This document shows, piece after piece, positions 1-64,000 of a stretch of DNA of 64,000 nucleotides (within the stretch, counting starts at the first letter, position 1; every line of letters starts with the position of its first letter). A model generated the notes under the pieces. It was not told the DNA's origin and searched no databases. It saw only the letters and a program-made list of their open reading frames with translations. The translations under genes and the position numbers were made by a program. The DNA is from Actinomycetota bacterium (GTDB lineage Bacteria > Actinomycetota > Thermoleophilia > Solirubrobacterales > JACPNS01): the NCBI GenBank assembly GCA_016213645.1, contig JACQZY010000013.1:1-64000 (forward strand), read 5' to 3'.

Positions 1-258
1 CGCTGTTCGGTCACGACCTGGGAGGTCGCTCCCTCACTGCTCCTCGCCGATCCTCACGAACTACTTGCGACTCAAGCCGGAGAGGAGGCTGGGGATGGGC
101 GGCGCATTTCGCGAGGAATGGGTCGTCGCTGTTTGGTCACGACCTGGGAGGTCGCTCCCTCACTGCTCCTCGCCGATCCTCACGAACTACTTGCGACTCA
201 AGCCGGAGAGGAGGCTGGGGATGGGCGGCGCATTTCGCGAGGAATGGGTCGTCGCTGT
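1..258. repeat. 126-bp tandem repeat, two full copies plus the start of a third
   Basis: Positions 1-126 and 127-252 are near-identical copies (for example CGCTGTTCGG against CGCTGTTTGG at the start). A third copy begins at 253 and stops after about 6 bases. The unit can be read as an open frame on the plus strand, but only because the repeat length is a multiple of three. No start signal or protein motif supports a gene. The array probably continues to the left of the window. Confidence 0.9.
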
Positions 259-261
259 CCC

Positions 262-394
262 CGCATAGATGTTCGACATCTACGCGTTGTTTAAGCCACA
301 TTCCGCGTAGATGTCCGACTCCTATGCATGCGAGGAGTCGGACATCTCGGTGGAAATCCGCATGGTTGATGCGTAGATGTCGGACATCTACGCA
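262..394. repeat. Cluster of three related palindromes (core AGATGTCGGACATCT)
   Basis: Three inverted repeats share the half-site GTAGATGTC. 262-286 has 11-base arms with one mismatch. 309-347 has perfect 15-base arms around a 9-base loop. 370-394 has perfect 12-base arms around a single base. They follow the 126-bp repeat array directly. The spacing and shared core suggest repeated protein-binding sites or REP-like hairpins. From 395 to 549 I see only G/C-rich low-complexity sequence and no gene. Confidence 0.75.
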
Positions 395-549
395 TCGGGG
401 ACGGTGGGGGCGTGGGGGCGGTGCAACTACAGGTTTGGGCGCGGGGGCGGCTGGGGACGGTGCGACGTCTGGTGGGGGCTGGGGCGGGGGGCGTGTGAGG
501 GCAGACGTGGGAGAACTTGCGCAATCGGGTTCGCGCGATCAGGGTAGAT

Positions 550-1203
550 TTAACCCGCGTGGACCGCGAAGTTGAACGGGCCGGCTTCGAAGCCGCCGCG
601 GGCGACCATTACGCGCAGCCAGATATGCATCAGCATTTCTGCGGCGGCGGCTGTCTCGATGCCGCCCAGGTCCAGGATCTGGTCATCGCGCCAGCCGAAC
701 TGTCGCAGCAGGTCCTTAACCCGCGTCTTTGCCTGATCGTCGTCTCCGCTCACGAAAACCGCATGGTCGCCGGGCACCAGAGACGGATCAACCATCACAT
801 CGCAGTTCATCGTGTTCAACGACTTCACGACGCTGACGCTTGGATGGGCCTGCTGGATCTTCTGTGCGAGCGAATTGTCGGCGGATGCCAGTGGACGTGG
901 CGGCATGCCTTGGCTCGCGTCCAGCTCGTTCGCCAGATCCAGCAGCGTTTTGCCGTCCAGCGCTTCTCCTACTGTCGCCAGCGCCTCCAGCGAAGCCATG
1001 CCGTTGGTGGCATTGATGACCAGGTCCGCTCCGGCCGCGGCATCGGCGAACGAGCCCGTCAGCACACCGGTCATCTCTTCAAAAGGCCGCAGGCTTTCGG
1101 AATCGGCGCGGCGCGCGCCGATCGTAACTTCATGACCAAGCTCCGCGATACGTGCCGCCAGCGTCCGCCCCACCGTCCCCGTGCCGAGTATTCCGATTTT
1201 CAT
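550..1203 (-). CDS. NADPH:F420 oxidoreductase-like protein
   Basis: 217 aa. The protein opens with a Rossmann dinucleotide-binding strand and the glycine motif GTGTVG (about residues 7-12), followed by GARR, which is typical of NADP-specific members of the F420-oxidoreductase family. The centre has the family's VVKSLNTMN segment, and the end (GGIETAAAAEMLMHIW) matches the C-terminal helical part. Known members pass hydride between NADPH and F420 or an unrelated substrate. The sequence alone does not settle which. I chose the ATG at 1203 because the glycine motif follows six residues later. An upstream in-frame ATG would add 26 residues of non-family sequence. It stands alone, 172 bp downstream of the esterase gene on the same strand. 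Confidence 0.75.
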   Translation of the reverse strand: MKIGILGTGTVGRTLAARIAELGHEVTIGARRADSESLRPFEEMTGVLTGSFADAAAGADLVINATNGMASLEALATVGEALDGKTLLDLANELDASQGMPPRPLASADNSLAQKIQQAHPSVSVVKSLNTMNCDVMVDPSLVPGDHAVFVSGDDDQAKTRVKDLLRQFGWRDDQILDLGGIETAAAAEMLMHIWLRVMVARGGFEAGPFNFAVHAG

Positions 1204-1322
1204 CGCCGTGTCCACCGCCGCGCCTCGCTTTGCTTCAGATTCTCTCGGCCGCAACCGGCGGCCATCAACCGGCCCATCCAAGCAGATTCAACACCGCGTC
1301 GCCACGGTCCACGGGTCACGCC

Positions 1323-1366
1323 CCGGCGATCCGGCGATCCGGCGTTCCGGCGAATCCGGCGATCCG
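1323..1366. repeat. Short 9-bp tandem repeats (CGGCGATCC-like)
   Basis: About five imperfect copies of a 9-base unit sit in the 172-bp gap between the esterase and the oxidoreductase genes. This is a small array that could vary in copy number. No other signal is visible in the gap. Confidence 0.7.
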
Positions 1367-1375
1367 CCCGATTCT

Positions 1376-2293
1376 TCAATCACACGTCGCCAGCGCGTGC
1401 GCATAAAAACGCAGATACGCCCGGTAGTGCGCGTCCGTGTAGCTGACTTCGTGCGCGCCGGGCCAGGTGTGGAAGGTCAGATCCGCGTTTGAGGAACGTA
1501 GTGCTGTGCGCAGCGCCGTCACGCCCGGCTGAAACGGATCCGCGTCGCCCGCGTCAAGCCACACCTTCGTATCTCCGAACAGGTCCGGATCGCTGCGCGC
1601 CGCGCCGATCACGTCATGACGCGCAAAGTCCGCGGCGTCGTCAAACGCTCCCGCCGCGGATTCGCCGCCGCCTTGCCAAAGTGCTGGAGAATGACCGCCG
1701 ACGGCGCAGAAGCGCCCCGGGTGCAGACGCGCCAGGTCGAGTGCGCCGAATCCTCCCATCGACACGCCGCCGATCGCCACACGGCGCCTGTCGGTGCCGT
1801 ACCGCCGCCGCACCGCCGGGATCACTTCCGACGACACGTAGCGGCCCCAATCTGCGTCCGCACGATCATGCCAGTAGGAATGTTCGCCTCCGTACGGCAG
1901 CGCGACGACCGGTCCGCGATCGCCCAAACCGGCAAGCGCTTTCAACAGCGCCGCATCGTAAAGATGTTCCTGCGTAGAGCCCCTGCCGTGCAGCAGCACC
2001 AAGAGACTGCGGCGCTGATCCTTCGCGTATCCACGCGGCAAAAGCACCGCGATTTTGATGCGTCTGTCGAGCGCGCGGCTGTCGATCGCAAGCGTTTCTC
2101 GCACGATCTCAGGCGATTGCGCGAACCAGTTGTTCGGCCGTTTCACGCTTCGGCCGCCGGTCGAGGCAAGTACGACAAGCGACACGGCAACAACAAGAGT
2201 CGCCATCGCTACGATCCGCCGGTTTCGAATCTGCCTCGCGGCCCGCCGACGCCGGTCCCCAGAACGATTTACAGCTCGGTAGCCGCTGGCCAT
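1376..2293 (-). CDS. Secreted or membrane-anchored alpha/beta-hydrolase, esterase family
   Basis: 305 aa. A basic N-terminus is followed by a hydrophobic segment at about residues 28-45, acting as signal or anchor, so the enzyme faces outside. The fold is that of the esterase-D/antigen-85-like group. It has LLVLLHGRG (oxyanion region), the nucleophile elbow GVSMGG, an Asp in the DAGDADPF segment and a His in WPGAHE, in the right order for a Ser-Asp-His triad. Family members cleave or transfer acyl esters. The substrate is unknown. It is divergent from the GGDEF gene at 2458, with a 164-bp shared upstream region, and reads toward the F420-type oxidoreductase. The ATG at 2293 puts 27 mostly polar residues before the hydrophobic stretch, so a later start is possible. 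Confidence 0.8.
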   Translation of the reverse strand: MASGYRAVNRSGDRRRRAARQIRNRRIVAMATLVVAVSLVVLASTGGRSVKRPNNWFAQSPEIVRETLAIDSRALDRRIKIAVLLPRGYAKDQRRSLLVLLHGRGSTQEHLYDAALLKALAGLGDRGPVVALPYGGEHSYWHDRADADWGRYVSSEVIPAVRRRYGTDRRRVAIGGVSMGGFGALDLARLHPGRFCAVGGHSPALWQGGGESAAGAFDDAADFARHDVIGAARSDPDLFGDTKVWLDAGDADPFQPGVTALRTALRSSNADLTFHTWPGAHEVSYTDAHYRAYLRFYAHALATCD

Positions 2294-2457
2294 CCGGTCA
2301 CCCTAACGGCGCAATCGCCGTTTCTCACCCGTACGGTTGTCTATATCGGTCAAAACGTCGATAATTGGACGATGCGACCGGCCACCGGCCTCCAAAGGCC
2401 GGCCGCGAAGTCATAGCCACACATGGAAGACAGCCACACACGCAATACGGACGCGAT

Positions 2458-4683
2458 ATGGCAAACAACGCACCACCACAGCTGAAGACCGACACAACGC
2501 TCGCGGAACTGCGCGCGGCGGCGCCGCGCGACGAACGCGAGCTGGCGATGATCGTCGGAGCGGTCTGGTGGATCGTCTCGCCGCTGTCCCTGGTGGTGGG
2601 CACGCTTTTGTTGCCACCGGTGATCGACTCCGGCATCAACGCATGGCGCATCGGCGGAATGGCCTTTGCGCTGCTGATTGCCGCCAGCCATCTGACCTGG
2701 ATGCGAAAACTGCCGCCAAAAGCCGGTTACGACGCACTCTTCGTGATGGTGTTGATCGGACAGGCGTGCACGCTGACGCTAATGCTCGCGGCACCGGTTA
2801 CGGTGGCCGCGCTGACTCTGCACCTGTTGCCGGCCGCGATGTTCTCGGCCTACTTTCTGAGCGGCCGCCGCACAGCGGTCGTGGTCGCGGTGGTCACGGC
2901 GATCACCGTCGTACCACTGATCTTCAATCTCGACGAGAGCACCGCCCAGCGCATGACCTCGCGGCTGACGGTTTGGATGCCGATCGTCTGGCTGATCGGG
3001 TTGGCGATCCATTTGCAAGGTCGCGACCGGCGAGAATCCGTTGCCGCCGCCGAACGCCAGGCCTTCACCGATCCGCTGACCGGAATCGACAACCTTCGCG
3101 CGCTGATCAGAAACGCCGAGCCTGTGCTTGCTCGCCCATTGACTCATGCGCGAGTTTCCGCGCTGCTGATGATCGACGTTGACGAGTTGCGCGAAATCAA
3201 CACAATGTTCGGACACGCCACCGGAGACGAAGTCCTGCGTGACGTGGCGAAGTCGCTGTCGGCTGTTGTGGGACCAGGCCACACTGTGGCCCGAATCAGC
3301 GGCGACACCTTCGCGGTGTTGATCGAAGAGGTTTCGCCTGCCGATATCGCCGCGATGATGCTGCGCTATCGCTCGGCGCTGCAGTCGGCGCCGATTCGCG
3401 AGGAACTGCCGGGCCTCAGGCTCGACGCAGCGATCGGGGCGGCTACCAGACCTTCGGACGGCAACACGCTCGAAGAGCTGATGACGGCCGCTGAGCGATC
3501 GCTTTATGCGGCCAAGCAGGAACATGCAAGCATTCGCGACCCGGTGGCCGCCGGCTCCACGGTGGCGGACGTGAAGACAACCCCCCGTCCGAGAGCGGAG
3601 GAGGAGCCGCCGGACCCGACCGCCATCAAGCCCGTCTCCGAGGAGCCGTTCTTCCTGGGTCGGCCCCTGCACTCACTGATGGCGGTAGGGGCGTGGTATC
3701 TGGCGATCACCCTCGTGTTAACCAGCCTCGCGATGCCCGACGCCGACCGATCGCATCTCGACGCGATCCTGATCTACGGATTTGCGCTCTTTGTACCGGC
3801 CACACTGAACTTCTTCTTCACACCGCCGATCGGGACTACGCGCCACGCCGTCAATGACGTGATCACGCTGATCGCGATCGCCGTGGCGGCTTATCTGACC
3901 GGCGGCGCACTGAGTCCGGCGTGGGCGTTGGTGTTCATGTTCCTGATGCACGACGGATGGTTCATGAGCGGTCGCCAGTTGGCGCCAAGGTTCCTGGGCG
4001 CGGCGTTGGTGATCCTGCTGCCGGTTTTGTATGACGATCTCGGCAGCGGCCCCCAGCGCACGGCAATTATCGCCACGCTTTACATGGGTGTGGTGCTGTC
4101 GTTTGAGCAGATCTTGGCGATGGGTTTCAACCGCACCTACATGCTCCGCGCCGAAGACATAACCCGCCGGCTCGCGGAGCTGGAACCGCTCACCGGGCTG
4201 CCGTCAAGACCCGCCTTCGAACAGTCGCTGCGACTCCGGCTCGGCGAACTTCGCTATTACGACCTCGACGCCCTGGCGATCGTGATGCTCGATCTGGACG
4301 GGTTTAAACGGGTCAACGCCGAGCACGGTCACGGCGCCGGCGACCGCGTGCTTTGCGACGTCGCCGAAACGCTGCGCATGGCAACACGTGGCGAAGACCT
4401 GGTGGCGCGCATCGGTGCCGACGAGTTCGCCGTGCTGATGCCAACCAACGACGAGCACGAAGCGCGCGCGCTGGCCGAACGCCTGGTCGACGCGGCCGAC
4501 GCGTGCCTCGCGGACTCGCCGGACGTCGCCGGCATCTCGATCACCGCGCGCGCGGGATTTGCGCTCTATCCAACTCACGGCCGGTCAGTGGACCAACTCA
4601 TGGCGGCCGCGGAACTGGCACTGCTTACGGTAAAGGCCGGAGGACGACTTTCGCGCGTCAGCAAAGTGGTCGTTGGGCTGTAA
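2458..4683 (+). CDS. Membrane protein with two TM-GGDEF modules
   Basis: 741 aa. The order is a multi-pass membrane block (about residues 30-185), a GGDEF-type domain (about 200-360), a second membrane block (about 395-560) and a second GGDEF domain (about 575-735). GGDEF domains make cyclic di-GMP. The first has SGDTF in place of the signature, so it has probably lost activity. The second has GADEF, keeping the acidic pair, and may still be active. Both keep the substrate-side DPLTG and the metal-binding Asp (MIDVDE, MLDLDGF). The two halves look like a tandem duplication of one TM-GGDEF unit. I took the ATG at 2458 because it gives a compact N-terminus. An upstream in-frame ATG at 2365 would add 31 polar residues. 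The gene ends convergent with the MaoC gene. Confidence 0.85.
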   Translation: MANNAPPQLKTDTTLAELRAAAPRDERELAMIVGAVWWIVSPLSLVVGTLLLPPVIDSGINAWRIGGMAFALLIAASHLTWMRKLPPKAGYDALFVMVLIGQACTLTLMLAAPVTVAALTLHLLPAAMFSAYFLSGRRTAVVVAVVTAITVVPLIFNLDESTAQRMTSRLTVWMPIVWLIGLAIHLQGRDRRESVAAAERQAFTDPLTGIDNLRALIRNAEPVLARPLTHARVSALLMIDVDELREINTMFGHATGDEVLRDVAKSLSAVVGPGHTVARISGDTFAVLIEEVSPADIAAMMLRYRSALQSAPIREELPGLRLDAAIGAATRPSDGNTLEELMTAAERSLYAAKQEHASIRDPVAAGSTVADVKTTPRPRAEEEPPDPTAIKPVSEEPFFLGRPLHSLMAVGAWYLAITLVLTSLAMPDADRSHLDAILIYGFALFVPATLNFFFTPPIGTTRHAVNDVITLIAIAVAAYLTGGALSPAWALVFMFLMHDGWFMSGRQLAPRFLGAALVILLPVLYDDLGSGPQRTAIIATLYMGVVLSFEQILAMGFNRTYMLRAEDITRRLAELEPLTGLPSRPAFEQSLRLRLGELRYYDLDALAIVMLDLDGFKRVNAEHGHGAGDRVLCDVAETLRMATRGEDLVARIGADEFAVLMPTNDEHEARALAERLVDAADACLADSPDVAGISITARAGFALYPTHGRSVDQLMAAAELALLTVKAGGRLSRVSKVVVGL

Positions 4684-4719
4684 CTGCTGGGCCTAACCGG
4701 CCGGGGTTGAGTAACCGTC

Positions 4720-4742
4720 GCCGCGCGCAACGCGCGCGCGGC
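4720..4742. terminator. GC hairpin between convergent genes
   Basis: GCCGCGCGC (4720-4728) pairs perfectly with GCGCGCGGC (4734-4742). It lies in the 96-bp gap where the GGDEF gene and the MaoC gene converge. No T-run follows on either strand, so a terminator role rests on position only. Confidence 0.4.
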
Positions 4743-4779
4743 ACAAACCATGCCGCGCGCCGTTTACGAACCCGCCGAC

Positions 4780-5655
4780 CTACAGCGGCCGGATCGTGCC
4801 GTCCAGATGCGGCGTGCCCTTGCGGACGTTGCGCACCGCGAAGTCCAGTCCGCCACCGTCGTGCTCCGCCGCCGCAAGTTCCACCTTCGCGGGCAAAAGA
4901 ATCGGCTTACGAAACGCCACGTGAACCTTGAACGCGTCGGAACGCCGGTTGTCCAGCGCGGCCAGACAGTGCGCCTTGGTCCACATGCCGTGCGCGATCG
5001 CGCGCGGAAAACCAAACGCCTTGGCGGTGAGATCGTGCATGTGGATCGGGTTGCGGTCGCCGCTGACGGCCGCGTAGCGGCGGCCCAGGTCTCCCGGCAA
5101 CTTCCACTCGGCGATCGCGGGCAACTCTTTAGTCTTCTCCGGCGGACGCTGGCCGGTCTTCACCGGCGCGTCCTTCTGCGCCCCGCCGCCGCGGCGTAGG
5201 TAAGTGCTTTCGGCCACCTGCACCAACTCGTCGCCCACCAGTACCTCGGTGATCATCGTGAACTGACGGCCCTTCGGGTGAGGCTCGATCGGCGTCGCGC
5301 GGACTTCAAGCGAGACCGGCTCGCTGACGCCGATCGGACGATGCTGCGTGATCGTGTTCTCCACATGCACCAGGCCGATCGCCGGAAACGGAAAGTCCCC
5401 GGCGGTCAACAACGACATGTGCAATGAAAACGCCAGCGTGTTCGGGTAGATCGGCGGCAACGTATCGCGCATCGTGAAGCCGGTGACACGGCAGTAGTCG
5501 CTGAGCTTGACCGGGTCGGTCTTGATGTTCTCCAAGCGCACGCTGCGTTGTGGCATCTCTTTGGAGCGCTTGCCCGCCAGCGGGGTCATGCCAAGCGCCG
5601 CCTTGAGATACAGCGGGCCGGACTTCGGCGGTGATTTGAGCGTGGTCGTACTCAT
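4780..5655 (-). CDS. MaoC-type (R)-enoyl thioester hydratase
   Basis: 291 aa, double hot-dog length. The C-terminal half carries the hydratase-2 motif, seen as SGDRNPIHMHD followed by AFGFPRAIAHGMW (about residues 195-225). The catalytic Asp and His lie in that first block. The N-terminal half is the degenerate hot-dog. Such enzymes hydrate enoyl-CoA or enoyl-ACP to the (R)-3-hydroxy form. It lies 3 bp downstream of the FabG4-type gene, and this pair order matches the mycobacterial fabG4-htdX pair (established knowledge). It is the last gene of the minus-strand lipid operon. Product and reductase together would form a hydratase/reductase pair for chain modification or degradation. Confidence 0.88.
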   Translation of the reverse strand: MSTTTLKSPPKSGPLYLKAALGMTPLAGKRSKEMPQRSVRLENIKTDPVKLSDYCRVTGFTMRDTLPPIYPNTLAFSLHMSLLTAGDFPFPAIGLVHVENTITQHRPIGVSEPVSLEVRATPIEPHPKGRQFTMITEVLVGDELVQVAESTYLRRGGGAQKDAPVKTGQRPPEKTKELPAIAEWKLPGDLGRRYAAVSGDRNPIHMHDLTAKAFGFPRAIAHGMWTKAHCLAALDNRRSDAFKVHVAFRKPILLPAKVELAAAEHDGGGLDFAVRNVRKGTPHLDGTIRPL

Positions 5656-5658
5656 CGC

Positions 5659-7020
5659 CTAGGCCCCCAGCAGACTCTGGCCACAAACGCGCACGACGTT
5701 GCCCGTCACGCCGGTGCTTCCCGGACCGGCAAACCAGGCAATCGTCTCGGCCACGTCGACCGGCAGACCGCCTTGCAGCATGCTGTTCATGCGGCGGCCG
5801 GCCTCGCGGGTACCGATCGGCATCGCGGCGGTCATCTGTGTTTCGATAAATCCCGGCGCCACGGCGTTGATCGTGACCTTGTGCTCAGCCAGCTCCGGCG
5901 CGGTGCTCTGCACCATGCCGATGATGCCGGCTTTGCTGGTGGAGTAGTTGGTCTGACCAGCATTGCCTGCGACGCCGCTGATCGACGACACGCAGACGAT
6001 GCGGCCGTTTTCACGGATCAATTTGCGGGCGAGCAGTTCGTCGTTGATGCGCTCTTCCGAGGAGAGGTTGATGTTCATCAGCACAGACCACTTGTCCTCG
6101 TCCATGCGGCCGAGCGTCTTGTCCTTGGTCACGCCCGCGTTGTGAACGACCACGTCCACTCCGCCATGCGCGGCTTCAAGCTTGTCGGCGATCGACTTCG
6201 GCGCGTCCGCGGCGGTGATGTCACCGACGATCGACGAGCCGCCAAGCTTCGACATCAGCTTCTCCAGGTCTTCGGCCAGCGGCGGCACGTCCAGCCCCAC
6301 GACGTGGGCGCCATCGCGCGCCAGCACCTTCGCGATCGCCGCGCCGATGCCACGCGAGGCACCGGTCACCAGCGCGACCTTGCCGGCCAGCGGCATGCCC
6401 CAGTCGATCGTGCCGGCTTCTGCCACGCCTGCGCCGATGCGCACGATCTGGCCCGAGACATACGCGGATTTCGGCGAAAGCAGAAAGCGCAACGTCGACT
6501 CGATCTGGTCCTCGCCACCGGGCGCCACGTAAACAGTCTGCGCGGCCGCGCCCTTGCGAACCTCTTTGCCGACCGCGCGCACAAAGCCTTCCAGCGCGCG
6601 CTGCGCCGTGGCCTCGCGGGCGCTGCCGGTCAGCTCCGGCGGCGTGCCCAGCACAACCACGCGCCCGCTCTTCGCCACACGGCGAATCGTGGGGTGAAAG
6701 AAGCGCCACAACTCGATCAGCTGCGTGCTGTCTGTAATGCCGGTCGCGTCAAAAACCAGCGCCTTGTAGCGTCCGTCGCCGTTTGGCGAAGGTTCGCTGC
6801 CCGCGTCTACGCCGACGGTCTCGGCGTTGAAAGACGCCAGCGCGCGCGTGATCGCGTCGCCCAAGCGTCCGCCCGGCGCGCCGCCGGTAAGCACCTTGCC
6901 CGCCACAACCGATTGACCCGGCTTGTAGCGCTCCAACTTGACCGGCTGAGGCAATCCGACCTTCGGCGCAATAAAGCTGCCGACCGGCGAATTGACCAGC
7001 TCTGCATAACGGTCACCCAT
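5659..7020 (-). CDS. fabG4: High-molecular-weight 3-oxoacyl-ACP/CoA reductase, FabG4 type
   Basis: 453 aa, about twice the usual FabG length. The C-terminal half (about residues 210-453) is a complete short-chain dehydrogenase with the TGASRGIG cofactor loop, NAG (VHNAG), a Ser in VSSISG and the YSTSK active-site Tyr/Lys. The N-terminal half is a flavodoxin-like, catalytically degenerate domain, as in mycobacterial FabG4. It reduces 3-oxoacyl thioesters with a nicotinamide cofactor, likely NADH by family analogy. The gene sits between thiolase and MaoC, with 27 bp and 3 bp spacing. The ATG at 7020 has GGGAG about 12 bases upstream. Confidence 0.9.
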   Translation of the reverse strand: MGDRYAELVNSPVGSFIAPKVGLPQPVKLERYKPGQSVVAGKVLTGGAPGGRLGDAITRALASFNAETVGVDAGSEPSPNGDGRYKALVFDATGITDSTQLIELWRFFHPTIRRVAKSGRVVVLGTPPELTGSAREATAQRALEGFVRAVGKEVRKGAAAQTVYVAPGGEDQIESTLRFLLSPKSAYVSGQIVRIGAGVAEAGTIDWGMPLAGKVALVTGASRGIGAAIAKVLARDGAHVVGLDVPPLAEDLEKLMSKLGGSSIVGDITAADAPKSIADKLEAAHGGVDVVVHNAGVTKDKTLGRMDEDKWSVLMNINLSSEERINDELLARKLIRENGRIVCVSSISGVAGNAGQTNYSTSKAGIIGMVQSTAPELAEHKVTINAVAPGFIETQMTAAMPIGTREAGRRMNSMLQGGLPVDVAETIAWFAGPGSTGVTGNVVRVCGQSLLGA

Positions 7021-7047
7021 TTGTTCGTGTCTCCCTGTAGCCGAGTT

Positions 7048-8346
7048 CTAACGTTCGAGAATCGCGACGACGCCCTGGCCGCCCGCAGCGCAGATTGAGA
7101 TCAATCCGCGGCCGGAGCCCTTCTCTTCGAGCATCTTCGCAAGGTTTGCGATGATCCGTCCACCGGTCGCGGCAAACGGGTGAGCGGCCGCCAGCGAGCC
7201 GCCGTAGACGTTGAGCTTGCTGCGATCGATCGAGCCGAGCGGCTCGTCCAGGCCCAAGCGCTGCTTGCAGAATGCCTCGTCCTCCCAGGCCTTCAGCGTG
7301 GCCAGCACCTGTGCGGCAAACGCCTCGTGGATCTCGTAGAAGTCGAAGTCCTGAAGCGCCAGATTGTTGCGCTTGAGCAGGCGCGGCACCGCGTAGGCCG
7401 GAGCCAACAGCAGTCCCTCCTGCTTGACGATGTAGTCCACCGCCGCCGTTTCGGCGTCGACGAAGCGCGCGCGCGGCGTCAGGCCGCGTTCGGTTGCCCA
7501 CTCCTCGGTGGACAGCAGCACAGCGGAAGCGCCGTCCGACAAAGGCGTTGAGTTCGCCGCCGTCATCGTGCCCTCTTTGCCGCCGAAGACCGGCTTCAGC
7601 TTGGCGAGTTTCTCGATCGTGGTGTCGGCGCGCATGTTGCCGTCCACCTCCACGCCGAGGTACGGCGTGATCAGGTCGTCTTGCCAGCCGCGTTCGTAGG
7701 CGGCGGCAAGGTTTTTGTGCGAGTTGAAGGTGAGCTCGTCCTGCGCCTCGCGCGTGATGCCCCACTCCTTCGCCGTGATCGCCGTGTGCGCGCCCATCGA
7801 CAAGCCGGTGCGCGCCTCCTGGTTGACCGGAATCTCCGGCTTCACCATCCACGGACGCAGGCGCGGCAGTACGGTCTTCAACTGACCCTGCAACGACTTC
7901 TGTCGGTTGGCGTCCATCAGGATGCGGCGCAAGTCCTCGTTGAGCTCGATCGGAGCGTCGGAGGTGGTGTCGCTGCCGCCGGCGACCGCGCTGTCGATCT
8001 GACCCAGCGCGATCTTGTTGGCCATCACGATCGCGGCCTCCAGGCCGGTGCCGCAGGCCTGGCCCACGTCAAACGCCGGGGTTTCCGGGGCGAGTTTGCT
8101 GCCCAGTACGACCTCGCGGCTGAGGTTGAGTTCGCGGGCGAACTTCAGCACCGCGCCGGCGGCAAAATCGCCGACGCGCTCGCCGGCCAGGCCGTAGCGG
8201 TCGGCCAGACCGTCAACGGCCGCGGTGAGCATGTCCTGATTGGACGCGTGTGAGTAAGGACCGTTCGAACGCGCGAACGGAATGCGGTTGCCGCCGATCA
8301 CCCAGACGGGCCGAGCCGCGGGTGCCTTAGCAGTCTTGGCTGCCAT
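7048..8346 (-). CDS. fadA: Acetyl-CoA acyltransferase (thiolase)
   Basis: 432 aa, FadI/FadA2-like. The nucleophilic Cys lies in the GQACGTGLEA segment, the His in EIHEAFA, and the C-terminal Cys in ICAAGGQG (canonical CxGGG variant, with Ala for one Gly). It cleaves 3-oxoacyl-CoA to acetyl-CoA plus a shortened acyl-CoA, or runs in reverse. Its operon position between acyl-CoA dehydrogenase and FabG4/MaoC gives a full beta-oxidation-like set. The start is supported by AAGGAG 9 bases before the ATG at 8346. This gene order closely resembles the mycobacterial fadE5-fadA2-fabG4-htdX locus, but here everything is on one strand. Confidence 0.92.
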   Translation of the reverse strand: MAAKTAKAPAARPVWVIGGNRIPFARSNGPYSHASNQDMLTAAVDGLADRYGLAGERVGDFAAGAVLKFARELNLSREVVLGSKLAPETPAFDVGQACGTGLEAAIVMANKIALGQIDSAVAGGSDTTSDAPIELNEDLRRILMDANRQKSLQGQLKTVLPRLRPWMVKPEIPVNQEARTGLSMGAHTAITAKEWGITREAQDELTFNSHKNLAAAYERGWQDDLITPYLGVEVDGNMRADTTIEKLAKLKPVFGGKEGTMTAANSTPLSDGASAVLLSTEEWATERGLTPRARFVDAETAAVDYIVKQEGLLLAPAYAVPRLLKRNNLALQDFDFYEIHEAFAAQVLATLKAWEDEAFCKQRLGLDEPLGSIDRSKLNVYGGSLAAAHPFAATGGRIIANLAKMLEEKGSGRGLISICAAGGQGVVAILER

Positions 8347-8358
8347 ATGGATGTCTCC

Positions 8359-9582
8359 TTATTTCAGTTCGGAAGAGGATTTGCCGAGCAACTGGCGCGC
8401 GATGATCAACTGCTGGATCTGCTGCGTGCCCTCGAAAATGTCGAGGATCTTGCTGTCGCGCGACCACTTCTCCAAGAGTTCGTTTTCGCTGTAGCCCACG
8501 CTACCGGCCAGCTTCACACAGCGCAACGTGATGTCGGTGCCGCTGCGTCCGGCCTTGGCCTTGGCCATCGAGGCCTGGACGCTGTTTGGCTTGCGGTTGT
8601 CGGCCATCCAAGCGGCTTCCATCGTCAGCAGCAGCGCTGCCTCCCAGTCGGATTCCAGTTCGATGAACTCGGCAACACAGCCGGGCTGGTGAGCGGACGG
8701 CTTGTCGTAGTCGATCTCAAAGCCGGCACTCTCAAGCAGCTTGCGCGTCTCGTCAAGCGCGGCGCGCGAACAGCCCAAGGCCATTGCGGCCACTAGCGGA
8801 CGGGTGTTGTCAAACGTCTGCATGACGCCGCCGAAGCCCTTGTCGGTGCGCACCTCGGGGTCGCCCAGCAGGTTGTTCTCATGAACGCGGCAGTCCTGGA
8901 GGATGAAGTTCGCCGTGTCGCTGGCGCGAATACCGAGCTTGTGCTCCAGGCGGTCGAGCTTGAGGCCCGGGTTGTCGCGTTCGACGACAAACGACTTGAT
9001 GCCGGCACGGCCCGCGGACGGGTCCACGTTTGCCCACACCACAACCACGTCGGCGCGCTCGCCGCTGGTGACGAAGATCTTCTCTCCGTTGAGGATGTAG
9101 TGATCGCCGTCCTTCACAGCGGTCGCGCGGATCGAGGCACTGTCGCTGCCGGCCTCGGGCTCGGTGATGGCCATCGCGGCCCACTTGCCCTTGAAGCGCT
9201 CCAGCTGCTCCTCGTTGGCAACCGCCGCGATCGCGCTGTTGCCCAGACCCTGGCCGGGCATCGTCAAAAGCAATCCGGCGTCGCCCCAGCACATCTCGAT
9301 GATCGAGAGTGCGGTGCTTAGGTTGGTGCCGTTTTTGACTCCGCCGTCGTCCTTCTTCTTCTCTCCGTCAGCACCGCCCTTACCCACGCCGGCGGCTCCG
9401 GCGCCCATCGCGGCGCCGTCCTCCATGCCGTCGATCAGCGATCGCAGCATGTCCAGCTCCACTGGGTACTCGTGCTCGGCAATGTCGTACTTGCGTGAGT
9501 TCGGACGCAGCAGCTCCTGGGCGACCATGTTCGCCTGGCTGATCAGCGGCTTGAACTTCTTAGGTGTTTCGAGATTGATCAT
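8359..9582 (-). CDS. Acyl-CoA dehydrogenase (first of two in the operon to keep the EGT motif)
   Basis: 407 aa. It contains the flavin/substrate segment AITEPEAGSDSASIRA, the middle beta-domain (ILNGEKIFVTSGERAD), and the C-terminal FEGTQQIQQL with the conserved Glu. It oxidises acyl-CoA to trans-2-enoyl-CoA using FAD. An unusual Gly/Lys-rich insert (GVGKGGADGEKKKDDGG, about residues 64-80) interrupts the N-terminal helical domain, probably a flexible loop. It ends 12 bp before the thiolase start. The ATG at 9582 is preceded by GGAAAGGAA. Confidence 0.88.
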   Translation of the reverse strand: MINLETPKKFKPLISQANMVAQELLRPNSRKYDIAEHEYPVELDMLRSLIDGMEDGAAMGAGAAGVGKGGADGEKKKDDGGVKNGTNLSTALSIIEMCWGDAGLLLTMPGQGLGNSAIAAVANEEQLERFKGKWAAMAITEPEAGSDSASIRATAVKDGDHYILNGEKIFVTSGERADVVVVWANVDPSAGRAGIKSFVVERDNPGLKLDRLEHKLGIRASDTANFILQDCRVHENNLLGDPEVRTDKGFGGVMQTFDNTRPLVAAMALGCSRAALDETRKLLESAGFEIDYDKPSAHQPGCVAEFIELESDWEAALLLTMEAAWMADNRKPNSVQASMAKAKAGRSGTDITLRCVKLAGSVGYSENELLEKWSRDSKILDIFEGTQQIQQLIIARQLLGKSSSELK

Positions 9583-9614
9583 TGATTCAAAATTCCTTTC
9601 CGGTGACGGCCGCC

Positions 9615-10976
9615 CTAGACGAGCAGCACTCCCTCCATCAGGCCGGCGGCGCGCAGATCGCGATACCAGCGTTCAACGGGGTGCTCCTTGATGTAGCCGT
9701 GGCCGCCAAGCAACTGGACGCCGTCGGAGCCGATCTGCATGCCGTACTTGGCGGTCAGCTGACGGGCGATCGCGGCCTCGCGGGAGAAGTCGTCACCACG
9801 GTCGGCGCGGCTGGCCGCCCGGTAGGTGGCCAGGCGAATGCCCTCCAGCTCGATCGCGATGTTGCTGACCATGAAGGCCACCGCCTGGCGGTGGCTGATC
9901 GGCTCGCCGAAAGCCTGACGGTCATTCACGTACGGGATTACGTAGTCCTGCACGGCGCGGCCGGTGCCGGCGGCGAGCGCGGCCCAGGCGATGCGGCCCA
10001 GGCGGATGCACTCCGCGTAGACGGCCGGGTCGGCGTCGCCGAGCAGCGCGCCGGCCGGGAGCTTCACGTCTTCAAGCGTCAACGTTGCCGTTGCGGCGGC
10101 ACGGATGCCCATCGCCGGCTCCGACGTGAGACCGACACCGTCGGTCTTGCTCTCGACAATGAACAGTGCGGGCTTGCCGTCGAGGTCGGCGGCAATCACG
10201 AACAGCTCGGCCTCGGCGCCGCGCGGCACCAGCGACTTTGTGCCGGTCAGCGTGAAGCCGCCGTCCATGTTGCGCGTTGCCTTGGTGTCGAGCTTGAACG
10301 GGTCGAAGACCGGCCGCGGCTCCATCACCGCAAGTGCGGCGGCCGGAACGTTTTCGCCCACGAATTCGGGCAGGTAGGTCGCCTGCTGGTCGCCGTCGCC
10401 CCACAGGCCAAGGGCGGTGGACACCGCAGCCGGCGCAAGTACGGCCACCGCAAGACCCATGTCACCGTGAGCCAGTGCCTCTGTGATCAGCGTGGAGGTC
10501 ACGGCCGAGCGCTCGTCCACGGCTCCACCAAGCTGCTCGGGCACACCGATCATCGTCACGCCGAGCTCTGTACTCTGCGCCAGCAACTCGACGGGAGCGG
10601 CGCAGTCGTGGTCGGCCTGTCCGGCGATCGGCTTTAGCTCGCTCTGTGCGAAGTCGCCGAAGGCCTCGACGAGCATCTGCTGCTCCTCGGTGGGCGTGAG
10701 GTCGAACAATCCGTATGATTTGGCGTTCGGTTGACGCGCCGGCTTGTCGCCCTTCTTAGTGGCAAACTGACGCCCGACGGCGCCGGCAGCCTTGAAGCCG
10801 TTCTTGCTGGCCTGGTAGATCGCCTTCTCGGCGGGCTTGCGTAGCTTGAACTTGTCGATCGTGCTCGAGCTGGCGAACTTGTTCAGCGCTCGCAGCCCCA
10901 ATGCCATGCTCTTGTCAGCGGCTGACTTGTTGCCGTTCTTGTTGGCGGCCTTGTTGTAAGTGGTGTTGGTTGCCAT
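9615..10976 (-). CDS. Acyl-CoA dehydrogenase with Asn/Lys-rich N-terminal extension
   Basis: 453 aa. The first 80 residues form a basic, Asn/Lys/Ala-rich extension absent from ordinary members. The ACAD fold follows: a helical domain from about residue 90, a central beta region with FTLTGTKSLVPRG, and a C-terminal helical domain with LLGGHGYIKEHPVERWYRD. The end reads LMEGVLLV, so the usual EGT motif is altered. This is the first gene of the lipid operon, 32 bp before the second dehydrogenase. The two may act as a pair. The promoter and a perfect 18-bp palindrome lie upstream at 11081-11098. Confidence 0.85.
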   Translation of the reverse strand: MATNTTYNKAANKNGNKSAADKSMALGLRALNKFASSSTIDKFKLRKPAEKAIYQASKNGFKAAGAVGRQFATKKGDKPARQPNAKSYGLFDLTPTEEQQMLVEAFGDFAQSELKPIAGQADHDCAAPVELLAQSTELGVTMIGVPEQLGGAVDERSAVTSTLITEALAHGDMGLAVAVLAPAAVSTALGLWGDGDQQATYLPEFVGENVPAAALAVMEPRPVFDPFKLDTKATRNMDGGFTLTGTKSLVPRGAEAELFVIAADLDGKPALFIVESKTDGVGLTSEPAMGIRAAATATLTLEDVKLPAGALLGDADPAVYAECIRLGRIAWAALAAGTGRAVQDYVIPYVNDRQAFGEPISHRQAVAFMVSNIAIELEGIRLATYRAASRADRGDDFSREAAIARQLTAKYGMQIGSDGVQLLGGHGYIKEHPVERWYRDLRAAGLMEGVLLV

Positions 10977-11080
10977 AAGCCTTCAGGTCGTGGGAAGATC
11001 CCGAGGTGGATGTTGTGGTGGTCGCGCTCACGGAGGCCGGGAAGGCCGGCGCGGCCGGTTCGGCGGCTCTCGCCGCGCTA

Positions 11081-11098
11081 AGTGACCGAACGGTCACT
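11081..11098. promoter_or_regulatory. Perfect palindrome AGTGACCG-AA-CGGTCACT, candidate operator
   Basis: Arms of 8 bases match exactly around AA. It lies 105 bp upstream of the acyl-CoA dehydrogenase start and 90 bp upstream of the divergent LysR start. The shape fits a TetR-type operator better than a LysR T-N11-A site. No TetR gene is in the window, so the binder is unknown. Confidence 0.6.
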
Positions 11099-11187
11099 TG
11101 CAAGATCATTAGATTAGCGGTTACACAGATTCATGTCAAGTTGAACCGCAACAATTCTTCGACTCCTCGATTCGGCGAATATGTGAA

Positions 11188-12120
11188 ATGAACCAACGAC
11201 CGATCCGCTCGCCGGAAATCTCCGAACTCAAAGCATTCTGCGCGGCGGTCGACCTGGGCAGTATCGGTCGCGCCGCAAAGTTTCTGCGCATCAGCCAACC
11301 AGCGCTTTCGAAGCGCATTCGCGGGCTTGAGGCGATTGCCGGCGCCGAGCTGCTGAACCGTTCCTCCAGCGGAGTGGAGCCAACCGCGTCAGGGCGGCGA
11401 CTGTACGAGGAAGCGCGCCGCGCTTTGGTTCAGATCGAGGTCGTCGAAGATCTGATGGTGGGTTTACACGACGAGGAGCGGCCGATCCGCATCGCCGCCA
11501 GCCACACGATCGCCGAGTATGTGCTGCCCGAACGTCTGACGTCGTTTCGCGAAAGCAGCGAAAGGCATCTGGTTGTCGAGCTCGTGGTTGCGAATTCCCG
11601 GATGGTTTTAGACATGGCCGCGCGCGGTCTGGCCGATATCGCGATCGGCGCGATCGAACCCGATGGCCAGGCCGATCCACGCGCGATGCTGTACTTCGAC
11701 GGAGAAGTGGCCGTGGCGGTGCCGCGCAAACATCCCTGGGCCAAGCTCGACGAAATCCCGCTGGAGAAGTTTCTCGCCGAGCCACTGGTGCTACGTGACC
11801 CGCAGGCAAATACGCGTCGCATCGTTGACACGGTGCTCCACGGCCGGGGCGTGGAGATGGCGTCGCCGCTGCTTGAACTTGGCAGTACGGCGGCGGTCAA
11901 AAGCGCGGCCTCACAACGCGGCGTGCCCGCCATGATCGCGCGGTTGGGCATTGGTCCGGAGTCTGAAGGTTTCGTAACCCGTCGCGTCAAGGGCATGAGC
12001 TTCCCGCGGCGATTCGTGATCCTCGCGCCGGGCCACGAGGGCTTTTCGGCCCAGGGCAAAGCCTTCCTGGATCATTTGCTCGACGGCGCGGCCGAAGTTC
12101 AGGCGTTCTTCAACGACTGA
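11188..12120 (+). CDS. LysR-family transcriptional regulator
   Basis: 310 aa, standard length. An N-terminal winged helix-turn-helix (about residues 5-65; SIGRAAKFLRISQPALSKRI is the recognition region) is followed by an effector-binding periplasmic-binding-protein-like domain (about 92-300; IRIAASHTIAEYVLP, DIAIGA). It is divergent from the lipid operon with about 210 bp between starts. LysR proteins commonly control the adjacent divergent genes, so the lipid operon is the likely target. The effector is unknown. nirK, 184 bp downstream on the same strand, is a second possible target. Confidence 0.9.
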   Translation: MNQRPIRSPEISELKAFCAAVDLGSIGRAAKFLRISQPALSKRIRGLEAIAGAELLNRSSSGVEPTASGRRLYEEARRALVQIEVVEDLMVGLHDEERPIRIAASHTIAEYVLPERLTSFRESSERHLVVELVVANSRMVLDMAARGLADIAIGAIEPDGQADPRAMLYFDGEVAVAVPRKHPWAKLDEIPLEKFLAEPLVLRDPQANTRRIVDTVLHGRGVEMASPLLELGSTAAVKSAASQRGVPAMIARLGIGPESEGFVTRRVKGMSFPRRFVILAPGHEGFSAQGKAFLDHLLDGAAEVQAFFND

Positions 12121-12155
12121 CGGCCGGGCCGTCGACAGCCTCGCCACCCTGCAAA

Positions 12156-12176
12156 GCCATAACCAGTAGTTATGGC
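12156..12176. promoter_or_regulatory. Inverted repeat GCCATAAC-N5-GTTATGGC upstream of nirK
   Basis: Perfect 8-base arms around CAGTA, 35 bp after the LysR stop and 127 bp before the nirK start. No T-run follows, so an operator for nirK is likelier than a terminator for the regulator gene. I could not match it to a consensus of a known nitrite/NO regulator. Confidence 0.5.
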
Positions 12177-12303
12177 CGACATGCTTGATTTGGGTCTTCG
12201 CAAAACGCCTCCGCGGCGGTAATTTCGAATCGACCAATCACCTACAGGCATTCTCGCCGGGTTAAGCGGCGAGCCGACACAGAAACGCACCGAGGAGTTT
12301 CCG

Positions 12304-13515
12304 ATGGCCAAGTCAACAGACAACGACAACGCTCCCGCACCCGAGTCCGCCGGTACAACGACGCAGGAACGTGAAGTGCGCGAGATCGTCGAGCGCATGA
12401 TTACGCAAGGCCGCCCGGTCGCGGTTCGCACGCAGCGCGACGTCAATCGCAAAACTCTTATTTGGATTTTGTCCGGCGTCACGCTTTTGTTCACGATCAC
12501 GCTCGGTCTGTTGATCGGGATTACGGTGTTCAAGGACGAGGCGCCCAAGGCTCAGGTCGCGGGTCCCGACCCGCGCGCCTACGCCCCCGCCCCCACGCTT
12601 GAGCAGGCCAAGGGCATCAAGTTCGAGAAGTACCAGTGGCCCGACCCGGCGTTGCCCGCGACGCCGGCTGGCCCGGTGAAGAAATTCCGCATCGACGTCT
12701 TCGAGCACGTCACCCAGGTGCGGGCGGATCTGGCACCCACGCGCGTCTGGTCTTACGGCATCAACGGAGAGTTGCTGCGCGGCACCGGCGGTTCACCGCC
12801 GATGGTCGTGACGGAAGGCGACAAGGTTCAGATGGACCTGGTCAATGGCGGCTCGATGAAGATGGACGTCGTAATGCCGCACTCGATCGACTTCCACTCG
12901 GCGGAGGTCGCACCGAACAAGGACTATGTCACGATTCTGCCCGGCAAGACGAAGCGCATCACGTTCCTCGCCGAGCACCCGGGCGCATTCATGTACCACT
13001 GCGCGACCAAGCCGGTGCTTATGCACACTGGCGCCGGAATGGTGGGCATGATGATCGTCAAGCCGAAGAACTTGGCACCGGTCGACCGCGAGCTGTGGAT
13101 GACGCAGCAGGAGTTCTACATCGGCGAGGCAGGCGGCAACGCCAACTACCAGAAGATGCAGGCCAAGAATCCGGACGTGATCGCTTTCAACGGCTTCGGC
13201 GACCAATACGCCACTAAGCCGATCACGGTGGCGAAGGGGGAACGCGTGAGGATGTGGCTGCTCAACGCCGGTCCGTCGATCTGGTCGGCATTCCACGTGA
13301 TCGGCACCGTCTTTGACAAGACGGTGATCGAAGGCACCGTCGGCCGCGACGTACAGACCGTCAATCTTGCGCCTTCTCAAGGTGGCTGGGTCGAGTTCAC
13401 ACTCGATGAGGAGGGCAAGTACCCGTTCGTGACCCATGCGTTCGGTGACATGGAGCGAGGCGCGCTGGGAATCCTTGCGACAAAGGGTGCGCCTAAGACG
13501 GGTGGCGGGCACTAG
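12304..13515 (+). CDS. nirK: Membrane-anchored copper nitrite reductase (NirK-type)
   Basis: 403 aa. A cytoplasmic N-terminus and one transmembrane helix (about residues 52-74) anchor two cupredoxin domains outside the membrane. Ligands align with NirK: type 1 copper H193, C233, H241, M246; type 2 copper H198, H232, H378; active-site D196 and H331. All are present, so reduction of nitrite to nitric oxide is well supported. A general two-domain copper oxidase is the alternative. GAGGAG lies 7 bases before the ATG. The gene neighbours the nar operon, whose product nitrite would be its substrate. The electron donor is unknown, and no nor gene is in the window. A strong terminator follows. Confidence 0.88.
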   Translation: MAKSTDNDNAPAPESAGTTTQEREVREIVERMITQGRPVAVRTQRDVNRKTLIWILSGVTLLFTITLGLLIGITVFKDEAPKAQVAGPDPRAYAPAPTLEQAKGIKFEKYQWPDPALPATPAGPVKKFRIDVFEHVTQVRADLAPTRVWSYGINGELLRGTGGSPPMVVTEGDKVQMDLVNGGSMKMDVVMPHSIDFHSAEVAPNKDYVTILPGKTKRITFLAEHPGAFMYHCATKPVLMHTGAGMVGMMIVKPKNLAPVDRELWMTQQEFYIGEAGGNANYQKMQAKNPDVIAFNGFGDQYATKPITVAKGERVRMWLLNAGPSIWSAFHVIGTVFDKTVIEGTVGRDVQTVNLAPSQGGWVEFTLDEEGKYPFVTHAFGDMERGALGILATKGAPKTGGGH

Positions 13516-13616
13516 TCCGGCCTGCCTTACCTCCGGCCGGCCCGGCGCCTCGGATAGCCGGGCCGGCCGGTCGCGTCCGGCGCCATTCATCGCACGAACA
13601 GCGCCGGACAAAGCGC

Positions 13617-13651
13617 GACGCGCGGGCCTTTCGGGGCCCGCGCGTCGTTTT
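13617..13651 (+). terminator. Rho-independent terminator after nirK
   Basis: GACGCGCGGGCC (13617-13628) pairs perfectly with GGCCCGCGCGTC (13635-13646) over a 6-base loop, followed by GTTTT. It lies 102 bp after the nirK stop and before the convergent secreted-protein gene. Confidence 0.85.
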
Positions 13652-13683
13652 CAGGGGCGCGGCGTGATTGGAAGCGCGGCCGC

Positions 13684-14781
13684 TTATTTTTCGAGCGTAA
13701 GTTTTGTCGCGGCGCGCACAACGCCGCTGCGGGTCTTGCAGGTGCCGGTAATTGTCCAGCGGCCGGCGTCCAGCTTGGCGGCACGACTACGGTTGAGCTT
13801 CACGAAGCCGCCGGCGTCCGCGCGTGCACGGCCGAGATTCACCCGTCGGCTACCACCACGGGCCTTGAACGTGCACTTGGAACCCGGAGCCGTCTCGCCG
13901 ATCAGCGAGCCGCTGAGGTCGCGGCGGCTGACGCGCAGTGGAGCAGAGATGTGCAGCCGGTCGTTTGACGCGCGCAGGTTGAAGCCGACCTTGCCGTCGG
14001 CCGGGGCCGCGGCGGCGCGCACGCCGTTCGACCGCGCACCCATCGAAACCAGTTCGAAGTCGATCGGCAGTTCACCGCTGCTTCCGAGCATCGGGAACGC
14101 CGTCTGGGCGTCGGTGATTCCGTAACCGGTGAGGCCGGCGTAAATGCCTGTTCCCGCGGCCACGTCGAAGGTCACGCTGTCGTTCAGCTGCACAAGCGCC
14201 GAGGCGGGATCGGCCGCCGTCATGTAAGTGTTCATCAAAGCGCGGCCCACCAGCAGTGACTGTTGCGCGTCGTTCATGCGCAGCCGCCAGGCACAGTCCA
14301 CGCGAACTTTGCCGCCCGCATCGACCAGGTCCACCACAGGCGCAAGTGAATCGTCCGGCGGCGGTGCGATCGAGAACGACACGGCCGCATAGCCGTCAAT
14401 CGAGCAGATCGCCTCTAGTGCGCCGGTGGCGCCGGTCGCGGGGTCTGTGACTGAGCCGCGAAGCGGCGCGCCGAGGTCCGTCCACGGACCTTCCAACACA
14501 CAGACAAAAGCTCCGCTGTCGTCGGGGTTGCATTCCCCGATATCCGAGCGGTCAAGCCAATCGTTCACGTCGGGAGCGAAATTCAGCTCCATGTTGTAGT
14601 CGGCACTCAGCGCAGTCGCGCCGCCGGTGGCGATCACGGTCGATGCGGAATTAGTCGCCGCTGACGGGGCAACCGCTGTACTGGTCTGGGATGGTGCGGC
14701 GGGCTGCTGCTGCGCATTGGCGACCGTGGCAGAAGTCGCCGCCAGCAGGAGCGCCGCCGCTACCGGCAACGCATATTTCAT
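13684..14781 (-). CDS. Secreted protein of unknown function
   Basis: 365 aa. A clear signal peptide (MKYALPVAAALLLAATS...ANA, cleavage about residue 23) is followed by a Gln/Ala/Ser/Thr-rich linker, a central region with several Cys residues (about 80-170), and a basic beta-rich C-terminal domain (about 270-365) with Cys at GSKCTFKARG and GTCKTRSG. That C-terminal domain resembles the repetitive beta-sandwich ends I associate with secreted actinobacterial proteins. I do not recognise a catalytic motif. It lies between nirK (convergent) and narI (same strand, 386 bp upstream), so no shared function can be claimed. Confidence 0.75.
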   Translation of the reverse strand: MKYALPVAAALLLAATSATVANAQQQPAAPSQTSTAVAPSAATNSASTVIATGGATALSADYNMELNFAPDVNDWLDRSDIGECNPDDSGAFVCVLEGPWTDLGAPLRGSVTDPATGATGALEAICSIDGYAAVSFSIAPPPDDSLAPVVDLVDAGGKVRVDCAWRLRMNDAQQSLLVGRALMNTYMTAADPASALVQLNDSVTFDVAAGTGIYAGLTGYGITDAQTAFPMLGSSGELPIDFELVSMGARSNGVRAAAAPADGKVGFNLRASNDRLHISAPLRVSRRDLSGSLIGETAPGSKCTFKARGGSRRVNLGRARADAGGFVKLNRSRAAKLDAGRWTITGTCKTRSGVVRAATKLTLEK

Positions 14782-15033
14782 TATCGCTCTTCGCCCTTGA
14801 ATGTTGAAGAAACTGCACTTCAGTCGCCAGGCGTTGCTTCATCCTTGATTTCAAAGCCGTCTGGTGACTTTCAGCAATTAAAAGATCGACCTCCTCGCCA
14901 AAAGACTGCAACGAATAATCATGATTACGAATGATTGTCCGTTCCACCGCCAGACGTCCACTAACTATTCAGTACCAATCTACTCCAATCGCCCCCAACA
15001 CCCCCACACCCAGACCACCACCGCGCACATCAC
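14782..15033. other. Non-coding gap upstream of the secreted-protein gene
   Basis: Together with the tandem repeat at 15034-15147 this 386-bp gap separates narI from the secreted-protein gene. The part near 14900-14990 is AT-richer than its surroundings and likely holds the promoter of the gene at 14781. I see no coding region. Confidence 0.5.
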
Positions 15034-15147
15034 TGCGCAGATCACCGGTGCCTGCGCAGAAAATGCGATTGCAATGCGGGAGTTGCCTGCGCAGATCGCC
15101 GGTGCCTGCGCAGGAAATGCGATTGCAATGCGGGAGTTGCCTGCGCA
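15034..15147. repeat. 54-bp tandem repeat, two copies plus partial third
   Basis: Copies at 15034-15087 and 15088-15141 differ at two positions. A third starts with TGCGCA at 15142. Each unit holds nested palindromes: TGCGCA twice, ACCGGT and ATTGCAAT. It ends about 20 bp from the narI stop, so it would be transcribed as the 3' end of the nar mRNA. Confidence 0.85.
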
Positions 15148-15167
15148 CGGGCCTCCGCGGTTCCGGG

Positions 15168-15863
15168 CTACCGCGCGACTGAGTCGCGGCGGCGGAAGAC
15201 GATGTTTGGGCGCACCGGGAAGGTGATCGGCACGCTCCATGCATGTACAAGTCGCGTGAACGGCCAGATCGCGAACAGCAGCATCGCCGCAAGCGCGTGG
15301 ATCTTGAACGCCGCCGGCGCGCTCGCCATCAGCGCCGGGTCCGGCTGCAACATGAAGATGCCGCGAATCCACGGCGAGACCGTCTCGCGATAGTCGTGCG
15401 CCTCGCCGAGGATCTGCACGCCGATCGTGTTGACCATACCGGTGGCCACCACGGCGATCAGCGCGCCGATCGTCACAAAGTCGGATACCTTGCTCGCCGC
15501 CCGCACGCGCGCATTGCCCACGCGGCGCACCGCGAGGATCAGCAGTCCCGCAGTGAGCGTCAACCCGGCCACGGTGCCCATCACGACGGCGACGTTGTGG
15601 TACATGTCCTCGCTGACGCCGCCCATCTCGGTCAGCTCCTTCGGCACAAGTAGCCCGCCAACGTGACCGCCGATCACCATCAGCAGGCCGACGTGGAACA
15701 GGATGATGCCCGCCCGCAACACCTTGCGTTCAAGCAACTGCGACGAACGCGCCGTCCACGAGTACTTCATCGTGCGAAAGCGCCACCAGTGGCCGACGAA
15801 GAAGATCGCCAGCACGGCGTAAGGAATGCCGCCCCAAAGCAGCAGATTCATCGTGTCATTCAT
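15168..15863 (-). CDS. narI: Respiratory nitrate reductase gamma subunit (cytochrome b)
   Basis: 231 aa, usual NarI length. Five transmembrane helices are visible, with the family sequences WRFRTMKYSW and FHVGLLMVIGGHVGGL early (haem His region) and FKIHALAAMLLFAIWPFTRLVHAWSVP late (second His pair). It takes electrons from quinol and passes them to NarH. The ATG at 15863 overlaps the narJ end by 8 bp and has AGGAGG five bases upstream. It is the last gene of narGHJI. Confidence 0.96.
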   Translation of the reverse strand: MNDTMNLLLWGGIPYAVLAIFFVGHWWRFRTMKYSWTARSSQLLERKVLRAGIILFHVGLLMVIGGHVGGLLVPKELTEMGGVSEDMYHNVAVVMGTVAGLTLTAGLLILAVRRVGNARVRAASKVSDFVTIGALIAVVATGMVNTIGVQILGEAHDYRETVSPWIRGIFMLQPDPALMASAPAAFKIHALAAMLLFAIWPFTRLVHAWSVPITFPVRPNIVFRRRDSVAR

Positions 15864-16539
15864 GCGGACCTCCTGTCAGGGCGGAAACCTCTGTAAACGG
15901 TGAGTCGCCCAGCAGCGAACCGCTGTCCGGGCCAAACGGCTCCAGGCCAACCTCTTCCTCGGGCGGACCTTCGGCCAGCAGGCGCTCAACAGTCTCGCGC
16001 ACGCCGGTGCCCAGCTTGGGCAGCGTGTCCGAGACCAGATCCAGCAACACCGCCTGCGGGCGATTCTGCTCATGCAGCACCTTGCGGATCATTTCGATCG
16101 GGGCGCGCCACTTTTCCAACAGCTCTACCCCGGCCGGTTCCGGCGCCGTGGCGGCAAACTCCAGCATCAACGGCAGCCAGTCGGGCAACTCGTTTTCCAC
16201 CGGGTTCATGCCGTGGGTCATGTATTCGCGCTTGAGTTTGGATAGCACGAGTCCGCGCTGGCGTCGGTCGCCGTACTGGTGCCATGTCAGGTACAGCGAG
16301 GTCGAGCGACCGAGATCAAAGATCTCCACGTACTCGGTCTCCAGATCGATCAACTCGCGGCTCAGCCAGGTTTCGATCAACCCGGCAACCTCCGTCGCGT
16401 GCGGCACCTTGGCGGCCAGCGCGGCCTCGCGGATCGCCGGAAGCGCCGCCACAAGCGGCTGATCCGGGTAGCGTAAAAGCGCCGAGGCGATGCGCCATGC
16501 GTCGGCGCGTGCCTCGTGGTTTGGCTTGCGACCGATCAT
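15856..16539 (-). CDS. narJ: Nitrate reductase assembly chaperone (delta)
   Basis: 227 aa. It matches the NarJ/TorD-like chaperone: WRIASALLRYPDQPL at the start, the LETEYVEIFDLGRSTSLYLTWH block (about residues 60-82) and the GDRRQRG loop. It holds NarGH while molybdenum cofactor is inserted and is not part of the mature enzyme. The start is the ATG at 16539, whose ATGA overlaps the narH stop. The open frame extends far upstream inside narH but that part is not family sequence. Confidence 0.93.
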   Translation of the reverse strand: MIGRKPNHEARADAWRIASALLRYPDQPLVAALPAIREAALAAKVPHATEVAGLIETWLSRELIDLETEYVEIFDLGRSTSLYLTWHQYGDRRQRGLVLSKLKREYMTHGMNPVENELPDWLPLMLEFAATAPEPAGVELLEKWRAPIEMIRKVLHEQNRPQAVLLDLVSDTLPKLGTGVRETVERLLAEGPPEEEVGLEPFGPDSGSLLGDSPFTEVSALTGGPHE

Positions 16540-18191
16540 TTGCCGTTCTCCTTGGCCGCCGCTCCTGAAGCATCGCCGTTGGTAGAACCGCCGACGGTGG
16601 CCGCCTGGCCGTTGCCGTTGCCGTCGGGACCGCCGTCGCCCGGCTGCGGGTGAACGGTCGCCGCGATCGGTAGTTCGTAGCCCGAGCCGACTGACGAGTT
16701 CGGTGCGCCGGTCTCGCCGTCGAGCGCGTCGGGCGGCACCTCGAAGCTGATCGGGAAGCCGCTGCCGCCCTGTGTCTTGAACGGATCGCGACCAACCTCG
16801 CCGCGTCGGGTGGGGATCACGAAGCGATCCTTGTGCTTGGCAATCGCGAGGATCTCGAACAACCGCCGGATCTGACCGTCGTCCATCCCGGCCATATCGA
16901 CCTCGCGACGCTCCGCGTCGGCGATCATCTCGTGTTCGCGCATGTAGCCGCGCATCGCCGCGAGCTTGCGCAGTATCGTGCGAATCCGCTCGGTATCGCC
17001 GGCCGAGAACATGCTCGCCAAGTACTCGATCGGTATGCGCATCTGCTCGATCGCCGGGAACACATCGTCGGGGTCCGAGTCCGAACCTTCGCCCTCGATC
17101 GCGCCGGTGATCGGCGAAAGCGGCGGCACGTACCAAACCATCGGAATCGTGCGGAACTCCGGGTGCAGCGGCAGCGCCACGCCGTAGTCCTTAATCAGCG
17201 CGTACGCCGGCGAGCGGCGCGCGGCCTTGATCCACTCCGGCGGCACGCCGTCGCGGATCGCGCATTCCTGCACGTGAGGATCGTCGGGGTCGAGGATCAT
17301 CGACAGTTGCGCGTCCACCAAGTCGGCCTCATCGGGCGTGGACGCGACCTTGTCGATCATGTCGGCGTCGTAAAGCAGCACGCCCATGTAGCGAATGCGC
17401 CCCACACAGGTCTCACTGCAGACCGTCGGCTGACCGGCCTCGATGCGCGGAAAACACATCGTGCACTTCTCGGCCTTGCCGCTCTTCCAGTTGTAGAAGA
17501 CCTTCTTGTAAGGGCAGCCCGACACACACATGCGCCAACCTCGGCAACTGTCCTGGTCGATCAGAACGATGCCGTCCTCTTCGCGTTTGTAGATCGAGCC
17601 GCTCGGGCACGACGCCACGCAGGTGGTGTTGATGCAGTGATTGCAGATGCGCGGCAGGTACATCATGAAGACGTCCTCGTACTCGGCGCGCACCTTGTCT
17701 TCAACCTCGCCGCTGATGTTGGGATCCTTCATCACGCTCTCGGATCCGCCGGCCAGGTCGTCCTCCCAGTTGGGACCCCACTCGATCGCCATGTCCTTGC
17801 CCGTGATGCGCGACTTCGGCCGGGCGACCGGCTGATGCTCGGAGACAGGCGCCGTGTGGAGCGTTTCGTAGTCGTAGGTCCAGGGCTCGTAGTAGTCGTC
17901 GATCGTCGGCAGATTGGGGTTGAAGAAGATGTTCGCCAGCTTCTTCAGCTTGCCGCCGCTGCGCAGCACCGGCCTGCCCTTCTTGTCGAGCTTCCAACCA
18001 CCCTGGTACTTGTCCTGGTCCTCCCAACGGCGCGGGTAGCCCTCGCCGGGCTTGGTCTCGACGTTGTTGAACCAGATGTACTCGGCACCCGGACGGTTGG
18101 TCCACACGTTCTTGCAGGTCACGCTGCAGGTGTGGCAGCCGATGCACTTGTCGAGGTTCATCACCATCGTGATCTGACATCTGACCTTCAT
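16536..18191 (-). CDS. narH: Respiratory nitrate reductase beta subunit (Fe-S)
   Basis: 551 aa. Four Fe-S cluster motifs are present: CIGCHTCSVTCKNVW at residues 16-30, a CNHC/C/C group (about 185-200), CRGWRMCVSGCPYKK with the Trp that marks the 3Fe-4S cluster, and CTMC...C. It relays electrons from NarI to NarG on the cytoplasmic face. The last 60 residues form a Gly/Asn/Pro-rich tail, an extension compared with the E. coli protein (about 512 aa). GAGGAGGT lies upstream of the ATG at 18191, which overlaps the narG stop by one base. Confidence 0.96.
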   Translation of the reverse strand: MKVRCQITMVMNLDKCIGCHTCSVTCKNVWTNRPGAEYIWFNNVETKPGEGYPRRWEDQDKYQGGWKLDKKGRPVLRSGGKLKKLANIFFNPNLPTIDDYYEPWTYDYETLHTAPVSEHQPVARPKSRITGKDMAIEWGPNWEDDLAGGSESVMKDPNISGEVEDKVRAEYEDVFMMYLPRICNHCINTTCVASCPSGSIYKREEDGIVLIDQDSCRGWRMCVSGCPYKKVFYNWKSGKAEKCTMCFPRIEAGQPTVCSETCVGRIRYMGVLLYDADMIDKVASTPDEADLVDAQLSMILDPDDPHVQECAIRDGVPPEWIKAARRSPAYALIKDYGVALPLHPEFRTIPMVWYVPPLSPITGAIEGEGSDSDPDDVFPAIEQMRIPIEYLASMFSAGDTERIRTILRKLAAMRGYMREHEMIADAERREVDMAGMDDGQIRRLFEILAIAKHKDRFVIPTRRGEVGRDPFKTQGGSGFPISFEVPPDALDGETGAPNSSVGSGYELPIAATVHPQPGDGGPDGNGNGQAATVGGSTNGDASGAAAKENGK

Positions 18192-21100
18192 CAGTACGTC
18201 ACCTCCTCTACGCGGCGGCGCACGACGATCAGTTCGTCTCGCTGGTTGCCGGTTGGGCCGTAGTAGTTGAATCCGTAAGAGAGCTGCGCGTATCCGCCGA
18301 TCAGATGCGTTGGCTTTACGTTGATCCGCGTCAGCGAGTTGTGGATGCCGCCGCGAGTGCCCGTCAGCTCCGTCTTTGGCACGTTGACGTGGCGGTCCTG
18401 GACGTGGTACATCAGCGACATACCTTTTTGGATGCGGTGGCTGACCGCCGCACGGCACGCAACCACACCGTTCCTGTTGAACAGTTCGATCCAGTCGTTG
18501 TCGGCCACGCCGATCGACTCGGCGTCCTCGTGGTTGATCCACAGCACCGGACCACCGCGCGACAGCGTGAGCATCGTCAGGTTGTCCTGGTAGGTGGAGT
18601 GGATCGACCATTTCGAATGCGGCGTAATGAAGCGCAGCACCACCTCGGGCCGACCCGGCTCGCGCAACTGCGGGTCCTTCACATACGCATGCAGATCCAC
18701 CGGCGGGCGGTAGGTGGCCAGGCCTTCGCCGTAGTCACGCATCCACTCGTGATCCAGGTAGAAATGCTGGCGCCCGGTCAAGGTGCGAAACGGGATCAAG
18801 TGGTCGATGTTGGCCGTGAACGGCGAGTAACGCCGGTCCCGGCCCTCCAGGCCAGACCACTCTGCCGAGGCAATCACCTTTCGTGGCTGGTGCTGGATCT
18901 CGTCGAAGGTGATCAGTTCGTCCTCGCGGTCTGCGGAGATCGACGTGAGATCGCGGCCGACGCGCTTGCCCAGCGTCTCCCAGCCCTGCACGGCCAAGTG
19001 GCCGTTGGTGGTGCCGGAGAGATACAACATGCCTTCGCAAAGCTGCGCCGCACGCTCGAAGGACGGCGTCGGACCTTCCGGACCTTCGACCGCGCCGTTG
19101 GCGCGCGCCAGTTCGCCGACCTGCTGCTCCACGTTCCAGCTGACGCCCTTCCATTGAAGGCCGAGGTTCTTGGCCAGCGGTCCAAGGCTCACCATCTGCT
19201 CGAAGACCTTGGGGTAGTCGCGCGCGACGGGGATGAATTTGGGCATCGTCACGCCCGGCACCGCCTCGCACTCCCCGGCCTTCCAGTCGCGCACCTCGCC
19301 AAACGGCTGCGCGATCTCGTCAGGTGTGTCGTGCTGCAACGGCACCATCACCACGTCGGTACGCGTGCCGAGATGCGTCTCGGCCATGCGGCTGAAGCGG
19401 TGGGCGATCGTCTTGAAGATGTCCCAGTCCGTACGCGCCTCCCAAGGCGGGCTGATCGCCGGGTTGAACGGATGCACGAACGGGTGCATGTCGGTGCTGG
19501 AGATGTCGTGCTTCTCGTACCAAGTGGCGGTCGGAAGCACGATGTCGGAGTGCAACCCGGTGCCGTTCATGCGGAAGTCGAGCGTGGTCAACAGGTCGAG
19601 CTTGCCGTCCGGTGCCTGCTCGTGCCACGCAACGTCCTTGGGACGATTCTCCGGCGCGGACTCTTCGTTTCGCACTGCCGCCGTAGTCACACCCAGCAGG
19701 TTCTTGAGGAAGTACTCGTGACCCTTGGCCGACCCGGCGATCAGGTTCGCACGCCACACGGTCAAAACGCGTGGGAAGTTGCCCGGGTCATCCGGATCGT
19801 CCCAGGCGAATCCAAGGCCGCCGTCCTTGAGCTTGCCCACGATGTGCTCCGCCGGGGTGACGCCCGCGGCCTCGGCCTCGTCGGCGAGATCCAGTGGATT
19901 GCGGTTCAGACTCGGATACGCCGGCGTCCAACCCATGCGAACCGCCTGCGACACGCAGTCCGCCACGTGGTGGCCTTCCAGCGAGCCCGGGCCGTTGGCG
20001 GCGCGGAACGCGCCGGCGTCCAGCGGGTCGTAGCGGAACTGGCTCGTGTTCATGTAGAAGAACGACGTTGCCGCCTGGTGGCGCGGGGGCCGCGCCCAGT
20101 CCAGTGCGAACGCCACCTGCGAGAAGCCGGCAATCGGCCGCACCTTCTCCTGGCCCACGTAGTGCGCCCAGCCGCCGCCGTTCTTGCCTTGGCAGCCGGC
20201 CAGCAACACCAGGTTGAGCATCGCGCGATAGATCGTGTCGCCGTGATACCAGTGGTTGGTACCCGCGCCCATCACGATCATCGAGCGGCCCTGTGTGCGC
20301 TCGGCGTTGCGCGCGAACTCGCGCGCGACCTTGATCACATCGGCCGCCGGTACGCCGGTGTGCAGCTGCTGCCAGGCGGGAGTGAACGGCTTGTCGTCCT
20401 CGTAGCTCTTCGGCCAGTCGCCGGGCAGACCATCGCGGCCCACGCCGTACTGCGCGAGCGTGAGGTCAAGGACAGTGGCCACAAGTGTGCCGTCGTCCAA
20501 CCTCTTCGCGGGAACTCCACGCCGAATCAGCGTGGAGTTTGCCGGGCCGTCTCCGCCAAACACACTGACGCTCACCGTCACCGCGTCGTCGTGCACGCCA
20601 AGCAGCGTCAGCGCCGGGTCGACGCCGTCAAGCTCCAAGTTCCAGTTGCCCTCTCCGGCTTCGCCCCAGCGATCGCCGATCGTGCCCTTGGGCACCTTCA
20701 GCTCGCCGGACGCTGCGTCGAACAAGACCGTCTTCCAGTCACCGTTGTCACCGGCGCCGCTCTCCCCGGCGACACCGCCCGCATCGCCCGCACCAAGATC
20801 CGACGCGCGCAAAAACCGGCCGGCCACATAACCGTCGCCGTCCGCCGCCGGCTCCAGCCGCACCAGGTGTGGCAGGTCCGTGAACTGCTTCGCGTAACCG
20901 CTGAAGTACGGCGTCTCGCGATCAACGTAAAACTCCTTCAGCATCACGTGGCCCATCGCCATCGCCAGCGCTCCGTCGGTGCCGGGGTTGGCCGGCAGCC
21001 AGTGGTCGGCGAACTTCGTGTGATCGCTGTAGTCCGGGCTCACCACCACGGTCTTTTGGCCGCGGTAGCGCGCCTCGGTCATGAAGTGCGCGTCGGGCGT

Positions 21101-21877
21101 GCGTGTCATCGGCACGTTCGAACCCCACATCATCAGATACCCGGCGTTCCACCAGTCGGCGCTTTCGGGCACGTCGGTCTGGTCTCCCCAAACCTGTGGC
21201 GAGGCCGGCGGCAGGTCGCAGTACCAGTCGTAAAAGCTCAGGCAGGCGCCGCCGATCAACGACAAGAAGCGCGTCCCCGCGCTGTAAGACGCCATCGACA
21301 TCGCCGGGATCGGCGAGAAGCCGAAGATGCGGTCCGGGCCGTGCTGCTTGACGGTGTGAACGTGCGCGGCGGCCACCAGCTCGGCGGCCTCGTCCCAGCC
21401 TGCGCGCACAAATCCGCCCTTGCCACGTTGCGCCGTATAAAGCTTCTTCTTCTCCGGGTCCGAGACGACCGCCGCCCACGCTTCGACCGGGTCGCCGGTG
21501 CGTCGGCGCTCTTCGCGGTAAAGCTCCAGCAACGCGCCGCGCACATACGGAAAGCGCACGCGGTTGGGCGAGTAGATGTACCACGAAAACGACGCGCCAC
21601 GCGGGCATCCGCGCGGTTCGTACTCCGGCATCGTGGGACCGTTTGAGGGATAGTCGATCGCCTGGGTTTCCCAGGTGATGATCCCGTCCTTCACATAAAC
21701 GTTCCAGGAACACGAGCCCGTGCAGTTGACGCCGTGGGTGGAGCGGACGACCTTGTCGTGCGCCCAGCGCTTGCGGTAAAAGTCCTCCGCCTTGCGACCG
21801 TCGCGCGAGAGCAGAGACCAGTTGTCTTCCGAGGGGGTTCCTTGAACGAGCAGGCTTCGCAGGCCGAAGTCGTTCAT
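18191..21877 (-). CDS. narG: Respiratory nitrate reductase alpha subunit (molybdenum)
   Basis: 1228 aa, the usual length. H48, C52, C56 and C91 match the His/Cys ligands of the FS0 cluster. The Mo-binding Asp lies in FYDWYCDLPPASPQ. It reduces nitrate to nitrite in the cytoplasm with bis-MGD cofactor, which the neighbouring moa/moe/mob genes would supply. AAGGAGG lies upstream of the ATG at 21877. It leads the tightly overlapping narGHJI operon. The N-terminus has no export twin-Arg, as in other cytoplasm-facing NarG proteins. Confidence 0.97.
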   Translation of the reverse strand: MNDFGLRSLLVQGTPSEDNWSLLSRDGRKAEDFYRKRWAHDKVVRSTHGVNCTGSCSWNVYVKDGIITWETQAIDYPSNGPTMPEYEPRGCPRGASFSWYIYSPNRVRFPYVRGALLELYREERRRTGDPVEAWAAVVSDPEKKKLYTAQRGKGGFVRAGWDEAAELVAAAHVHTVKQHGPDRIFGFSPIPAMSMASYSAGTRFLSLIGGACLSFYDWYCDLPPASPQVWGDQTDVPESADWWNAGYLMMWGSNVPMTRTPDAHFMTEARYRGQKTVVVSPDYSDHTKFADHWLPANPGTDGALAMAMGHVMLKEFYVDRETPYFSGYAKQFTDLPHLVRLEPAADGDGYVAGRFLRASDLGAGDAGGVAGESGAGDNGDWKTVLFDAASGELKVPKGTIGDRWGEAGEGNWNLELDGVDPALTLLGVHDDAVTVSVSVFGGDGPANSTLIRRGVPAKRLDDGTLVATVLDLTLAQYGVGRDGLPGDWPKSYEDDKPFTPAWQQLHTGVPAADVIKVAREFARNAERTQGRSMIVMGAGTNHWYHGDTIYRAMLNLVLLAGCQGKNGGGWAHYVGQEKVRPIAGFSQVAFALDWARPPRHQAATSFFYMNTSQFRYDPLDAGAFRAANGPGSLEGHHVADCVSQAVRMGWTPAYPSLNRNPLDLADEAEAAGVTPAEHIVGKLKDGGLGFAWDDPDDPGNFPRVLTVWRANLIAGSAKGHEYFLKNLLGVTTAAVRNEESAPENRPKDVAWHEQAPDGKLDLLTTLDFRMNGTGLHSDIVLPTATWYEKHDISSTDMHPFVHPFNPAISPPWEARTDWDIFKTIAHRFSRMAETHLGTRTDVVMVPLQHDTPDEIAQPFGEVRDWKAGECEAVPGVTMPKFIPVARDYPKVFEQMVSLGPLAKNLGLQWKGVSWNVEQQVGELARANGAVEGPEGPTPSFERAAQLCEGMLYLSGTTNGHLAVQGWETLGKRVGRDLTSISADREDELITFDEIQHQPRKVIASAEWSGLEGRDRRYSPFTANIDHLIPFRTLTGRQHFYLDHEWMRDYGEGLATYRPPVDLHAYVKDPQLREPGRPEVVLRFITPHSKWSIHSTYQDNLTMLTLSRGGPVLWINHEDAESIGVADNDWIELFNRNGVVACRAAVSHRIQKGMSLMYHVQDRHVNVPKTELTGTRGGIHNSLTRINVKPTHLIGGYAQLSYGFNYYGPTGNQRDELIVVRRRVEEVTY

Positions 21878-21954
21878 CGAGAGCTACTACCTCCTTGTAG
21901 TTCGCCGCGTTCCGTGCGGCCTATGGGGGGAATGGGGGAAGGGGGGAAACCGAG

Positions 21955-21996
21955 AAAACTCCCGCCGCCACACGGCCATCATAGGCCGTGTGGCGG
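21955..21996 (-). terminator. Terminator between narK genes and narGHJI
   Basis: CCGCCACACGGCC (21965-21977) pairs perfectly with 21984-21996 over a 6-base loop. On the minus strand the stem is followed by GGGAGTTTTC. It lies downstream of the narK pair and about 80 bp upstream of narG, so narGHJI likely has its own promoter or relies on read-through. Confidence 0.8.
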
Positions 21997-22066
21997 GTCG
22001 GGAGTAAGGGGGGCGTTGTGCCGAGTCTGAGGGTTTTACATAGTCGATCTAAACATATTTACATGC

Positions 22067-23404
22067 CTAGCACGGATTCGGTGCATTCTTCCGCGCGAAG
22101 TACCACCAGTTCAGCACAACGTTCGCCGCGCAGAAGACCGTCAGCACGTAAAAGAAAGTCTTCGGCGTGAGTGCCGCAATCAACACACTGAACAGGAAAG
22201 GCCCATAAGCCGCGATCGCGGCGGTCCAACCGATCACGCCGGCGGACTTGATCTTGTCGAACAGCATCGGAATCTGCTTGAACGTGGATGCGTTGCCGAT
22301 TCCGGCGAACGCGAACACACCAACCATCATCAGTACAAACGGCGTGAAGTCCGCGGCCGAGTCCGGCTGAACGTAGAACGACACCATGAAGGCGAAGATC
22401 GCGGCGCCGATACCAGACACCGTGGTTACCTTCGCGCCACCGAACTTGTCGGCGATCGGACCGGCGACCACACGCATCAGCGAACCGACGAGCGGCCCGA
22501 TGAACGCGTACTTCAGCGGGTCATACCCGTAAGCGTCGAACTGGTTCTTGATCAGTACCGGGAACGCAGCCGCCAGGCCGGAGAACGTACCGAAGGTCAT
22601 GACGTACAGCGAGGTCATCGTCCAGGTGTGCTTCTCCCGGAAGATGTTCATCTGCTCCTTGACGTTGGCCTTGACGGGAATGCTCTCGATGTTCCTCCAG
22701 GCGAGGATCGCGCCGATGATCACGAATGGAATCCACAGCAGAAACGCGTTGCCCAGATAAACATCCACGCCCGGCGCGCCCGGCTTCTTGTGGAAGACCA
22801 TCGCGCTGCCGACCAGCGACAGGCCGATCACCCACGGCGTCAGGAACTGCACCAGGCTGACGCCGAAGTTGCCGATACCGGCCTGGATGCCCAGCGCCGT
22901 GCCCAGCTTCTTCTTCGGGAAGAAGAGGTTGGTCGACGGCATGAACGACGAAAAGTTGCCGCCACCGACGCCGGCCGAGAAGGCCAGCAGCATCAGCACC
23001 CAGTAAGGCGTGTCGTTGCTTTGCACCGCGAAGTACCAGCCGATCAGCGGAATCAGCAACGAGATCGTGCCGAACGTGATCACCTTGCGCGACCCGAAGA
23101 TCGGGATCAGGAACATGTGCATCAGGCGAAACGTTCCGCCCGCCAGGCCCGGCATCGCGACGAGCCAGTACAGCTGGTCCTTGGTCAGCGTGAAGCCGCT
23201 GCCCTTGAGCTTGGCCACGATCGCGCTGACAACGAACCAGACCGCGAACGCCAGCGTCAGGTTGAACGTCGTGACAATCAACGTGCGGTTGGCGATCTTT
23301 TTGCCTTTGCTCTCCCAAAAGGACTCGTTTTCCGGGTCCCACTCGGTGAGCCAGCCGGGCTTCGCGGCGGCAGCGGAGGATGAATCGTTCATTCGGGTTC
23401 TCAC
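22067..23404 (-). CDS. narK: Nitrate/nitrite transporter, MFS (second narK)
   Basis: 445 aa, about 12 transmembrane helices. Nitrate-porter signatures are visible: AGVGGGNFSSFMPSTNLFFP and LGIQAGIGNFGVS. The Arg in TFRLMHMF matches a conserved transport-path Arg. It imports nitrate or exchanges it for nitrite. The GTG at 23404 overlaps the stop of the preceding transporter (GTGA), suggesting translational coupling. An ATG four codons later is the other option. No clear ribosome site precedes either. Confidence 0.93.
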   Translation of the reverse strand: MRTRMNDSSSAAAAKPGWLTEWDPENESFWESKGKKIANRTLIVTTFNLTLAFAVWFVVSAIVAKLKGSGFTLTKDQLYWLVAMPGLAGGTFRLMHMFLIPIFGSRKVITFGTISLLIPLIGWYFAVQSNDTPYWVLMLLAFSAGVGGGNFSSFMPSTNLFFPKKKLGTALGIQAGIGNFGVSLVQFLTPWVIGLSLVGSAMVFHKKPGAPGVDVYLGNAFLLWIPFVIIGAILAWRNIESIPVKANVKEQMNIFREKHTWTMTSLYVMTFGTFSGLAAAFPVLIKNQFDAYGYDPLKYAFIGPLVGSLMRVVAGPIADKFGGAKVTTVSGIGAAIFAFMVSFYVQPDSAADFTPFVLMMVGVFAFAGIGNASTFKQIPMLFDKIKSAGVIGWTAAIAAYGPFLFSVLIAALTPKTFFYVLTVFCAANVVLNWWYFARKNAPNPC

Positions 23405-24696
23405 ATTTCTTGTGCACGGGCGCCGGAAAGAATCCGAGCCACGGCGATTGACAGGAACAACAAGCTGACAAGGGAAAGCCCGAGCATTACGTAAAACGTG
23501 CTCTCAGGCCTTCCGGACTGGACCTTCGCCCAAGCAAACAGCAACGGCAGGACGAATCCGCCCATGCCGCCGATCGCTCCCACCAGTCCGCCGACGGCGC
23601 CGACGTCCTTGGGGAAGTACTGCGGGATGTAGGTGTACACCGACGCCTTGCCGATGCCCATCGCCACACCGATGATCAGAACGAACAACGTGAACGGCCA
23701 CATGCTCATCGACATGCACAGCACGGCCGACGCCGCGGCGATGATCGAGAAGGAAATGAAAGTGATTGGCCGCGCTCCAAAGCGGTCGGAAAGTGAACCG
23801 CCGAGTGGGCGCAACAGGCTGGCCGGGAAGATGAAGATCGCCGTCATGAAACCGGCGTTTCGCAGCTCCAGCCCGTACACGTCAACGTAGTAGTGAGGCA
23901 GCCACAACGACATGCCCACGTAAGCGCCGAAGACGGTCACGTAGTAAAAACCAAATCGCCAGACGCGCATGATCGCCAGCGGCCTGCTCATCTCGATGAT
24001 CGAGCGGCCCTGCGACGGTCGCTTGTCCGGCTTCGGCGTGGCGAACCACACGATCGCTGCCGTGCAGACAAGGAACAGCGCGTAAATGGAAGGCACAAAA
24101 CGCCAGCCTCCGGCCAACAAACCGCCTAAAAGGCCGCCGGTTCCGACCAGCGTCACCAACGTCGGCGCCAGCAGCTTCGTGATCGACGCGCCGACATTGC
24201 CGGTGCCAAACACTCCAAGCGCGAAGCCCTGGTGCTTGGCCGGATACCAAGCCGACACCCAGGCGATACCTACGGCGAACGAAACGCCGGCCAGTCCAAC
24301 AAACAACGCCAGCCACAACGTCTGTTCATATGTCTGAACACGACTGACAAGGTAGGTCGGAATCGCCGTCAGAACCAGCAGGCTCGTCATCATCGTCCGG
24401 CCGCCGATCTTGTCGGTCATGATGCCGACCGGAATCCGCAGCAGCGATCCGGTGAGCACCGGCAACGCGACAAGCAACGCGAAGTCGCCCTCACTGAGCT
24501 TGAACTCTTTTTTGATCGGAATTGCGACGATCGCGAACATCACCCACACCGCGAAAAACAAAGTGAATACGGCCGTGCTGATCACCAATACGCGGCGCGC
24601 CTCCGGCGCGACATCGTGGTGGCCGACCGAAGTTGCGGTAACCGTCTCCGGAGGCCGCTGCGCGACGGTACCGGAGCCATGCCCGTTGGAATTCAT
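23401..24696 (-). CDS. narK: Nitrate/nitrite transporter, MFS (first narK)
   Basis: 431 aa. After a 50-residue polar N-terminus there are about 12 helices. Conserved parts are GSLLRIPVGIMTDKIGGR, GVSFAVGIAWVSAWYP and FALGVFGTGNVGAS, typical of NarK1-type nitrate:proton symporters. In some denitrifiers NarK1 and NarK2 are fused (established knowledge). Here they are separate but overlap by 4 bp and presumably work as a pair. The start at 24696 has GAGGGTAGG just upstream. A longer in-frame start at 24744 lacks support. Confidence 0.92.
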   Translation of the reverse strand: MNSNGHGSGTVAQRPPETVTATSVGHHDVAPEARRVLVISTAVFTLFFAVWVMFAIVAIPIKKEFKLSEGDFALLVALPVLTGSLLRIPVGIMTDKIGGRTMMTSLLVLTAIPTYLVSRVQTYEQTLWLALFVGLAGVSFAVGIAWVSAWYPAKHQGFALGVFGTGNVGASITKLLAPTLVTLVGTGGLLGGLLAGGWRFVPSIYALFLVCTAAIVWFATPKPDKRPSQGRSIIEMSRPLAIMRVWRFGFYYVTVFGAYVGMSLWLPHYYVDVYGLELRNAGFMTAIFIFPASLLRPLGGSLSDRFGARPITFISFSIIAAASAVLCMSMSMWPFTLFVLIIGVAMGIGKASVYTYIPQYFPKDVGAVGGLVGAIGGMGGFVLPLLFAWAKVQSGRPESTFYVMLGLSLVSLLFLSIAVARILSGARAQEM

Positions 24697-25073
24697 TCGC
24701 CTACCCTCGTTTCGTTTGATTGCACGCGCCGGGCGCTGAAACACACCCGAGAATCCGGGTACACCGTCAAATGCGTGACCGAGCCGATGTATAGATCGGC
24801 CCTACCGGACCCTGCTGTCTTTGCGAGGTTGCATCGATGGAATGCGCCAGCACCCTGTGAAAAACATTCGACGCCGTCGGAAACCGAAAACGACATCACG
24901 ACCCCGTTTGAGGCCATTTCAATGCGGTTTTTCTATCTCGCACGAACATTGATTCCACATTAACACAGGGATTATGGGGAAAAATACGGATCTTTTGTGA
25001 GGGTTGTCACCGAACTAACCGTACGGTTACCAATTTTGATAAGTCGCCCGTATGGAGTAGTTATTATGCGACT
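24697..25073. other. narK upstream region
   Basis: 377 bp between the moeA stop and the narK start, both on the minus strand. The part from about 24930 to 25070 is AT-rich and likely promoter DNA. It contains the palindrome at 25016-25029. A smaller inverted repeat, GCCGAT-N6-ATCGGC, lies at 24783-24800. I looked for TTGAT-N4-ATCAA (FNR-type) and did not find a convincing match. Confidence 0.5.
25016..25029. promoter_or_regulatory. Perfect palindrome TAACCGTACGGTTA upstream of narK
   Basis: A 14-bp exact palindrome, 320 bp upstream of the first narK start and 45 bp after moeA. Its core ACCGTACGGT differs at one base from the core ACCGAACGGT at 11085-11094 in front of the lipid operon, so one regulator type might bind both. 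Confidence 0.45.
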
Positions 25074-26333
25074 TCAGAGCGATTCGAGCGTGCCGTCAGG
25101 CATCAGCTCGACGGTGACGATTTCGCCCTCGGGCAGCAGTGTCGCGTCTTCCGGAAGCAGCGCCAGACCCTGCACTCCCACGACCGAAGAGATCGCGTGC
25201 GAACGCTGGTTGCGCGAGGTCGGAGTGGCCAGCCAACCCTGCTCGTCGCGACTCATGCGGCAGCGCAGAACCTGCGTGTGGCCGGCCGGCTTTTTCAACT
25301 CCGAAGCCAGCCTTGCCTTGACCGACGGCGGAAACGGCGAACGGCCGCCAAGCTGCATCAGCGCCGGTCGGGCAAACATGTGAAAAGTTGCGTATGCGGA
25401 CACGGGATTGCCGGGCAGACCGAAGATCAGCGTGGTGCGCGCGCCCGGGTTCTCGCGCAAGCCGAAGCACGTGGGATGACCGGGACGCATCGCGACCTGC
25501 CAGAAGACCTGGCTGACGCCCGCCTTCTCCAGCGCAGGCTTGACGTGATCGTGTTCTCCCACCGAAACGCCGCCGCAGACGATCAGCACGTCGGCCTCGG
25601 AAAGCGCCTTTGCGATCGCGTCATCGGTGGTTGCGGCGTCGTCGGCCACGGCGGCGGTGACCGAGATCACATCGGCGCCGCCGGTCACGGCCAGCGCCGC
25701 AAGCATCGCGGAGTTCGAGTCGAAGATCTGACCGTGGCCAAGCGTGCCGCCCGGCGCCACCAGCTCATCGCCGGTGGTCACGATCGCCACGCGCGGGCGC
25801 CTCGTGCAACTGATTTCGGCGGCGCCGACCGACGCGAGCATCGCCAATTCGCCAGGGCCGATCGTCATACCGGATTCCAGCACGCGGTCACCGGCGTTGA
25901 CGTCGTCGCCGGCCGGGCGTACGTCGTTGCCGACGGTCAGCTCGCGATCGATCGCTACGTGCTCTTCATCGGGACGCGTGGTCCACTCCACGCGCACGAT
26001 CGCGTCGGCGCCGGCCGGCAGCGCGGCGCCCGTGGAAATCTTCATCGCCTCGCCGGGCTGCAGCTCGGCCTCTTCGGGCGTACCGGCGCGCGATTCTCCG
26101 GCCAGGCGCAGAGTTACCGGCGCGCCGTCAGCGGCCCCCGCCGTGTCGGCGGCGCGCAGCGCAAATCCGTCCATCGCCGAGTTGTCAAACGGCGGCAGGC
26201 TGTGGGGGGCGTCTACCGGCTGCGCGATCGCTCGGCCCAGCGCGTCCGCGAGCGCCACGGTTTCGGTGTCAAGCGGCGCGGCTTGTTCCAGCACGACCGC
26301 GCGTGCGTCGGCCAGCGGCAGGTGCGAACCCAT
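25074..26333 (-). CDS. moeA: Molybdopterin molybdotransferase
   Basis: 419 aa. MoeA features: LPPFDNSAMDGFALR near residue 50, the MPT-binding-like core with TTGDEL and DSNSAML, and CGGVSVGEHD, then FGLPGNPVSAYATF with the active-site loop. It inserts molybdate into adenylylated molybdopterin. It ends the moaC-mog-moeA unit, 5 bp after mog. The cofactor made is needed by NarG next door. Confidence 0.94.
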   Translation of the reverse strand: MGSHLPLADARAVVLEQAAPLDTETVALADALGRAIAQPVDAPHSLPPFDNSAMDGFALRAADTAGAADGAPVTLRLAGESRAGTPEEAELQPGEAMKISTGAALPAGADAIVRVEWTTRPDEEHVAIDRELTVGNDVRPAGDDVNAGDRVLESGMTIGPGELAMLASVGAAEISCTRRPRVAIVTTGDELVAPGGTLGHGQIFDSNSAMLAALAVTGGADVISVTAAVADDAATTDDAIAKALSEADVLIVCGGVSVGEHDHVKPALEKAGVSQVFWQVAMRPGHPTCFGLRENPGARTTLIFGLPGNPVSAYATFHMFARPALMQLGGRSPFPPSVKARLASELKKPAGHTQVLRCRMSRDEQGWLATPTSRNQRSHAISSVVGVQGLALLPEDATLLPEGEIVTVELMPDGTLESL

Positions 26334-26338
26334 CGTCG

Positions 26339-26824
26339 TCAGTGCCCTGCGTCGCCGCGGTCGATCAGCAGCGCCATCGCGTGCTCAAGCGTGTCCACCA
26401 GCGGCTCGCCGCACTCTGCGATCGACTTCGGATTTCCGGGGAAGTTGATGATCAGCGTGCGACCGCGCACACCGGCGATGCCGCGCGACATCATCCAGTA
26501 CTTGGTGTGTGGCTGGGCGGCAATACGCAGCGCCTCGGCAATGCCCTGCGCCTCGCGCTCGATCACCGCAAGGGTGGCCTCGGGCGTGACGTCGCTGGGG
26601 GCCAGCCCCGTGCCGCCGGACGTCAACACAACGTCGGAGGCACCCGGCTCGCTCCAGTGGCGCAGCCGCGCTTCGATCTGTTCGCGGTCGTCGGGGATCA
26701 GGTCCGCGCCGACGACTTCGCCGCCGAGCGACTTGACGTACTCCTCCAGCGCGGGCGTGCACTTGTCCACTCCCTGGCCGGCTGACTTGCTGGTTGAAAT
26801 CGTGATGATCGCCACTCGAAGCAT
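26339..26824 (-). CDS. mog: Molybdopterin adenylyltransferase, MogA/MoaB family
   Basis: 161 aa. Motifs LTSGGTGLAPSDVTPEA and INFPGNPKSIAE match the MPT-binding fold of MogA/MoaB, which adenylylates molybdopterin before metal insertion by MoeA. The two subfamilies cannot be parted by eye. The neighbour moeA 5 bp downstream supports the adenylyltransferase role. The short length equals the single-domain proteins. Confidence 0.92.
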   Translation of the reverse strand: MLRVAIITISTSKSAGQGVDKCTPALEEYVKSLGGEVVGADLIPDDREQIEARLRHWSEPGASDVVLTSGGTGLAPSDVTPEATLAVIEREAQGIAEALRIAAQPHTKYWMMSRGIAGVRGRTLIINFPGNPKSIAECGEPLVDTLEHAMALLIDRGDAGH

Positions 26825-26913
26825 CTTTGGAACCTCCGGTCGATTTGCTCAGTCTTACTGGTTGCCGGCGCATGTTGCCCGGTCAAGGCGCGCCTTCCAT
26901 GCGCGCGGTCTGC

Positions 26914-27417
26914 TCAGTCTTCGCGTTTCCAGTCGTGCCGGCCGCCGGACTTCTCGGTCAGCTCGACGTTTTCGATCGAGACGCCGCGCTCGACGCCCTT
27001 GACCATGTCGTACACGGTGACCGCCGCGATCGAAGCCGCGGTGATCGCCTCCATCTCCACACCGGTCTGTCCGCTGGTGCGGGACTCGGCCTCGATGTAC
27101 ACCAGACCGGCCGCCGCGTCCACCTCGATCGACACGTCGACAAAGCTCAGCAGGATCGGATGACACAGCGGAACAAGCTCGGCGGTGCGCTTGGCGGCCA
27201 TCACTCCGGCCAGCCGCGCGGTCGCGATCACGTCGCCCTTCGGCGCGTCGCCGCGCTGCACCAACGCCGCCGTTTCGGGAAGCATGCGCACGCGTGCGCG
27301 AGCCTTCGCGAAACGGTCGGTCACGGCCTTCTCGCCGACGTCGACCATCCTTGCGTTGCCACTCGCGTCGACGTGCGTCAGCGACTCTGGGGGGTGTGCG
27401 TCGTCACCGGTTTGCAC
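26914..27417 (-). CDS. moaC: Cyclic pyranopterin monophosphate synthase
   Basis: 167 aa with the GTG start at 27417. Family sequences: LTHVDASGNARMVDVGEK near the start, KGDVIATARLAGVMAAKRT, LIPLCHP-like VPLCHPI, and TGVEMEAITAASIAAVTVYDM, including the catalytic Lys/Asp region. It converts the MoaA product to cPMP. No ATG lies at the expected position. The open frame extends upstream only into DNA antisense to moaX. It is divergent from moaX with 45 bp between starts, so promoters overlap closely. Confidence 0.92.
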   Translation of the reverse strand: MQTGDDAHPPESLTHVDASGNARMVDVGEKAVTDRFAKARARVRMLPETAALVQRGDAPKGDVIATARLAGVMAAKRTAELVPLCHPILLSFVDVSIEVDAAAGLVYIEAESRTSGQTGVEMEAITAASIAAVTVYDMVKGVERGVSIENVELTEKSGGRHDWKRED

Positions 27418-27462
27418 ACGACGAATGTAACTAATTCGCGCAAACGTTTTATGCTGAATGAC

Positions 27463-28200
27463 ATGACCGTCAAAGTCAAGCTCTTCGCGATGTTGCGTGA
27501 GCGCGCCGGTCAAGGTGCGATCGACGTGGACGTGGCCGACGGCGCAACAGCCGCCGAGGTCGCTGCCGAGCTGGGCGCAAAGCACGGTCTCGGCGACCTG
27601 CTCGAACGCCTTCCGGTGGTGATGGCGGTGAACCGCGACTACGTGGATCCGGACACGATTTTGAACGACGGCGACGAGCTCGCGCTGATCCCTCCGGTCA
27701 GCGGCGGCGCCCCGGCGAGGCTGCACGCGAAGGTCGTGGAAGACGCGCCCTCGGCCGACCGCCTGACCGAGTTTGTGCGCGACGGCGCGGCCGGCGGCAT
27801 CGTTGTTTTTCACGGCACCACGCGCGACGAAGACCGCCTGGACTACGAGGCGTACATGCCGATGGCCGAAGAAAAAATCGCCGAGATCATCGGCGAGGTG
27901 GCCGAGCGCCACCAGCTGATCGCGCTGGCCGCCGAGCACCGCGTAGGCGCGGTGCCGCTGGCAGAGACCAGCGTGGTGATCGCCGCGTCGGCGGCGCATC
28001 GTGCCGAGGCATTCGCCGGAGCGCGCGAGGCGCTCGACCGGATCAAATCGGAGGTGCCGGTTTGGAAGAAAGAGATTTCGCAGGGTGAGGACGGCGAGAC
28101 GGCCCGATGGGTCGAGGGGGTGGCGCCACCGGCGCCCGGCAAGGACAACGGTCAGCGGCTCGATGCCGCCGACGCGGCGACGATCGGAGACCTGACGTGA
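27463..28200 (+). CDS. moaX: Fused molybdopterin synthase, MoaD-MoaE (MoaX type)
   Basis: 245 aa. Residues 1-82 are a complete MoaD ubiquitin-like domain ending in Gly81-Gly82. Residues 85-245 are MoaE, with FHGTTRDED, AYMPMAEEKIAEI, and the catalytic Lys region VPVWKKE. Together they put two sulfurs on cPMP to give molybdopterin. MoaD normally needs a free C-terminal GG, so this fusion should be cut after Gly82, as described for mycobacterial MoaX (established knowledge). I chose the ATG at 27463. An ATG at 27451 would add four residues. The stop overlaps the moaA GTG (GTGA). Confidence 0.93.
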   Translation: MTVKVKLFAMLRERAGQGAIDVDVADGATAAEVAAELGAKHGLGDLLERLPVVMAVNRDYVDPDTILNDGDELALIPPVSGGAPARLHAKVVEDAPSADRLTEFVRDGAAGGIVVFHGTTRDEDRLDYEAYMPMAEEKIAEIIGEVAERHQLIALAAEHRVGAVPLAETSVVIAASAAHRAEAFAGAREALDRIKSEVPVWKKEISQGEDGETARWVEGVAPPAPGKDNGQRLDAADAATIGDLT

Positions 28201-29216
28201 GCAACGAAGCCACTCCCATTAGCGGCAACATCGAACCCCTGATGGACGGCCATGGCCGTCCGATCAACGACCTGCGCGTGTCGGTGACCGACCTCTGCAA
28301 CCTGCGCTGCCAGTACTGCATGCCGGCCGAGGGCGTGGAGTGGCTTTCCCACGATTCGATTTTGGACTTTGAGGAGATCACGCGGCTGATCCGCGTGTTC
28401 ATCTCGCTCGGCATTTCCACCGTGCGCCTGACCGGCGGCGAGCCGCTCGTGCGGCGCGACTTCCCCACGCTCGCCGGCATGATCGGCAAGCTCGGGCTTG
28501 ACGACCTGTCGATCACGACCAACGGGTTTTATCTGGAGCGCGACGCCGACGCGCTGGTGGCCGCCGGCATCCGCCGCTTCAACGTCAGCCTCGACACACT
28601 TACTCGCGAGCGTTACGCCGAGATCACGCGCCGCGACGTCTTCGACCGCGTGATCGCCGGACTGGGCGCGCTTGAAAAGTTCGACAACATCGGCACGATC
28701 AAGACCAACGCCGTGGCGATGCGCGGATTCACCGAGCAGGACGTGCTGGCCTTTGCGGAGTTTGCGCGCAAGCGCCCGTACCAGGTGCGCTTCATCGAGT
28801 ACATGCCGCTCGGCGGCGGTGACGACTGGCGCGCCGAGGAGGTGCTGACCGGCGCCGAAATTCGCGAGCTGATCGAACAGCGTTATCCGCTGGTGCCGGT
28901 GATCGTGGACCCGCACGCCACCGCGCGCGTGTGGCGCTTCGCCGACGGGGTCGGCGAGGTCGGCTTCATCAACCCGGTGTCCGAACCATTCTGCGGAAGC
29001 TGCGATCGCATCCGCATGACCGCCGACGGCAAGCTGCGCACCTGCCTGTTCAGTCTTTACGAGACAGACCTGCGCGAACCGCTACGCGCGGGCGCGTCAG
29101 ACGACGAGCTGCGCAAGGTCATCCGCGACGCGGTTTGGCGCAAGGAGCTCAAGCACCAGATCGGCGACGCCGGCTTCCGCAAGCCGGAGCGGCCGATGTC
29201 CAGCATCGGCGGCTGA
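28197..29216 (+). CDS. moaA: GTP 3',8-cyclase (radical SAM)
   Basis: 339 aa. The radical-SAM cluster is C34, C38, C41 in DLCNLRCQYCMP. The second, C-terminal cluster lies in CGSCDRIRMTADGKLRTC. The protein ends in the functionally important Gly-Gly (SSIGG). It starts cPMP synthesis from GTP. The GTG start overlaps the moaX stop, pointing to translational coupling. A longer in-frame start inside moaX is not credible. Confidence 0.95.
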   Translation: MSNEATPISGNIEPLMDGHGRPINDLRVSVTDLCNLRCQYCMPAEGVEWLSHDSILDFEEITRLIRVFISLGISTVRLTGGEPLVRRDFPTLAGMIGKLGLDDLSITTNGFYLERDADALVAAGIRRFNVSLDTLTRERYAEITRRDVFDRVIAGLGALEKFDNIGTIKTNAVAMRGFTEQDVLAFAEFARKRPYQVRFIEYMPLGGGDDWRAEEVLTGAEIRELIEQRYPLVPVIVDPHATARVWRFADGVGEVGFINPVSEPFCGSCDRIRMTADGKLRTCLFSLYETDLREPLRAGASDDELRKVIRDAVWRKELKHQIGDAGFRKPERPMSSIGG

Positions 29217-29220
29217 GTCC

Positions 29221-29802
29221 GTGACCGGCGTGGTCCTGGCGGGCGGCGCCAGCTCGCGCTTTGGCACACCAAAGACCGCGGCTTTGCTGGCCGGACGCCC
29301 GCTGATCGAGTATCCGCTGGCAGCAATGCGCGCGGCCGGTCTGCCCGCGCTGGTGGTGGCTAAATCCGACAACGACGTGGCGTCGCTGATCGGCGACGTC
29401 GAGCTGCTGGTGGAGCCGGAGCACCCCCGCCACCCGCTGCGCGGAATCGTCAGCGCGCTCGAACACGCCGACGGCCCGATCGTGGTCTGCGCCTGCGACA
29501 TGCCCTTCGTCAACGAAGGCGTGCTGCGCATGCTCGCCGCCCTGCCCGACGACCTCGCCGTCGTGGAGGCAGGCGGTGTGCCCCAGCCGATGCTCGGCCG
29601 CTACACCCCGGCGGTGCTGGACACGCTGGCCACGGCGCTTGCCGAAGAACGCTCCGTCCGCGCCACGCTGCAAAACGCCGGCGCAAACCTGCTGCCCCCG
29701 TCCGCTCTGGCCGCGTTCGGTGACCCGGAAGTGCTTGTTCGCGACGTCGACACCCCCGAAGACTTGGCGATCGCCGAAGGCTTGCTCACCGGCGACCGCT
29801 GA
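29221..29802 (+). CDS. mobA: Molybdenum cofactor guanylyltransferase
   Basis: 193 aa. The nucleotidyltransferase signature LAGGASSRFGTPK lies at the N-terminus, and CACDMPFV gives the metal-binding Asp. It adds GMP to make the guanine dinucleotide form of the cofactor, the form NarG uses. GTG start 4 bp after moaA. The last gene of moaX-moaA-mobA. Confidence 0.9.
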   Translation: MTGVVLAGGASSRFGTPKTAALLAGRPLIEYPLAAMRAAGLPALVVAKSDNDVASLIGDVELLVEPEHPRHPLRGIVSALEHADGPIVVCACDMPFVNEGVLRMLAALPDDLAVVEAGGVPQPMLGRYTPAVLDTLATALAEERSVRATLQNAGANLLPPSALAAFGDPEVLVRDVDTPEDLAIAEGLLTGDR

Positions 29803-29898
29803 CGGCGATTCGTCCAACGAAGGTCCAGTCGCTCAACGATCGCCGGGCGCCACGCGCCTATCGTCGATCGATCATTACGCTAAAAAAGTTTCGCACGA

Positions 29899-29916
29899 TT
29901 ACATGAATTCATGTAA
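29899..29916. promoter_or_regulatory. Perfect 18-bp palindrome TTACATGAATTCATGTAA
   Basis: It lies 81 bp upstream of the first acetoacetate-decarboxylase-like gene, in an AT-rich patch of a 194-bp gap after mobA. Size and symmetry fit a TetR/GntR-type operator. No matching regulator gene is adjacent. Confidence 0.65.
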
Positions 29917-29996
29917 CATGGGAATCTGATCACGATCGGAGTCGCGCCGCGGTGGAAGAGTTCCCGAGGGCGCGCCCAAAAGGGGTTTTTTCAAAC

Positions 29997-30896
29997 ATGC
30001 GAGCAACTAGTTTCTTCGAAGGTGTCCGCCAGGCCGACATCGACGTGCAAGGCGACATCGTCAAGCTGCCGATCTTCTACTACGACGGCGAGTCAATGAC
30101 CGGAATCTACCCGGCCAAGCTCAGCGGTCTGCGCAAGCTGCTGCCGGACAAGCGTCTCTCGCCCGCGCGACTCGCACCGGGCATCGGCGCGGTTTCGATC
30201 ACCTGCTTCGAATACCGCGACAGCGACGTCGGCACGTACAACGAGCTGGCGATCGGCATCGCCCTCAACTACCCGCACCACCGGCCCAACCTGCCGGGCC
30301 TCGCGATGCTCGGCGGCGTGCTGCGCGGACAGGTCGACGGCTTCGTCCACCACCTTCCGGTCACAACCGAACTTGCGCTGAAGGCCGGCCGCGAGCTTTG
30401 GAACTACCCCAAGTTCGTTGCGTCGATCGACTACGAGCAGGACGAGAACACCCGCACCTGCCGCCTGGCCGAAGGCGCCGAGCACATCCTCACGATGCGC
30501 GGGCCGCGCATTCGCAGCCACCGCACCGAGGACCTGCAGCTCTTTACGCACGTCTTCCAGGACGGACAGCCGCAGCGCGGCGAGTTCAAGCTGCGCGCGC
30601 AGAACTCCGGCCAATCGATCAAGCGCGGCGCTGCCCAGCTAGAGCTCGGCACGCAGCACCCGATCGCCAAGGAGCTTGGAAGCGTGCTGCTGTCCACGAA
30701 GTCGATCGCCGCTTCCTACACGCCAAGCCTCCAGGGCATCCTGTTTGGTCCGGAAAACGTGAACTCACGCATGATCCAGCTTGCTGCACACGCACCGGGT
30801 TCAAAGCACGGCAACGGCGCCAAGGCCGACTCGGCCGCCGACACAAAGGCCGCGCCGAAGCCGGCGGCCAAGTCCAAGGCCAAGACGTCGGCCTGA
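29997..30896 (+). CDS. Acetoacetate decarboxylase-like protein, copy 1
   Basis: 299 aa. The fold is ADC-like, with PIFYYDGESMTGIYPA, ITCFEYRDSD, YNELAIGI and ELWNYPKF. Lys139 (in YPKF) aligns with the Schiff-base Lys of acetoacetate decarboxylase, but the neighbouring Lys that tunes its pKa is Phe here. So decarboxylation of acetoacetate itself is doubtful, and another beta-keto-acid or an aldolase/dehydratase-type reaction is possible. The last 35 residues are an Ala/Lys-rich tail. The start at 29997 is set by the paralogue's N-terminus and AAAAGGGG upstream. An in-frame ATG at 29952 adds 15 residues. Followed 20 bp later by its acyl-CoA dehydrogenase partner. Confidence 0.82.
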   Translation: MRATSFFEGVRQADIDVQGDIVKLPIFYYDGESMTGIYPAKLSGLRKLLPDKRLSPARLAPGIGAVSITCFEYRDSDVGTYNELAIGIALNYPHHRPNLPGLAMLGGVLRGQVDGFVHHLPVTTELALKAGRELWNYPKFVASIDYEQDENTRTCRLAEGAEHILTMRGPRIRSHRTEDLQLFTHVFQDGQPQRGEFKLRAQNSGQSIKRGAAQLELGTQHPIAKELGSVLLSTKSIAASYTPSLQGILFGPENVNSRMIQLAAHAPGSKHGNGAKADSAADTKAAPKPAAKSKAKTSA

Positions 30897-30915
30897 ACCA
30901 CACGGAGGTAAGAAA

Positions 30916-32400
30916 ATGAGTTCCGCACGAAACGGCTCCGGCGCTTTGCTGGAGATGGCCCCGCGTATCGCCGGTCACCCGCAGCTTTCCGGTAGCAAGC
31001 TCGCCGAGCTTGAAGACGCAGTCCTCGCGACGCGCCGCTTCGCCGTAAACACAATCCGGCCGCGCGCGCTGGAGATCGACCGCGTCAACTACGACGAACC
31101 CGGCACGATCGCCTGGGACATCGTGCGCGAAGGCGGAAAGATCGGCTTGCTGAATCTTGTCACTCCGCGCGCTTCGGGCGGCGCGTCCGACCTCGCCTGC
31201 CTGCGCACGGCATTGATCGCGGAAGAGATCGCCGCCGGTTGCGCCGGTTTTGCCACGCTCTTTGGTGCGCACGGACTCGGCGCCTCGCCTCTGGCGATGG
31301 GCGGTCCCGCGTTTTGGGACGGCGCGCTGAAGGAAGCCGCCGACAGCGCGTGCGATCCAAAGCCGCAGCTGATGGCCTTCTGCATCACCGAGCCGACCGC
31401 CGGTACGGACGTGGAACACCACGTGTGGATGCGCACCGCCAAGGTGGTCACGCGGGCCGACAAGGTCAAGGGCGGCTGGGAGCTGACCGGCACCAAGCAC
31501 TTCATCAGCAACGGCAACGCCGCGACCTGGCTGACGGTGTTTATGCCGACCGACCCGAAGCGCCCATACGAAACGCTTTCGGCGTTCTTGGTCGACGGCC
31601 GCGCAAAGGGCCTGACCGTGACCAACGTCGAGCACAAGATGGGCCATCGCGCATCGCCCGCCGCTGAACTGAGCTTCGACAAGGTGTTCGTGCCAGACAA
31701 GAACCTGATCGGCCGCGAGGGCGACGGCATGGGTCTGACGATCGGCGTGCTCGCCGGTTCGCGTCCGCCTGTCGGCGCAATCGGCACGGGTATCGCGCGC
31801 GGTGCCTACGAGCGCCTGCTCGAATGGCTGCAAACCGATCCAGCGGCAGAGGGTCTGCTCGACAAGCAGCAGGTTCAGCTGGCGCTCGCGCAGATGAACG
31901 AGGAGATCCACCTCGCGCGTCAGGCATACATCGACGCTGCCACGGACTTCGACACGATCTCGATCGGCGGCCTGACCGGCACGGCGGCAATGCGCATGCT
32001 CGGCAAGTTGCCGAGCGGACTGCGCACCAACCGGCTGGTCCGTAGTCAGATGCAGACCTCGCTCGGGCGCGGACTCGTGATGGAAGTGATGTCACGCACC
32101 GTCGGCAACCGCGCGCTCACGCGCACGCTCGGCCTTTCGTCGCTGGCGAAGGCACGCGGCAGCGACACGGCGATGAAGGTCACCGGCATGGCGCTGGAGG
32201 TCGCCGGTCTGGACTGCGGTCGTCTGCGGCCCGAACTGGAGAAGTGTCTGCGCGACGCCAAGCTCACGCAGATCTACGAAGGCACCAACCAGCTGAACCG
32301 GCTGGAGGTCTTTGAAGGCCTGGTGGCCGAACACACAATGTCGATTCTGCCGAGGCCCACGGTGTCAAACACCAACGGCGCCTCCGCGGCGGTGGCCTGA
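30916..32400 (+). CDS. Acyl-CoA dehydrogenase, long form, copy 1
   Basis: 494 aa, about 110 longer than typical. It contains the FAD-contact segment CITEPTAGTDVEHHV, LTGTKHFISNGNAATW in the middle domain, and the C-terminal IYEGTNQLNRL with the catalytic-type Glu. Excellent ribosome site GGAGGTAAGAAA before the ATG at 30916. Paired with the ADC-like gene. The paralogue at 33476 has the same layout, so the ADC-dehydrogenase pair was duplicated as a unit. Expected reaction: FAD-dependent alpha,beta-oxidation of an acyl-CoA, with an unknown substrate. Confidence 0.88.
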   Translation: MSSARNGSGALLEMAPRIAGHPQLSGSKLAELEDAVLATRRFAVNTIRPRALEIDRVNYDEPGTIAWDIVREGGKIGLLNLVTPRASGGASDLACLRTALIAEEIAAGCAGFATLFGAHGLGASPLAMGGPAFWDGALKEAADSACDPKPQLMAFCITEPTAGTDVEHHVWMRTAKVVTRADKVKGGWELTGTKHFISNGNAATWLTVFMPTDPKRPYETLSAFLVDGRAKGLTVTNVEHKMGHRASPAAELSFDKVFVPDKNLIGREGDGMGLTIGVLAGSRPPVGAIGTGIARGAYERLLEWLQTDPAAEGLLDKQQVQLALAQMNEEIHLARQAYIDAATDFDTISIGGLTGTAAMRMLGKLPSGLRTNRLVRSQMQTSLGRGLVMEVMSRTVGNRALTRTLGLSSLAKARGSDTAMKVTGMALEVAGLDCGRLRPELEKCLRDAKLTQIYEGTNQLNRLEVFEGLVAEHTMSILPRPTVSNTNGASAAVA

Positions 32401-32491
32401 AAAGGTCGCCGCCGCCGTTTCGGCGTACGGTGGATGCAGGAATGAAGAACCAGAGGTCAATCGCCGCGAGCCGGCAGGACGGTGCGTCTTG

Positions 32492-32546
32492 AAAATGAAC
32501 TTCATTCATTTTGCCATCATTTGGTGTAATATTGAACCAAGTTCAA
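32492..32546. promoter_or_regulatory. Two palindromes upstream of ADC copy 2
   Basis: AAAATGAA-N5-TTCATTTT (32492-32512) and TTGAAC-CAA-GTTCAA (32532-32546) lie in an AT-rich patch 85-139 bp before the second ADC-like gene, with TAATAT between them. They likely mark a promoter with an operator. They share TGAA/TTCA half-sites with the palindrome before ADC copy 1. The rest of the 230-bp gap shows nothing else. Confidence 0.6.
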
Positions 32547-32630
32547 AAAGCCCTGCACTGCGCGGCGAGGCTGATCGCGCGCAGTTGAGGGCGTCAAGCG
32601 AAAGCTCTCATTAGAAAGGCCCCGACACAC

Positions 32631-33455
32631 ATGCGCGCGTCCACGTACTTCGAAGGAATCCGTCAGACGCCGGTCAAGACCGGCGAGTTCGAGTTCCAGG
32701 TTCCCCTGTTCTATTACGACGGTGAGCAGATGACCGGGGTTTTCCCGGCCAAGCTCTCCAAGCTCAAGAAGATGCTGCCGGACCCGCGCATCTCGCCCGC
32801 GCGAATCGCACCCGGCGTCGGCGCGGTCACGATCACCTGCTTCGAGTACCGCGACACCGACATCGCTCCTTACAACGAGCTTGCGATCGGCATCCCGCTG
32901 AACGAGCCGTTCTTCCGCCCAAACCTGCCCGGCCAGGCGATGCTCGACGCGGTGCGTCGCGGCCAGTACGACACCTGGGTGCACCACCTGCCCGTGACCA
33001 CCGAGATCGCGCGCGCCGGCGGCGTGGACTTCTACAACTACCCGAAGTTCATCGCCGCGATCGACTTCGAGCAGACCGATCAAACGCGCACCTGCCGCCT
33101 GGCCGAGGGTGCCGAGCACATCCTCACGCTGCGCGCGCCCCGCATCCAGAGCAGCCGCGACGAAGAGGTACAGATCTTCAGTCACCTCTACCAAAACCGC
33201 GAGCCGCAGACCTCCGAGTTCAAGATCCTCGCGCACAACCTTGGTCGTTCAATCAAATTTGGCGCCGCCACGCTTGAGATCGGTGACCGTCACCCGATCG
33301 CGCGCGAACTCAAGGACGCGCTGATTTCGACGAAGTCGATCGCCGCCGCGTACTCGCCGCGCATCGAGGGCATCCTCTACGGGCCGCATCACCTCACGCC
33401 GGAAGTCATCGACCGCATCATCGACCTGCAGTCGCTGCAGAGCGCGAAGGCGTAA
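32631..33455 (+). CDS. Acetoacetate decarboxylase-like protein, copy 2
   Basis: 274 aa, closely related to the protein at 29997: same start (MRA-S-FEG-RQ), same Lys139 in NYPKF, Phe at the next position, but no Ala/Lys tail. FFRPNLPGQAML and AAIDFEQTDQTRTC match copy 1 in the same places. The role should parallel copy 1, maybe with a different substrate or inducer. The following dehydrogenase gene starts 20 bp later. AGAAAGG lies upstream. Confidence 0.82.
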   Translation: MRASTYFEGIRQTPVKTGEFEFQVPLFYYDGEQMTGVFPAKLSKLKKMLPDPRISPARIAPGVGAVTITCFEYRDTDIAPYNELAIGIPLNEPFFRPNLPGQAMLDAVRRGQYDTWVHHLPVTTEIARAGGVDFYNYPKFIAAIDFEQTDQTRTCRLAEGAEHILTLRAPRIQSSRDEEVQIFSHLYQNREPQTSEFKILAHNLGRSIKFGAATLEIGDRHPIARELKDALISTKSIAAAYSPRIEGILYGPHHLTPEVIDRIIDLQSLQSAKA

Positions 33456-33475
33456 GGGCCGGAGGAGATAAACAA

Positions 33476-34972
33476 GTGACGGTCAAGACCCTCTCCCCGC
33501 TGCGAGAAGCCGCTCCGCGCCTGGCCGACCATCCGCAACTACGCGGCCAAAAACTCGCGGCGATCGAAGAACTAGTGCTCAAGACGCGCGCGTTCTCGCG
33601 GGGCCGCATTCGCTCGCGCGCACTTGAAATCGATCGCATCGCCGACGAGGACCCCGGTTATTTCGCCTGGGATCTGGCATCGGAGGGCGGTCGCATCGGC
33701 CTGCTGAACCTGATCACGCCTCGCCCGTCGGGCGGCGACGCAGACCATTTCTGTCTGCGCAGCTCACTGATCGCCGAAGAGATCGCCGCCGGCTGCGGCG
33801 GCATGGCAACGATGTTCGGCGCGCACGCGCTGGGTCTGTCGCCATTGGTGGTCGGCGGTCCGGCCTTCTGGGACGGGGTGATGAGAGATATCGCCGAAAG
33901 CAGCACCAGCACGCGACCCTTGATCGCGGCGTGCGCGATCACCGAGCCGACCGCCGGGACGGACGTGGAGCATCACGAACACGTGCGCACCGCAAAGCTC
34001 GTCAGTCGCGCCGAGAAGGTCAAGGGCGGCTACCGGATCTCCGGCGTCAAGCACTTCATCAGCAACGGCAACGTCGCGCGCTGGATCACGGTGATCCTGC
34101 CGACAGACCCAAAGCGCGCGTACGAGACAACGATGGCGTTTCTGGTCGACAGCGAAAGCCCGGGCTTCAGCGTGACCAAGGTCGAGCACAAGATGGGACA
34201 GCGCGGATCGCCCGCCGCCGAGCTGACGTTTGACAATGTGTTCGTGTCCGACGACCGCACGATCGGGCGCCCCGGCGACGGTACGCCGATGGTCGCCGGA
34301 GTGCTGGCGGCGTCGCGGCCCGTTGTCGGCGGCATCGGCACCGGCATCGCGCGCGGCGCGTACGAGCGTCTGGTGGATTGGCTCCAGAACGACCCGGCCG
34401 CCGAGGGTCTGCTCGACAAGCAGCAGGTCCAGCTGGCGCTGGCGCAGATGTGGGAAGACATCCACCTCTCGCGCCAGGCGTATCTGGACGCGGCCACCGA
34501 GTTCGACATGATCTCGCTCGGCAAGCTGTTTTCTAATCCGCTGGTGAAGGCCTTCGGCCTGATGCCGGCGGCATTGCGCACAAATCCGATCGCGCGCAAG
34601 CAACTCAGCTCCAATCTGTCGCGCCGCATGCTGATCGAGCTGGTCAACCGCGAGGTCGGCGACGAAACGCTCACAAAGACGCTTGGAATTTCGTCGATGG
34701 CCAAGGCTCACGGCGGCGACACGGCGATGAAGGTCACCGGCATGGCGCTGGAGATCGCCGGGCTGGACTGCGGCCCGTTGCGCGCGGAGCTGGAGAAGTG
34801 CATGCGCGACGCCAAGCTCAATCAGATTTACGAGGGAACAAACCAACTGAACCGCCTGGAGGCCTACGCAGGACTGGTCGCCGGGGAATCGATGAAGGTG
34901 CTTGCCGACGCCGTCGGCAAACGCCGTAAAGACACAAACGGCCGGTACGCCGGCGCGGAGGTATTGAACTGA
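33476..34972 (+). CDS. Acyl-CoA dehydrogenase, long form, copy 2
   Basis: 498 aa, paralogue of the gene at 30916. It has AITEPTAGTDVEHHEHV, SNGNVARWITV and IYEGTNQLNRLEAY, so the catalytic Glu motif is kept. GTG start after GGAGGAGATAAACAA. The TGA overlaps the next dehydrogenase ATG (TGATG), a sign of translational coupling and of equal amounts of the two proteins. Together with the next gene it may form a two-type (alpha2beta2) dehydrogenase as known for some steroid-degrading enzymes; this is inference. Confidence 0.88.
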   Translation: MTVKTLSPLREAAPRLADHPQLRGQKLAAIEELVLKTRAFSRGRIRSRALEIDRIADEDPGYFAWDLASEGGRIGLLNLITPRPSGGDADHFCLRSSLIAEEIAAGCGGMATMFGAHALGLSPLVVGGPAFWDGVMRDIAESSTSTRPLIAACAITEPTAGTDVEHHEHVRTAKLVSRAEKVKGGYRISGVKHFISNGNVARWITVILPTDPKRAYETTMAFLVDSESPGFSVTKVEHKMGQRGSPAAELTFDNVFVSDDRTIGRPGDGTPMVAGVLAASRPVVGGIGTGIARGAYERLVDWLQNDPAAEGLLDKQQVQLALAQMWEDIHLSRQAYLDAATEFDMISLGKLFSNPLVKAFGLMPAALRTNPIARKQLSSNLSRRMLIELVNREVGDETLTKTLGISSMAKAHGGDTAMKVTGMALEIAGLDCGPLRAELEKCMRDAKLNQIYEGTNQLNRLEAYAGLVAGESMKVLADAVGKRRKDTNGRYAGAEVLN

Positions 34973-36042
34973 TGAACGACCAGACGGTGATCGGCGACGC
35001 CGCGATCTCGGCCGACGAGCTCGCGGAGTTCGTGTCGGTGGCGCGCAGCTTTGCCCAGGACGTTCCGGGCAAGCTCTGGGCGGAGCTTGACGTGGGCGCC
35101 AAGGACGCGATCGAAAAAAGCTGGAACGGAGTCTGCGAGATCGGTTTCGACCGTTGCCTGGTGGACGAAGACGCCGGAGGTGCCGGCCTGCCCGCGGCGG
35201 CCTTGCCCGCGATCGTCGAGGAGATCGCCACCGGAGACGGCGGCGTGGCGATGTTGACGCTGCTCTCGAACATCGCGCTGGCCGCGCTGCCGGACGACAA
35301 GATCTCCGGCCTGCGCGAGAACGGACGTTTCGTTTACGCGCCGGCCGTAGGCTCCCGCGAACCGAACGTCACACTGCCCACGCTCAGCGGAGGCAAGCTG
35401 ACCGGCGAGGCCGCGTTCGTGGTCGGCGGCTGGCAGGCCGACGGCCTGGTCGTAGCCTGCCGCGACGGCGAGTCATTTGCGCTGGCGGCCGTTGACGGCG
35501 ACGACGCCGGTGTCAAGTTCGAACTCGTGGACGACCAGCTCGCGCTGGGCAGCGCCCGCGTCGCGCGCGTCGCGTTCAGCTCCGCCACCGCCACAGCCGT
35601 CGGCGGAGCGAACGAGCTGGCCCACGCAGACGCGGTATTGAACGCCGGCATCGGCGCGATCTCACGCGGCATCTCACGCCGCGCCCGCGGCCTGGCCCAG
35701 GAGTACGCGGAAAACCGCTACCAGGGCGGCGGCCAGATCATCATCCACGGCGCCGTACGCGACATGCTCGCGCGCATGAGCGAGCGCGAACTGGGAATGC
35801 CCCAGGCATCGCTGTCGGGCGCAGGATCGGAACTGGCAATCGGACTGGCGAGCAAGATCTCCCTCACCGACGCCGCGGTGCTAACCACACTCGACGCCAT
35901 CCAGGTCTTCGGCGGCATGGGCTACATGCGCGAGACCGGCGTGGAGAAGCTGATGCGCGACGCCAAGTACTGCCAGGTATACCCGCGTCCCAACTGGATT
36001 GCGCGCGACGAGCTGCTGGAACTGCAGCGCGAGCGCCACTAA
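34972..36042 (+). CDS. Acyl-CoA dehydrogenase-family subunit lacking the EGT motif
   Basis: 356 aa. ACAD fold by its C-terminal helical part (ISRGISRRARGLAQEYAENR, IQVFGGMGYMRETGVEKLMRDAK), but the end reads YCQVYPRPNWIARDEL where active members have YEGTNQ, so the catalytic Glu is absent. The middle domain lacks the T-E-P-x-A-G-S flavin motif. I infer a non-catalytic or structural partner of the coupled long dehydrogenase upstream. Its 3' part is duplicated at 51041-51336. The operon ends here, with a hairpin and terminator following. Confidence 0.85.
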   Translation: MNDQTVIGDAAISADELAEFVSVARSFAQDVPGKLWAELDVGAKDAIEKSWNGVCEIGFDRCLVDEDAGGAGLPAAALPAIVEEIATGDGGVAMLTLLSNIALAALPDDKISGLRENGRFVYAPAVGSREPNVTLPTLSGGKLTGEAAFVVGGWQADGLVVACRDGESFALAAVDGDDAGVKFELVDDQLALGSARVARVAFSSATATAVGGANELAHADAVLNAGIGAISRGISRRARGLAQEYAENRYQGGGQIIIHGAVRDMLARMSERELGMPQASLSGAGSELAIGLASKISLTDAAVLTTLDAIQVFGGMGYMRETGVEKLMRDAKYCQVYPRPNWIARDELLELQRERH

Positions 36043-36051
36043 ACCTGTCTC

Positions 36052-36091
36052 GGGCCGGCGCCGTGCTCGCGCAGGGGCGAGGCGCCGGCCC
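36052..36091. other. GC hairpin after the dehydrogenase stop
   Basis: GGGCCGGCGCC (36052-36062) pairs perfectly with GGCGCCGGCCC (36081-36091). No T-run follows. The same hairpin is repeated at 51346-51385 in direct repeat copy B. Confidence 0.6.
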
Positions 36092-36135
36092 AGCAGGAAC
36101 CTGAAGGCCGGACCGGTGTTGGCGAGACCTTCAGT

Positions 36136-36170
36136 TCAGGCGGGACCCATCCCGGCCCGCCTGACCTTTT
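36136..36170 (+). terminator. Rho-independent terminator after the ADC/dehydrogenase operon
   Basis: TCAGGCGGG (36136-36144) pairs with CCCGCCTGA (36156-36164), followed by CCTTTT. An exact copy lies at 51430-51464. Confidence 0.85.
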
Positions 36171-36252
36171 CATGCTGAGGTCGGATTCGGCTTTCTTGAC
36201 AGCCTCTGGTGTGCTTCGATCTTCGGCGATTGGCGTTCGGGCAAACAGGCAG

Positions 36253-37755
36253 TCAGCGAGCACCCGCAGAGGACCCGCGTTTCACCACGGCGTATGCATT
36301 GGTGAGTGTTCCGGTCGGCACGTCTCGACTGGTGCAGGTCGCCGTCAGTCGGCCGGCGGGGAGCGGGTTTCGGGTCGTGAGCTTCAGCTGAATCTGATCA
36401 CCGACCGCCAACGCATATTTCGTCCGAGCCAATGTCTTTTTATGTCCGCGCTTGAGACGCAAGCTACCCGAGCAGAATTTCCCCGGCGATCCGGCGCATG
36501 TCATCTTCACAAGTACGGAACTCGCGGAGCTCTGCGTGGCGACGACGGTGGGCCGACCGGGAGTCGGCGTAAATCTCATGGAATCATCAGACACGTTCAC
36601 GATGCCTTCTTCTGCCCCGAGAAAGCCCTCGGTCCACATCCGGCCGTCAGGGCCAACGATTAAACGGTTTACCCCGAAACGTCCGTTATCAAGCAATGGG
36701 TCTTTTTCCCACCCCGCATCGTTATAAACGTAAATCAGCGAAAACGTCGGCTTGGTTTCGTCCAGGAAACCATCCGGCGAAACGGTCCCCAGGCTTTCTA
36801 GGTCCGAATTTACCCCAGCTCTACTGCGAACAGAAACTGCTGCAATAAAGCCAATTCGGCCGTCGGGCCGCAGTGACATCGACATCGGGAATCGCACTGT
36901 CCCAAGCGGTCCGGATTCGCCAAAAAAGGGAAATCCGTCCAGGGTCGGATACTCCAGCGAAAATGACGTCAATTGCCCGTCTGCCGTTATCCGCTGAAAT
37001 GTGCCGGGGCCGGTGATCCAGATCGCGCCGTCAATTCCGCGCACGATGCCGACAGAGGCGTACTTTCCCTGATCGGCGGTGCGGTATCGGTGTATTCGAA
37101 GCTTGGAGTCGATACGCACGGCCAGTCCGCGTGAAACGGCCCACATGTCGCCGTTTGATCCCTGGACGATCTGCGACATCTCCCGCGCTCCCTTTACCCG
37201 AAGCTCATCCACCCGGCCACGTGCGCTGACGCGAGCCACTCGGTCACGACCGGAGGACAAGATCCACGCCCGGCCGTCTGGACCAATTGCCATCGAGATG
37301 GCGACGGTCCGACTCGGCAAGCGGGTTGCGCTGAGCTTCCTGCCGGTCGGTGACAATCGAAACAGCGTCGTTTGACCGCGTCGCGGAGCGTCCCCGATTG
37401 CGACCCAGTTGTTTCCGTCGGGACCAACCGCCATCGCGCCGACGGCGAAACCATTCTTGTCGTAGTCGTCGGAATCCCGGGCTCGCGGCGCGAGTGTTGA
37501 TTCTATGGATCGACGGACTCCCTGACTATTGAAGCGGTGCAGCCGAAGTCGGTTGTCTTCGCCGATCCAATCCCGCGACCTGGCCAGCACCCAGAGATCG
37601 CCGTTCGGCGTCGCCATTATCGATCTATTATCCCTTATCGACGCCCAGTTCGTCAGGCGGTAATCGGCGTGTGCCGGACTGACGGAAAACAGCGAAACAG
37701 CGACGGTGATGGCGGCGGCGGTCGCCGAAAGCAACACGTTTATCCAGGCTGGCAT
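36253..37755 (-). CDS. Secreted beta-propeller protein
   Basis: 500 aa. Signal peptide (about residues 1-30, ending SPAHA). Then repeated strands of the form GPDGxxW (AVGPDGNNWVAIG, IGPDGRAWILSS, SNGDMWAVS, GIDGAIWITG, GPDGRMWTEG), the blade signature of virginiamycin-B-lyase/SMP-30-like propellers. A short C-terminal beta domain (about 400-490) has CAGSPGKFCSGSLRLKRG and TCTSRD. A lyase role is not claimed, since such propellers are often sensors or adhesins. It lies 88 bp downstream of the giant gene on the same strand, inside the repeat-bounded segment, so the two may be co-transcribed. Confidence 0.8.
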   Translation of the reverse strand: MPAWINVLLSATAAAITVAVSLFSVSPAHADYRLTNWASIRDNRSIMATPNGDLWVLARSRDWIGEDNRLRLHRFNSQGVRRSIESTLAPRARDSDDYDKNGFAVGAMAVGPDGNNWVAIGDAPRRGQTTLFRLSPTGRKLSATRLPSRTVAISMAIGPDGRAWILSSGRDRVARVSARGRVDELRVKGAREMSQIVQGSNGDMWAVSRGLAVRIDSKLRIHRYRTADQGKYASVGIVRGIDGAIWITGPGTFQRITADGQLTSFSLEYPTLDGFPFFGESGPLGTVRFPMSMSLRPDGRIGFIAAVSVRSRAGVNSDLESLGTVSPDGFLDETKPTFSLIYVYNDAGWEKDPLLDNGRFGVNRLIVGPDGRMWTEGFLGAEEGIVNVSDDSMRFTPTPGRPTVVATQSSASSVLVKMTCAGSPGKFCSGSLRLKRGHKKTLARTKYALAVGDQIQLKLTTRNPLPAGRLTATCTSRDVPTGTLTNAYAVVKRGSSAGAR

Positions 37756-37843
37756 ATCTTCAAGGAATCCCTTCTTTTCGACAAATACAACCCTGCGGTA
37801 CGCTTGGCGATTCGGGACTTACAAGTTTGTTTTTGTGCACGAC

Positions 37844-40800
37844 TCACGAGTACCGGCAGTAGTACATCGGAAAAGGATGCTCGGCCGGCATTCCTCGCAC
37901 TACATAATCTGTTGCGTCGTCTGATTCATCCACATCGGATTCCCTGAGAGTAAAGACCGGCGTGATCGTATACATATAGGGTTTTGGTTTATCACCCGGA
38001 CAATCGTTCGGGTTACCGAGCATTAGGGTGATGTTCATCTTGTCAGGAATGGCATGGTTGAAAGCTTCATTTTCCGAGATGGTGAATCTCGTGTCGGATG
38101 AGTCTGGTCCCTGCTGCCATATCGGGTCCAGACCGATATCGCCACAGTAGATTGGATGACACGCAACCGGTTTTTCACACCGGTCACCCGGTGCAACTCC
38201 GAATGGACCAGACCACACGCACAGCTCATAGCTCACCGTGTACTCATATGCCTTGTCCGGCTCAAGTTGGAACTTCGCAGGCGTAGTGTTCAAATCGACG
38301 TGTATCCCCACACCAGTCCCTCCAACGGCATTCGAATGATGCATGCTTCTCACAGCGGTCTGGCCTCCCGATCCTTGAACGCCGTTCCAGTCGCCGGAGG
38401 CCCTGTTGTCACCACCGCAGGTATCGTCGACCTTCCACGAGAGCAGGTAGCAAAGAGCTGGTCGCGGTCGCGTCTGATACTCGCCGTTCTCCCCCTCTCG
38501 ACGTGGTGTGTGGCAATCCGGTTCTGAGCCGTTCCAATTCAGCCGGTCTTCCGGCGGACATCGCTGTTCAGGATGTTCAAGGAGCGAACTGTCGAACCCG
38601 GCGACTGTTTCTCCCGGCGGAATCCCGTCACCCTCTTGAAGCTGGTACAAAAACGCTCCTTGCACTGAACTAAACAGCTTCGACGCCGAGTCGCCACCGT
38701 TGCTGAGGTAACCCCGCCACGCGCTCTTTCTTGCGTTTGCGCGCATGAAGAACAAAAACCGGTTCATGGCCAATGGCGCGGCTGTTTTGCGCGCGTTATC
38801 CGAATTCCCCTGCACGGCCGGGTATTTACCACGGTTCAGCGCGACGCCACCTTCAGTCATCCATAGCTTCGCCTCTCGAAGATCGCGATTACCGTTGATC
38901 AGAGCCACGATATTCGTGAGGACCTTGAACTTCTCAGTGCCATGGTCAGTCTGCTTGACATTTGAAGAACCCGCTTTGTACTTCTTGCCCGGTGTCGAGA
39001 TATCGCCGTAATCATGGAACGACCAAACCGACGGTGGATCCATCGGGATGCCTTTTGCGGTTTTCACAAGTAATCGAACATAACGTGAGCGGAATTTCGA
39101 ACTTCCACTAAATGCGAACTCTCCAGCCACGGGTTCACACGTTCTCGGTGAACAGAACGGGTCGGTTTGTATTTTGCGCTGCGCATAGAACCACGAAAAG
39201 GCGGCGGTTTGGACTGAGACATTCCCAAAGTTGTCTGGCTCGTTAATTGCGCTCCAATACCGGATTAAGCCACCGTGGTCGTGGGCAAATTTCTGCAAGT
39301 TGTCGTAGAGGCGATAATAAAAACCCAATAAATGACCCTCGTTGCACGGCTGGAACGTACGTGTAGTTATGTCGGCCGGCGTAGAGCTGCATTGCGCGCT
39401 TGGCACCCAATGGACTGGTTCCGGACTCAGATAAATATCGAGCGTGCGACCGGAACGAACACTCCATTGGATCGCGTTAAATATTTTGCGCTGAGCCTGC
39501 CACAGATCCCAGCAACGCGATGCGAATTGATATGGATTTCCATTATCGGTACCGACACTCGCATCGACGTCGCTCGACTTGACCACCCCATTTGCTCCGC
39601 CGGGAATCTCGGCGCCCCCAGGGTCCTTGCACGGCTGGTCGTCGACGACATCCCAAGGGACAAGGACTCTGTATGTTGCTCCGGCCGGCGAGTGATTAAT
39701 AGCGCTGAACTGACCCATTATCCCGTTCAGATAGGTCTCGAGCGGCTGAGCGAACATGCTCGGCTGTCCTCCGGCAAGTCCGTAATGGAAGTACTTCTTC
39801 TCGCTCCGCGAGCGCTTCCTCTTTGAAGTGGAATTCGACACTGCCCGTGCTGAAGTCTTCACCGGACCCGTCGCTCCCTGTGTGTCGACGTGCAACGTAA
39901 TCTCTCCAGCGTCCGCATCGACGGTGAAATTCGTCGGAAGGCTCGCGCCGAGGGCATCCTTTGCGACCGGTTTGCGGATCAATAGATCCACGGCGTCGCC
40001 ATTTGCCGCTTCAGCCGCGTCGATCGCATTTACGTCGTCGGCATATTCGTCTCGACCCATCCCGGTCGTATCGTCGGGATTCACGGGGTCGATGTCCGCC
40101 AGGTCGCCATAACCTGACTCCACCGGCGGTCCCATCAACGCGACCGAGCCGTCATCGAGCAATGCCAAACGCTGTCCAGGCCAAAGGTTCGCCTTCCAAC
40201 GGAATTCAACCTGACCGGATGGCTCAGGTACCAACACGTTCAGTTCTAGGCCTGAAAGCGTCGGCCGTACCGCGAGATCTGACGCTCCGGCGAAATCGCC
40301 GACAAGCGCTGCGTTTCCATTGACCACAGAGCCATTGGTCGCCGCTGCGGTCACTGCAACCGGAGCTAGGTTCACGGCTCCTTCGGATGTCTCGATCGCC
40401 ACGCCGTTCTCCGGTTCCAGTGCGACGTTGGACTCGACGAACGACCCCTGAGTGTCAAATTGCTCGGCCGTTTGACTGATTTCGGTGGAAACCGCCGGCG
40501 TCATCGAACCGTCGGCCGTACCTATCGTTGCCGATGTTTGAAGCGTTTCTGGAAACGCAAGGTCGAGCATCGCGATCGCCTGCTCAACGGCCGGAGGAAA
40601 ACTACTTGGCGCAAACCTGAACTTACGAGAAGCCGTGCGAAGCGTAAAATTACCGCTCTCATCAATCGCCGCGACTTCGAACGTGTGATCGCCCTCGCCA
40701 AGCCCGGTCGCGGTCCACGGAGAACTGCACGCCGACCATTCGTCGTCGTCAACACGACAACGGAATTCGCCCGGTTCGTTGGACGAGAAATCGAAGGCAG

Positions 40801-43800
40801 GAGAAGACGCAATTACGCTTCCGTCGCTTGGGCCGCCATCGATAAACGTCGCGGGTCGAGTGACGTCACGATAGGCGCGGCCGTAATCGAAGATCACGGA
40901 CCTGACAACGGGCGGACCGGCATTGCCGTCCGAGTCGACCGCGCTGACCGCAAAAGTTCGGCGACCGGAGTAGCGCGATTCAAGCGTGAACGGCGACGCG
41001 CACGGCGAGAATTCGCCGCCGTCGATCGCACACTCTGTCGATATTCCGGGATCGGCGGAGAACTCGAAAACCGGCGAAATCAACTGGAAGTGCGCGTCAT
41101 CCTCCGGCGCGGAAGCCAATTCCACGAGCGCTCCTTGGAGCACGAGGAAGCTCCGGAATTCAGGCGCGGATCGGTTCCCGGCTGGATCGACCGCCCGTAC
41201 GCTGAGCGAGTGTTCACCCTCGCTGAATTCCGGAGTGTACGGCGTGTCGCAATCCGTATAGCCTCCATTGTCAATCGAACACTCGAACGTTACGCCGGTC
41301 TCGCCGCTTTCAAAGCGGAACTCAGGGGTTGAATCGTACGAAATTGCCCCGTCTGCCGTACCAGCAATGATGGAAACCGTCGGGGCCGAGGTGTCGACAG
41401 TAAAACCACGCGACGCAGGATCGCCAAGTTGCGCCAGGGACCCATCAACGGCACGAACAGTGAATTCATGCGATCCATCGCCGAGCGACGCTACCGCGAA
41501 CGGTGAGGTGCACGTGGCGAATGGAGCCCCGTCAACACTGCACTCGAATGCTGACTGCTGACCGTCGCCGGCGAATTCAAAATCGGGAGCCTCCTCCGAG
41601 ATCGCCTGACCTTCGCCGGGACCGGAGATAATCGTTACGACCACACGCGAATCAGCGGTCTCGCAGCCGACCGGCGACTGATCTAGCGAATCGGCAGTGA
41701 GTGAGTCCGCTCCGTCGCCGCAGTCGATATCGTCGCTTGAACCATCGCGCGCGCTGACCGTGTCGTCTCCGTCGAGCGCATAAACCAAGTCGGCACCGTT
41801 GCCCGGGTCAATCACATTGGCCGAGTCGGTGCCGGTGATCTCGTCGCTCGCGTGTCCTCCGCGAGCGTTCTCCACATCCGCGGCAATCCAATCGTTCTCA
41901 CCATTTGAGCCATTGTCGTAGCTATCGCGGAGATCGATCGTCAGCGGCACATTGCGACCGGAGTAGTCAACCGTGTCGACGCCGTTGCCGCCCGAAAAGA
42001 CGTTCGAACCTTCGCCGTCAATTAATAGGTCGTCGCCATCCTCTCCATGGAGACTGTCCCCCAGCGACGACGCCACCAACTTGTCGTTTCCGGCGCCACC
42101 CCAATACTCGCCCATGTTGGGTCCGCCGCGAATGTCATCATCGCCGTCCTCGCCGAACGCCTGCGGCGCGACGGCGGTCGTTGTCCGGACTCGAATTGAG
42201 TCGTTCAGGTCCCCCGCATAAACAACCACCGAGGTCGCGGATTGACCAGCGCAACGAACATCGCTTTGACCCTCTGCGGAGCACCCCGATCCGGCTGTAA
42301 TCGGTGCTGCACGATCTGAAAAACGACCGATTCGAGAGTTCGCGACAACGGACACCTCGTTTGACTCGCCGGGTGCCGCAAGATACACATATTCCGTGTG
42401 CGGAAGCGGTGCGGGTAAAATCCGCTCGAACGCAACCGAACGGGTTTCAATCGCCTCGCAATCCGTGGACGTGTCAAGGCGATCGCCGTCAATCGAATCT
42501 GCGCCGTCGCCGCACGCTATAGCTTCGGCCTCTCCGTCGGTAACCGAAAGAGCGTCGTCACCATCGCCGCCATCGAGGAAGTCCGCTCCGGCTCGACCGT
42601 CTAGGTCGTCATCACCCAGACCACCGATAGCGACGTCCGGCCCCGCGCCGCCTCTAAATCGATCTCCACCACCGCCTCCGTTGAATTCAACCGAAGACCG
42701 AACATCCTCGCCGACGACGACTTCGTCCGCGAACGAACTTCCCTGGATGACGACCGGGCCGTAATTTCCTTGCCGATCATCGCATTCCAATGTCGTCGAC
42801 GTAATGCGCTTACAAGCGAATCCGGGAGCGAGGCTGCCGGCTTCACCGGAGATCAGATACGCATCACCGTCAAAGGAGACCTCAATGTCTTGCGCATCCG
42901 CTGAGGATGCGAGATCGATTTTGAGACTCCCATCGATCCACTCCGTGTTGGGAATGATGAAAGACACGTCGAAGGCGACAGATGCAGACGAAGCGTTTCC
43001 AAGCCCGTCAATCGCCGTGATCGTCACCGAATGAGAGCCTTCCGAGACCGGACCCGGGGTAAACAGCGAGACACACGCAACGGGATCGCCGCCATTCGTA
43101 GAACACGAAGCGGTGGCGGACGGATCGTCGATGCTGAAACTGATCACCGGAGCCATTTCAGCCGTCGTCCCAATAGGCGCCGACTCGATGGTCACGACCG
43201 GTGCGGTCCCGTCAACGATGAAAGATCGCTGGCTCACGGACGCCGGATCGTCATCGCCCGCAGGCCGCACGGCCACTTCATGGGCACCGTCCGAAAGAGA
43301 TGGCGTCACGTATGGAGATAAGCACTTAGCCCATTCGGTCTGGTCAATGTTGCACTCAACCCAAACGCCGGCCGGGCTCTCGAATCGGAACTCGGGCGTC
43401 CGGTCAGAGATGGTCGAACCCTCAGTCGGAGCCGAAGTAAAAGTGACGGAGTCGGCGAGCGCCACTTCCTCGCAATTGCTGAGACCGCTTTCGTCCACGA
43501 CGTCGGAGGTAACTGAATCAACGCCGTCGCCACAGTCGGCGATGTCGGCCATTCCATCCCTCAAAAGCAGAGTGTCGTTGCCGCCCCTGGCGTCCACCAT
43601 GTCGACACCGTCGCTGAAGTCCCCGTAGCCGGGATCGATGGTTTCGGCGCTGTCGCTGCCGATGATCTCGTCGTTGTCTATCCCGCCAAGTACGCGCTCG
43701 AAACTGGATTCGAACACGTCTCCTTCAGCACCATCCAAGGCTCCGCTCGTCGTCTGCGCACCTCCTTCGTTGACGATCTTGAGTGGTTCCGATCTGTCTG

Positions 43801-46800
43801 AGTAATCAACCGTGTCGACGCCGGCTTCTCCGGCCAACGTGTCCGCACCCTCGCCGCCATCCAAATTGTCGTCACCGTCACCACCGGAGACCGTGTCGTT
43901 TCCGAAGTTTCCAACAAGCGCGTCGTCGCCTCCTCCGCCAAGCAAATGATCATCGCCGCTGCCACCCACAAGGACGTCATCTCCGCCGTTTCCGATTAGG
44001 TTGCGGCTCACCCCTTGCTGGGGAGTTAGTCCGTCGGTCGTCGAGAACGTGTCGTCTTCGGGGCCTCCGACAAGTCGTTCGATCGACGGCAATACGTTGT
44101 CACCTTCATTCGCTTCGCCATCGTTGGCTACGACTGACTCTCCGTCCACGGATTCGGACATCGAAATCGTGACCGGTCCCGCCGCCGTACCGACTCGATA
44201 TTCGTCCTGACCACCGGTTCCGCCGTCGTAATAATCGCCGCCGTCATTTCCATTTCCATGCCCGTCTCCGCCAATGAACACGTCATTGCCGGTACCACCG
44301 TCGACATAATCATCGCCCAAGCCGCCGACGACGGTGTCGGTCTGCGATCCTCCGACGATCACGTCGTCGTCGTCTCCACCATCGATCGCTGTTACCACCG
44401 CGACGCCGTCTCCGACCGAGATCGAATCGTCCCCGTCACTAGTTGCCACCGAGATTGAGTCGATCGAGCCAATGTCCGCACATTCGACGCGGTGAGCGTC
44501 AACCTGAACGCAACCGTCACCCGCGGTGAATCCGTCCGCGACGTCGGTGACTACGTAAGCCGAGCTGACGTAGTCGACGTTGATCGTGCTGGCGACTCCA
44601 TCGCCGGTATCGATCGTCAACCTCGTACCCGAAACCGTAACGTCAGGTCTGGCTGAAACGGTGAAATTTCGTGTGACAGCCGGCAAATCGGCTGAAAAAA
44701 CCGAGTCTTTGGGGCGCACTGCGAACGCGTGGGCACCATTTCCGAGCATCGGAATGGTGAAAGGCGATTCACACGAAATGTATGCCGCCCAGTCAACCGA
44801 GCACTTAAACGTCGCCGACGGCTCGTTCGAGACGAATTCAAATGTCGGAGAGGGATCGGCGCTGGACCCTCCGTCCGACGGTCCGCTTGTGATCTCCACG
44901 TCGGGCGATAGGTCAGCAGTTTCACAGTCTCCGTACGTCTGATCGATGCCGTTGTCACCGATTATCTCGTCTTCACCGATACCACATAGAACCACGTCAG
45001 CCTGGTCGTCGCGGGCGTAAATCACGTCGTTGCCCGCCTCACTTTCGATGTGATCCTCGCCGGCACCGCCGTGGATCTCGTCGTCGCCGTTGAATCCAAA
45101 AAGCATGTTGTCGAATTGGTCGCCGATGATTACGTCGTCGCCAAGGCTTCCGGCGATCTGTCCGCCGTCGAGATCGACAAAGTCGTGCTCATCGGGTGCA
45201 CCGTCGTTGGCTAAATCGTCGATCTCCACGCGCACTCCGGTCGTGCGCTCGTTGTAGCTCATGCCGTCCTCGCCGTCGCCGTGAATCGTGTCCGCACCAG
45301 GACCACCACCCAGGATCTCCATACCCGGACCGCCAAACACCTCGTCATCGCCGGCTTCTCCGGCCACCGCCGAGCGATATTGCGATGACGTATAAAACGT
45401 CATCGTGTCGTCCTGATCGCCGAGGTAAGCCAGCGTGATGAGCCATCCGAGTTCACAGGAAACGTGGTGCACGTCGACCAGCCAGCAGCCGGGGCCGGCG
45501 ACCATCGGTGCCGTCAAATCCTGGTAGTTGACACCGTTTTCGTCGACTGTCATCGTGAGGTCGTTCTGGACCCCTTCACCAGCGCGGATCTCGTAGTACG
45601 AAAAGGTAGGTTGAACTTCGACGCTCGAAACGACTGTCGCCGCAAGTACGACCTGTACTTCAAAAGTCACGGCGGCCATGGCGACGTTTCCGGCCGCATC
45701 TCGTGAGTACACGCTGAACGTATGCTGCCCATCCGAAAGCGGACCCATGTCATACCTGACCGAACACGATTCGGCAGGCGCGGCGTCAAGCGAGCATGTG
45801 TCCTCGGTCGCCGTCGTATCCGTAGTCACGAAGTAACCAGTCGTTGACGCCGAGTTGACGACAGCCCCGTCGGTCGGCGACGTGATCGTGACAACCGGTG
45901 CTTCGCTGTCGACGTTGAATGAAACGCTTGCGGGAGTCTGGTCGGCGTTGCCGGCCGCGTCGACCGCGCGAACGGAGAACGCCTGCCAGCCCTGCGACAG
46001 CAGCGGCGTGTAGCCCGAGGTGCACGGCATCCAGGACGAGCCCTCGATCTGGCACTCGAACACGGCTTCGGGCTCTGACGAGAACTGGAACATCGGCGAG
46101 TTTGTGGCGATCAGTGCGCCCTGCGACGGCGCCGTGTCCAGCGTTGTCTCTGGCGGGACCGTGTCGACGGTGAACGTCGTTGCCGAAGCCGATGCGTTGC
46201 CGACGATGTCTTCTGCCGCGACCGCGACCGTGTGTGCGCCCTCCGCCAACGAGGTGGTGGTGTACGGCGAGGCGCAGGCTTCGGGTTGGCTCGCGTCTAC
46301 CTGGCAGGTCGTCGTGATCGACGACATGTCGGTCGCGGTGAACGTCACTTGCGGCGCGGCGTTCGTTATGCGCGCGCCGTTGACGGGCCAGGTCGTTGCG
46401 ACGACCGGCGCCGTTGTGTCGACGGTGAAGTTCCGGCTGAGTAGCCACATGATCCCGTTGCCCGCCGCGTCCGTCGCGCCCAACCAGAACGTGTGAGCGC
46501 CGTCCGCAAGCGGTACCGCGGGCGTGACACCACTCGCGCACGATTGCATCGGGTTCTCGTCGAACCGGCACTCGAATGTCGTGCCCGGCTCATTGGAGGT
46601 GAAGTTGAACGGCGGCGAGGCGTCGGCGATCGTCGAGCCTTCGGCCGGGCCACCGGTGATCAAAACGTCGGGCGGCGTCGTGTCCGTGGTGAACGTGACC
46701 GACGCCGCGCTCGCGTGGCCGACGATGTCGGTCGCCGACACTTGCAGGGAGTGTGATCCGTCGGCCAAGCCGCTCATCACGTACGGCGCCGAGCACGATT

Positions 46801-49800
46801 CGGCGGGCAGCGAATCGAGTTGACACTCGATGTTGAGGGACGAGGCGTCGTTGACGTTGAACATCGAAATCACGGTCGGCTGGTTGAATACCTGTCCGTC
46901 GGAGGGGCTTTGGATCGAGATCTCGGGCGTGAGATTGTCGACATAGAAGTTCCGCGTCTCCGGCGTCTGATCAACGTTGCCCGCCGCATCGATCGCGCGA
47001 ACCCAGAACATGTGGAGCCCCTCACTTAGCGGCCCGACAGCGAGCGGCGACGTGCACGAGTTGAATCCGCCCGTGTTGAGCCAGCATTCAAAGCCGACGC
47101 CGGGCTCCGAGGAGAACGTAAGCGCAGGGCTGGCGGTGGCGATCGTCGAGCCGTTTGACGGCGCCGCGTCTAGAGAGGTCTCGGGCGGTACGGTGTCGAT
47201 CGTGAACGTCGTTGCGGCGGCGGCGGAGTTGCCGCCGTCGTCGGTGCTGACGACGGTCACCGTGTGCGTGCCGTCCGCAAGCACCGGTGTCGTGTACGGA
47301 GACGTGCACGGTACCGGAGCGTCGGAATCCACCTGGCACGTCTCCGTGAATCCGGAGTAGTCGGTGATCGTGAACGCGACCTGCGGTGTCGGCCAGTTCA
47401 GGAACGATCCCGTATTCGGCGAGGTGACCGCCACGGTCGGGGCGACCGTATCGACGATGAAAGTACGTGACGCTGGCGTGGCATCGGCGTTTCCGGCCGC
47501 GTCGATCGCGTAGACGTCAATCGAGTGGACGCCGTCGGAGAGCACGGGGCTTGTGAAGGTTGAGGCGCAAAGCGAGTACGGCGAACCGTCGACGCGGCAG
47601 TTGTACGCGGAGCCCGGCTCGTTCGCGTCGAATGTGAATACCGGCGATGCGGCGTTGGTCACCGAAAGTTGCGCGGGCCCGCCGGTGATCGTCGTCTCGG
47701 GCGGCGTGCGGTCGATCGTGAAGTCGGCCACGGCGCTGCCGGAGTTGCCCGCGAGATCCGTGCTGGTCACGACAAGCGTGTGCGGTCCCTCATCAAGGCC
47801 CGACAGGATCGCCGGCGAGGAGCACGACTCGGCCGCCGCGCCATCGAGCCGGCAGGTCGTCGAGCCGTCTGACACGGAGAACGTCACCCACAGTCCCGTC
47901 CAGTTAAACACCGAGCCGCTCGGCGGATCGAGGATCGTCACGGTCGGAGGCGTGATGTCGACCGTGAACTCTCGCCACTCGGGCGTGGCTTCCGTGTTGC
48001 CCGCGGCGTCAACGGCGCGTACGCGGAACTCGTGCAGCCCTTCGGCGAGCGTACCGGTCGCAAACGGCGACGAGCACGGCGAGTAGCCGGTAGTGTCGAA
48101 TTCACACTCGAACGTCGTGTCGGCCTCCGACGAGAACGTGAAGGTCGGGGAGGTCGCGCTTGTGTAGCTGATGTGCGCGGGTCCGCCCGTGATCGTCGTC
48201 TCCGGCGGCGTGACATCGACCGTAAACGACCGCGCCTCCGGGGATAGGTCCGTATTGCCGAGCGCGTCCTTCGCTCGAACGCTGAAGGTGTGCGGTCCTT
48301 CGCCGAGCGTCGCGGTCGAGTATGGCGACGCGCAGGTGGCGAAAACGGCGCCGTCGACCGAGCACTCGAACGTCGTGTCGGCCTCGGAGCTAAACGAGAA
48401 GGTCGGCGTTTGGTCGTTGATCGTCGCGCCGTCGGCTGGGCCCGCGGTGATCGTCGTCTCAGGCGGCGTCGTGTCGACGATGAACGATCGGCTCACGGGC
48501 GTTTGGTCGACGTCGCCGACCGCGTCGATCGCCCGCACGTAGAAGGTGTGACCGCCGTCTGCCTGCGGTGTCGTCAAGTAGGGCGACAAGCAGGCGGCAA
48601 ACGCACCCGCGTCGATCCTGCACTCGAAGGTTGCCGGTGCCGACGCCGTGAACGAGTAAGTCGCGCTCGCAGTCGCGATCGTCGCGCCGTTGGCCGGTCC
48701 GGACGTGATCTGCGCCGGCTGGGGCAGGTTCGCCGTTAGGCAGCCGGTGAGCGTGTCGGCCACGTCGGCCGTGACGGTGTCGGTCTGACCGCCGCAGTTG
48801 GCTGTGTCGGCGGTCATGTCGCGCATCCAGAGCGTGTCGTTGCCCGTTGAGCCGAGCACGTTGTCGGAGCCGGCGCCGCCGGTCAGCACGTCGTCTCCGG
48901 CCGATCCGTCGATCGTGTCGTTGCCGGCCAGGCCATTGACGACGTTTGCCGTCGACGTGCCGGTGAGCGTGTCGTTGAAGCCCGAGCCGGTCAGGTTCTC
49001 GTTGTTGGTGAGCGTGTCCGAGCCGGCGCCGACCGTGTTCTGCGCCGTCGTCGTCGTAAGGTTCACGGTGACGCCCGCCGTCGCCGACGAGTACGAAACC
49101 GTGTCGATGCCGGTCGAGCCGTTCAGCGTGTCGTTGCCGGCGGCGCCGGTTAGGACATTGTCGCCCGTAGTGCCCGTGAGCGAGTCGTTGAAGGCCGAGC
49201 CGATCGCGTTCTCGTCGCCGCTCAAGGTGTCGCTGCCGGAACCGCCGGTCGACTGGGCGGCGGTGGTCGCCAGGCTGAGCGTGATCGCCGCCGTGGCCGT
49301 GGCGTAGGAAACGGTGTCGGTCCCGGTGCCGCCGGTGAGCGTGTCGTTGCCCGCGCCGCCGTCGAGTGTGTCGTTGCCGGTGCCGGCGTTCAGCACGTTG
49401 GCGGCGCTTGAGCCGGTCAGCACGTCGTCAAAGTTGGAGCCGGTAAGCATTTCGTCGTTAGTCAGAGTGTCCGTGCCGGCGCCGATGGTGTTCTGCGCGG
49501 AGGTCGTTGCGAGGCTCACCGTAACGCCCGCGGTCGCGTTGGCGTACGAGATGGTGTCGGTGCCGCCGTTGCCGTTTAGGGCGTTGTCGCCAGCGCTGCC
49601 TGTGAGCGTGTCGGCAGCGCTGCCGCCGATCAGGTTTTCGACGTCGGTCTGGATGTTGTCACCTTCGCCGGAGACGCCGTCGTTTGCCGTGCCGTCGATG
49701 GACGCGGTCACGGCGCTGGTGCGGGTGGAGTAAGTTGCCGTGTCGGTGCCGGTCCCGCCCCAGATCACGTCGACCCCGGTGTTGGGATTGACGCTGTCGT

Positions 49801-50704
49801 TGCCGGCACCGCCGCTGATCGTGTTTGCCCCGGTGCTGCCGGTAAGCGTGTCGTTGAAGGCCGAGCCTGTGAGGTTCTCGTTGTTACTCAGAGTGTCTGA
49901 GCCGGCGCCGCCGGTGGCCTGGGCACCGGTCGTGCCGAGGTTGACGGTGACCGCCGCCGTCGCCGTCGAGTAGTCGACGGTGTCGGTGCCGGTGGAGCCG
50001 TTTAGGGTGTCGTTGCCGGCACCGCCTATCAGCGTGTTGTTGCTCGACGAGCCGGTGAGCGAGTCGTTGAACGCCGAGCCCGTCGCGTTCTCGTTGGCCG
50101 TCAACGTGTCCGTGCCCGCGCCGACGGTGTTCTGAGCGGTGGTGGTGGCCAGGTTGACGGTCACACCCGCCGTGGCCGAGACATATGCGACCGTGTCGGT
50201 GCCGGCACCACCGTTCAGCGAGTCGTTGCCCGCCGCTCCCTCGAGCGAGTCGTCGTTGTTGCCGCCGATCAGCGAGTCGGCGCCGCTGCCGCCGGTGAGC
50301 GAGTCGTTGCCGTCACCGCCGTCGATCGTCGCCGGCGTCGCGGCGGTGTTGCGAAGCGAGTCGTTGCCGTCGAGACCGCTGATGCTCAACGAGGTGACAC
50401 CGGTCGAGCCGCACGTCACCTGGTTCGCGGTGACCGCCGTGCAGCCGGTGCCGGGCGTGAGATCGGCCGCTGTGTCGGTGATTGTGTAGGTCGATCCGGA
50501 AAGCGATACGTTGAGATCGTTGTTCGATCCGGCGCCTGCGATGAATTCGAGTACGCCGCCATTGACTCGAACGGTCGAGGCAGCTGCGGCGTTGACGAGG
50601 TTAACGCCCGCGACCGCGACCATCAATGCAGTAATCACTACTAATACAAAGCGTTTTACGGACCGGATACGTAATCGCAGATTCACCGTTTTAAAGACGA
50701 CCAT
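37844..50704 (-). CDS. Giant secreted RTX/Ig-like protein with C-terminal GH-A glycosidase-like domain
   Basis: 4286 aa. Sec signal peptide (about residues 12-45). RTX Ca-binding block 1 (about 100-655) with six 70-80-residue units containing GGAGNDTL-type nonapeptides. Twelve Ig-like repeats (660-1690), each with a Cys pair. Then alternating smaller RTX blocks (about 1780-1930, 2020-2410, 2600-3020) and seven more Ig-like repeats, a linker (3370-3635), and a TIM-barrel-like domain (3640-4286). That domain has YWSAINEPDNFG near 3820 (acid/base Glu of clan GH-A) and LWMTEGG near 3949 (nucleophile). It probably binds Ca and a polysaccharide at the cell surface. The substrate is unknown. I saw no LPXTG anchor. 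AAGGGGG precedes ATG 50707 and 50704; the second has better spacing. In-frame sequence up to 51034 is antisense dehydrogenase remnant. Base composition falls toward the 3' end. Confidence 0.85.
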   Translation of the reverse strand: MVVFKTVNLRLRIRSVKRFVLVVITALMVAVAGVNLVNAAAASTVRVNGGVLEFIAGAGSNNDLNVSLSGSTYTITDTAADLTPGTGCTAVTANQVTCGSTGVTSLSISGLDGNDSLRNTAATPATIDGGDGNDSLTGGSGADSLIGGNNDDSLEGAAGNDSLNGGAGTDTVAYVSATAGVTVNLATTTAQNTVGAGTDTLTANENATGSAFNDSLTGSSSNNTLIGGAGNDTLNGSTGTDTVDYSTATAAVTVNLGTTGAQATGGAGSDTLSNNENLTGSAFNDTLTGSTGANTISGGAGNDSVNPNTGVDVIWGGTGTDTATYSTRTSAVTASIDGTANDGVSGEGDNIQTDVENLIGGSAADTLTGSAGDNALNGNGGTDTISYANATAGVTVSLATTSAQNTIGAGTDTLTNDEMLTGSNFDDVLTGSSAANVLNAGTGNDTLDGGAGNDTLTGGTGTDTVSYATATAAITLSLATTAAQSTGGSGSDTLSGDENAIGSAFNDSLTGTTGDNVLTGAAGNDTLNGSTGIDTVSYSSATAGVTVNLTTTTAQNTVGAGSDTLTNNENLTGSGFNDTLTGTSTANVVNGLAGNDTIDGSAGDDVLTGGAGSDNVLGSTGNDTLWMRDMTADTANCGGQTDTVTADVADTLTGCLTANLPQPAQITSGPANGATIATASATYSFTASAPATFECRIDAGAFAACLSPYLTTPQADGGHTFYVRAIDAVGDVDQTPVSRSFIVDTTPPETTITAGPADGATINDQTPTFSFSSEADTTFECSVDGAVFATCASPYSTATLGEGPHTFSVRAKDALGNTDLSPEARSFTVDVTPPETTITGGPAHISYTSATSPTFTFSSEADTTFECEFDTTGYSPCSSPFATGTLAEGLHEFRVRAVDAAGNTEATPEWREFTVDITPPTVTILDPPSGSVFNWTGLWVTFSVSDGSTTCRLDGAAAESCSSPAILSGLDEGPHTLVVTSTDLAGNSGSAVADFTIDRTPPETTITGGPAQLSVTNAASPVFTFDANEPGSAYNCRVDGSPYSLCASTFTSPVLSDGVHSIDVYAIDAAGNADATPASRTFIVDTVAPTVAVTSPNTGSFLNWPTPQVAFTITDYSGFTETCQVDSDAPVPCTSPYTTPVLADGTHTVTVVSTDDGGNSAAAATTFTIDTVPPETSLDAAPSNGSTIATASPALTFSSEPGVGFECWLNTGGFNSCTSPLAVGPLSEGLHMFWVRAIDAAGNVDQTPETRNFYVDNLTPEISIQSPSDGQVFNQPTVISMFNVNDASSLNIECQLDSLPAESCSAPYVMSGLADGSHSLQVSATDIVGHASAASVTFTTDTTPPDVLITGGPAEGSTIADASPPFNFTSNEPGTTFECRFDENPMQSCASGVTPAVPLADGAHTFWLGATDAAGNGIMWLLSRNFTVDTTAPVVATTWPVNGARITNAAPQVTFTATDMSSITTTCQVDASQPEACASPYTTTSLAEGAHTVAVAAEDIVGNASASATTFTVDTVPPETTLDTAPSQGALIATNSPMFQFSSEPEAVFECQIEGSSWMPCTSGYTPLLSQGWQAFSVRAVDAAGNADQTPASVSFNVDSEAPVVTITSPTDGAVVNSASTTGYFVTTDTTATEDTCSLDAAPAESCSVRYDMGPLSDGQHTFSVYSRDAAGNVAMAAVTFEVQVVLAATVVSSVEVQPTFSYYEIRAGEGVQNDLTMTVDENGVNYQDLTAPMVAGPGCWLVDVHHVSCELGWLITLAYLGDQDDTMTFYTSSQYRSAVAGEAGDDEVFGGPGMEILGGGPGADTIHGDGEDGMSYNERTTGVRVEIDDLANDGAPDEHDFVDLDGGQIAGSLGDDVIIGDQFDNMLFGFNGDDEIHGGAGEDHIESEAGNDVIYARDDQADVVLCGIGEDEIIGDNGIDQTYGDCETADLSPDVEITSGPSDGGSSADPSPTFEFVSNEPSATFKCSVDWAAYISCESPFTIPMLGNGAHAFAVRPKDSVFSADLPAVTRNFTVSARPDVTVSGTRLTIDTGDGVASTINVDYVSSAYVVTDVADGFTAGDGCVQVDAHRVECADIGSIDSISVATSDGDDSISVGDGVAVVTAIDGGDDDDVIVGGSQTDTVVGGLGDDYVDGGTGNDVFIGGDGHGNGNDGGDYYDGGTGGQDEYRVGTAAGPVTISMSESVDGESVVANDGEANEGDNVLPSIERLVGGPEDDTFSTTDGLTPQQGVSRNLIGNGGDDVLVGGSGDDHLLGGGGDDALVGNFGNDTVSGGDGDDNLDGGEGADTLAGEAGVDTVDYSDRSEPLKIVNEGGAQTTSGALDGAEGDVFESSFERVLGGIDNDEIIGSDSAETIDPGYGDFSDGVDMVDARGGNDTLLLRDGMADIADCGDGVDSVTSDVVDESGLSNCEEVALADSVTFTSAPTEGSTISDRTPEFRFESPAGVWVECNIDQTEWAKCLSPYVTPSLSDGAHEVAVRPAGDDDPASVSQRSFIVDGTAPVVTIESAPIGTTAEMAPVISFSIDDPSATASCSTNGGDPVACVSLFTPGPVSEGSHSVTITAIDGLGNASSASVAFDVSFIIPNTEWIDGSLKIDLASSADAQDIEVSFDGDAYLISGEAGSLAPGFACKRITSTTLECDDRQGNYGPVVIQGSSFADEVVVGEDVRSSVEFNGGGGGDRFRGGAGPDVAIGGLGDDDLDGRAGADFLDGGDGDDALSVTDGEAEAIACGDGADSIDGDRLDTSTDCEAIETRSVAFERILPAPLPHTEYVYLAAPGESNEVSVVANSRIGRFSDRAAPITAGSGCSAEGQSDVRCAGQSATSVVVYAGDLNDSIRVRTTTAVAPQAFGEDGDDDIRGGPNMGEYWGGAGNDKLVASSLGDSLHGEDGDDLLIDGEGSNVFSGGNGVDTVDYSGRNVPLTIDLRDSYDNGSNGENDWIAADVENARGGHASDEITGTDSANVIDPGNGADLVYALDGDDTVSARDGSSDDIDCGDGADSLTADSLDQSPVGCETADSRVVVTIISGPGEGQAISEEAPDFEFAGDGQQSAFECSVDGAPFATCTSPFAVASLGDGSHEFTVRAVDGSLAQLGDPASRGFTVDTSAPTVSIIAGTADGAISYDSTPEFRFESGETGVTFECSIDNGGYTDCDTPYTPEFSEGEHSLSVRAVDPAGNRSAPEFRSFLVLQGALVELASAPEDDAHFQLISPVFEFSADPGISTECAIDGGEFSPCASPFTLESRYSGRRTFAVSAVDSDGNAGPPVVRSVIFDYGRAYRDVTRPATFIDGGPSDGSVIASSPAFDFSSNEPGEFRCRVDDDEWSACSSPWTATGLGEGDHTFEVAAIDESGNFTLRTASRKFRFAPSSFPPAVEQAIAMLDLAFPETLQTSATIGTADGSMTPAVSTEISQTAEQFDTQGSFVESNVALEPENGVAIETSEGAVNLAPVAVTAAATNGSVVNGNAALVGDFAGASDLAVRPTLSGLELNVLVPEPSGQVEFRWKANLWPGQRLALLDDGSVALMGPPVESGYGDLADIDPVNPDDTTGMGRDEYADDVNAIDAAEAANGDAVDLLIRKPVAKDALGASLPTNFTVDADAGEITLHVDTQGATGPVKTSARAVSNSTSKRKRSRSEKKYFHYGLAGGQPSMFAQPLETYLNGIMGQFSAINHSPAGATYRVLVPWDVVDDQPCKDPGGAEIPGGANGVVKSSDVDASVGTDNGNPYQFASRCWDLWQAQRKIFNAIQWSVRSGRTLDIYLSPEPVHWVPSAQCSSTPADITTRTFQPCNEGHLLGFYYRLYDNLQKFAHDHGGLIRYWSAINEPDNFGNVSVQTAAFSWFYAQRKIQTDPFCSPRTCEPVAGEFAFSGSSKFRSRYVRLLVKTAKGIPMDPPSVWSFHDYGDISTPGKKYKAGSSNVKQTDHGTEKFKVLTNIVALINGNRDLREAKLWMTEGGVALNRGKYPAVQGNSDNARKTAAPLAMNRFLFFMRANARKSAWRGYLSNGGDSASKLFSSVQGAFLYQLQEGDGIPPGETVAGFDSSLLEHPEQRCPPEDRLNWNGSEPDCHTPRREGENGEYQTRPRPALCYLLSWKVDDTCGGDNRASGDWNGVQGSGGQTAVRSMHHSNAVGGTGVGIHVDLNTTPAKFQLEPDKAYEYTVSYELCVWSGPFGVAPGDRCEKPVACHPIYCGDIGLDPIWQQGPDSSDTRFTISENEAFNHAIPDKMNITLMLGNPNDCPGDKPKPYMYTITPVFTLRESDVDESDDATDYVVRGMPAEHPFPMYYCRYS

Positions 50705-50953
50705 CATTTTCCCCCTTGAATCCAACGAATTGGTCCCTATCCCGAATCGAATAAACCCAGCCACAAGCTGATTTGCAGTCGCGATGTGGTTTAGCCGTAA
50801 AGCCTTCACGACTCCGATAAGCGGTGACACTATACCGAAGAGTAACTGCGACAAACAAACATAAATAGGGAGTATTCCGACCTCGAAATGTTTCTTGGAC
50901 CACCGAACCACTCCAGTTTCCCGATAAGACATACGGATCAATTCCAGTTCGAC

Positions 50954-51336
50954 TGACGGCGACGCCGCCGGTGTCAGGTTCGAACAGGTCGACGACCAAC
51001 TAGCGCTCGGCAACGCTCGCGTGGCACGCGTCAACGTTCAACGGCGCCGTGCGCGACATGCTCGCGCGCATGAGCGAGCGCGAACTGGGAATGCCCCAGG
51101 CATCGCTGTCGGGCGCAGGCTCGGAACTGGCAATCGGACTGGCGAGCAAGATCTCCCTCACCGACGCCGCGGTGCTAACCACACTCGACGCCATCCAGGT
51201 CTTCGGCGGCATGGGTTACATGCGCGAGACCGGCGTGGAGAAGCTGATGCGCGACGCCAAGTACTGCCAGGTATACCCGCGTCCCAACTGGATTGCGCGC
51301 GACGAGCTGCTGGAACTGCAGCGGGAGCGCCACTAA
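50954..51336 (+). pseudogene. Remnant of the dehydrogenase-like gene, internally deleted
   Basis: 50954-51039 matches 35493-35578 at about 80% identity. 51041-51336 then matches 35747-36042 at about 98%. The 167 bp between are missing, which breaks the frame, and no start codon context exists. The last 95 codons still read identically to the intact protein's C-terminus. The sharp change in similarity suggests an older paralogue whose 3' end was later overwritten by recombination with the intact gene. Confidence 0.85.
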
Positions 51337-51476
51337 ACCTGTCTCGGGCCGGCGCCGTGCTCGCGCAGGGGCGAGGCGCCGGCCCAGCAGGAATCTGATG
51401 GACGGACCGTTGTTGGCGAGACCTTCAGTTCAGGCGGGACCCATCCCGGCCCGCCTGACCTTTTCATGCTGAGGTC
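51041..51476. repeat. Direct repeat copy B (436 bp), right edge of 15-kb segment
   Basis: Pair of 35747-36182, same orientation. It includes the hairpin and the terminator at 51430-51464. Differences seen include A/G at 51050, A/C at 51119 and a cluster of four near 51394-51408. Confidence 0.95.
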
Positions 51477-51711
51477 ACATTCAACTTTCCGCAGTTGAAG
51501 GATCGAGTTCCGTTGCGGCAACGCCCGGCGACGACTTGTTCGAATCAATCGCGCGGCGGTCGGTGATTCGCCGTAGCCGCTCGCCTAGGAGCGAGCACCT
51601 GGCGAAACGTTCGGCGCCACAGGCGCCGTATCTCAACCGGAGCGTGCAGCCGCACACTCCACCGATGCGTCGCTTGATTAGTGTGCACGCCCACGACCGA
51701 AGTCGCGACGT
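51337..51711. other. Non-coding stretch after direct repeat B
   Basis: Holds the duplicated hairpin and terminator (to 51464) and then the 89-bp repeat. From 51564 to 51711 I see no gene, only mixed sequence running to the convergent ATPase stop. Confidence 0.6.
51475..51563. repeat. 89-bp direct repeat, left copy
   Basis: Aligns without gaps to 53906-53994 at roughly 80% identity. The first 15 bases (TCACATTCAACTTTC) and the block TTGCGGCAACGC are exact. It starts at the very end of the 436-bp repeat. Confidence 0.75.
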
Positions 51712-52911
51712 TCACAAACGCATCCCCGCTTGAAAGCCACGCTGGGAAAGACGCTGCAGGTGATCCCGATATCCAGGAACCGCGAAGGCGAGCCGACCGC
51801 GCCCGTCGGCAATCACCACGCCTTTGTCGAGCAGCTGCTGACGCACGGGAGACACGGCAGTCGTCTGCTTGCCGAGCTCGCCGGCCACTTGGCCAATCAT
51901 CGCTTCGCGCGGAAGCCGCGCCATCGCGTTCACAAACTCACGTTCGCGCGGCGAAAGTCCACTTGAACGCAGTCGATAGAAGCTTGTATCGAGAGCGTCG
52001 ATTACGGCATTGCGTGCGACGTCGACGTCGCGTTGTGTGATTGTCTCACCGCCTGCGCGTCGCCACAGCTGGTCGCCCCATTCCTGAACGAGAAACGGAT
52101 AGCCAAGCGTTTCAGCGTCGATCGACTGCAGTGCGTCATCGGCGAAATCGCGCCCGAGTTTACGTGCCGGCACCTGAAGCGCTTCGATTACTTGTTCTGT
52201 CGTAAGCGACACGAGTTCATCGACTCGAAAAAGACGCTCCGCATAGGAACGGTTATGAACGAGCCGACCGGGGAGCGGCGGTAATCCGGCAACAACCGTC
52301 ATCAGGGGAAGGTCGTGTGTGCCTTCAAGCCGGTGTAGCGCCATGACAGTGCTCTCGAGCTGCGCTTCCGGCGCCTCGTGAAGCTCGTCGATCAGTAGCA
52401 ATAATCCGCGGCTTTTCGTACGGGCTGCGTAGGTAACGGCTCGCAGGACATCGACAAGTTCAACGCCGGCGCCGCGGCCCGCCTCGCCACGGCGATCCTC
52501 AGCGCTCAGAGTCCATTCAAGTTCAAAGGGCTCGCCGGCGCGAACCTTGATTGTGAGTGCCGATCGCACCGCTGCGGCGACATCACGGAGCACGGCTTTT
52601 GATGGCTCAAGATCCCGGATTGCTTGATTAAGCGCATTCAGCAAAAGCTCGTCAACTGGGCGACGGCGACGCGCCTCAATTTCGACGACGTGCCAGCCCT
52701 TCTCGATCGCGCGCGTGTGATATTCGCGAAGAAGTACCGTCTTGCCGAGACCACGAATTCCGATGAGAACCCGAGGCGGCGCGTATCCGCCGCGAAAGAG
52801 TTCATCCAATGACTCGTCGAAGCGCTCGATGCAACGTTCACGACCAGCGATGCGTGGCGGCGCGACGCCGGCGCCCGGCCGATACGGGGAAATATTTCGT
52901 TCTGCGCTCAC
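51712..52911 (-). CDS. AAA-type ATPase with C-terminal winged helix
   Basis: 399 aa. Walker A GIRGLGKT (residues 51-58, P-loop Lys57), Walker B LLLLIDELHE (Asp175-Glu176), and an ATPase-fold sensor region (VVAGLPPLPG). The C-terminal part (about 320-399, LSPREREFVNAMA, then GKQTTAVSPVRQQLLDKG) looks like a winged helix. This layout is like the orphan ATPase_2/STAND-like proteins in archaea and actinobacteria that go with DNA-linked or defence roles. The function is unknown. GTG start at 52911; no partner gene overlaps. It lies between the 89-bp repeats with VapBC. Confidence 0.8.
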   Translation of the reverse strand: MSAERNISPYRPGAGVAPPRIAGRERCIERFDESLDELFRGGYAPPRVLIGIRGLGKTVLLREYHTRAIEKGWHVVEIEARRRRPVDELLLNALNQAIRDLEPSKAVLRDVAAAVRSALTIKVRAGEPFELEWTLSAEDRRGEAGRGAGVELVDVLRAVTYAARTKSRGLLLLIDELHEAPEAQLESTVMALHRLEGTHDLPLMTVVAGLPPLPGRLVHNRSYAERLFRVDELVSLTTEQVIEALQVPARKLGRDFADDALQSIDAETLGYPFLVQEWGDQLWRRAGGETITQRDVDVARNAVIDALDTSFYRLRSSGLSPREREFVNAMARLPREAMIGQVAGELGKQTTAVSPVRQQLLDKGVVIADGRGRLAFAVPGYRDHLQRLSQRGFQAGMRL

Positions 52912-52984
52912 AGACGCATTATAGTTCTTTATAGATTCGTCGAACTTTATACGGCTTTATAGGAAATTTGGTCGTCCTGTCGAA

Positions 52985-53029
52985 CATCGGGATTCCTTTT
53001 GCAGTTTTCACGAGTAATCGAACATAACG
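52985..53029 (-). pseudogene. 45-bp relic of the giant gene's glycosidase region
   Basis: 42 of 45 bases match 39041-39085 in the giant gene. On the minus strand the piece still reads RYVRLLVKTAKGIPM in the same frame as the giant protein. It sits in the 185-bp gap between the ATPase and VapC genes, which otherwise shows nothing. Confidence 0.75.
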
Positions 53030-53096
53030 ATGGGTCTGCCCCAGCTTTGGTAGACACTCGTTCCCATTCCATCGGTTTCTTGTTCGCCAGAGGCTT

Positions 53097-53507
53097 TCAG
53101 ACAAACGGATTGACGATGGCCAAGTCGTCGACCGCTGACGCGACACCGAGGTCTTCGGTCAGCAGCAGCTCACACTCCGCGCGCAGCGCCGCGCAGACGA
53201 TCGCCGCATCAAACACCGACATGTCGCCCGAGGAAGCCATCGATACGGCGTCGAGCATCAGCGAGCGATCGGCCGGAACCACGTCGATGCGCGACGCCGC
53301 CTCAACGGCGGCCGCCGCGTCATGCACGTCCATTCCCAGTTTGCGCGTGCACACTGCGTAGAGCTCGATCAACACCTGTGTGCTTACGACCAGGCTTGAG
53401 CCGTGCGTCTCAAGAAGATGCTGCGCCTTGCGCTGCTTGGCTGCATCCGACGAGTCGATTGCGTAAGCGAGCACATTCGTGTCGACAAAGGCGCGCGGGC
53501 GTTTCAC
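53097..53507 (-). CDS. vapC: VapC-type PIN-domain toxin
   Basis: 136 aa. PIN-domain acidic residues: D9 in FVDTNVLAYA, E49 in VLIELY, D100 in SVFDAAI and D119 in LLTEDL. VapC proteins are Mg-dependent RNases that cut tRNA or rRNA. The GTG start overlaps the antitoxin stop by four bases (GTGA). The start at 53507 is fixed by the family's N-terminus. Confidence 0.9.
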   Translation of the reverse strand: MKRPRAFVDTNVLAYAIDSSDAAKQRKAQHLLETHGSSLVVSTQVLIELYAVCTRKLGMDVHDAAAAVEAASRIDVVPADRSLMLDAVSMASSGDMSVFDAAIVCAALRAECELLLTEDLGVASAVDDLAIVNPFV

Positions 53508-53770
53508 CGGTCGACGTCTTCGGTCGGGCCACCGTGTCGCTGGAGATGCAGTTCGTCCCGGGTCCATTTACGGCCGCCCGGCCCACTGCTTCCCGGCCGC
53601 GAACGAGCGATCGCCAGGAACTCCGTCACCACCTCGGCGTTCCGTCGCAGACCCGCAAAGCGAACCAACTCGTCGCGAAGGACGGCGTTGACCGATGTGC
53701 CCTGCTCTGCAGCACGAACACGCGCCACCCTAAGCAGATCGTCGTCGATGCTGATGGTGAGATTTGCCAC
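53504..53770 (-). CDS. vapB: VapB-type antitoxin
   Basis: 88 aa. N-terminal ribbon-helix-helix pattern LTISIDDDLLRVARVRAAEQGTS (about residues 4-26 and the helix after) for DNA binding, then a flexible C-terminus to bind the toxin. GTG start at 53770; the frame continues upstream but without family sequence. Antitoxin first, toxin second, with overlap: the standard autoregulated vapBC layout. Confidence 0.85.
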   Translation of the reverse strand: MANLTISIDDDLLRVARVRAAEQGTSVNAVLRDELVRFAGLRRNAEVVTEFLAIARSRPGSSGPGGRKWTRDELHLQRHGGPTEDVDR

Positions 53771-53798
53771 GGATTCAGTGTAACACGGAATCCGTGTT
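53768..53798. promoter_or_regulatory. vapBC operator: palindrome AACACGGA-A-TCCGTGTT plus a half-site
   Basis: The perfect palindrome is 53782-53798. An extra half-site CACGGATTC at 53768-53776 overlaps the vapB start and mirrors GAATCCGTG at 53788-53796. Position and symmetry fit binding by VapB or VapBC to its own promoter. Confidence 0.7.
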
Positions 53799-54210
53799 GT
53801 AGAGTTCAAATGCGTCGTCTTCGCTATGCAGCGCACATGGATAGCGGACCGAGACTCACATAGGGGGTGGATTAGAAATTCGAGGCACTCCGGGGCTTGC
53901 CAAGTTCACATTCAACTTTCGGCACTCAACTGATCGATTTCTGTTGCGGCAACGCGAGGCGGCGGCTCGTTTGAACCAGCCGCGCGGCGGTTGGTTCGCG
54001 TTCTGCACCATCGCCGGCCAACGAGACTCGACCACCTGAGGTTTTCAATTTGCTCCGCGAGCTGCGAGTGGAGACAATCTCACGCTCGACACAAACGATC
54101 CATATTCGACATGGCGGCGGGTAGCCGACTTCCGGACGAATCCCGTTTCGGGTCCATTCCGATCACCAGTCGTTCACGTTCGGACGATTCGACCCGTCGC
54201 AGGCAACCAC
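53799..54210. other. Non-coding gap between vapB and higA
   Basis: 412 bp. It holds the right-hand 89-bp repeat (53906-53994). No protein-like reading frame and no hairpin terminator found. The rest shows no recognisable signal. Confidence 0.55.
53906..53994. repeat. 89-bp direct repeat, right copy
   Basis: Partner of 51475-51563, same orientation. The two copies bound the ATPase and VapBC genes. Confidence 0.75.
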
Positions 54211-55320
54211 CTACCCCGGCCATGAGGCAAGTTCCGCACGCACGTTCGGCACCAGCTTTCTCAGATGACTCCACGGCAGCGCGTTCGTGTGATGCAGTCG
54301 GCCGACGACGACGGCTGGGCTGACTCCGATGGACTCGGCGTAGTGGATGACACGTGAACGGCTGTACGGTGCGTCGATCGCGACGCCGCCGAGCAGCACC
54401 CAGTCAGCCGCCAACTTATCGGCCTCAATCTCGTGCGACTCGCTCGTCTCGCTCGCAAGATCCGAGTCAATCGCATATCCGCGATCGATGTGGCCGCTGC
54501 AAACGTGCGCGAGTTCGTGCAGCAACGTGAACAACACGCTGTCGAGGCCGGCAATGCGTCCCGAAACGGCGACGACCGGACCGCGGCCATCACGATATGC
54601 GACTCCGTCGATTTTGCTTCCGGCAAATGGGGCGACGTAGATCGCTCTGACTCCGGTCTTGGCGAGCTCGCGCGGCACGGCTTTCAGGTCCTCACCGTTT
54701 TGCACCGTTCGACACAGCCTGGCCGCGAAGCGCTCCGTGGCGGCCAGATCAAATTGCTTCGCGGTCGTCTTCTTCGCGGCGAGACGCACACACGCAAGCC
54801 ACGCAACCTGTGCCGGAGACAAGGATTGGTCGTCAACCGAACGTCTTGCCGCGACCTTGAACTTCGGGACGTCGTCGATCGACGAAATCTCGAGTAGCGC
54901 ACAGATCGCGCGTTCTTGAGCGTCGAGGTCATGATCCGGCATAATGCCGCGTTTCCGTAGCTCGTTAACGGGAACCAGGGATCGAAGTTTTGCGCGTCTC
55001 TGCACTTCGTCCAACGCACTAATTGATCGGTTATTGCGCAGCTGCCAAAGGCGGTACGAATCTTGCAGCTGTAGCCATGTTTCGGCGTTCGTACCCGTTG
55101 CGGCGGCGATCTCGGCGGCGGTGCGGGCAGTTATCTCTTTGTGCCCATTGATGATCTGAGAAACCACCTGCTGGGGTCGCCCCAGGATGTCGGCGAAGTC
55201 GGTTAACGTCCAGCCGCGCGACTCGATCTCGTCACGGAGATAATCCCCGACCGGAAAGACTTCAGCCGGCTGGTATGCCTTGATCGCGCTCATTTCATCG
55301 TCCGTTTCTCGGTTGGTCAT
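54211..55320 (-). CDS. higA: HigA-type antitoxin fused to ImmA/IrrE metallopeptidase
   Basis: 369 aa. Residues 24-75 are an XRE/HigA helix-turn-helix (LTDFADILGRPQQVVSQIINGH). The C-terminal half has the zinc motif HELAH (H268, E269, H272) with a distal Glu299 in HEIEADKLAADW, as in IrrE/ImmA peptidases. As antitoxin it should bind HigB and repress the promoter. The peptidase part may cut a regulator under stress. The start at 55320 lies 19 bp after the higB stop, with GAGAAACGG upstream. TTG 55353 or ATG 55290 are alternatives. Confidence 0.85.
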   Translation of the reverse strand: MTNRETDDEMSAIKAYQPAEVFPVGDYLRDEIESRGWTLTDFADILGRPQQVVSQIINGHKEITARTAAEIAAATGTNAETWLQLQDSYRLWQLRNNRSISALDEVQRRAKLRSLVPVNELRKRGIMPDHDLDAQERAICALLEISSIDDVPKFKVAARRSVDDQSLSPAQVAWLACVRLAAKKTTAKQFDLAATERFAARLCRTVQNGEDLKAVPRELAKTGVRAIYVAPFAGSKIDGVAYRDGRGPVVAVSGRIAGLDSVLFTLLHELAHVCSGHIDRGYAIDSDLASETSESHEIEADKLAADWVLLGGVAIDAPYSRSRVIHYAESIGVSPAVVVGRLHHTNALPWSHLRKLVPNVRAELASWPG

Positions 55321-55339
55321 CCGTTTCTCGGTGCGCCCG

Positions 55340-55639
55340 TCAGTGATAGTCAAGGATTTCGATTATCAGAACCAACTTGCCTTGGTCGTCTTTGGCGAAT
55401 CGAATGATCAGTCGCCACTGATCGTTGAGCCTGATGGAGTGATGTCCGGCGAGATCGCTGTGTAGCTTCTCAAGCCGAAGCGCCTTGTGCTCACGCAGCT
55501 CTCGTTCGTCCTGCACGGCCTGTAACAGCGCCACCTTCTTTCTGAACGCCTTGACCAGTTCGGGACTGTATTTCTTGGGCCGGTACTTGACGTCTTCGTA
55601 CAGTCGCCCGAGATTGCTCTTGGCGAAGTCGATTCGCAA
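55340..55639 (-). CDS. higB: HigB/RelE-type toxin
   Basis: 99 aa with a TTG start. RelE-superfamily pattern: a basic helical middle (LLQAVQDERELREHKALRLEKL) and the beta-strand end HSIRLNDQWRLIIRF followed by IEILDYH, typical of HigB mRNA endonucleases. Toxin before antitoxin is the usual higBA order. GAAGGGAAC lies before the TTG. Confidence 0.85.
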   Translation of the reverse strand: MRIDFAKSNLGRLYEDVKYRPKKYSPELVKAFRKKVALLQAVQDERELREHKALRLEKLHSDLAGHHSIRLNDQWRLIIRFAKDDQGKLVLIIEILDYH

Positions 55640-55652
55640 GTGCGTTCCCTTC

Positions 55653-55671
55653 TATCACCCTTTGGGTGATA
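55653..55671. promoter_or_regulatory. higBA operator TATCACCC-TTT-GGGTGATA
   Basis: Perfect 8-base arms, 14 bp upstream of the higB start, next to TATATG-like promoter bases on the minus strand. The position fits repression by the HigA helix-turn-helix. The remaining bases to 55809 show nothing else. Confidence 0.7.
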
Positions 55672-55809
55672 CATATACTAACAGTTTTCAGTGCCGTGAG
55701 CGCGCAGTAGAGCCAGAAAACACTTCCGGACAACGAAACTGCAACGACCATCTGCGCCTACGCGATCGCGTTGAACGTAAAGAAGCCCCCGGACGAACAG
55801 ATGTTCGCC

Positions 55810-56460
55810 CTACCCGGGCAGCACAAAAAACGCCACGACCGAGTACTGCAGTGCGATCGCGACGACCACGAGCAGGTGGAAGACCTCGTGGTATCCAAAG
55901 ACGCCGGGCACGGGGTTGGGCTTTTGCATCGCGTAGATGACTGCGCCCACGGTGTAGGCCACACCTCCAGCAGCCAGCAGCGCCGTGCCGACCGCGCCGA
56001 TCTCGCGAGCGATCTGCGGCATTGCGACAACCGAAACCCAGCCCAGGCCGATGCAGATGCCGGCCATGATCCACTTGGACGCGTCGGCAAGTGCCAGCTC
56101 TGCGATGCTGCCGGCGAGCGCGCAGCCCCAAACGGCCGCGAGCAGGATGATCGCGAAGTCGCCCTTCAGCACCAGCAGCGCGAAGGGCGTGTAGGTGCCG
56201 GCGATCAGCATGAAGATCATCGAATGGTCCAGGCGGCGCAGCTTCTTGCGCACCGATGCTGTCCAGTTGCCTCGGTGGTACAGCGCCGAGACGCCCAGCA
56301 GCGCGGAGACGCTGACGGCGAAGACCGCGGCGGCGATCACCGACTTGGCGTCGTGCGTGGCGGCGGCCACCATCACAACGCCGGTGAACAGCGACACCAC
56401 GAACGCTCGCTGGTGCAGAACTCCTCGCAGCCGAGGTTTGAGTGAGGTTTGCGCGTCCAC
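55810..56460 (-). CDS. Haemolysin III / PAQR-family membrane protein
   Basis: 216 aa, seven transmembrane helices. Conserved polar residues of the family: SALYHRGNW (Ser and His), LDHSMIFMLIAGTYTPF (Asp-His) and FGYHEVFHLLVV (His-x3-His), likely zinc ligands as in adiponectin-receptor relatives. True function unknown; haemolysis is only a historic label. GTG start. A single gene. Confidence 0.9.
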   Translation of the reverse strand: MDAQTSLKPRLRGVLHQRAFVVSLFTGVVMVAAATHDAKSVIAAAVFAVSVSALLGVSALYHRGNWTASVRKKLRRLDHSMIFMLIAGTYTPFALLVLKGDFAIILLAAVWGCALAGSIAELALADASKWIMAGICIGLGWVSVVAMPQIAREIGAVGTALLAAGGVAYTVGAVIYAMQKPNPVPGVFGYHEVFHLLVVVAIALQYSVVAFFVLPG

Positions 56461-56635
56461 TGGTAAAAACTCCTCACGTCAGAATACCCAAGCGCGTATA
56501 GGCTCCGCGTGAAAGCACTACAGCCGCTCCGCAACGTCGAGATCGAACGATGGTCACACCACAGGGTTTTATCGCACTTCCGCTGATCGTGGCGCGTGAG
56601 AAGCTGCTTCGCGAACGCCGCGCCCGCGCCCGCGC

Positions 56636-58060
56636 CTACGGCTTGAACCACATATCCATGTAGAACTTCAGAAAGCTCGACACCATCTCGCGCTCGGGCA
56701 GCGTGGCGGCCATTCCGTAAAGCGGCGCCATGCCACCTTCCTTCGCCGGTTCGTCCTTTACCTCCGCGATCGACTCGCGCAGATCGGCCGTGAAGCGGTC
56801 GGCCACACCCGGCTGCGTCTGGCGCAGCGTCACGCAGATGTGTACCGCCTGCGGATGGTGCAGTCCGTTCAAGCTCCAGCCACGTTCGCTCATCGCGTCC
56901 ATCACGCGGTAGATGTCCAGGTCGTCTCCGGTCGCGCGGAAGGCCACGCAAAACAGCGGGTCGCCGATCACCTCAAGCTCGTCGATCTCGCCGATCCCGG
57001 CCTTGATTGCGGCAGCGGACTCCAGGATCGCCTTCGTCGCGCGCATGTAACCCTCTTCGCCGATCGACACCAGCGCCGCCCAACAGGCCGCGCTCAGCCC
57101 TCCCGGCCGACTGCCCGCAAACGTGGGTGAGCAGTAGATCCCACCGGGCCATTCGGTGGCGGTGAAGAATTGGTGATGCAGCAGCTCGGGATCGCGATAG
57201 AGCACGACCGACGTGCCCTTGGCCGCGTAGCCGAACTTGTGCGTGTCGCAGGACATCGACGTCACGCCGGGCAGGCGGAAGTCGAACGGCGGCACTTCAT
57301 AGCCGAGCTTCTCGGCCCACGGCAGCACGAATCCACCGAGGCAGCCGTCCACGTGCATGCCGATGCCGCGTTCGTGAGCCAGCGCCGCCAACTCCTCGAT
57401 CGGATCGATCATGCCGTGCGGAAAGCCCGGCGCCGATCCGACCAGCGCAACCGTTTGATCGTTGATCTGCGCGGCCATCGCCTGCACGTCGGCGCGCCAG
57501 TCGTCCCCCACCGGCACGCGCACGAGATCGATCTGAAAATACTGCGCCGCTTTGTCGAAGGCCACGTGCGCGCTGGCGGGCGCAACCACGCGCGGGCGGT
57601 CGAATCCGTCGCGCTCGATCCCGCGGTCGCGGTAGGCCTTCATCGCCAACATGATGCTTTCCGTGCCACCGGAGCTGACCGTGCCGACGATCTCGCATCC
57701 GGCCTTCGCGCTGTTGAGCATGGCGGCGGTCATAGCCACGATCTCGGCCTCGAACTTGGAGCCGCTTGGCCAGATATCGAGGTGCAGCGGGTTGTTCTGC
57801 GACTGCAAGGCGTATACGCGATTGAGGAAGTCGATGTGTTCGGAGTCGCCCTGGTAAACCGCGCCGGAGCTGTGTCCGCTCTGCCAGCGGTCGCGCTCGG
57901 CGGCGGCCATCTCTTCGATCTCGGCCAGCACCTGGTCTCGCGGCAGGCCGTGCGACGGAAGATTTGTGTGGACGTCGAGCTTTCCGCTGTAGGGACGCAG
58001 CGACGCGTGCATCTCGGCCATCGGGTCGGCGGCGGGTGCCTCGCTTGTTTGATCGTTCAT
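56636..58060 (-). CDS. PLP-dependent lyase/decarboxylase, sphingosine-1-phosphate-lyase-like
   Basis: 474 aa. Group II decarboxylase fold. [17 protein letters not shown] gives the phosphate-binding loop, [13 protein letters not shown] the PLP-ring Asp, and [13 protein letters not shown] the Schiff-base Lys. Overall it is closer to S1P lyase than to glutamate decarboxylase by the [14 protein letters not shown] and [18 protein letters not shown] segments. It would break a phospho-amino alcohol or decarboxylate an amino acid; the substrate is unknown. AAAGGAG precedes the ATG, which overlaps the kinase stop (ATGA). Confidence 0.85.
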
Positions 58061-59628
58061 GTCGTCGCTCCTTTGTTGGTGCGGTTGAGTCTTGTGTACA
58101 TCTTGCGATTGGCTTTGTAGAAGCCGCGAAATTCATCGAAGAGTTCGTCGTAGCGCGCGCTGTTGGCGGCGTTCGGTTCGTGCGATTCGGCGGTGCGCAC
58201 GCGCTCGGGGATCTCGCCCACCCTCACGTGTCCAAGCGCCAGCGAAGCCAGCAGCGCGGCGCCGCGCGTGTTGGCTTTACGCGGCTCGGCGATTCGATTG
58301 ATGCGACGGCCAAGCACGTCGGCGAAGATCTGCGCCCACAGCGACGACTCCGCGCCGCCGCCGATGAAGGCGATGTCGTTTAGTTCGCGGCCGACGAGCT
58401 TTTCCGTGTGTAGCTGCATCCAGCGGGCGTTCAGCGCCACGCCTTCAAGCGTCGCGCGCACGAGCGCACCGCGCGTGGTCGCCAGCGAAAGGTTGGCGTA
58501 AGCGGCGCGCACGTGGTGGTCGTCGAGCGGCGTGCGTTCGCCGTTTAGCCAGGGGGTGAAGAGCACGCCTCCGGCGCCCGGTCCGCACTCGCCGGCCTCG
58601 GCCACCAAGTCGTTGAAGCTGATCTCCGGCGCGCCCAGCAGGTTGTCGCGCAGATGCGCAAGCGTCGCGCCCGCGCACTGCTGTTCGGTGCACACCAGGT
58701 ACCTGCCCGCGATCGACGACGGCAGCGCAGCGACGTTGTGAAACGGGTCCGTCTTCTTGAACGGCACGTGGCACGACAGCCAGCCAGACGTGCCCACGTA
58801 GAGGTGCGCCGCGTAGTCCGCCACCGCGCCCGAGCCGATCGCGGCGGACATGATGTCCGGCGACGACGCCACCACAGGCACGGGGTCGATGCCCAGCTCG
58901 GCGGCGCGCGCCGGCAGTAGTTCGCCGACGATGCTGCCGCTGGGAACGATCTCCGGAAGTTTCTCGCGCGAAAGCCCGGAGAGCTTGAGCAGACCGTCGT
59001 CGTAGGCGATCGCGTCGATCTTGCGGTTGTCGGTTCCCCAGCAGACGGTGGCCGATTCCGCGGAGGACACGATCCTGCCGGTCATGCGCGCGGTTAAAAA
59101 GTCACCCGGCTCAACGAACGCCCGCGTGCGCTCGTACACGTCTGGATGACGGTCCTGAATAAGCAGGATCTGGCCCACGGGATCGTGGCCTGACAGCGAC
59201 GGCGCGCCGCCCGTGACGCGCAGCCAGCGGGCGAGCTTGAGCGGGTTGTATCCGGCCACGCGCGGCCCCGGACCGGCGGCTCGCCGCGCGTACGGCGCGC
59301 CGCGACCGTCCATCCAACTGACGGCGTTCATCAACGGATTCGCGTCTTCGTCAATCGCCACGGTCGTCACCCACTGGGCCGTAACGGCAACTGCGACCGG
59401 TGGTGGTGTTCCGGCGGGAGCGTCGGCGATCGCGCGGCGCGATGCCGCGGTGATCGCGTTCCACCAGCCCTCCGGGTCTTGCTCAACTCCGCCGTCTTCG
59501 GTCAACACAAGGGGCGTGGGCTCAAACGCGTCGCTCACCACCTCGCCCCGCGTGGAGACGAGCGCGACCTTCGGCCCGCCCGTACCCAGATCGATCGCAA
59601 GAATGTTCGCCTCGCTCGGCGCCGCCAA
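58057..59628 (-). CDS. FGGY-family carbohydrate kinase (xylulokinase-like)
   Basis: 523 aa. Two FGGY domains: the N-terminal phosphate-binding strand [15 protein letters not shown] and the C-terminal [25 protein letters not shown]-binding signature. [12 protein letters not shown] lies in the substrate region. It phosphorylates a sugar, polyol or related compound. Xylulose is only one option. A TTG start at 59628 is supported by GGGGGGCGGAG just upstream. The overlap with the PLP lyase gene suggests the kinase product feeds the lyase. Confidence 0.88.
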
Positions 59629-59660
59629 CTCCGCCCCCCGTGTTGAAGGTTTTCTGAAGC

Positions 59661-60311
59661 CTATTTGAGACCGGACTCGGCGGACGGCAACGGTGGATGT
59701 TCGTTTTGCTCATCCTCGCTGCCTCCCTGCCGGTACCAGAGCGCGACCGCCAGCAGCACGCAGGCGATCATCCCGATCCAGCCGGTCGTTCGAACGACCG
59801 AGGCTATCGCAAGATCTTGGTCCATCAGTCCGTGGCGGCTGAGAATGTTCGCCCAGTCGTGCTCGCCGCCGCCCACCAGCGGCAGTTCCTGCGCGCGCGC
59901 GTCGGCCACGTAGCGAGCGATGTTGAGGAAGTTCTCGAAAAACCAGACGCCCACGATGCACATCGAAAGCGCCGAACGCTGACGCCAAAAAGCTCCGGCC
60001 AGCACAAGCGGCACCAGCAGTTGCATCAGTGTGCCGCCCCACAACCCAAGCGACTCGCCGAAGATGCCGAAGAACGGATGACCGAACTCGTGGATCGCCA
60101 AATTGACGCTGTCGAGGATCAGCAGGAAGCCGTCCTTGTCCGTGTACAGCAGCAGCATCAACCAGGCACATCCGAGAACGGTGGCGATCGTTCCCGCCGT
60201 TGAGATCGGCTGCCAGTACCAGCCATGTGCGCGTGAGGTCTCGCGCGCGAATTCGTTTATGCGAGCCGACTCCATGTGCAAATCATCGGCACGGCGCGTT
60301 GCGGACTTCAT
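59661..60311 (-). CDS. Membrane protein with HEFGH zinc-type motif
   Basis: 216 aa. About four or five transmembrane helices. AIHEFGHPFF (about residues 73-82) has the HExxH zinc pattern inside a membrane segment, as in site-2-type M50 proteases, but the second M50 motif (NxxPxxPLDG) is not seen. I would call it a predicted membrane metalloprotein of unknown function. It ends 32 bp before the kinase gene on the same strand. A second possible start lies at 60275. It is divergent from the FKBP gene. Confidence 0.7.
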   Translation of the reverse strand: MKSATRRADDLHMESARINEFARETSRAHGWYWQPISTAGTIATVLGCAWLMLLLYTDKDGFLLILDSVNLAIHEFGHPFFGIFGESLGLWGGTLMQLLVPLVLAGAFWRQRSALSMCIVGVWFFENFLNIARYVADARAQELPLVGGGEHDWANILSRHGLMDQDLAIASVVRTTGWIGMIACVLLAVALWYRQGGSEDEQNEHPPLPSAESGLK

Positions 60312-60356
60312 CCAGATGCGCAGGGATCGGCACTTCGTCCTGCGAATATCTGCGAC

Positions 60357-60917
60357 ATGAAACTCAAATTTGGCATTTACCTAACCATCATCGCCGTCGC
60401 GCTTCTGATCGCGGGCTGCGGCGACAAGAAATCAAGCGAATCAGAAGACAGTGGCACCACGACCGAGCAGACCGACCAGTCCGGAGCCACCGCGGACACG
60501 TCCACCGAAGTCCAGGAGGGCAAGCCTCCGAAGGTGACCGGCAGCCTGAAGGAGAAGCCGGTGATTGCGACGCCGGACGGCTACCCGCCCGAGAAACTCG
60601 TGATCAAGGACATCAAGAAGGGCACCGGCAAGAAGGCCGAAGACGGCGACCAGCTGAAGATGCAGTACGTCGGCCTGAACTGGTCCAACGGCGCGGAGGT
60701 CGACAGCTCGTGGAAGACCGGTCAGCCGTTCCCGTTTGAGCTGGGCGCCGGTGGCGTAATCAAGGGCTGGGACCAGGGCGTGAAGGGCATGCGCGTTGGC
60801 GGCCGCCGCCTGCTGATCATTCCGCCTGATCTCGGTTACGGCGAAGCCGGCCAACCGCCGACGATCCCACCGAGTGAGACGCTCGTATTCGTGGTGGACT
60901 TGAAGAGCGCCAAGTAA
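60357..60917 (+). CDS. FKBP-type peptidyl-prolyl isomerase lipoprotein
   Basis: 186 aa. Lipoprotein signal with lipobox LIAGC (Cys21), a Ser/Thr/Glu-rich linker, and an FKBP domain (about residues 85-186; MQYVGLNWSNGAEVDSSW, FELGAGGVIKGWDQGVKGM, RRLLIIPPDLGYGE, LVFVVDL). It acts outside the membrane in protein folding. ATG at 60357; an upstream in-frame start would spoil the signal. Divergent from the membrane protein, 45 bp apart. Confidence 0.93.
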   Translation: MKLKFGIYLTIIAVALLIAGCGDKKSSESEDSGTTTEQTDQSGATADTSTEVQEGKPPKVTGSLKEKPVIATPDGYPPEKLVIKDIKKGTGKKAEDGDQLKMQYVGLNWSNGAEVDSSWKTGQPFPFELGAGGVIKGWDQGVKGMRVGGRRLLIIPPDLGYGEAGQPPTIPPSETLVFVVDLKSAK

Positions 60918-60981
60918 CGCGCGAGGGATTCAGCCGTCGCGAGACGGAACAGGAACAAGAAGACTCAAGCACGGATCTATT

Positions 60982-61014
60982 CCGCGGGCGGGCGGGTTCA
61001 CCGCACGCCCGCGG
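60982..61014. terminator. GC hairpin between convergent genes
   Basis: CCGCGGGCG (60982-60990) pairs with CGCCCGCGG (61006-61014), between the FKBP gene and the convergent small secreted gene. No T-run; function inferred from position. Confidence 0.4.
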
Positions 61015-61043
61015 AGCCACAGCCGGTTATCGACGCCGAAAGC

Positions 61044-61412
61044 TCAGCGCCGGTCGCAGTAAATGCTCTCGAAGTCGTCCGTTGGGTTGCGCAGGGCGAT
61101 CTCGTACACACCGTCGGACGTCTTGTGCCAACGGCCCTTCATGCCACCGAGCGTGCCCTTCTTGAAGCTGATCGGGTATGCCGCGATGCCGTCGGGATAG
61201 GTGCGCAAGCCGCCCTTGGCGCGGAACGTGCCGTGTGATCCACGGTGCGCGTAGCGGCTCTTGCTCTTGATCGTCAGCGTGCCAAACAGCGTGCCGCCCG
61301 AGCCGATCACACAGTCGTATGCGCCGCGCGGCGGAGCCTTGGCGGCGGCGGGCGCGGCGATCAACAGTGCGATCGCGGCGGTAAGGAGCATAGTGGCGGC
61401 TGAACGACGCAT
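61044..61412 (-). CDS. Small secreted protein of unknown function
   Basis: 122 aa. Signal peptide MRRSAATMLLTAAIALLIAAPAAA, cleavage about residue 24. The mature part of about 95 residues is beta-rich with one Cys near each end (YDCVIG and SIYCDRR), probably a disulfide. No family recognised. Confidence 0.75.
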   Translation of the reverse strand: MRRSAATMLLTAAIALLIAAPAAAKAPPRGAYDCVIGSGGTLFGTLTIKSKSRYAHRGSHGTFRAKGGLRTYPDGIAAYPISFKKGTLGGMKGRWHKTSDGVYEIALRNPTDDFESIYCDRR

Positions 61413-61546
61413 CGATGCAAAGGGTAGCGATGGGCGGTGCTATTGCGTGTGCGGCGGCGAATGCAACGGCGGGGGTGCAACGCTTCAGCAAGCGCCGGAC
61501 ACTAATTAAGCAAGTCCGGCAATCCACAAAAGCCTTTCGGAGATCG

Positions 61547-62140
61547 ATGTCCAACCTTCCCACCAACGACGCGCGTCGATTGCGCATGGAGGCGCTGTTT
61601 GCGCAGCACCACCGATCGGTTCTTGGATTCGCGCTGCGTCGCGTTTCGGAACCTGCTGACGCCGCAGACGTCGTGGCAGATGTCTTTCTGATCGCCTGGC
61701 GCCGTTTGAGCGACGTGCCTGACGGCGACGCCACTCGTGCCTGGTTGTTTGGGACCGCACGGCGGGTACTCGCCAATCAGCGACGCGGCGACCACCGACG
61801 CAATGGTTTGGCTGAACGAATGCGGCTGGAGTTAGAAGCTCACTTGCCGTTTCACGAGCCGGACACCGAGTGCACAGCGATACACCAGGCGCTCGCGGAG
61901 TTGACCGAACGCGACCGCGAGATCCTTCAGCTCTCGGTCTGGGAAGAATTGAGCCCGGCCGAGATCGCCGTGGCCATGAACATGCGCGGCACGACTGTAC
62001 GCAGCCGACTGCGCCGAGCGCGAAAGCGTTTCGAAGCGCACTTGGTCGCCGGCGGCTGGAACCAACCGCTCAGCCCATCGCGCAGCGCAGCACTAAGCAC
62101 AGCGAACTCACCATCAGAAACAGCCGGGGAAACCACATGA
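61547..62140 (+). CDS. ECF RNA polymerase sigma factor
   Basis: 197 aa. Region 2 (about residues 14-80: FAQHHRSVLGFALRRV, DVVADVFLIAWRRLSDVP) and region 4 (about 115-170: LTERDREILQLSVWEELSPAEIAVAM, RSRLRRARKRF). The start at 61547 (GGAG upstream) gives the normal length. A longer frame starts at 61415. Its stop overlaps the next start (ATGA), the usual sigma/anti-sigma arrangement. Confidence 0.92.
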   Translation: MSNLPTNDARRLRMEALFAQHHRSVLGFALRRVSEPADAADVVADVFLIAWRRLSDVPDGDATRAWLFGTARRVLANQRRGDHRRNGLAERMRLELEAHLPFHEPDTECTAIHQALAELTERDREILQLSVWEELSPAEIAVAMNMRGTTVRSRLRRARKRFEAHLVAGGWNQPLSPSRSAALSTANSPSETAGETT

Positions 62141-63276
62141 AGAATTCATCGATTGACCATCAAATTCGCCGGGCTGCCCTCTTCACGGATGAAGAAGTAA
62201 ACGCGATGCCGCTGAGCGAAGCAGACCAACACTTGCTGATGGAGATTCTCGATGCGGAGGAACTCGCGTCTCAACCAACACATCGGCGACCGTTCGCTGG
62301 GCGTCGGCCCTCATTGCGAGCATCGATCGGTCTTACAGGTGGGCTGGTCGCCGCCACGTGTGCGGTCGCGCTGATTCTTGCGGTCGCCGGCGGCGACAAG
62401 GGCGGTCCGACATCGCCAAGTCGTGCCTGGGCGGCGTCCGACCTAGAGCTCGCAAATGCGGTGCCGCGAATCGCCATAAGCGAACCCGGCTGGAAGATCA
62501 CTCGCGCCGACGAATTCTCCGCCGAACAAGGCGAGTTCACGATGAAAAACGGCTCGCGACGAGTAGATCTTTTCTGGCGCCCGATCAAGCAGTACGAGTC
62601 GTGGCTGAACGACCGCGCCCACGGCTCTATTGAGCTGCCGCCAATCGAGATCCTCGGCGAGCGCGTTCGGGCATTTAGATACGCCCACGCATCGACTTTG
62701 CCCACCGACGCCGACGTGTATGCCGCCCTATGGCGCACCGATCGCGTTACCGTGGAATTCGTCTCGATGTCGATCGGATCGAACACATCGATCCGCGATC
62801 AGCGGTTCATCTCGATGTTGAAGAAGCTGCGGTACGTGAGTGCCGACGACTGGTTGTCCGCCATGCCCGACAGTGTCGTATTACCCGGCGAGACCGCTTC
62901 AACGGTCGGAGAAATGCTCAAGGCAATTCCGCTTCCCGATGGTTTTGACACTGAAGTGCTGAAATCAGATGAAGCCGTTCGCGACCGATACCAGCTGGGC
63001 GCGAAAGTCGCCGGCGCGGTCGGTTGCGCGTGGATCCAGGATTGGCTGGATGCGACGGCCGCCAACGACAAGAACCGGGCCGCAGCCGCGATCGATGCCA
63101 TGAGCACGACTGATCGCTGGCCGGTGATTCAGCAGATGAATCGCGAAGGTGAATACGGGTACCACCTGTCGCAGTACGCGTTCGCGATGGCTAACGGAGG
63201 CGTCATACCGGACAGCAACGGAAAGCTCACCGTACGCGAAACCTACAGAAGCGCGCTCGGCTGCCCTGGTGGATAA
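62137..63276 (+). CDS. Probable membrane anti-sigma factor
   Basis: 379 aa. A cytoplasmic N-terminus of about 65 residues, one transmembrane helix (about 66-90, IGLTGGLVAATCAVALILAVAGG), and a 285-residue outer domain of unknown fold. It has the position of an anti-sigma factor, but the N-terminus lacks the usual His-x3-Cys-x2-Cys zinc motif. The role rests on overlap with the sigma gene. The outer domain could be a sensor. No other family features seen. Confidence 0.7.
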   Translation: MKNSSIDHQIRRAALFTDEEVNAMPLSEADQHLLMEILDAEELASQPTHRRPFAGRRPSLRASIGLTGGLVAATCAVALILAVAGGDKGGPTSPSRAWAASDLELANAVPRIAISEPGWKITRADEFSAEQGEFTMKNGSRRVDLFWRPIKQYESWLNDRAHGSIELPPIEILGERVRAFRYAHASTLPTDADVYAALWRTDRVTVEFVSMSIGSNTSIRDQRFISMLKKLRYVSADDWLSAMPDSVVLPGETASTVGEMLKAIPLPDGFDTEVLKSDEAVRDRYQLGAKVAGAVGCAWIQDWLDATAANDKNRAAAAIDAMSTTDRWPVIQQMNREGEYGYHLSQYAFAMANGGVIPDSNGKLTVRETYRSALGCPGG

Positions 63277-63384
63277 GCCGGAGTCTCAATCGTCTGTAGG
63301 TCCATCGGCAACCTCGACTCTTCCCACGTTGCCTCTCGATCCGTAAGCCGCTTGAGACTCGCGAAGTCCGATACTTCTTAAACT

Positions 63385-63408
63385 ATACAAATTTCGATTA
63401 TTTTGTAT
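63385..63408. promoter_or_regulatory. AT-rich inverted repeat ATACAAA-N10-TTTGTAT
   Basis: Perfect 7-base arms in the 152-bp gap before the edge gene, 21 bp from its ATG. This patch is the most AT-rich of the right end and probably holds the promoter and an operator. Confidence 0.5.
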
Positions 63409-63428
63409 GTTATTGATATGCTGTCTCC

Positions 63429-64000
63429 ATGAGCACCAAGGAATTGAAGCTCGAACAGATCGAAGATCTGATCGCTCTACGGCATCTCGACGCCGTGATT
63501 GCGCCGACTCCCGAACTTGAGCAAGTTCGTGCGAATCTCGAACGCCGAATCGGCACCACTGTTTCACAGCGCACGGCCGCGTGTGTCCTCAACGTCAGTC
63601 CCGCCGCACTCGGCAGTTGGACGCGCTCGGGGGATCTGCCGTTGGTGATGAACGAGAATGGGCGAAATGAGTTTCCGACCGGTTACCTCATTGATCTCGC
63701 AATCGCGATCGACCGCGAGCGCGGTGCCGGCGGCCGAGCGCATTCGCTGGAGCCAGTCATGCGCGAGCAACGCAGGCGTGCCGAGCGCATCCTCAAGCAT
63801 CCAGAACAACTGATCCCATCAACGGCCACCGATCCGCACAATCGCGCCAACCACTTCGCACTCGCCTACCACCAGGAAGTCGCACGACACCTCACTCGCG
63901 CCCAGGCCGATGACGCCCTGCGGCGTGTTTGGCGACTTCGATACCAGGGCCGCATGCACCGCCGTTACGCCGACTGCTGGGAGCGAATCCTCAACGACTC
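63429..64000 (+). CDS. Helix-turn-helix protein, cut by the window edge
   Basis: At least 190 residues, open to the end. It begins MSTKELKLEQIEDLIAL. Residues 45-95 (TVSQRTAACVLNVSPAALGSWT, then PTGYLIDLAIAI) look like a MerR- or DNA-binding antitoxin-type helix-turn-helix, followed by a basic helical tail (MREQRRRAERILKHPEQ). No function recognised. It resembles the first gene of a toxin-antitoxin pair in size and place, but the partner is outside the window. The frame has no stop up to base 64000. Confidence 0.7.
   Translation, partial: MSTKELKLEQIEDLIALRHLDAVIAPTPELEQVRANLERRIGTTVSQRTAACVLNVSPAALGSWTRSGDLPLVMNENGRNEFPTGYLIDLAIAIDRERGAGGRAHSLEPVMREQRRRAERILKHPEQLIPSTATDPHNRANHFALAYHQEVARHLTRAQADDALRRVWRLRYQGRMHRRYADCWERILND

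What the first reader, a model, noticed from the sequence alone, without database searches (positions are those of the whole stretch)
29997..36042. Duplicated ADC-like plus acyl-CoA dehydrogenase module
The pattern ADC-ACAD, then ADC-ACAD-ACAD*, with equal 20-bp spacing, is a duplicated functional unit. Both ADC-like proteins keep the Schiff-base Lys139 but have Phe for the pKa-tuning Lys, so they likely act on something other than acetoacetate. I know no named pathway with this set.
Basis: partly seen in the sequence, partly recalled or inferred. Interest (0 to 1): 0.6.

Follow-up and report, generated by a model that had tools for sequence, protein, structure and literature searches.

The report
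ADC-like enzyme with split acyl-CoA dehydrogenase
A conserved bacterial gene set, present here in two old and separately maintained copies, couples a decarboxylase-like Schiff-base enzyme to what looks like a two-part acyl-CoA dehydrogenase whose active site is shared between a catalytic and a cofactor-holding subunit; its substrate is unknown.

Summary
Window 29997-36042 carries ADC1-ACAD1 and ADC2-ACAD2-ACAD*; the copies are 61% and 65% identical, with ADC-to-ACAD gaps of 19 and 20 nt. It is not chance. The triad ADC-ACAD-ACAD* occurs in 13 of 13 readable loci of the Solirubrobacterales set, in four loci of other actinobacterial families, and reordered in one MAG of unstated phylum. The nearest relative (G614) keeps the ADC1-ACAD1 pair on another contig, so the two units are old orthologous groups, not a fresh tandem copy.

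The main new point concerns ACAD*. The ACAD keeps the catalytic Glu (YEGTN) and the flavin-ring motifs but lacks the Arg and Gln/Gly that normally reach FAD from the partner subunit. ACAD* keeps exactly those and lacks the rest. This is the split of the alpha2beta2 (ChsE/FadE26-27) dehydrogenases. I predict a heteromeric ACAD for a bulky or branched acyl-CoA, with the ADC-like Schiff-base enzyme acting on a keto acid of the same route.

ADC: K139-F140 confirmed; superfamily fold met; NCBI's ADC equivalog model not met. Substrate, reaction and subunit assembly are untested. New variant of a known kind.

The parts
29899..29916 (.). perfect 18-nt palindrome TTACATGAATTCATGTAA upstream of ADC1; possible operator
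   Evidence: function inferred only
29997..30896 (+). ADC1, ADC-like Schiff-base enzyme (type 1), K139-F140, Lys/Ala-rich C-terminal tail
30916..32400 (+). ACAD1, catalytic (alpha) acyl-CoA dehydrogenase subunit, type 1
32492..32512 (.). inverted repeat AAAATGAACTTCATTCATTTT upstream of ADC2; possible operator; a similar stretch (TGAACTTTGTTCA) lies upstream of the L003 ADC
   Evidence: function inferred only
32631..33455 (+). ADC2, ADC-like Schiff-base enzyme (type 2), K139-F140
33476..34972 (+). ACAD2, catalytic (alpha) acyl-CoA dehydrogenase subunit, type 2, catalytic Glu453 in IYEGTNQ
34972..36042 (+). ACAD*, predicted cofactor-holding (beta) subunit: R249, Q311, G315 kept; Pro338 in place of the catalytic Glu
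50946..51489 (+). broken second copy of the ACAD* 3' part: 50946-51048 diverged (82% nt), 51038-51489 97% nt

Best explanation
The module encodes part of an acyl-CoA catabolic (or tailoring) route. ACAD and ACAD* form one heteromeric acyl-CoA dehydrogenase that works like the alpha2beta2 ChsE enzymes. ACAD (alpha) supplies the flavin-ring site and the catalytic Glu; ACAD* (beta) grips the ADP side of FAD, so there is one FAD and one active site per alpha-beta pair, probably making room for a bulky, cyclic or branched acyl-CoA. The ADC-like protein forms a Schiff base through Lys139 with a keto acid of the same route and decarboxylates it, or does the related aldol/retro-aldol step. In this genus the ADC-ACAD pair was duplicated, giving a second alpha subunit and a second ADC, probably with shifted specificity; the second alpha probably borrows the single ACAD*. 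Shown: gene order, its conservation, the division of motifs, the duplication history, the folds. Inferred: subunit assembly, cofactor number, reaction order, substrate class.
For: Conserved order ADC-ACAD-ACAD* in 13 of 13 readable loci of the Solirubrobacterales set, in L053, L055, L056, L057, and reordered in L016. Complementary residues: alpha keeps ITEPxAGTD, KxFISNG and the YEGTN Glu, and lacks QxxGG and the aligned Arg; beta keeps R249, Q311, G315, has Pro338 for Glu and lacks the ITEP and FISN motifs. The partner-contributed residues in human SCAD are Arg297, Gln365, Gly369 (PMC13027082); alpha2beta2 ACADs divide labour this way (PMC11153573; PMC8399759). The ACAD* model resembles ACADs, with the steroid heteromer subunit Tcur3481-3483 (6wy8) among the top matches. 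ADC model matches only ADC-superfamily structures at significant E-values. Pair kept together on another contig in G614. A divergent TetR gene upstream in six relatives and a ligase/SDR/thiolase context in L075 fit an acyl-CoA degradation unit.
Against: No assay, complex model or substrate. No acyl-CoA ligase, hydratase or thiolase lies in the module itself. The window lacks the divergent TetR. Many ADCs of the wider family have no ACAD beside them. Copy 1 has no ACAD* of its own in either genome. L075, the most telling context, carries a more distant ADC and ACADs of another type. Methyltransferase neighbours in L053 and L055 would also fit lipid tailoring.
Confidence: 0.5

Rival explanations
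1. The ACADs are ordinary homo-oligomeric fatty acyl-CoA dehydrogenases, ACAD* is a decaying non-functional paralogue, and the ADC is a plain acetoacetate decarboxylase that removes acetoacetate formed by beta-oxidation.
For: Sequence of ACAD is closest to MCAD-type homotetramers among solved structures; ACAD* has lost the catalytic Glu; Lys, Glu and Tyr pocket residues of ADC are kept; a truly broken ACAD* piece lies at 51 kb.
Against: ACAD* is intact in all complete loci and keeps exactly the partner-FAD residues that ACAD lacks, across several families. ACAD without QxxGG should bind FAD poorly as a homodimer (inference). NF002614 does not match.
Confidence: 0.15
2. The module is biosynthetic: it tailors a lipid or a secondary metabolite, the ADC-like enzyme acting as an aldolase/cyclase as in MppR or SbAD, and the ACAD as an acyl desaturase.
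For: Superfamily members MppR and the Swit_4259/SbAD enzymes do such chemistry (MppR in PMC10367076); CMAS-type or other methyltransferases lie downstream in L053 and L055.
Against: No synthase, carrier-protein or transporter genes accompany the module in the loci read; TetR and beta-oxidation-type neighbours fit catabolism better.
Confidence: 0.25
3. ADC and ACAD are neighbours by chance of history and work in separate routes.
For: Other ADC copies of the same family stand alone or beside ABC transporter, DUF362 or amidase genes.
Against: The pair was duplicated together, and the pair alone stayed together on another contig in G614; it survives rearrangement in L016.
Confidence: 0.1

Closest known systems
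alpha2beta2 steroid acyl-CoA dehydrogenases (ChsE4-ChsE5/FadE26-27, ChsE1-ChsE2/FadE28-29, Tcur3481-Tcur3483)
   Same: Two adjacent ACAD genes; only one product has the catalytic Glu; by motif, alpha holds flavin ring and substrate, beta the ADP side of FAD
   Different: Paired with an ADC-like gene; sequence profile of beta scores 77 bits with Tcur3481 against 167 for the best homotetrameric ACAD; no steroid genes seen in the loci read; assembly not shown
Acetoacetate decarboxylase (ADC, e.g. 3bh2/3bgt)
   Same: Fold; Schiff-base Lys, Glu76 and Tyr113 equivalents K139, E83, Y137 by motif
   Different: 15-19% identity; Lys116 equivalent is Phe140; equivalog model NF002614 not matched
ADC-like cyclase/aldolase-dehydratases (MppR, Swit_4259, SbAD)
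   Same: Same fold with an active-site Lys (PMC10367076 for MppR)
   Different: 10-15% identity; I know of no ACAD partner for them

Membership tests
ADC superfamily (PF06314) | Pfam ADC domain and ADC fold | tested here: met
   Pfam 66.5 and 50.4 bits, cut-off 29.8; Foldseek E to 6.5e-13
ADC superfamily (PF06314) | Schiff-base Lys with pocket Glu and Tyr | tested here: met
   K139, E83, Y137 by motif; K139 and E83 invariant in 16 relatives; not superposed residue by residue
Acetoacetate decarboxylase proper | NCBI equivalog model NF002614 over cut-off | tested here: not met
   no match at E 0.001 in the genome; no NCBIfam hit for either ADC
Acetoacetate decarboxylase proper | Second Lys (Lys116) after the Schiff-base Lys | tested here: not met
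   Phe140 in both copies
Acetoacetate decarboxylase proper | Acetone and CO2 from acetoacetate | not testable with these tools
   needs an assay
alpha2beta2 ACAD | Two adjacent ACAD genes, catalytic Glu in one only | tested here: met
   ACAD2 Glu453, ACAD* Pro338
alpha2beta2 ACAD | FAD site divided: flavin ring in alpha, ADP side in beta | tested here: met
   motif distribution over several lineages read against PMC13027082 and PMC11153573; sequence evidence only
alpha2beta2 ACAD | Heterotetramer with two FAD | not testable with these tools
   needs co-expression or a complex model
alpha2beta2 ACAD | Common descent with the steroid FadE pairs | tested here: inconclusive
   profile ranking argues against; no tree made
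alpha2beta2 ACAD | Role in steroid degradation | not tested
   the genome was not searched for ring-degradation genes

The most novel reading that the evidence does not exclude
A class of split (alpha-beta) acyl-CoA dehydrogenases that arose independently of the steroid FadE pairs, in a fixed partnership with a new subfamily of ADC-like Schiff-base enzymes, serving an undescribed acyl degradation or lipid-tailoring route in uncultured Actinomycetota.
Probability: 0.35. Interest if true: 0.6.

Novelty: new variant of a known kind. Interest (0 to 1): 0.42.

Why it matters
Heterotetrameric ACADs are known chiefly from steroid degradation. A second, probably separate occurrence tied to an ADC-like enzyme would show that splitting the ACAD active site is a recurring answer to awkward substrates. 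It also gives a testable function to part of a superfamily whose members are mostly all annotated as 'acetoacetate decarboxylase', and a handle on acid metabolism in soil and groundwater bacteria known mainly from MAGs. The complementary residue sets make a clear prediction that one co-expression experiment can test.

Tried and rejected
Sequence search of the ADC against solved structures gave nothing useful, so fold comparison was used. Reading ACAD* as a pseudogene was rejected because the partner-FAD residues are kept across lineages. A recent tandem duplication was rejected: copy 2 is closer to L003 than to copy 1, and G614 (contig end and coordinates match L003's record) has the copy-1 pair elsewhere. 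The divergent TetR of relatives was sought in the window genome: best match 37% identity on another contig, so no regulator is assigned. Plasmid-borne ADC relatives have other neighbours (SDR, aldehyde dehydrogenase, hydrolase) and did not clarify the substrate. A remembered link to the KstR-regulated gene Rv3519 could not be confirmed and is not used. Paper searches turned up no description of an ADC-ACAD-ACAD* module. mobA was sought in congeners that lack the module, to read the empty site; only weak hits came back. A true ADC sequence for residue-by-residue comparison was not obtained.

Full report
What is there. The window lies in G000, a 2.42 Mb draft genome in 28 contigs; its nearest named relatives are Solirubrobacterales and other actinobacterial MAGs. 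At 29997-36042 five genes run on the + strand: ADC1, ACAD1, ADC2, ACAD2, ACAD*. ADC1 and ADC2 are 61% identical, ACAD1 and ACAD2 65%. The ADC-ACAD gaps are 19 and 20 nt, so 'equal 20-bp spacing' is right to one base. Upstream lie moaA- and mobA-like genes on the same strand (identified by eye); downstream a gene on the other strand. A 230-nt gap with inverted repeats separates ACAD1 from ADC2, so the two units probably have their own promoters (inference; the simple promoter scan found none).

Is the pairing real? A collection search returned 15 loci. With profiles built from the alignments, the triad ADC-ACAD-ACAD* in this order was found in 13 of 13 loci of the Solirubrobacterales set long enough to show it (L003-L010, L012, L013, L015, L069, L070; in L012 ACAD* is cut by the contig end, in L013 frames are broken around N, and L005 is labelled Gammaproteobacteria but is a 5-kb contig that looks misbinned). 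It also occurs in L053, L055, L056 and L057 from other actinobacterial families, as ADC-ACAD in L062, and as ACAD*-ADC-ACAD in L016. The module is patchy: 12 of 299 genomes of the class have an ADC matching this profile, and 2 of 5 genomes of the genus. In the phylum sample 29 of 347 genomes have a member, many without an ACAD beside it, so the ADC family is broader than the module.

History of the duplication. In trees, ADC1 and ACAD1 each join a clade with window copy 2 and L003 (98/99 and 100/100 support). G614, a genome of the same genus whose match coordinates equal those of L003's record, holds a second ADC-ACAD pair on another contig (L121). It is 71% and 74% identical to ADC1 and ACAD1, against 55% and 63% to copy 2; the trees pair it with the window's copy 1 at 100/99. 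So two orthologous units, a pair (type 1) and a triad (type 2), existed before these species parted, and the pair stays together wherever it lies. No ACAD* was found beside either type 1 unit. A broken ACAD* piece lies at 50946-51489: its first part is diverged (82% nt), its last 452 nt are 97% identical to ACAD* and its downstream region, which suggests later homogenisation; whether it once belonged to copy 1 is open.

The split dehydrogenase. In ordinary ACADs FAD sits at the dimer interface: one subunit gives the flavin-ring site and the catalytic Glu, the neighbour gives an Arg and a Gln/Gly pair (human SCAD: Glu392; Arg297, Gln365, Gly369 from the adjacent monomer, PMC13027082). In this family ACAD has the ITEPxAGTD, KxFISNG and IYEGTNQ motifs invariant or nearly so but no QxxGG, and no Arg at the aligned place. 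ACAD* has R249, Q311 and G315 invariant in 11 relatives, with the same spacing of four between Gln and Gly, but Pro338 where the Glu should be and no ITEP or FISN motif in those checked. The same division holds in L053, L055, L056 and L057, and for beta in L016. Published alpha2beta2 ACADs are built this way: alpha binds the isoalloxazine and holds Glu and substrate, beta contacts the ADP-ribose of FAD (PMC11153573; PMC8399759). Hence the prediction of a heteromer with one active site per alpha-beta pair. Assembly itself is not shown. In the profile comparison beta scores 167 bits with the best homo-oligomeric ACAD and 77 with Tcur3481, which hints at a separate origin; no tree with the steroid enzymes was made.

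The ADC-like protein. Its model (mean pLDDT 83) matches only ADC-superfamily structures at significant E-values: Swit_4259, ADC, MppR, SbAD, at 10-19% identity. Lys139 (Lys115), Glu83 (Glu76) and Tyr137 (Tyr113) are kept by motif. The residue after the Lys is Phe in nearly all relatives, Thr or Ser in two, Trp in several plasmid-borne ones. From my own knowledge, the 2009 structural study of ADC attributed the low pKa of Lys115 mainly to a hydrophobic pocket rather than to Lys116, so Phe there does not by itself exclude decarboxylation. The equivalog model of true ADC does not match.

Function. No neighbour fixes the substrate. The best-stocked context, L075, places a more distant ADC relative with TetR, SDR, SCP2-like, ACAD, acyl-CoA ligase, two further ACADs and a lipid-transfer-type thiolase, that is, an acyl-CoA degradation set. 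An SDR follows ACAD* in L008 (Pfam) and L056. A divergent TetR-like gene stands before ADC in six loci (two representatives confirmed by Pfam), with inverted repeats between them in several, which suits an inducible catabolic unit. In L053 and L055 a methyltransferase lies downstream, which leaves lipid tailoring possible. I give 0.5 to the stated mechanism as a whole; the heteromeric ACAD part alone I would put near 0.8.

Noticed in passing
window 50946-51489: Broken second copy of the ACAD* 3' part and its downstream region, 97% identical over 452 nt, 15 kb from the intact gene, preceded by a diverged stretch (82%); overlaps the 5' end of the long minus-strand ORF.
   Followed up: partly
window 37844-51034 (-): A 4396-aa ORF with many GGxGxDxL-type and Ig-like repeats and a possible glycosidase-like end; very large for a 2.4 Mb genome. 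It lies between ACAD* and its broken copy.
   Followed up: no
L121 (G614:C11:12000-31900): Type 1 ADC-ACAD pair of the sister genome lies next to an iron-type ABC transporter gene, not next to the mob genes.
   Followed up: partly
L060, L061, L064, L072, L073: Another ADC subgroup sits divergently beside a gene of cluster c12, whose representative (L064) is a DUF362/ferredoxin-like protein; unexplained.
   Followed up: no
L066, L067, L076, L082: A further ADC subgroup follows ABC transporter genes (ATPase, in most an ABC2 permease); in L067 and L076 a gene clustered with an NrpR-like regulator is also upstream.
   Followed up: no
L005: A 5-kb contig labelled Gammaproteobacteria carries a typical Solirubrobacterales triad and TetR gene; probably misbinned.
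   Followed up: no
L006, L009, L070 upstream of ADC: Conserved TTAGGG-type inverted repeat (TTAGGGTACCCTAA and similar) just before ADC in the loci without the divergent TetR; possible site of another regulator.
   Followed up: no
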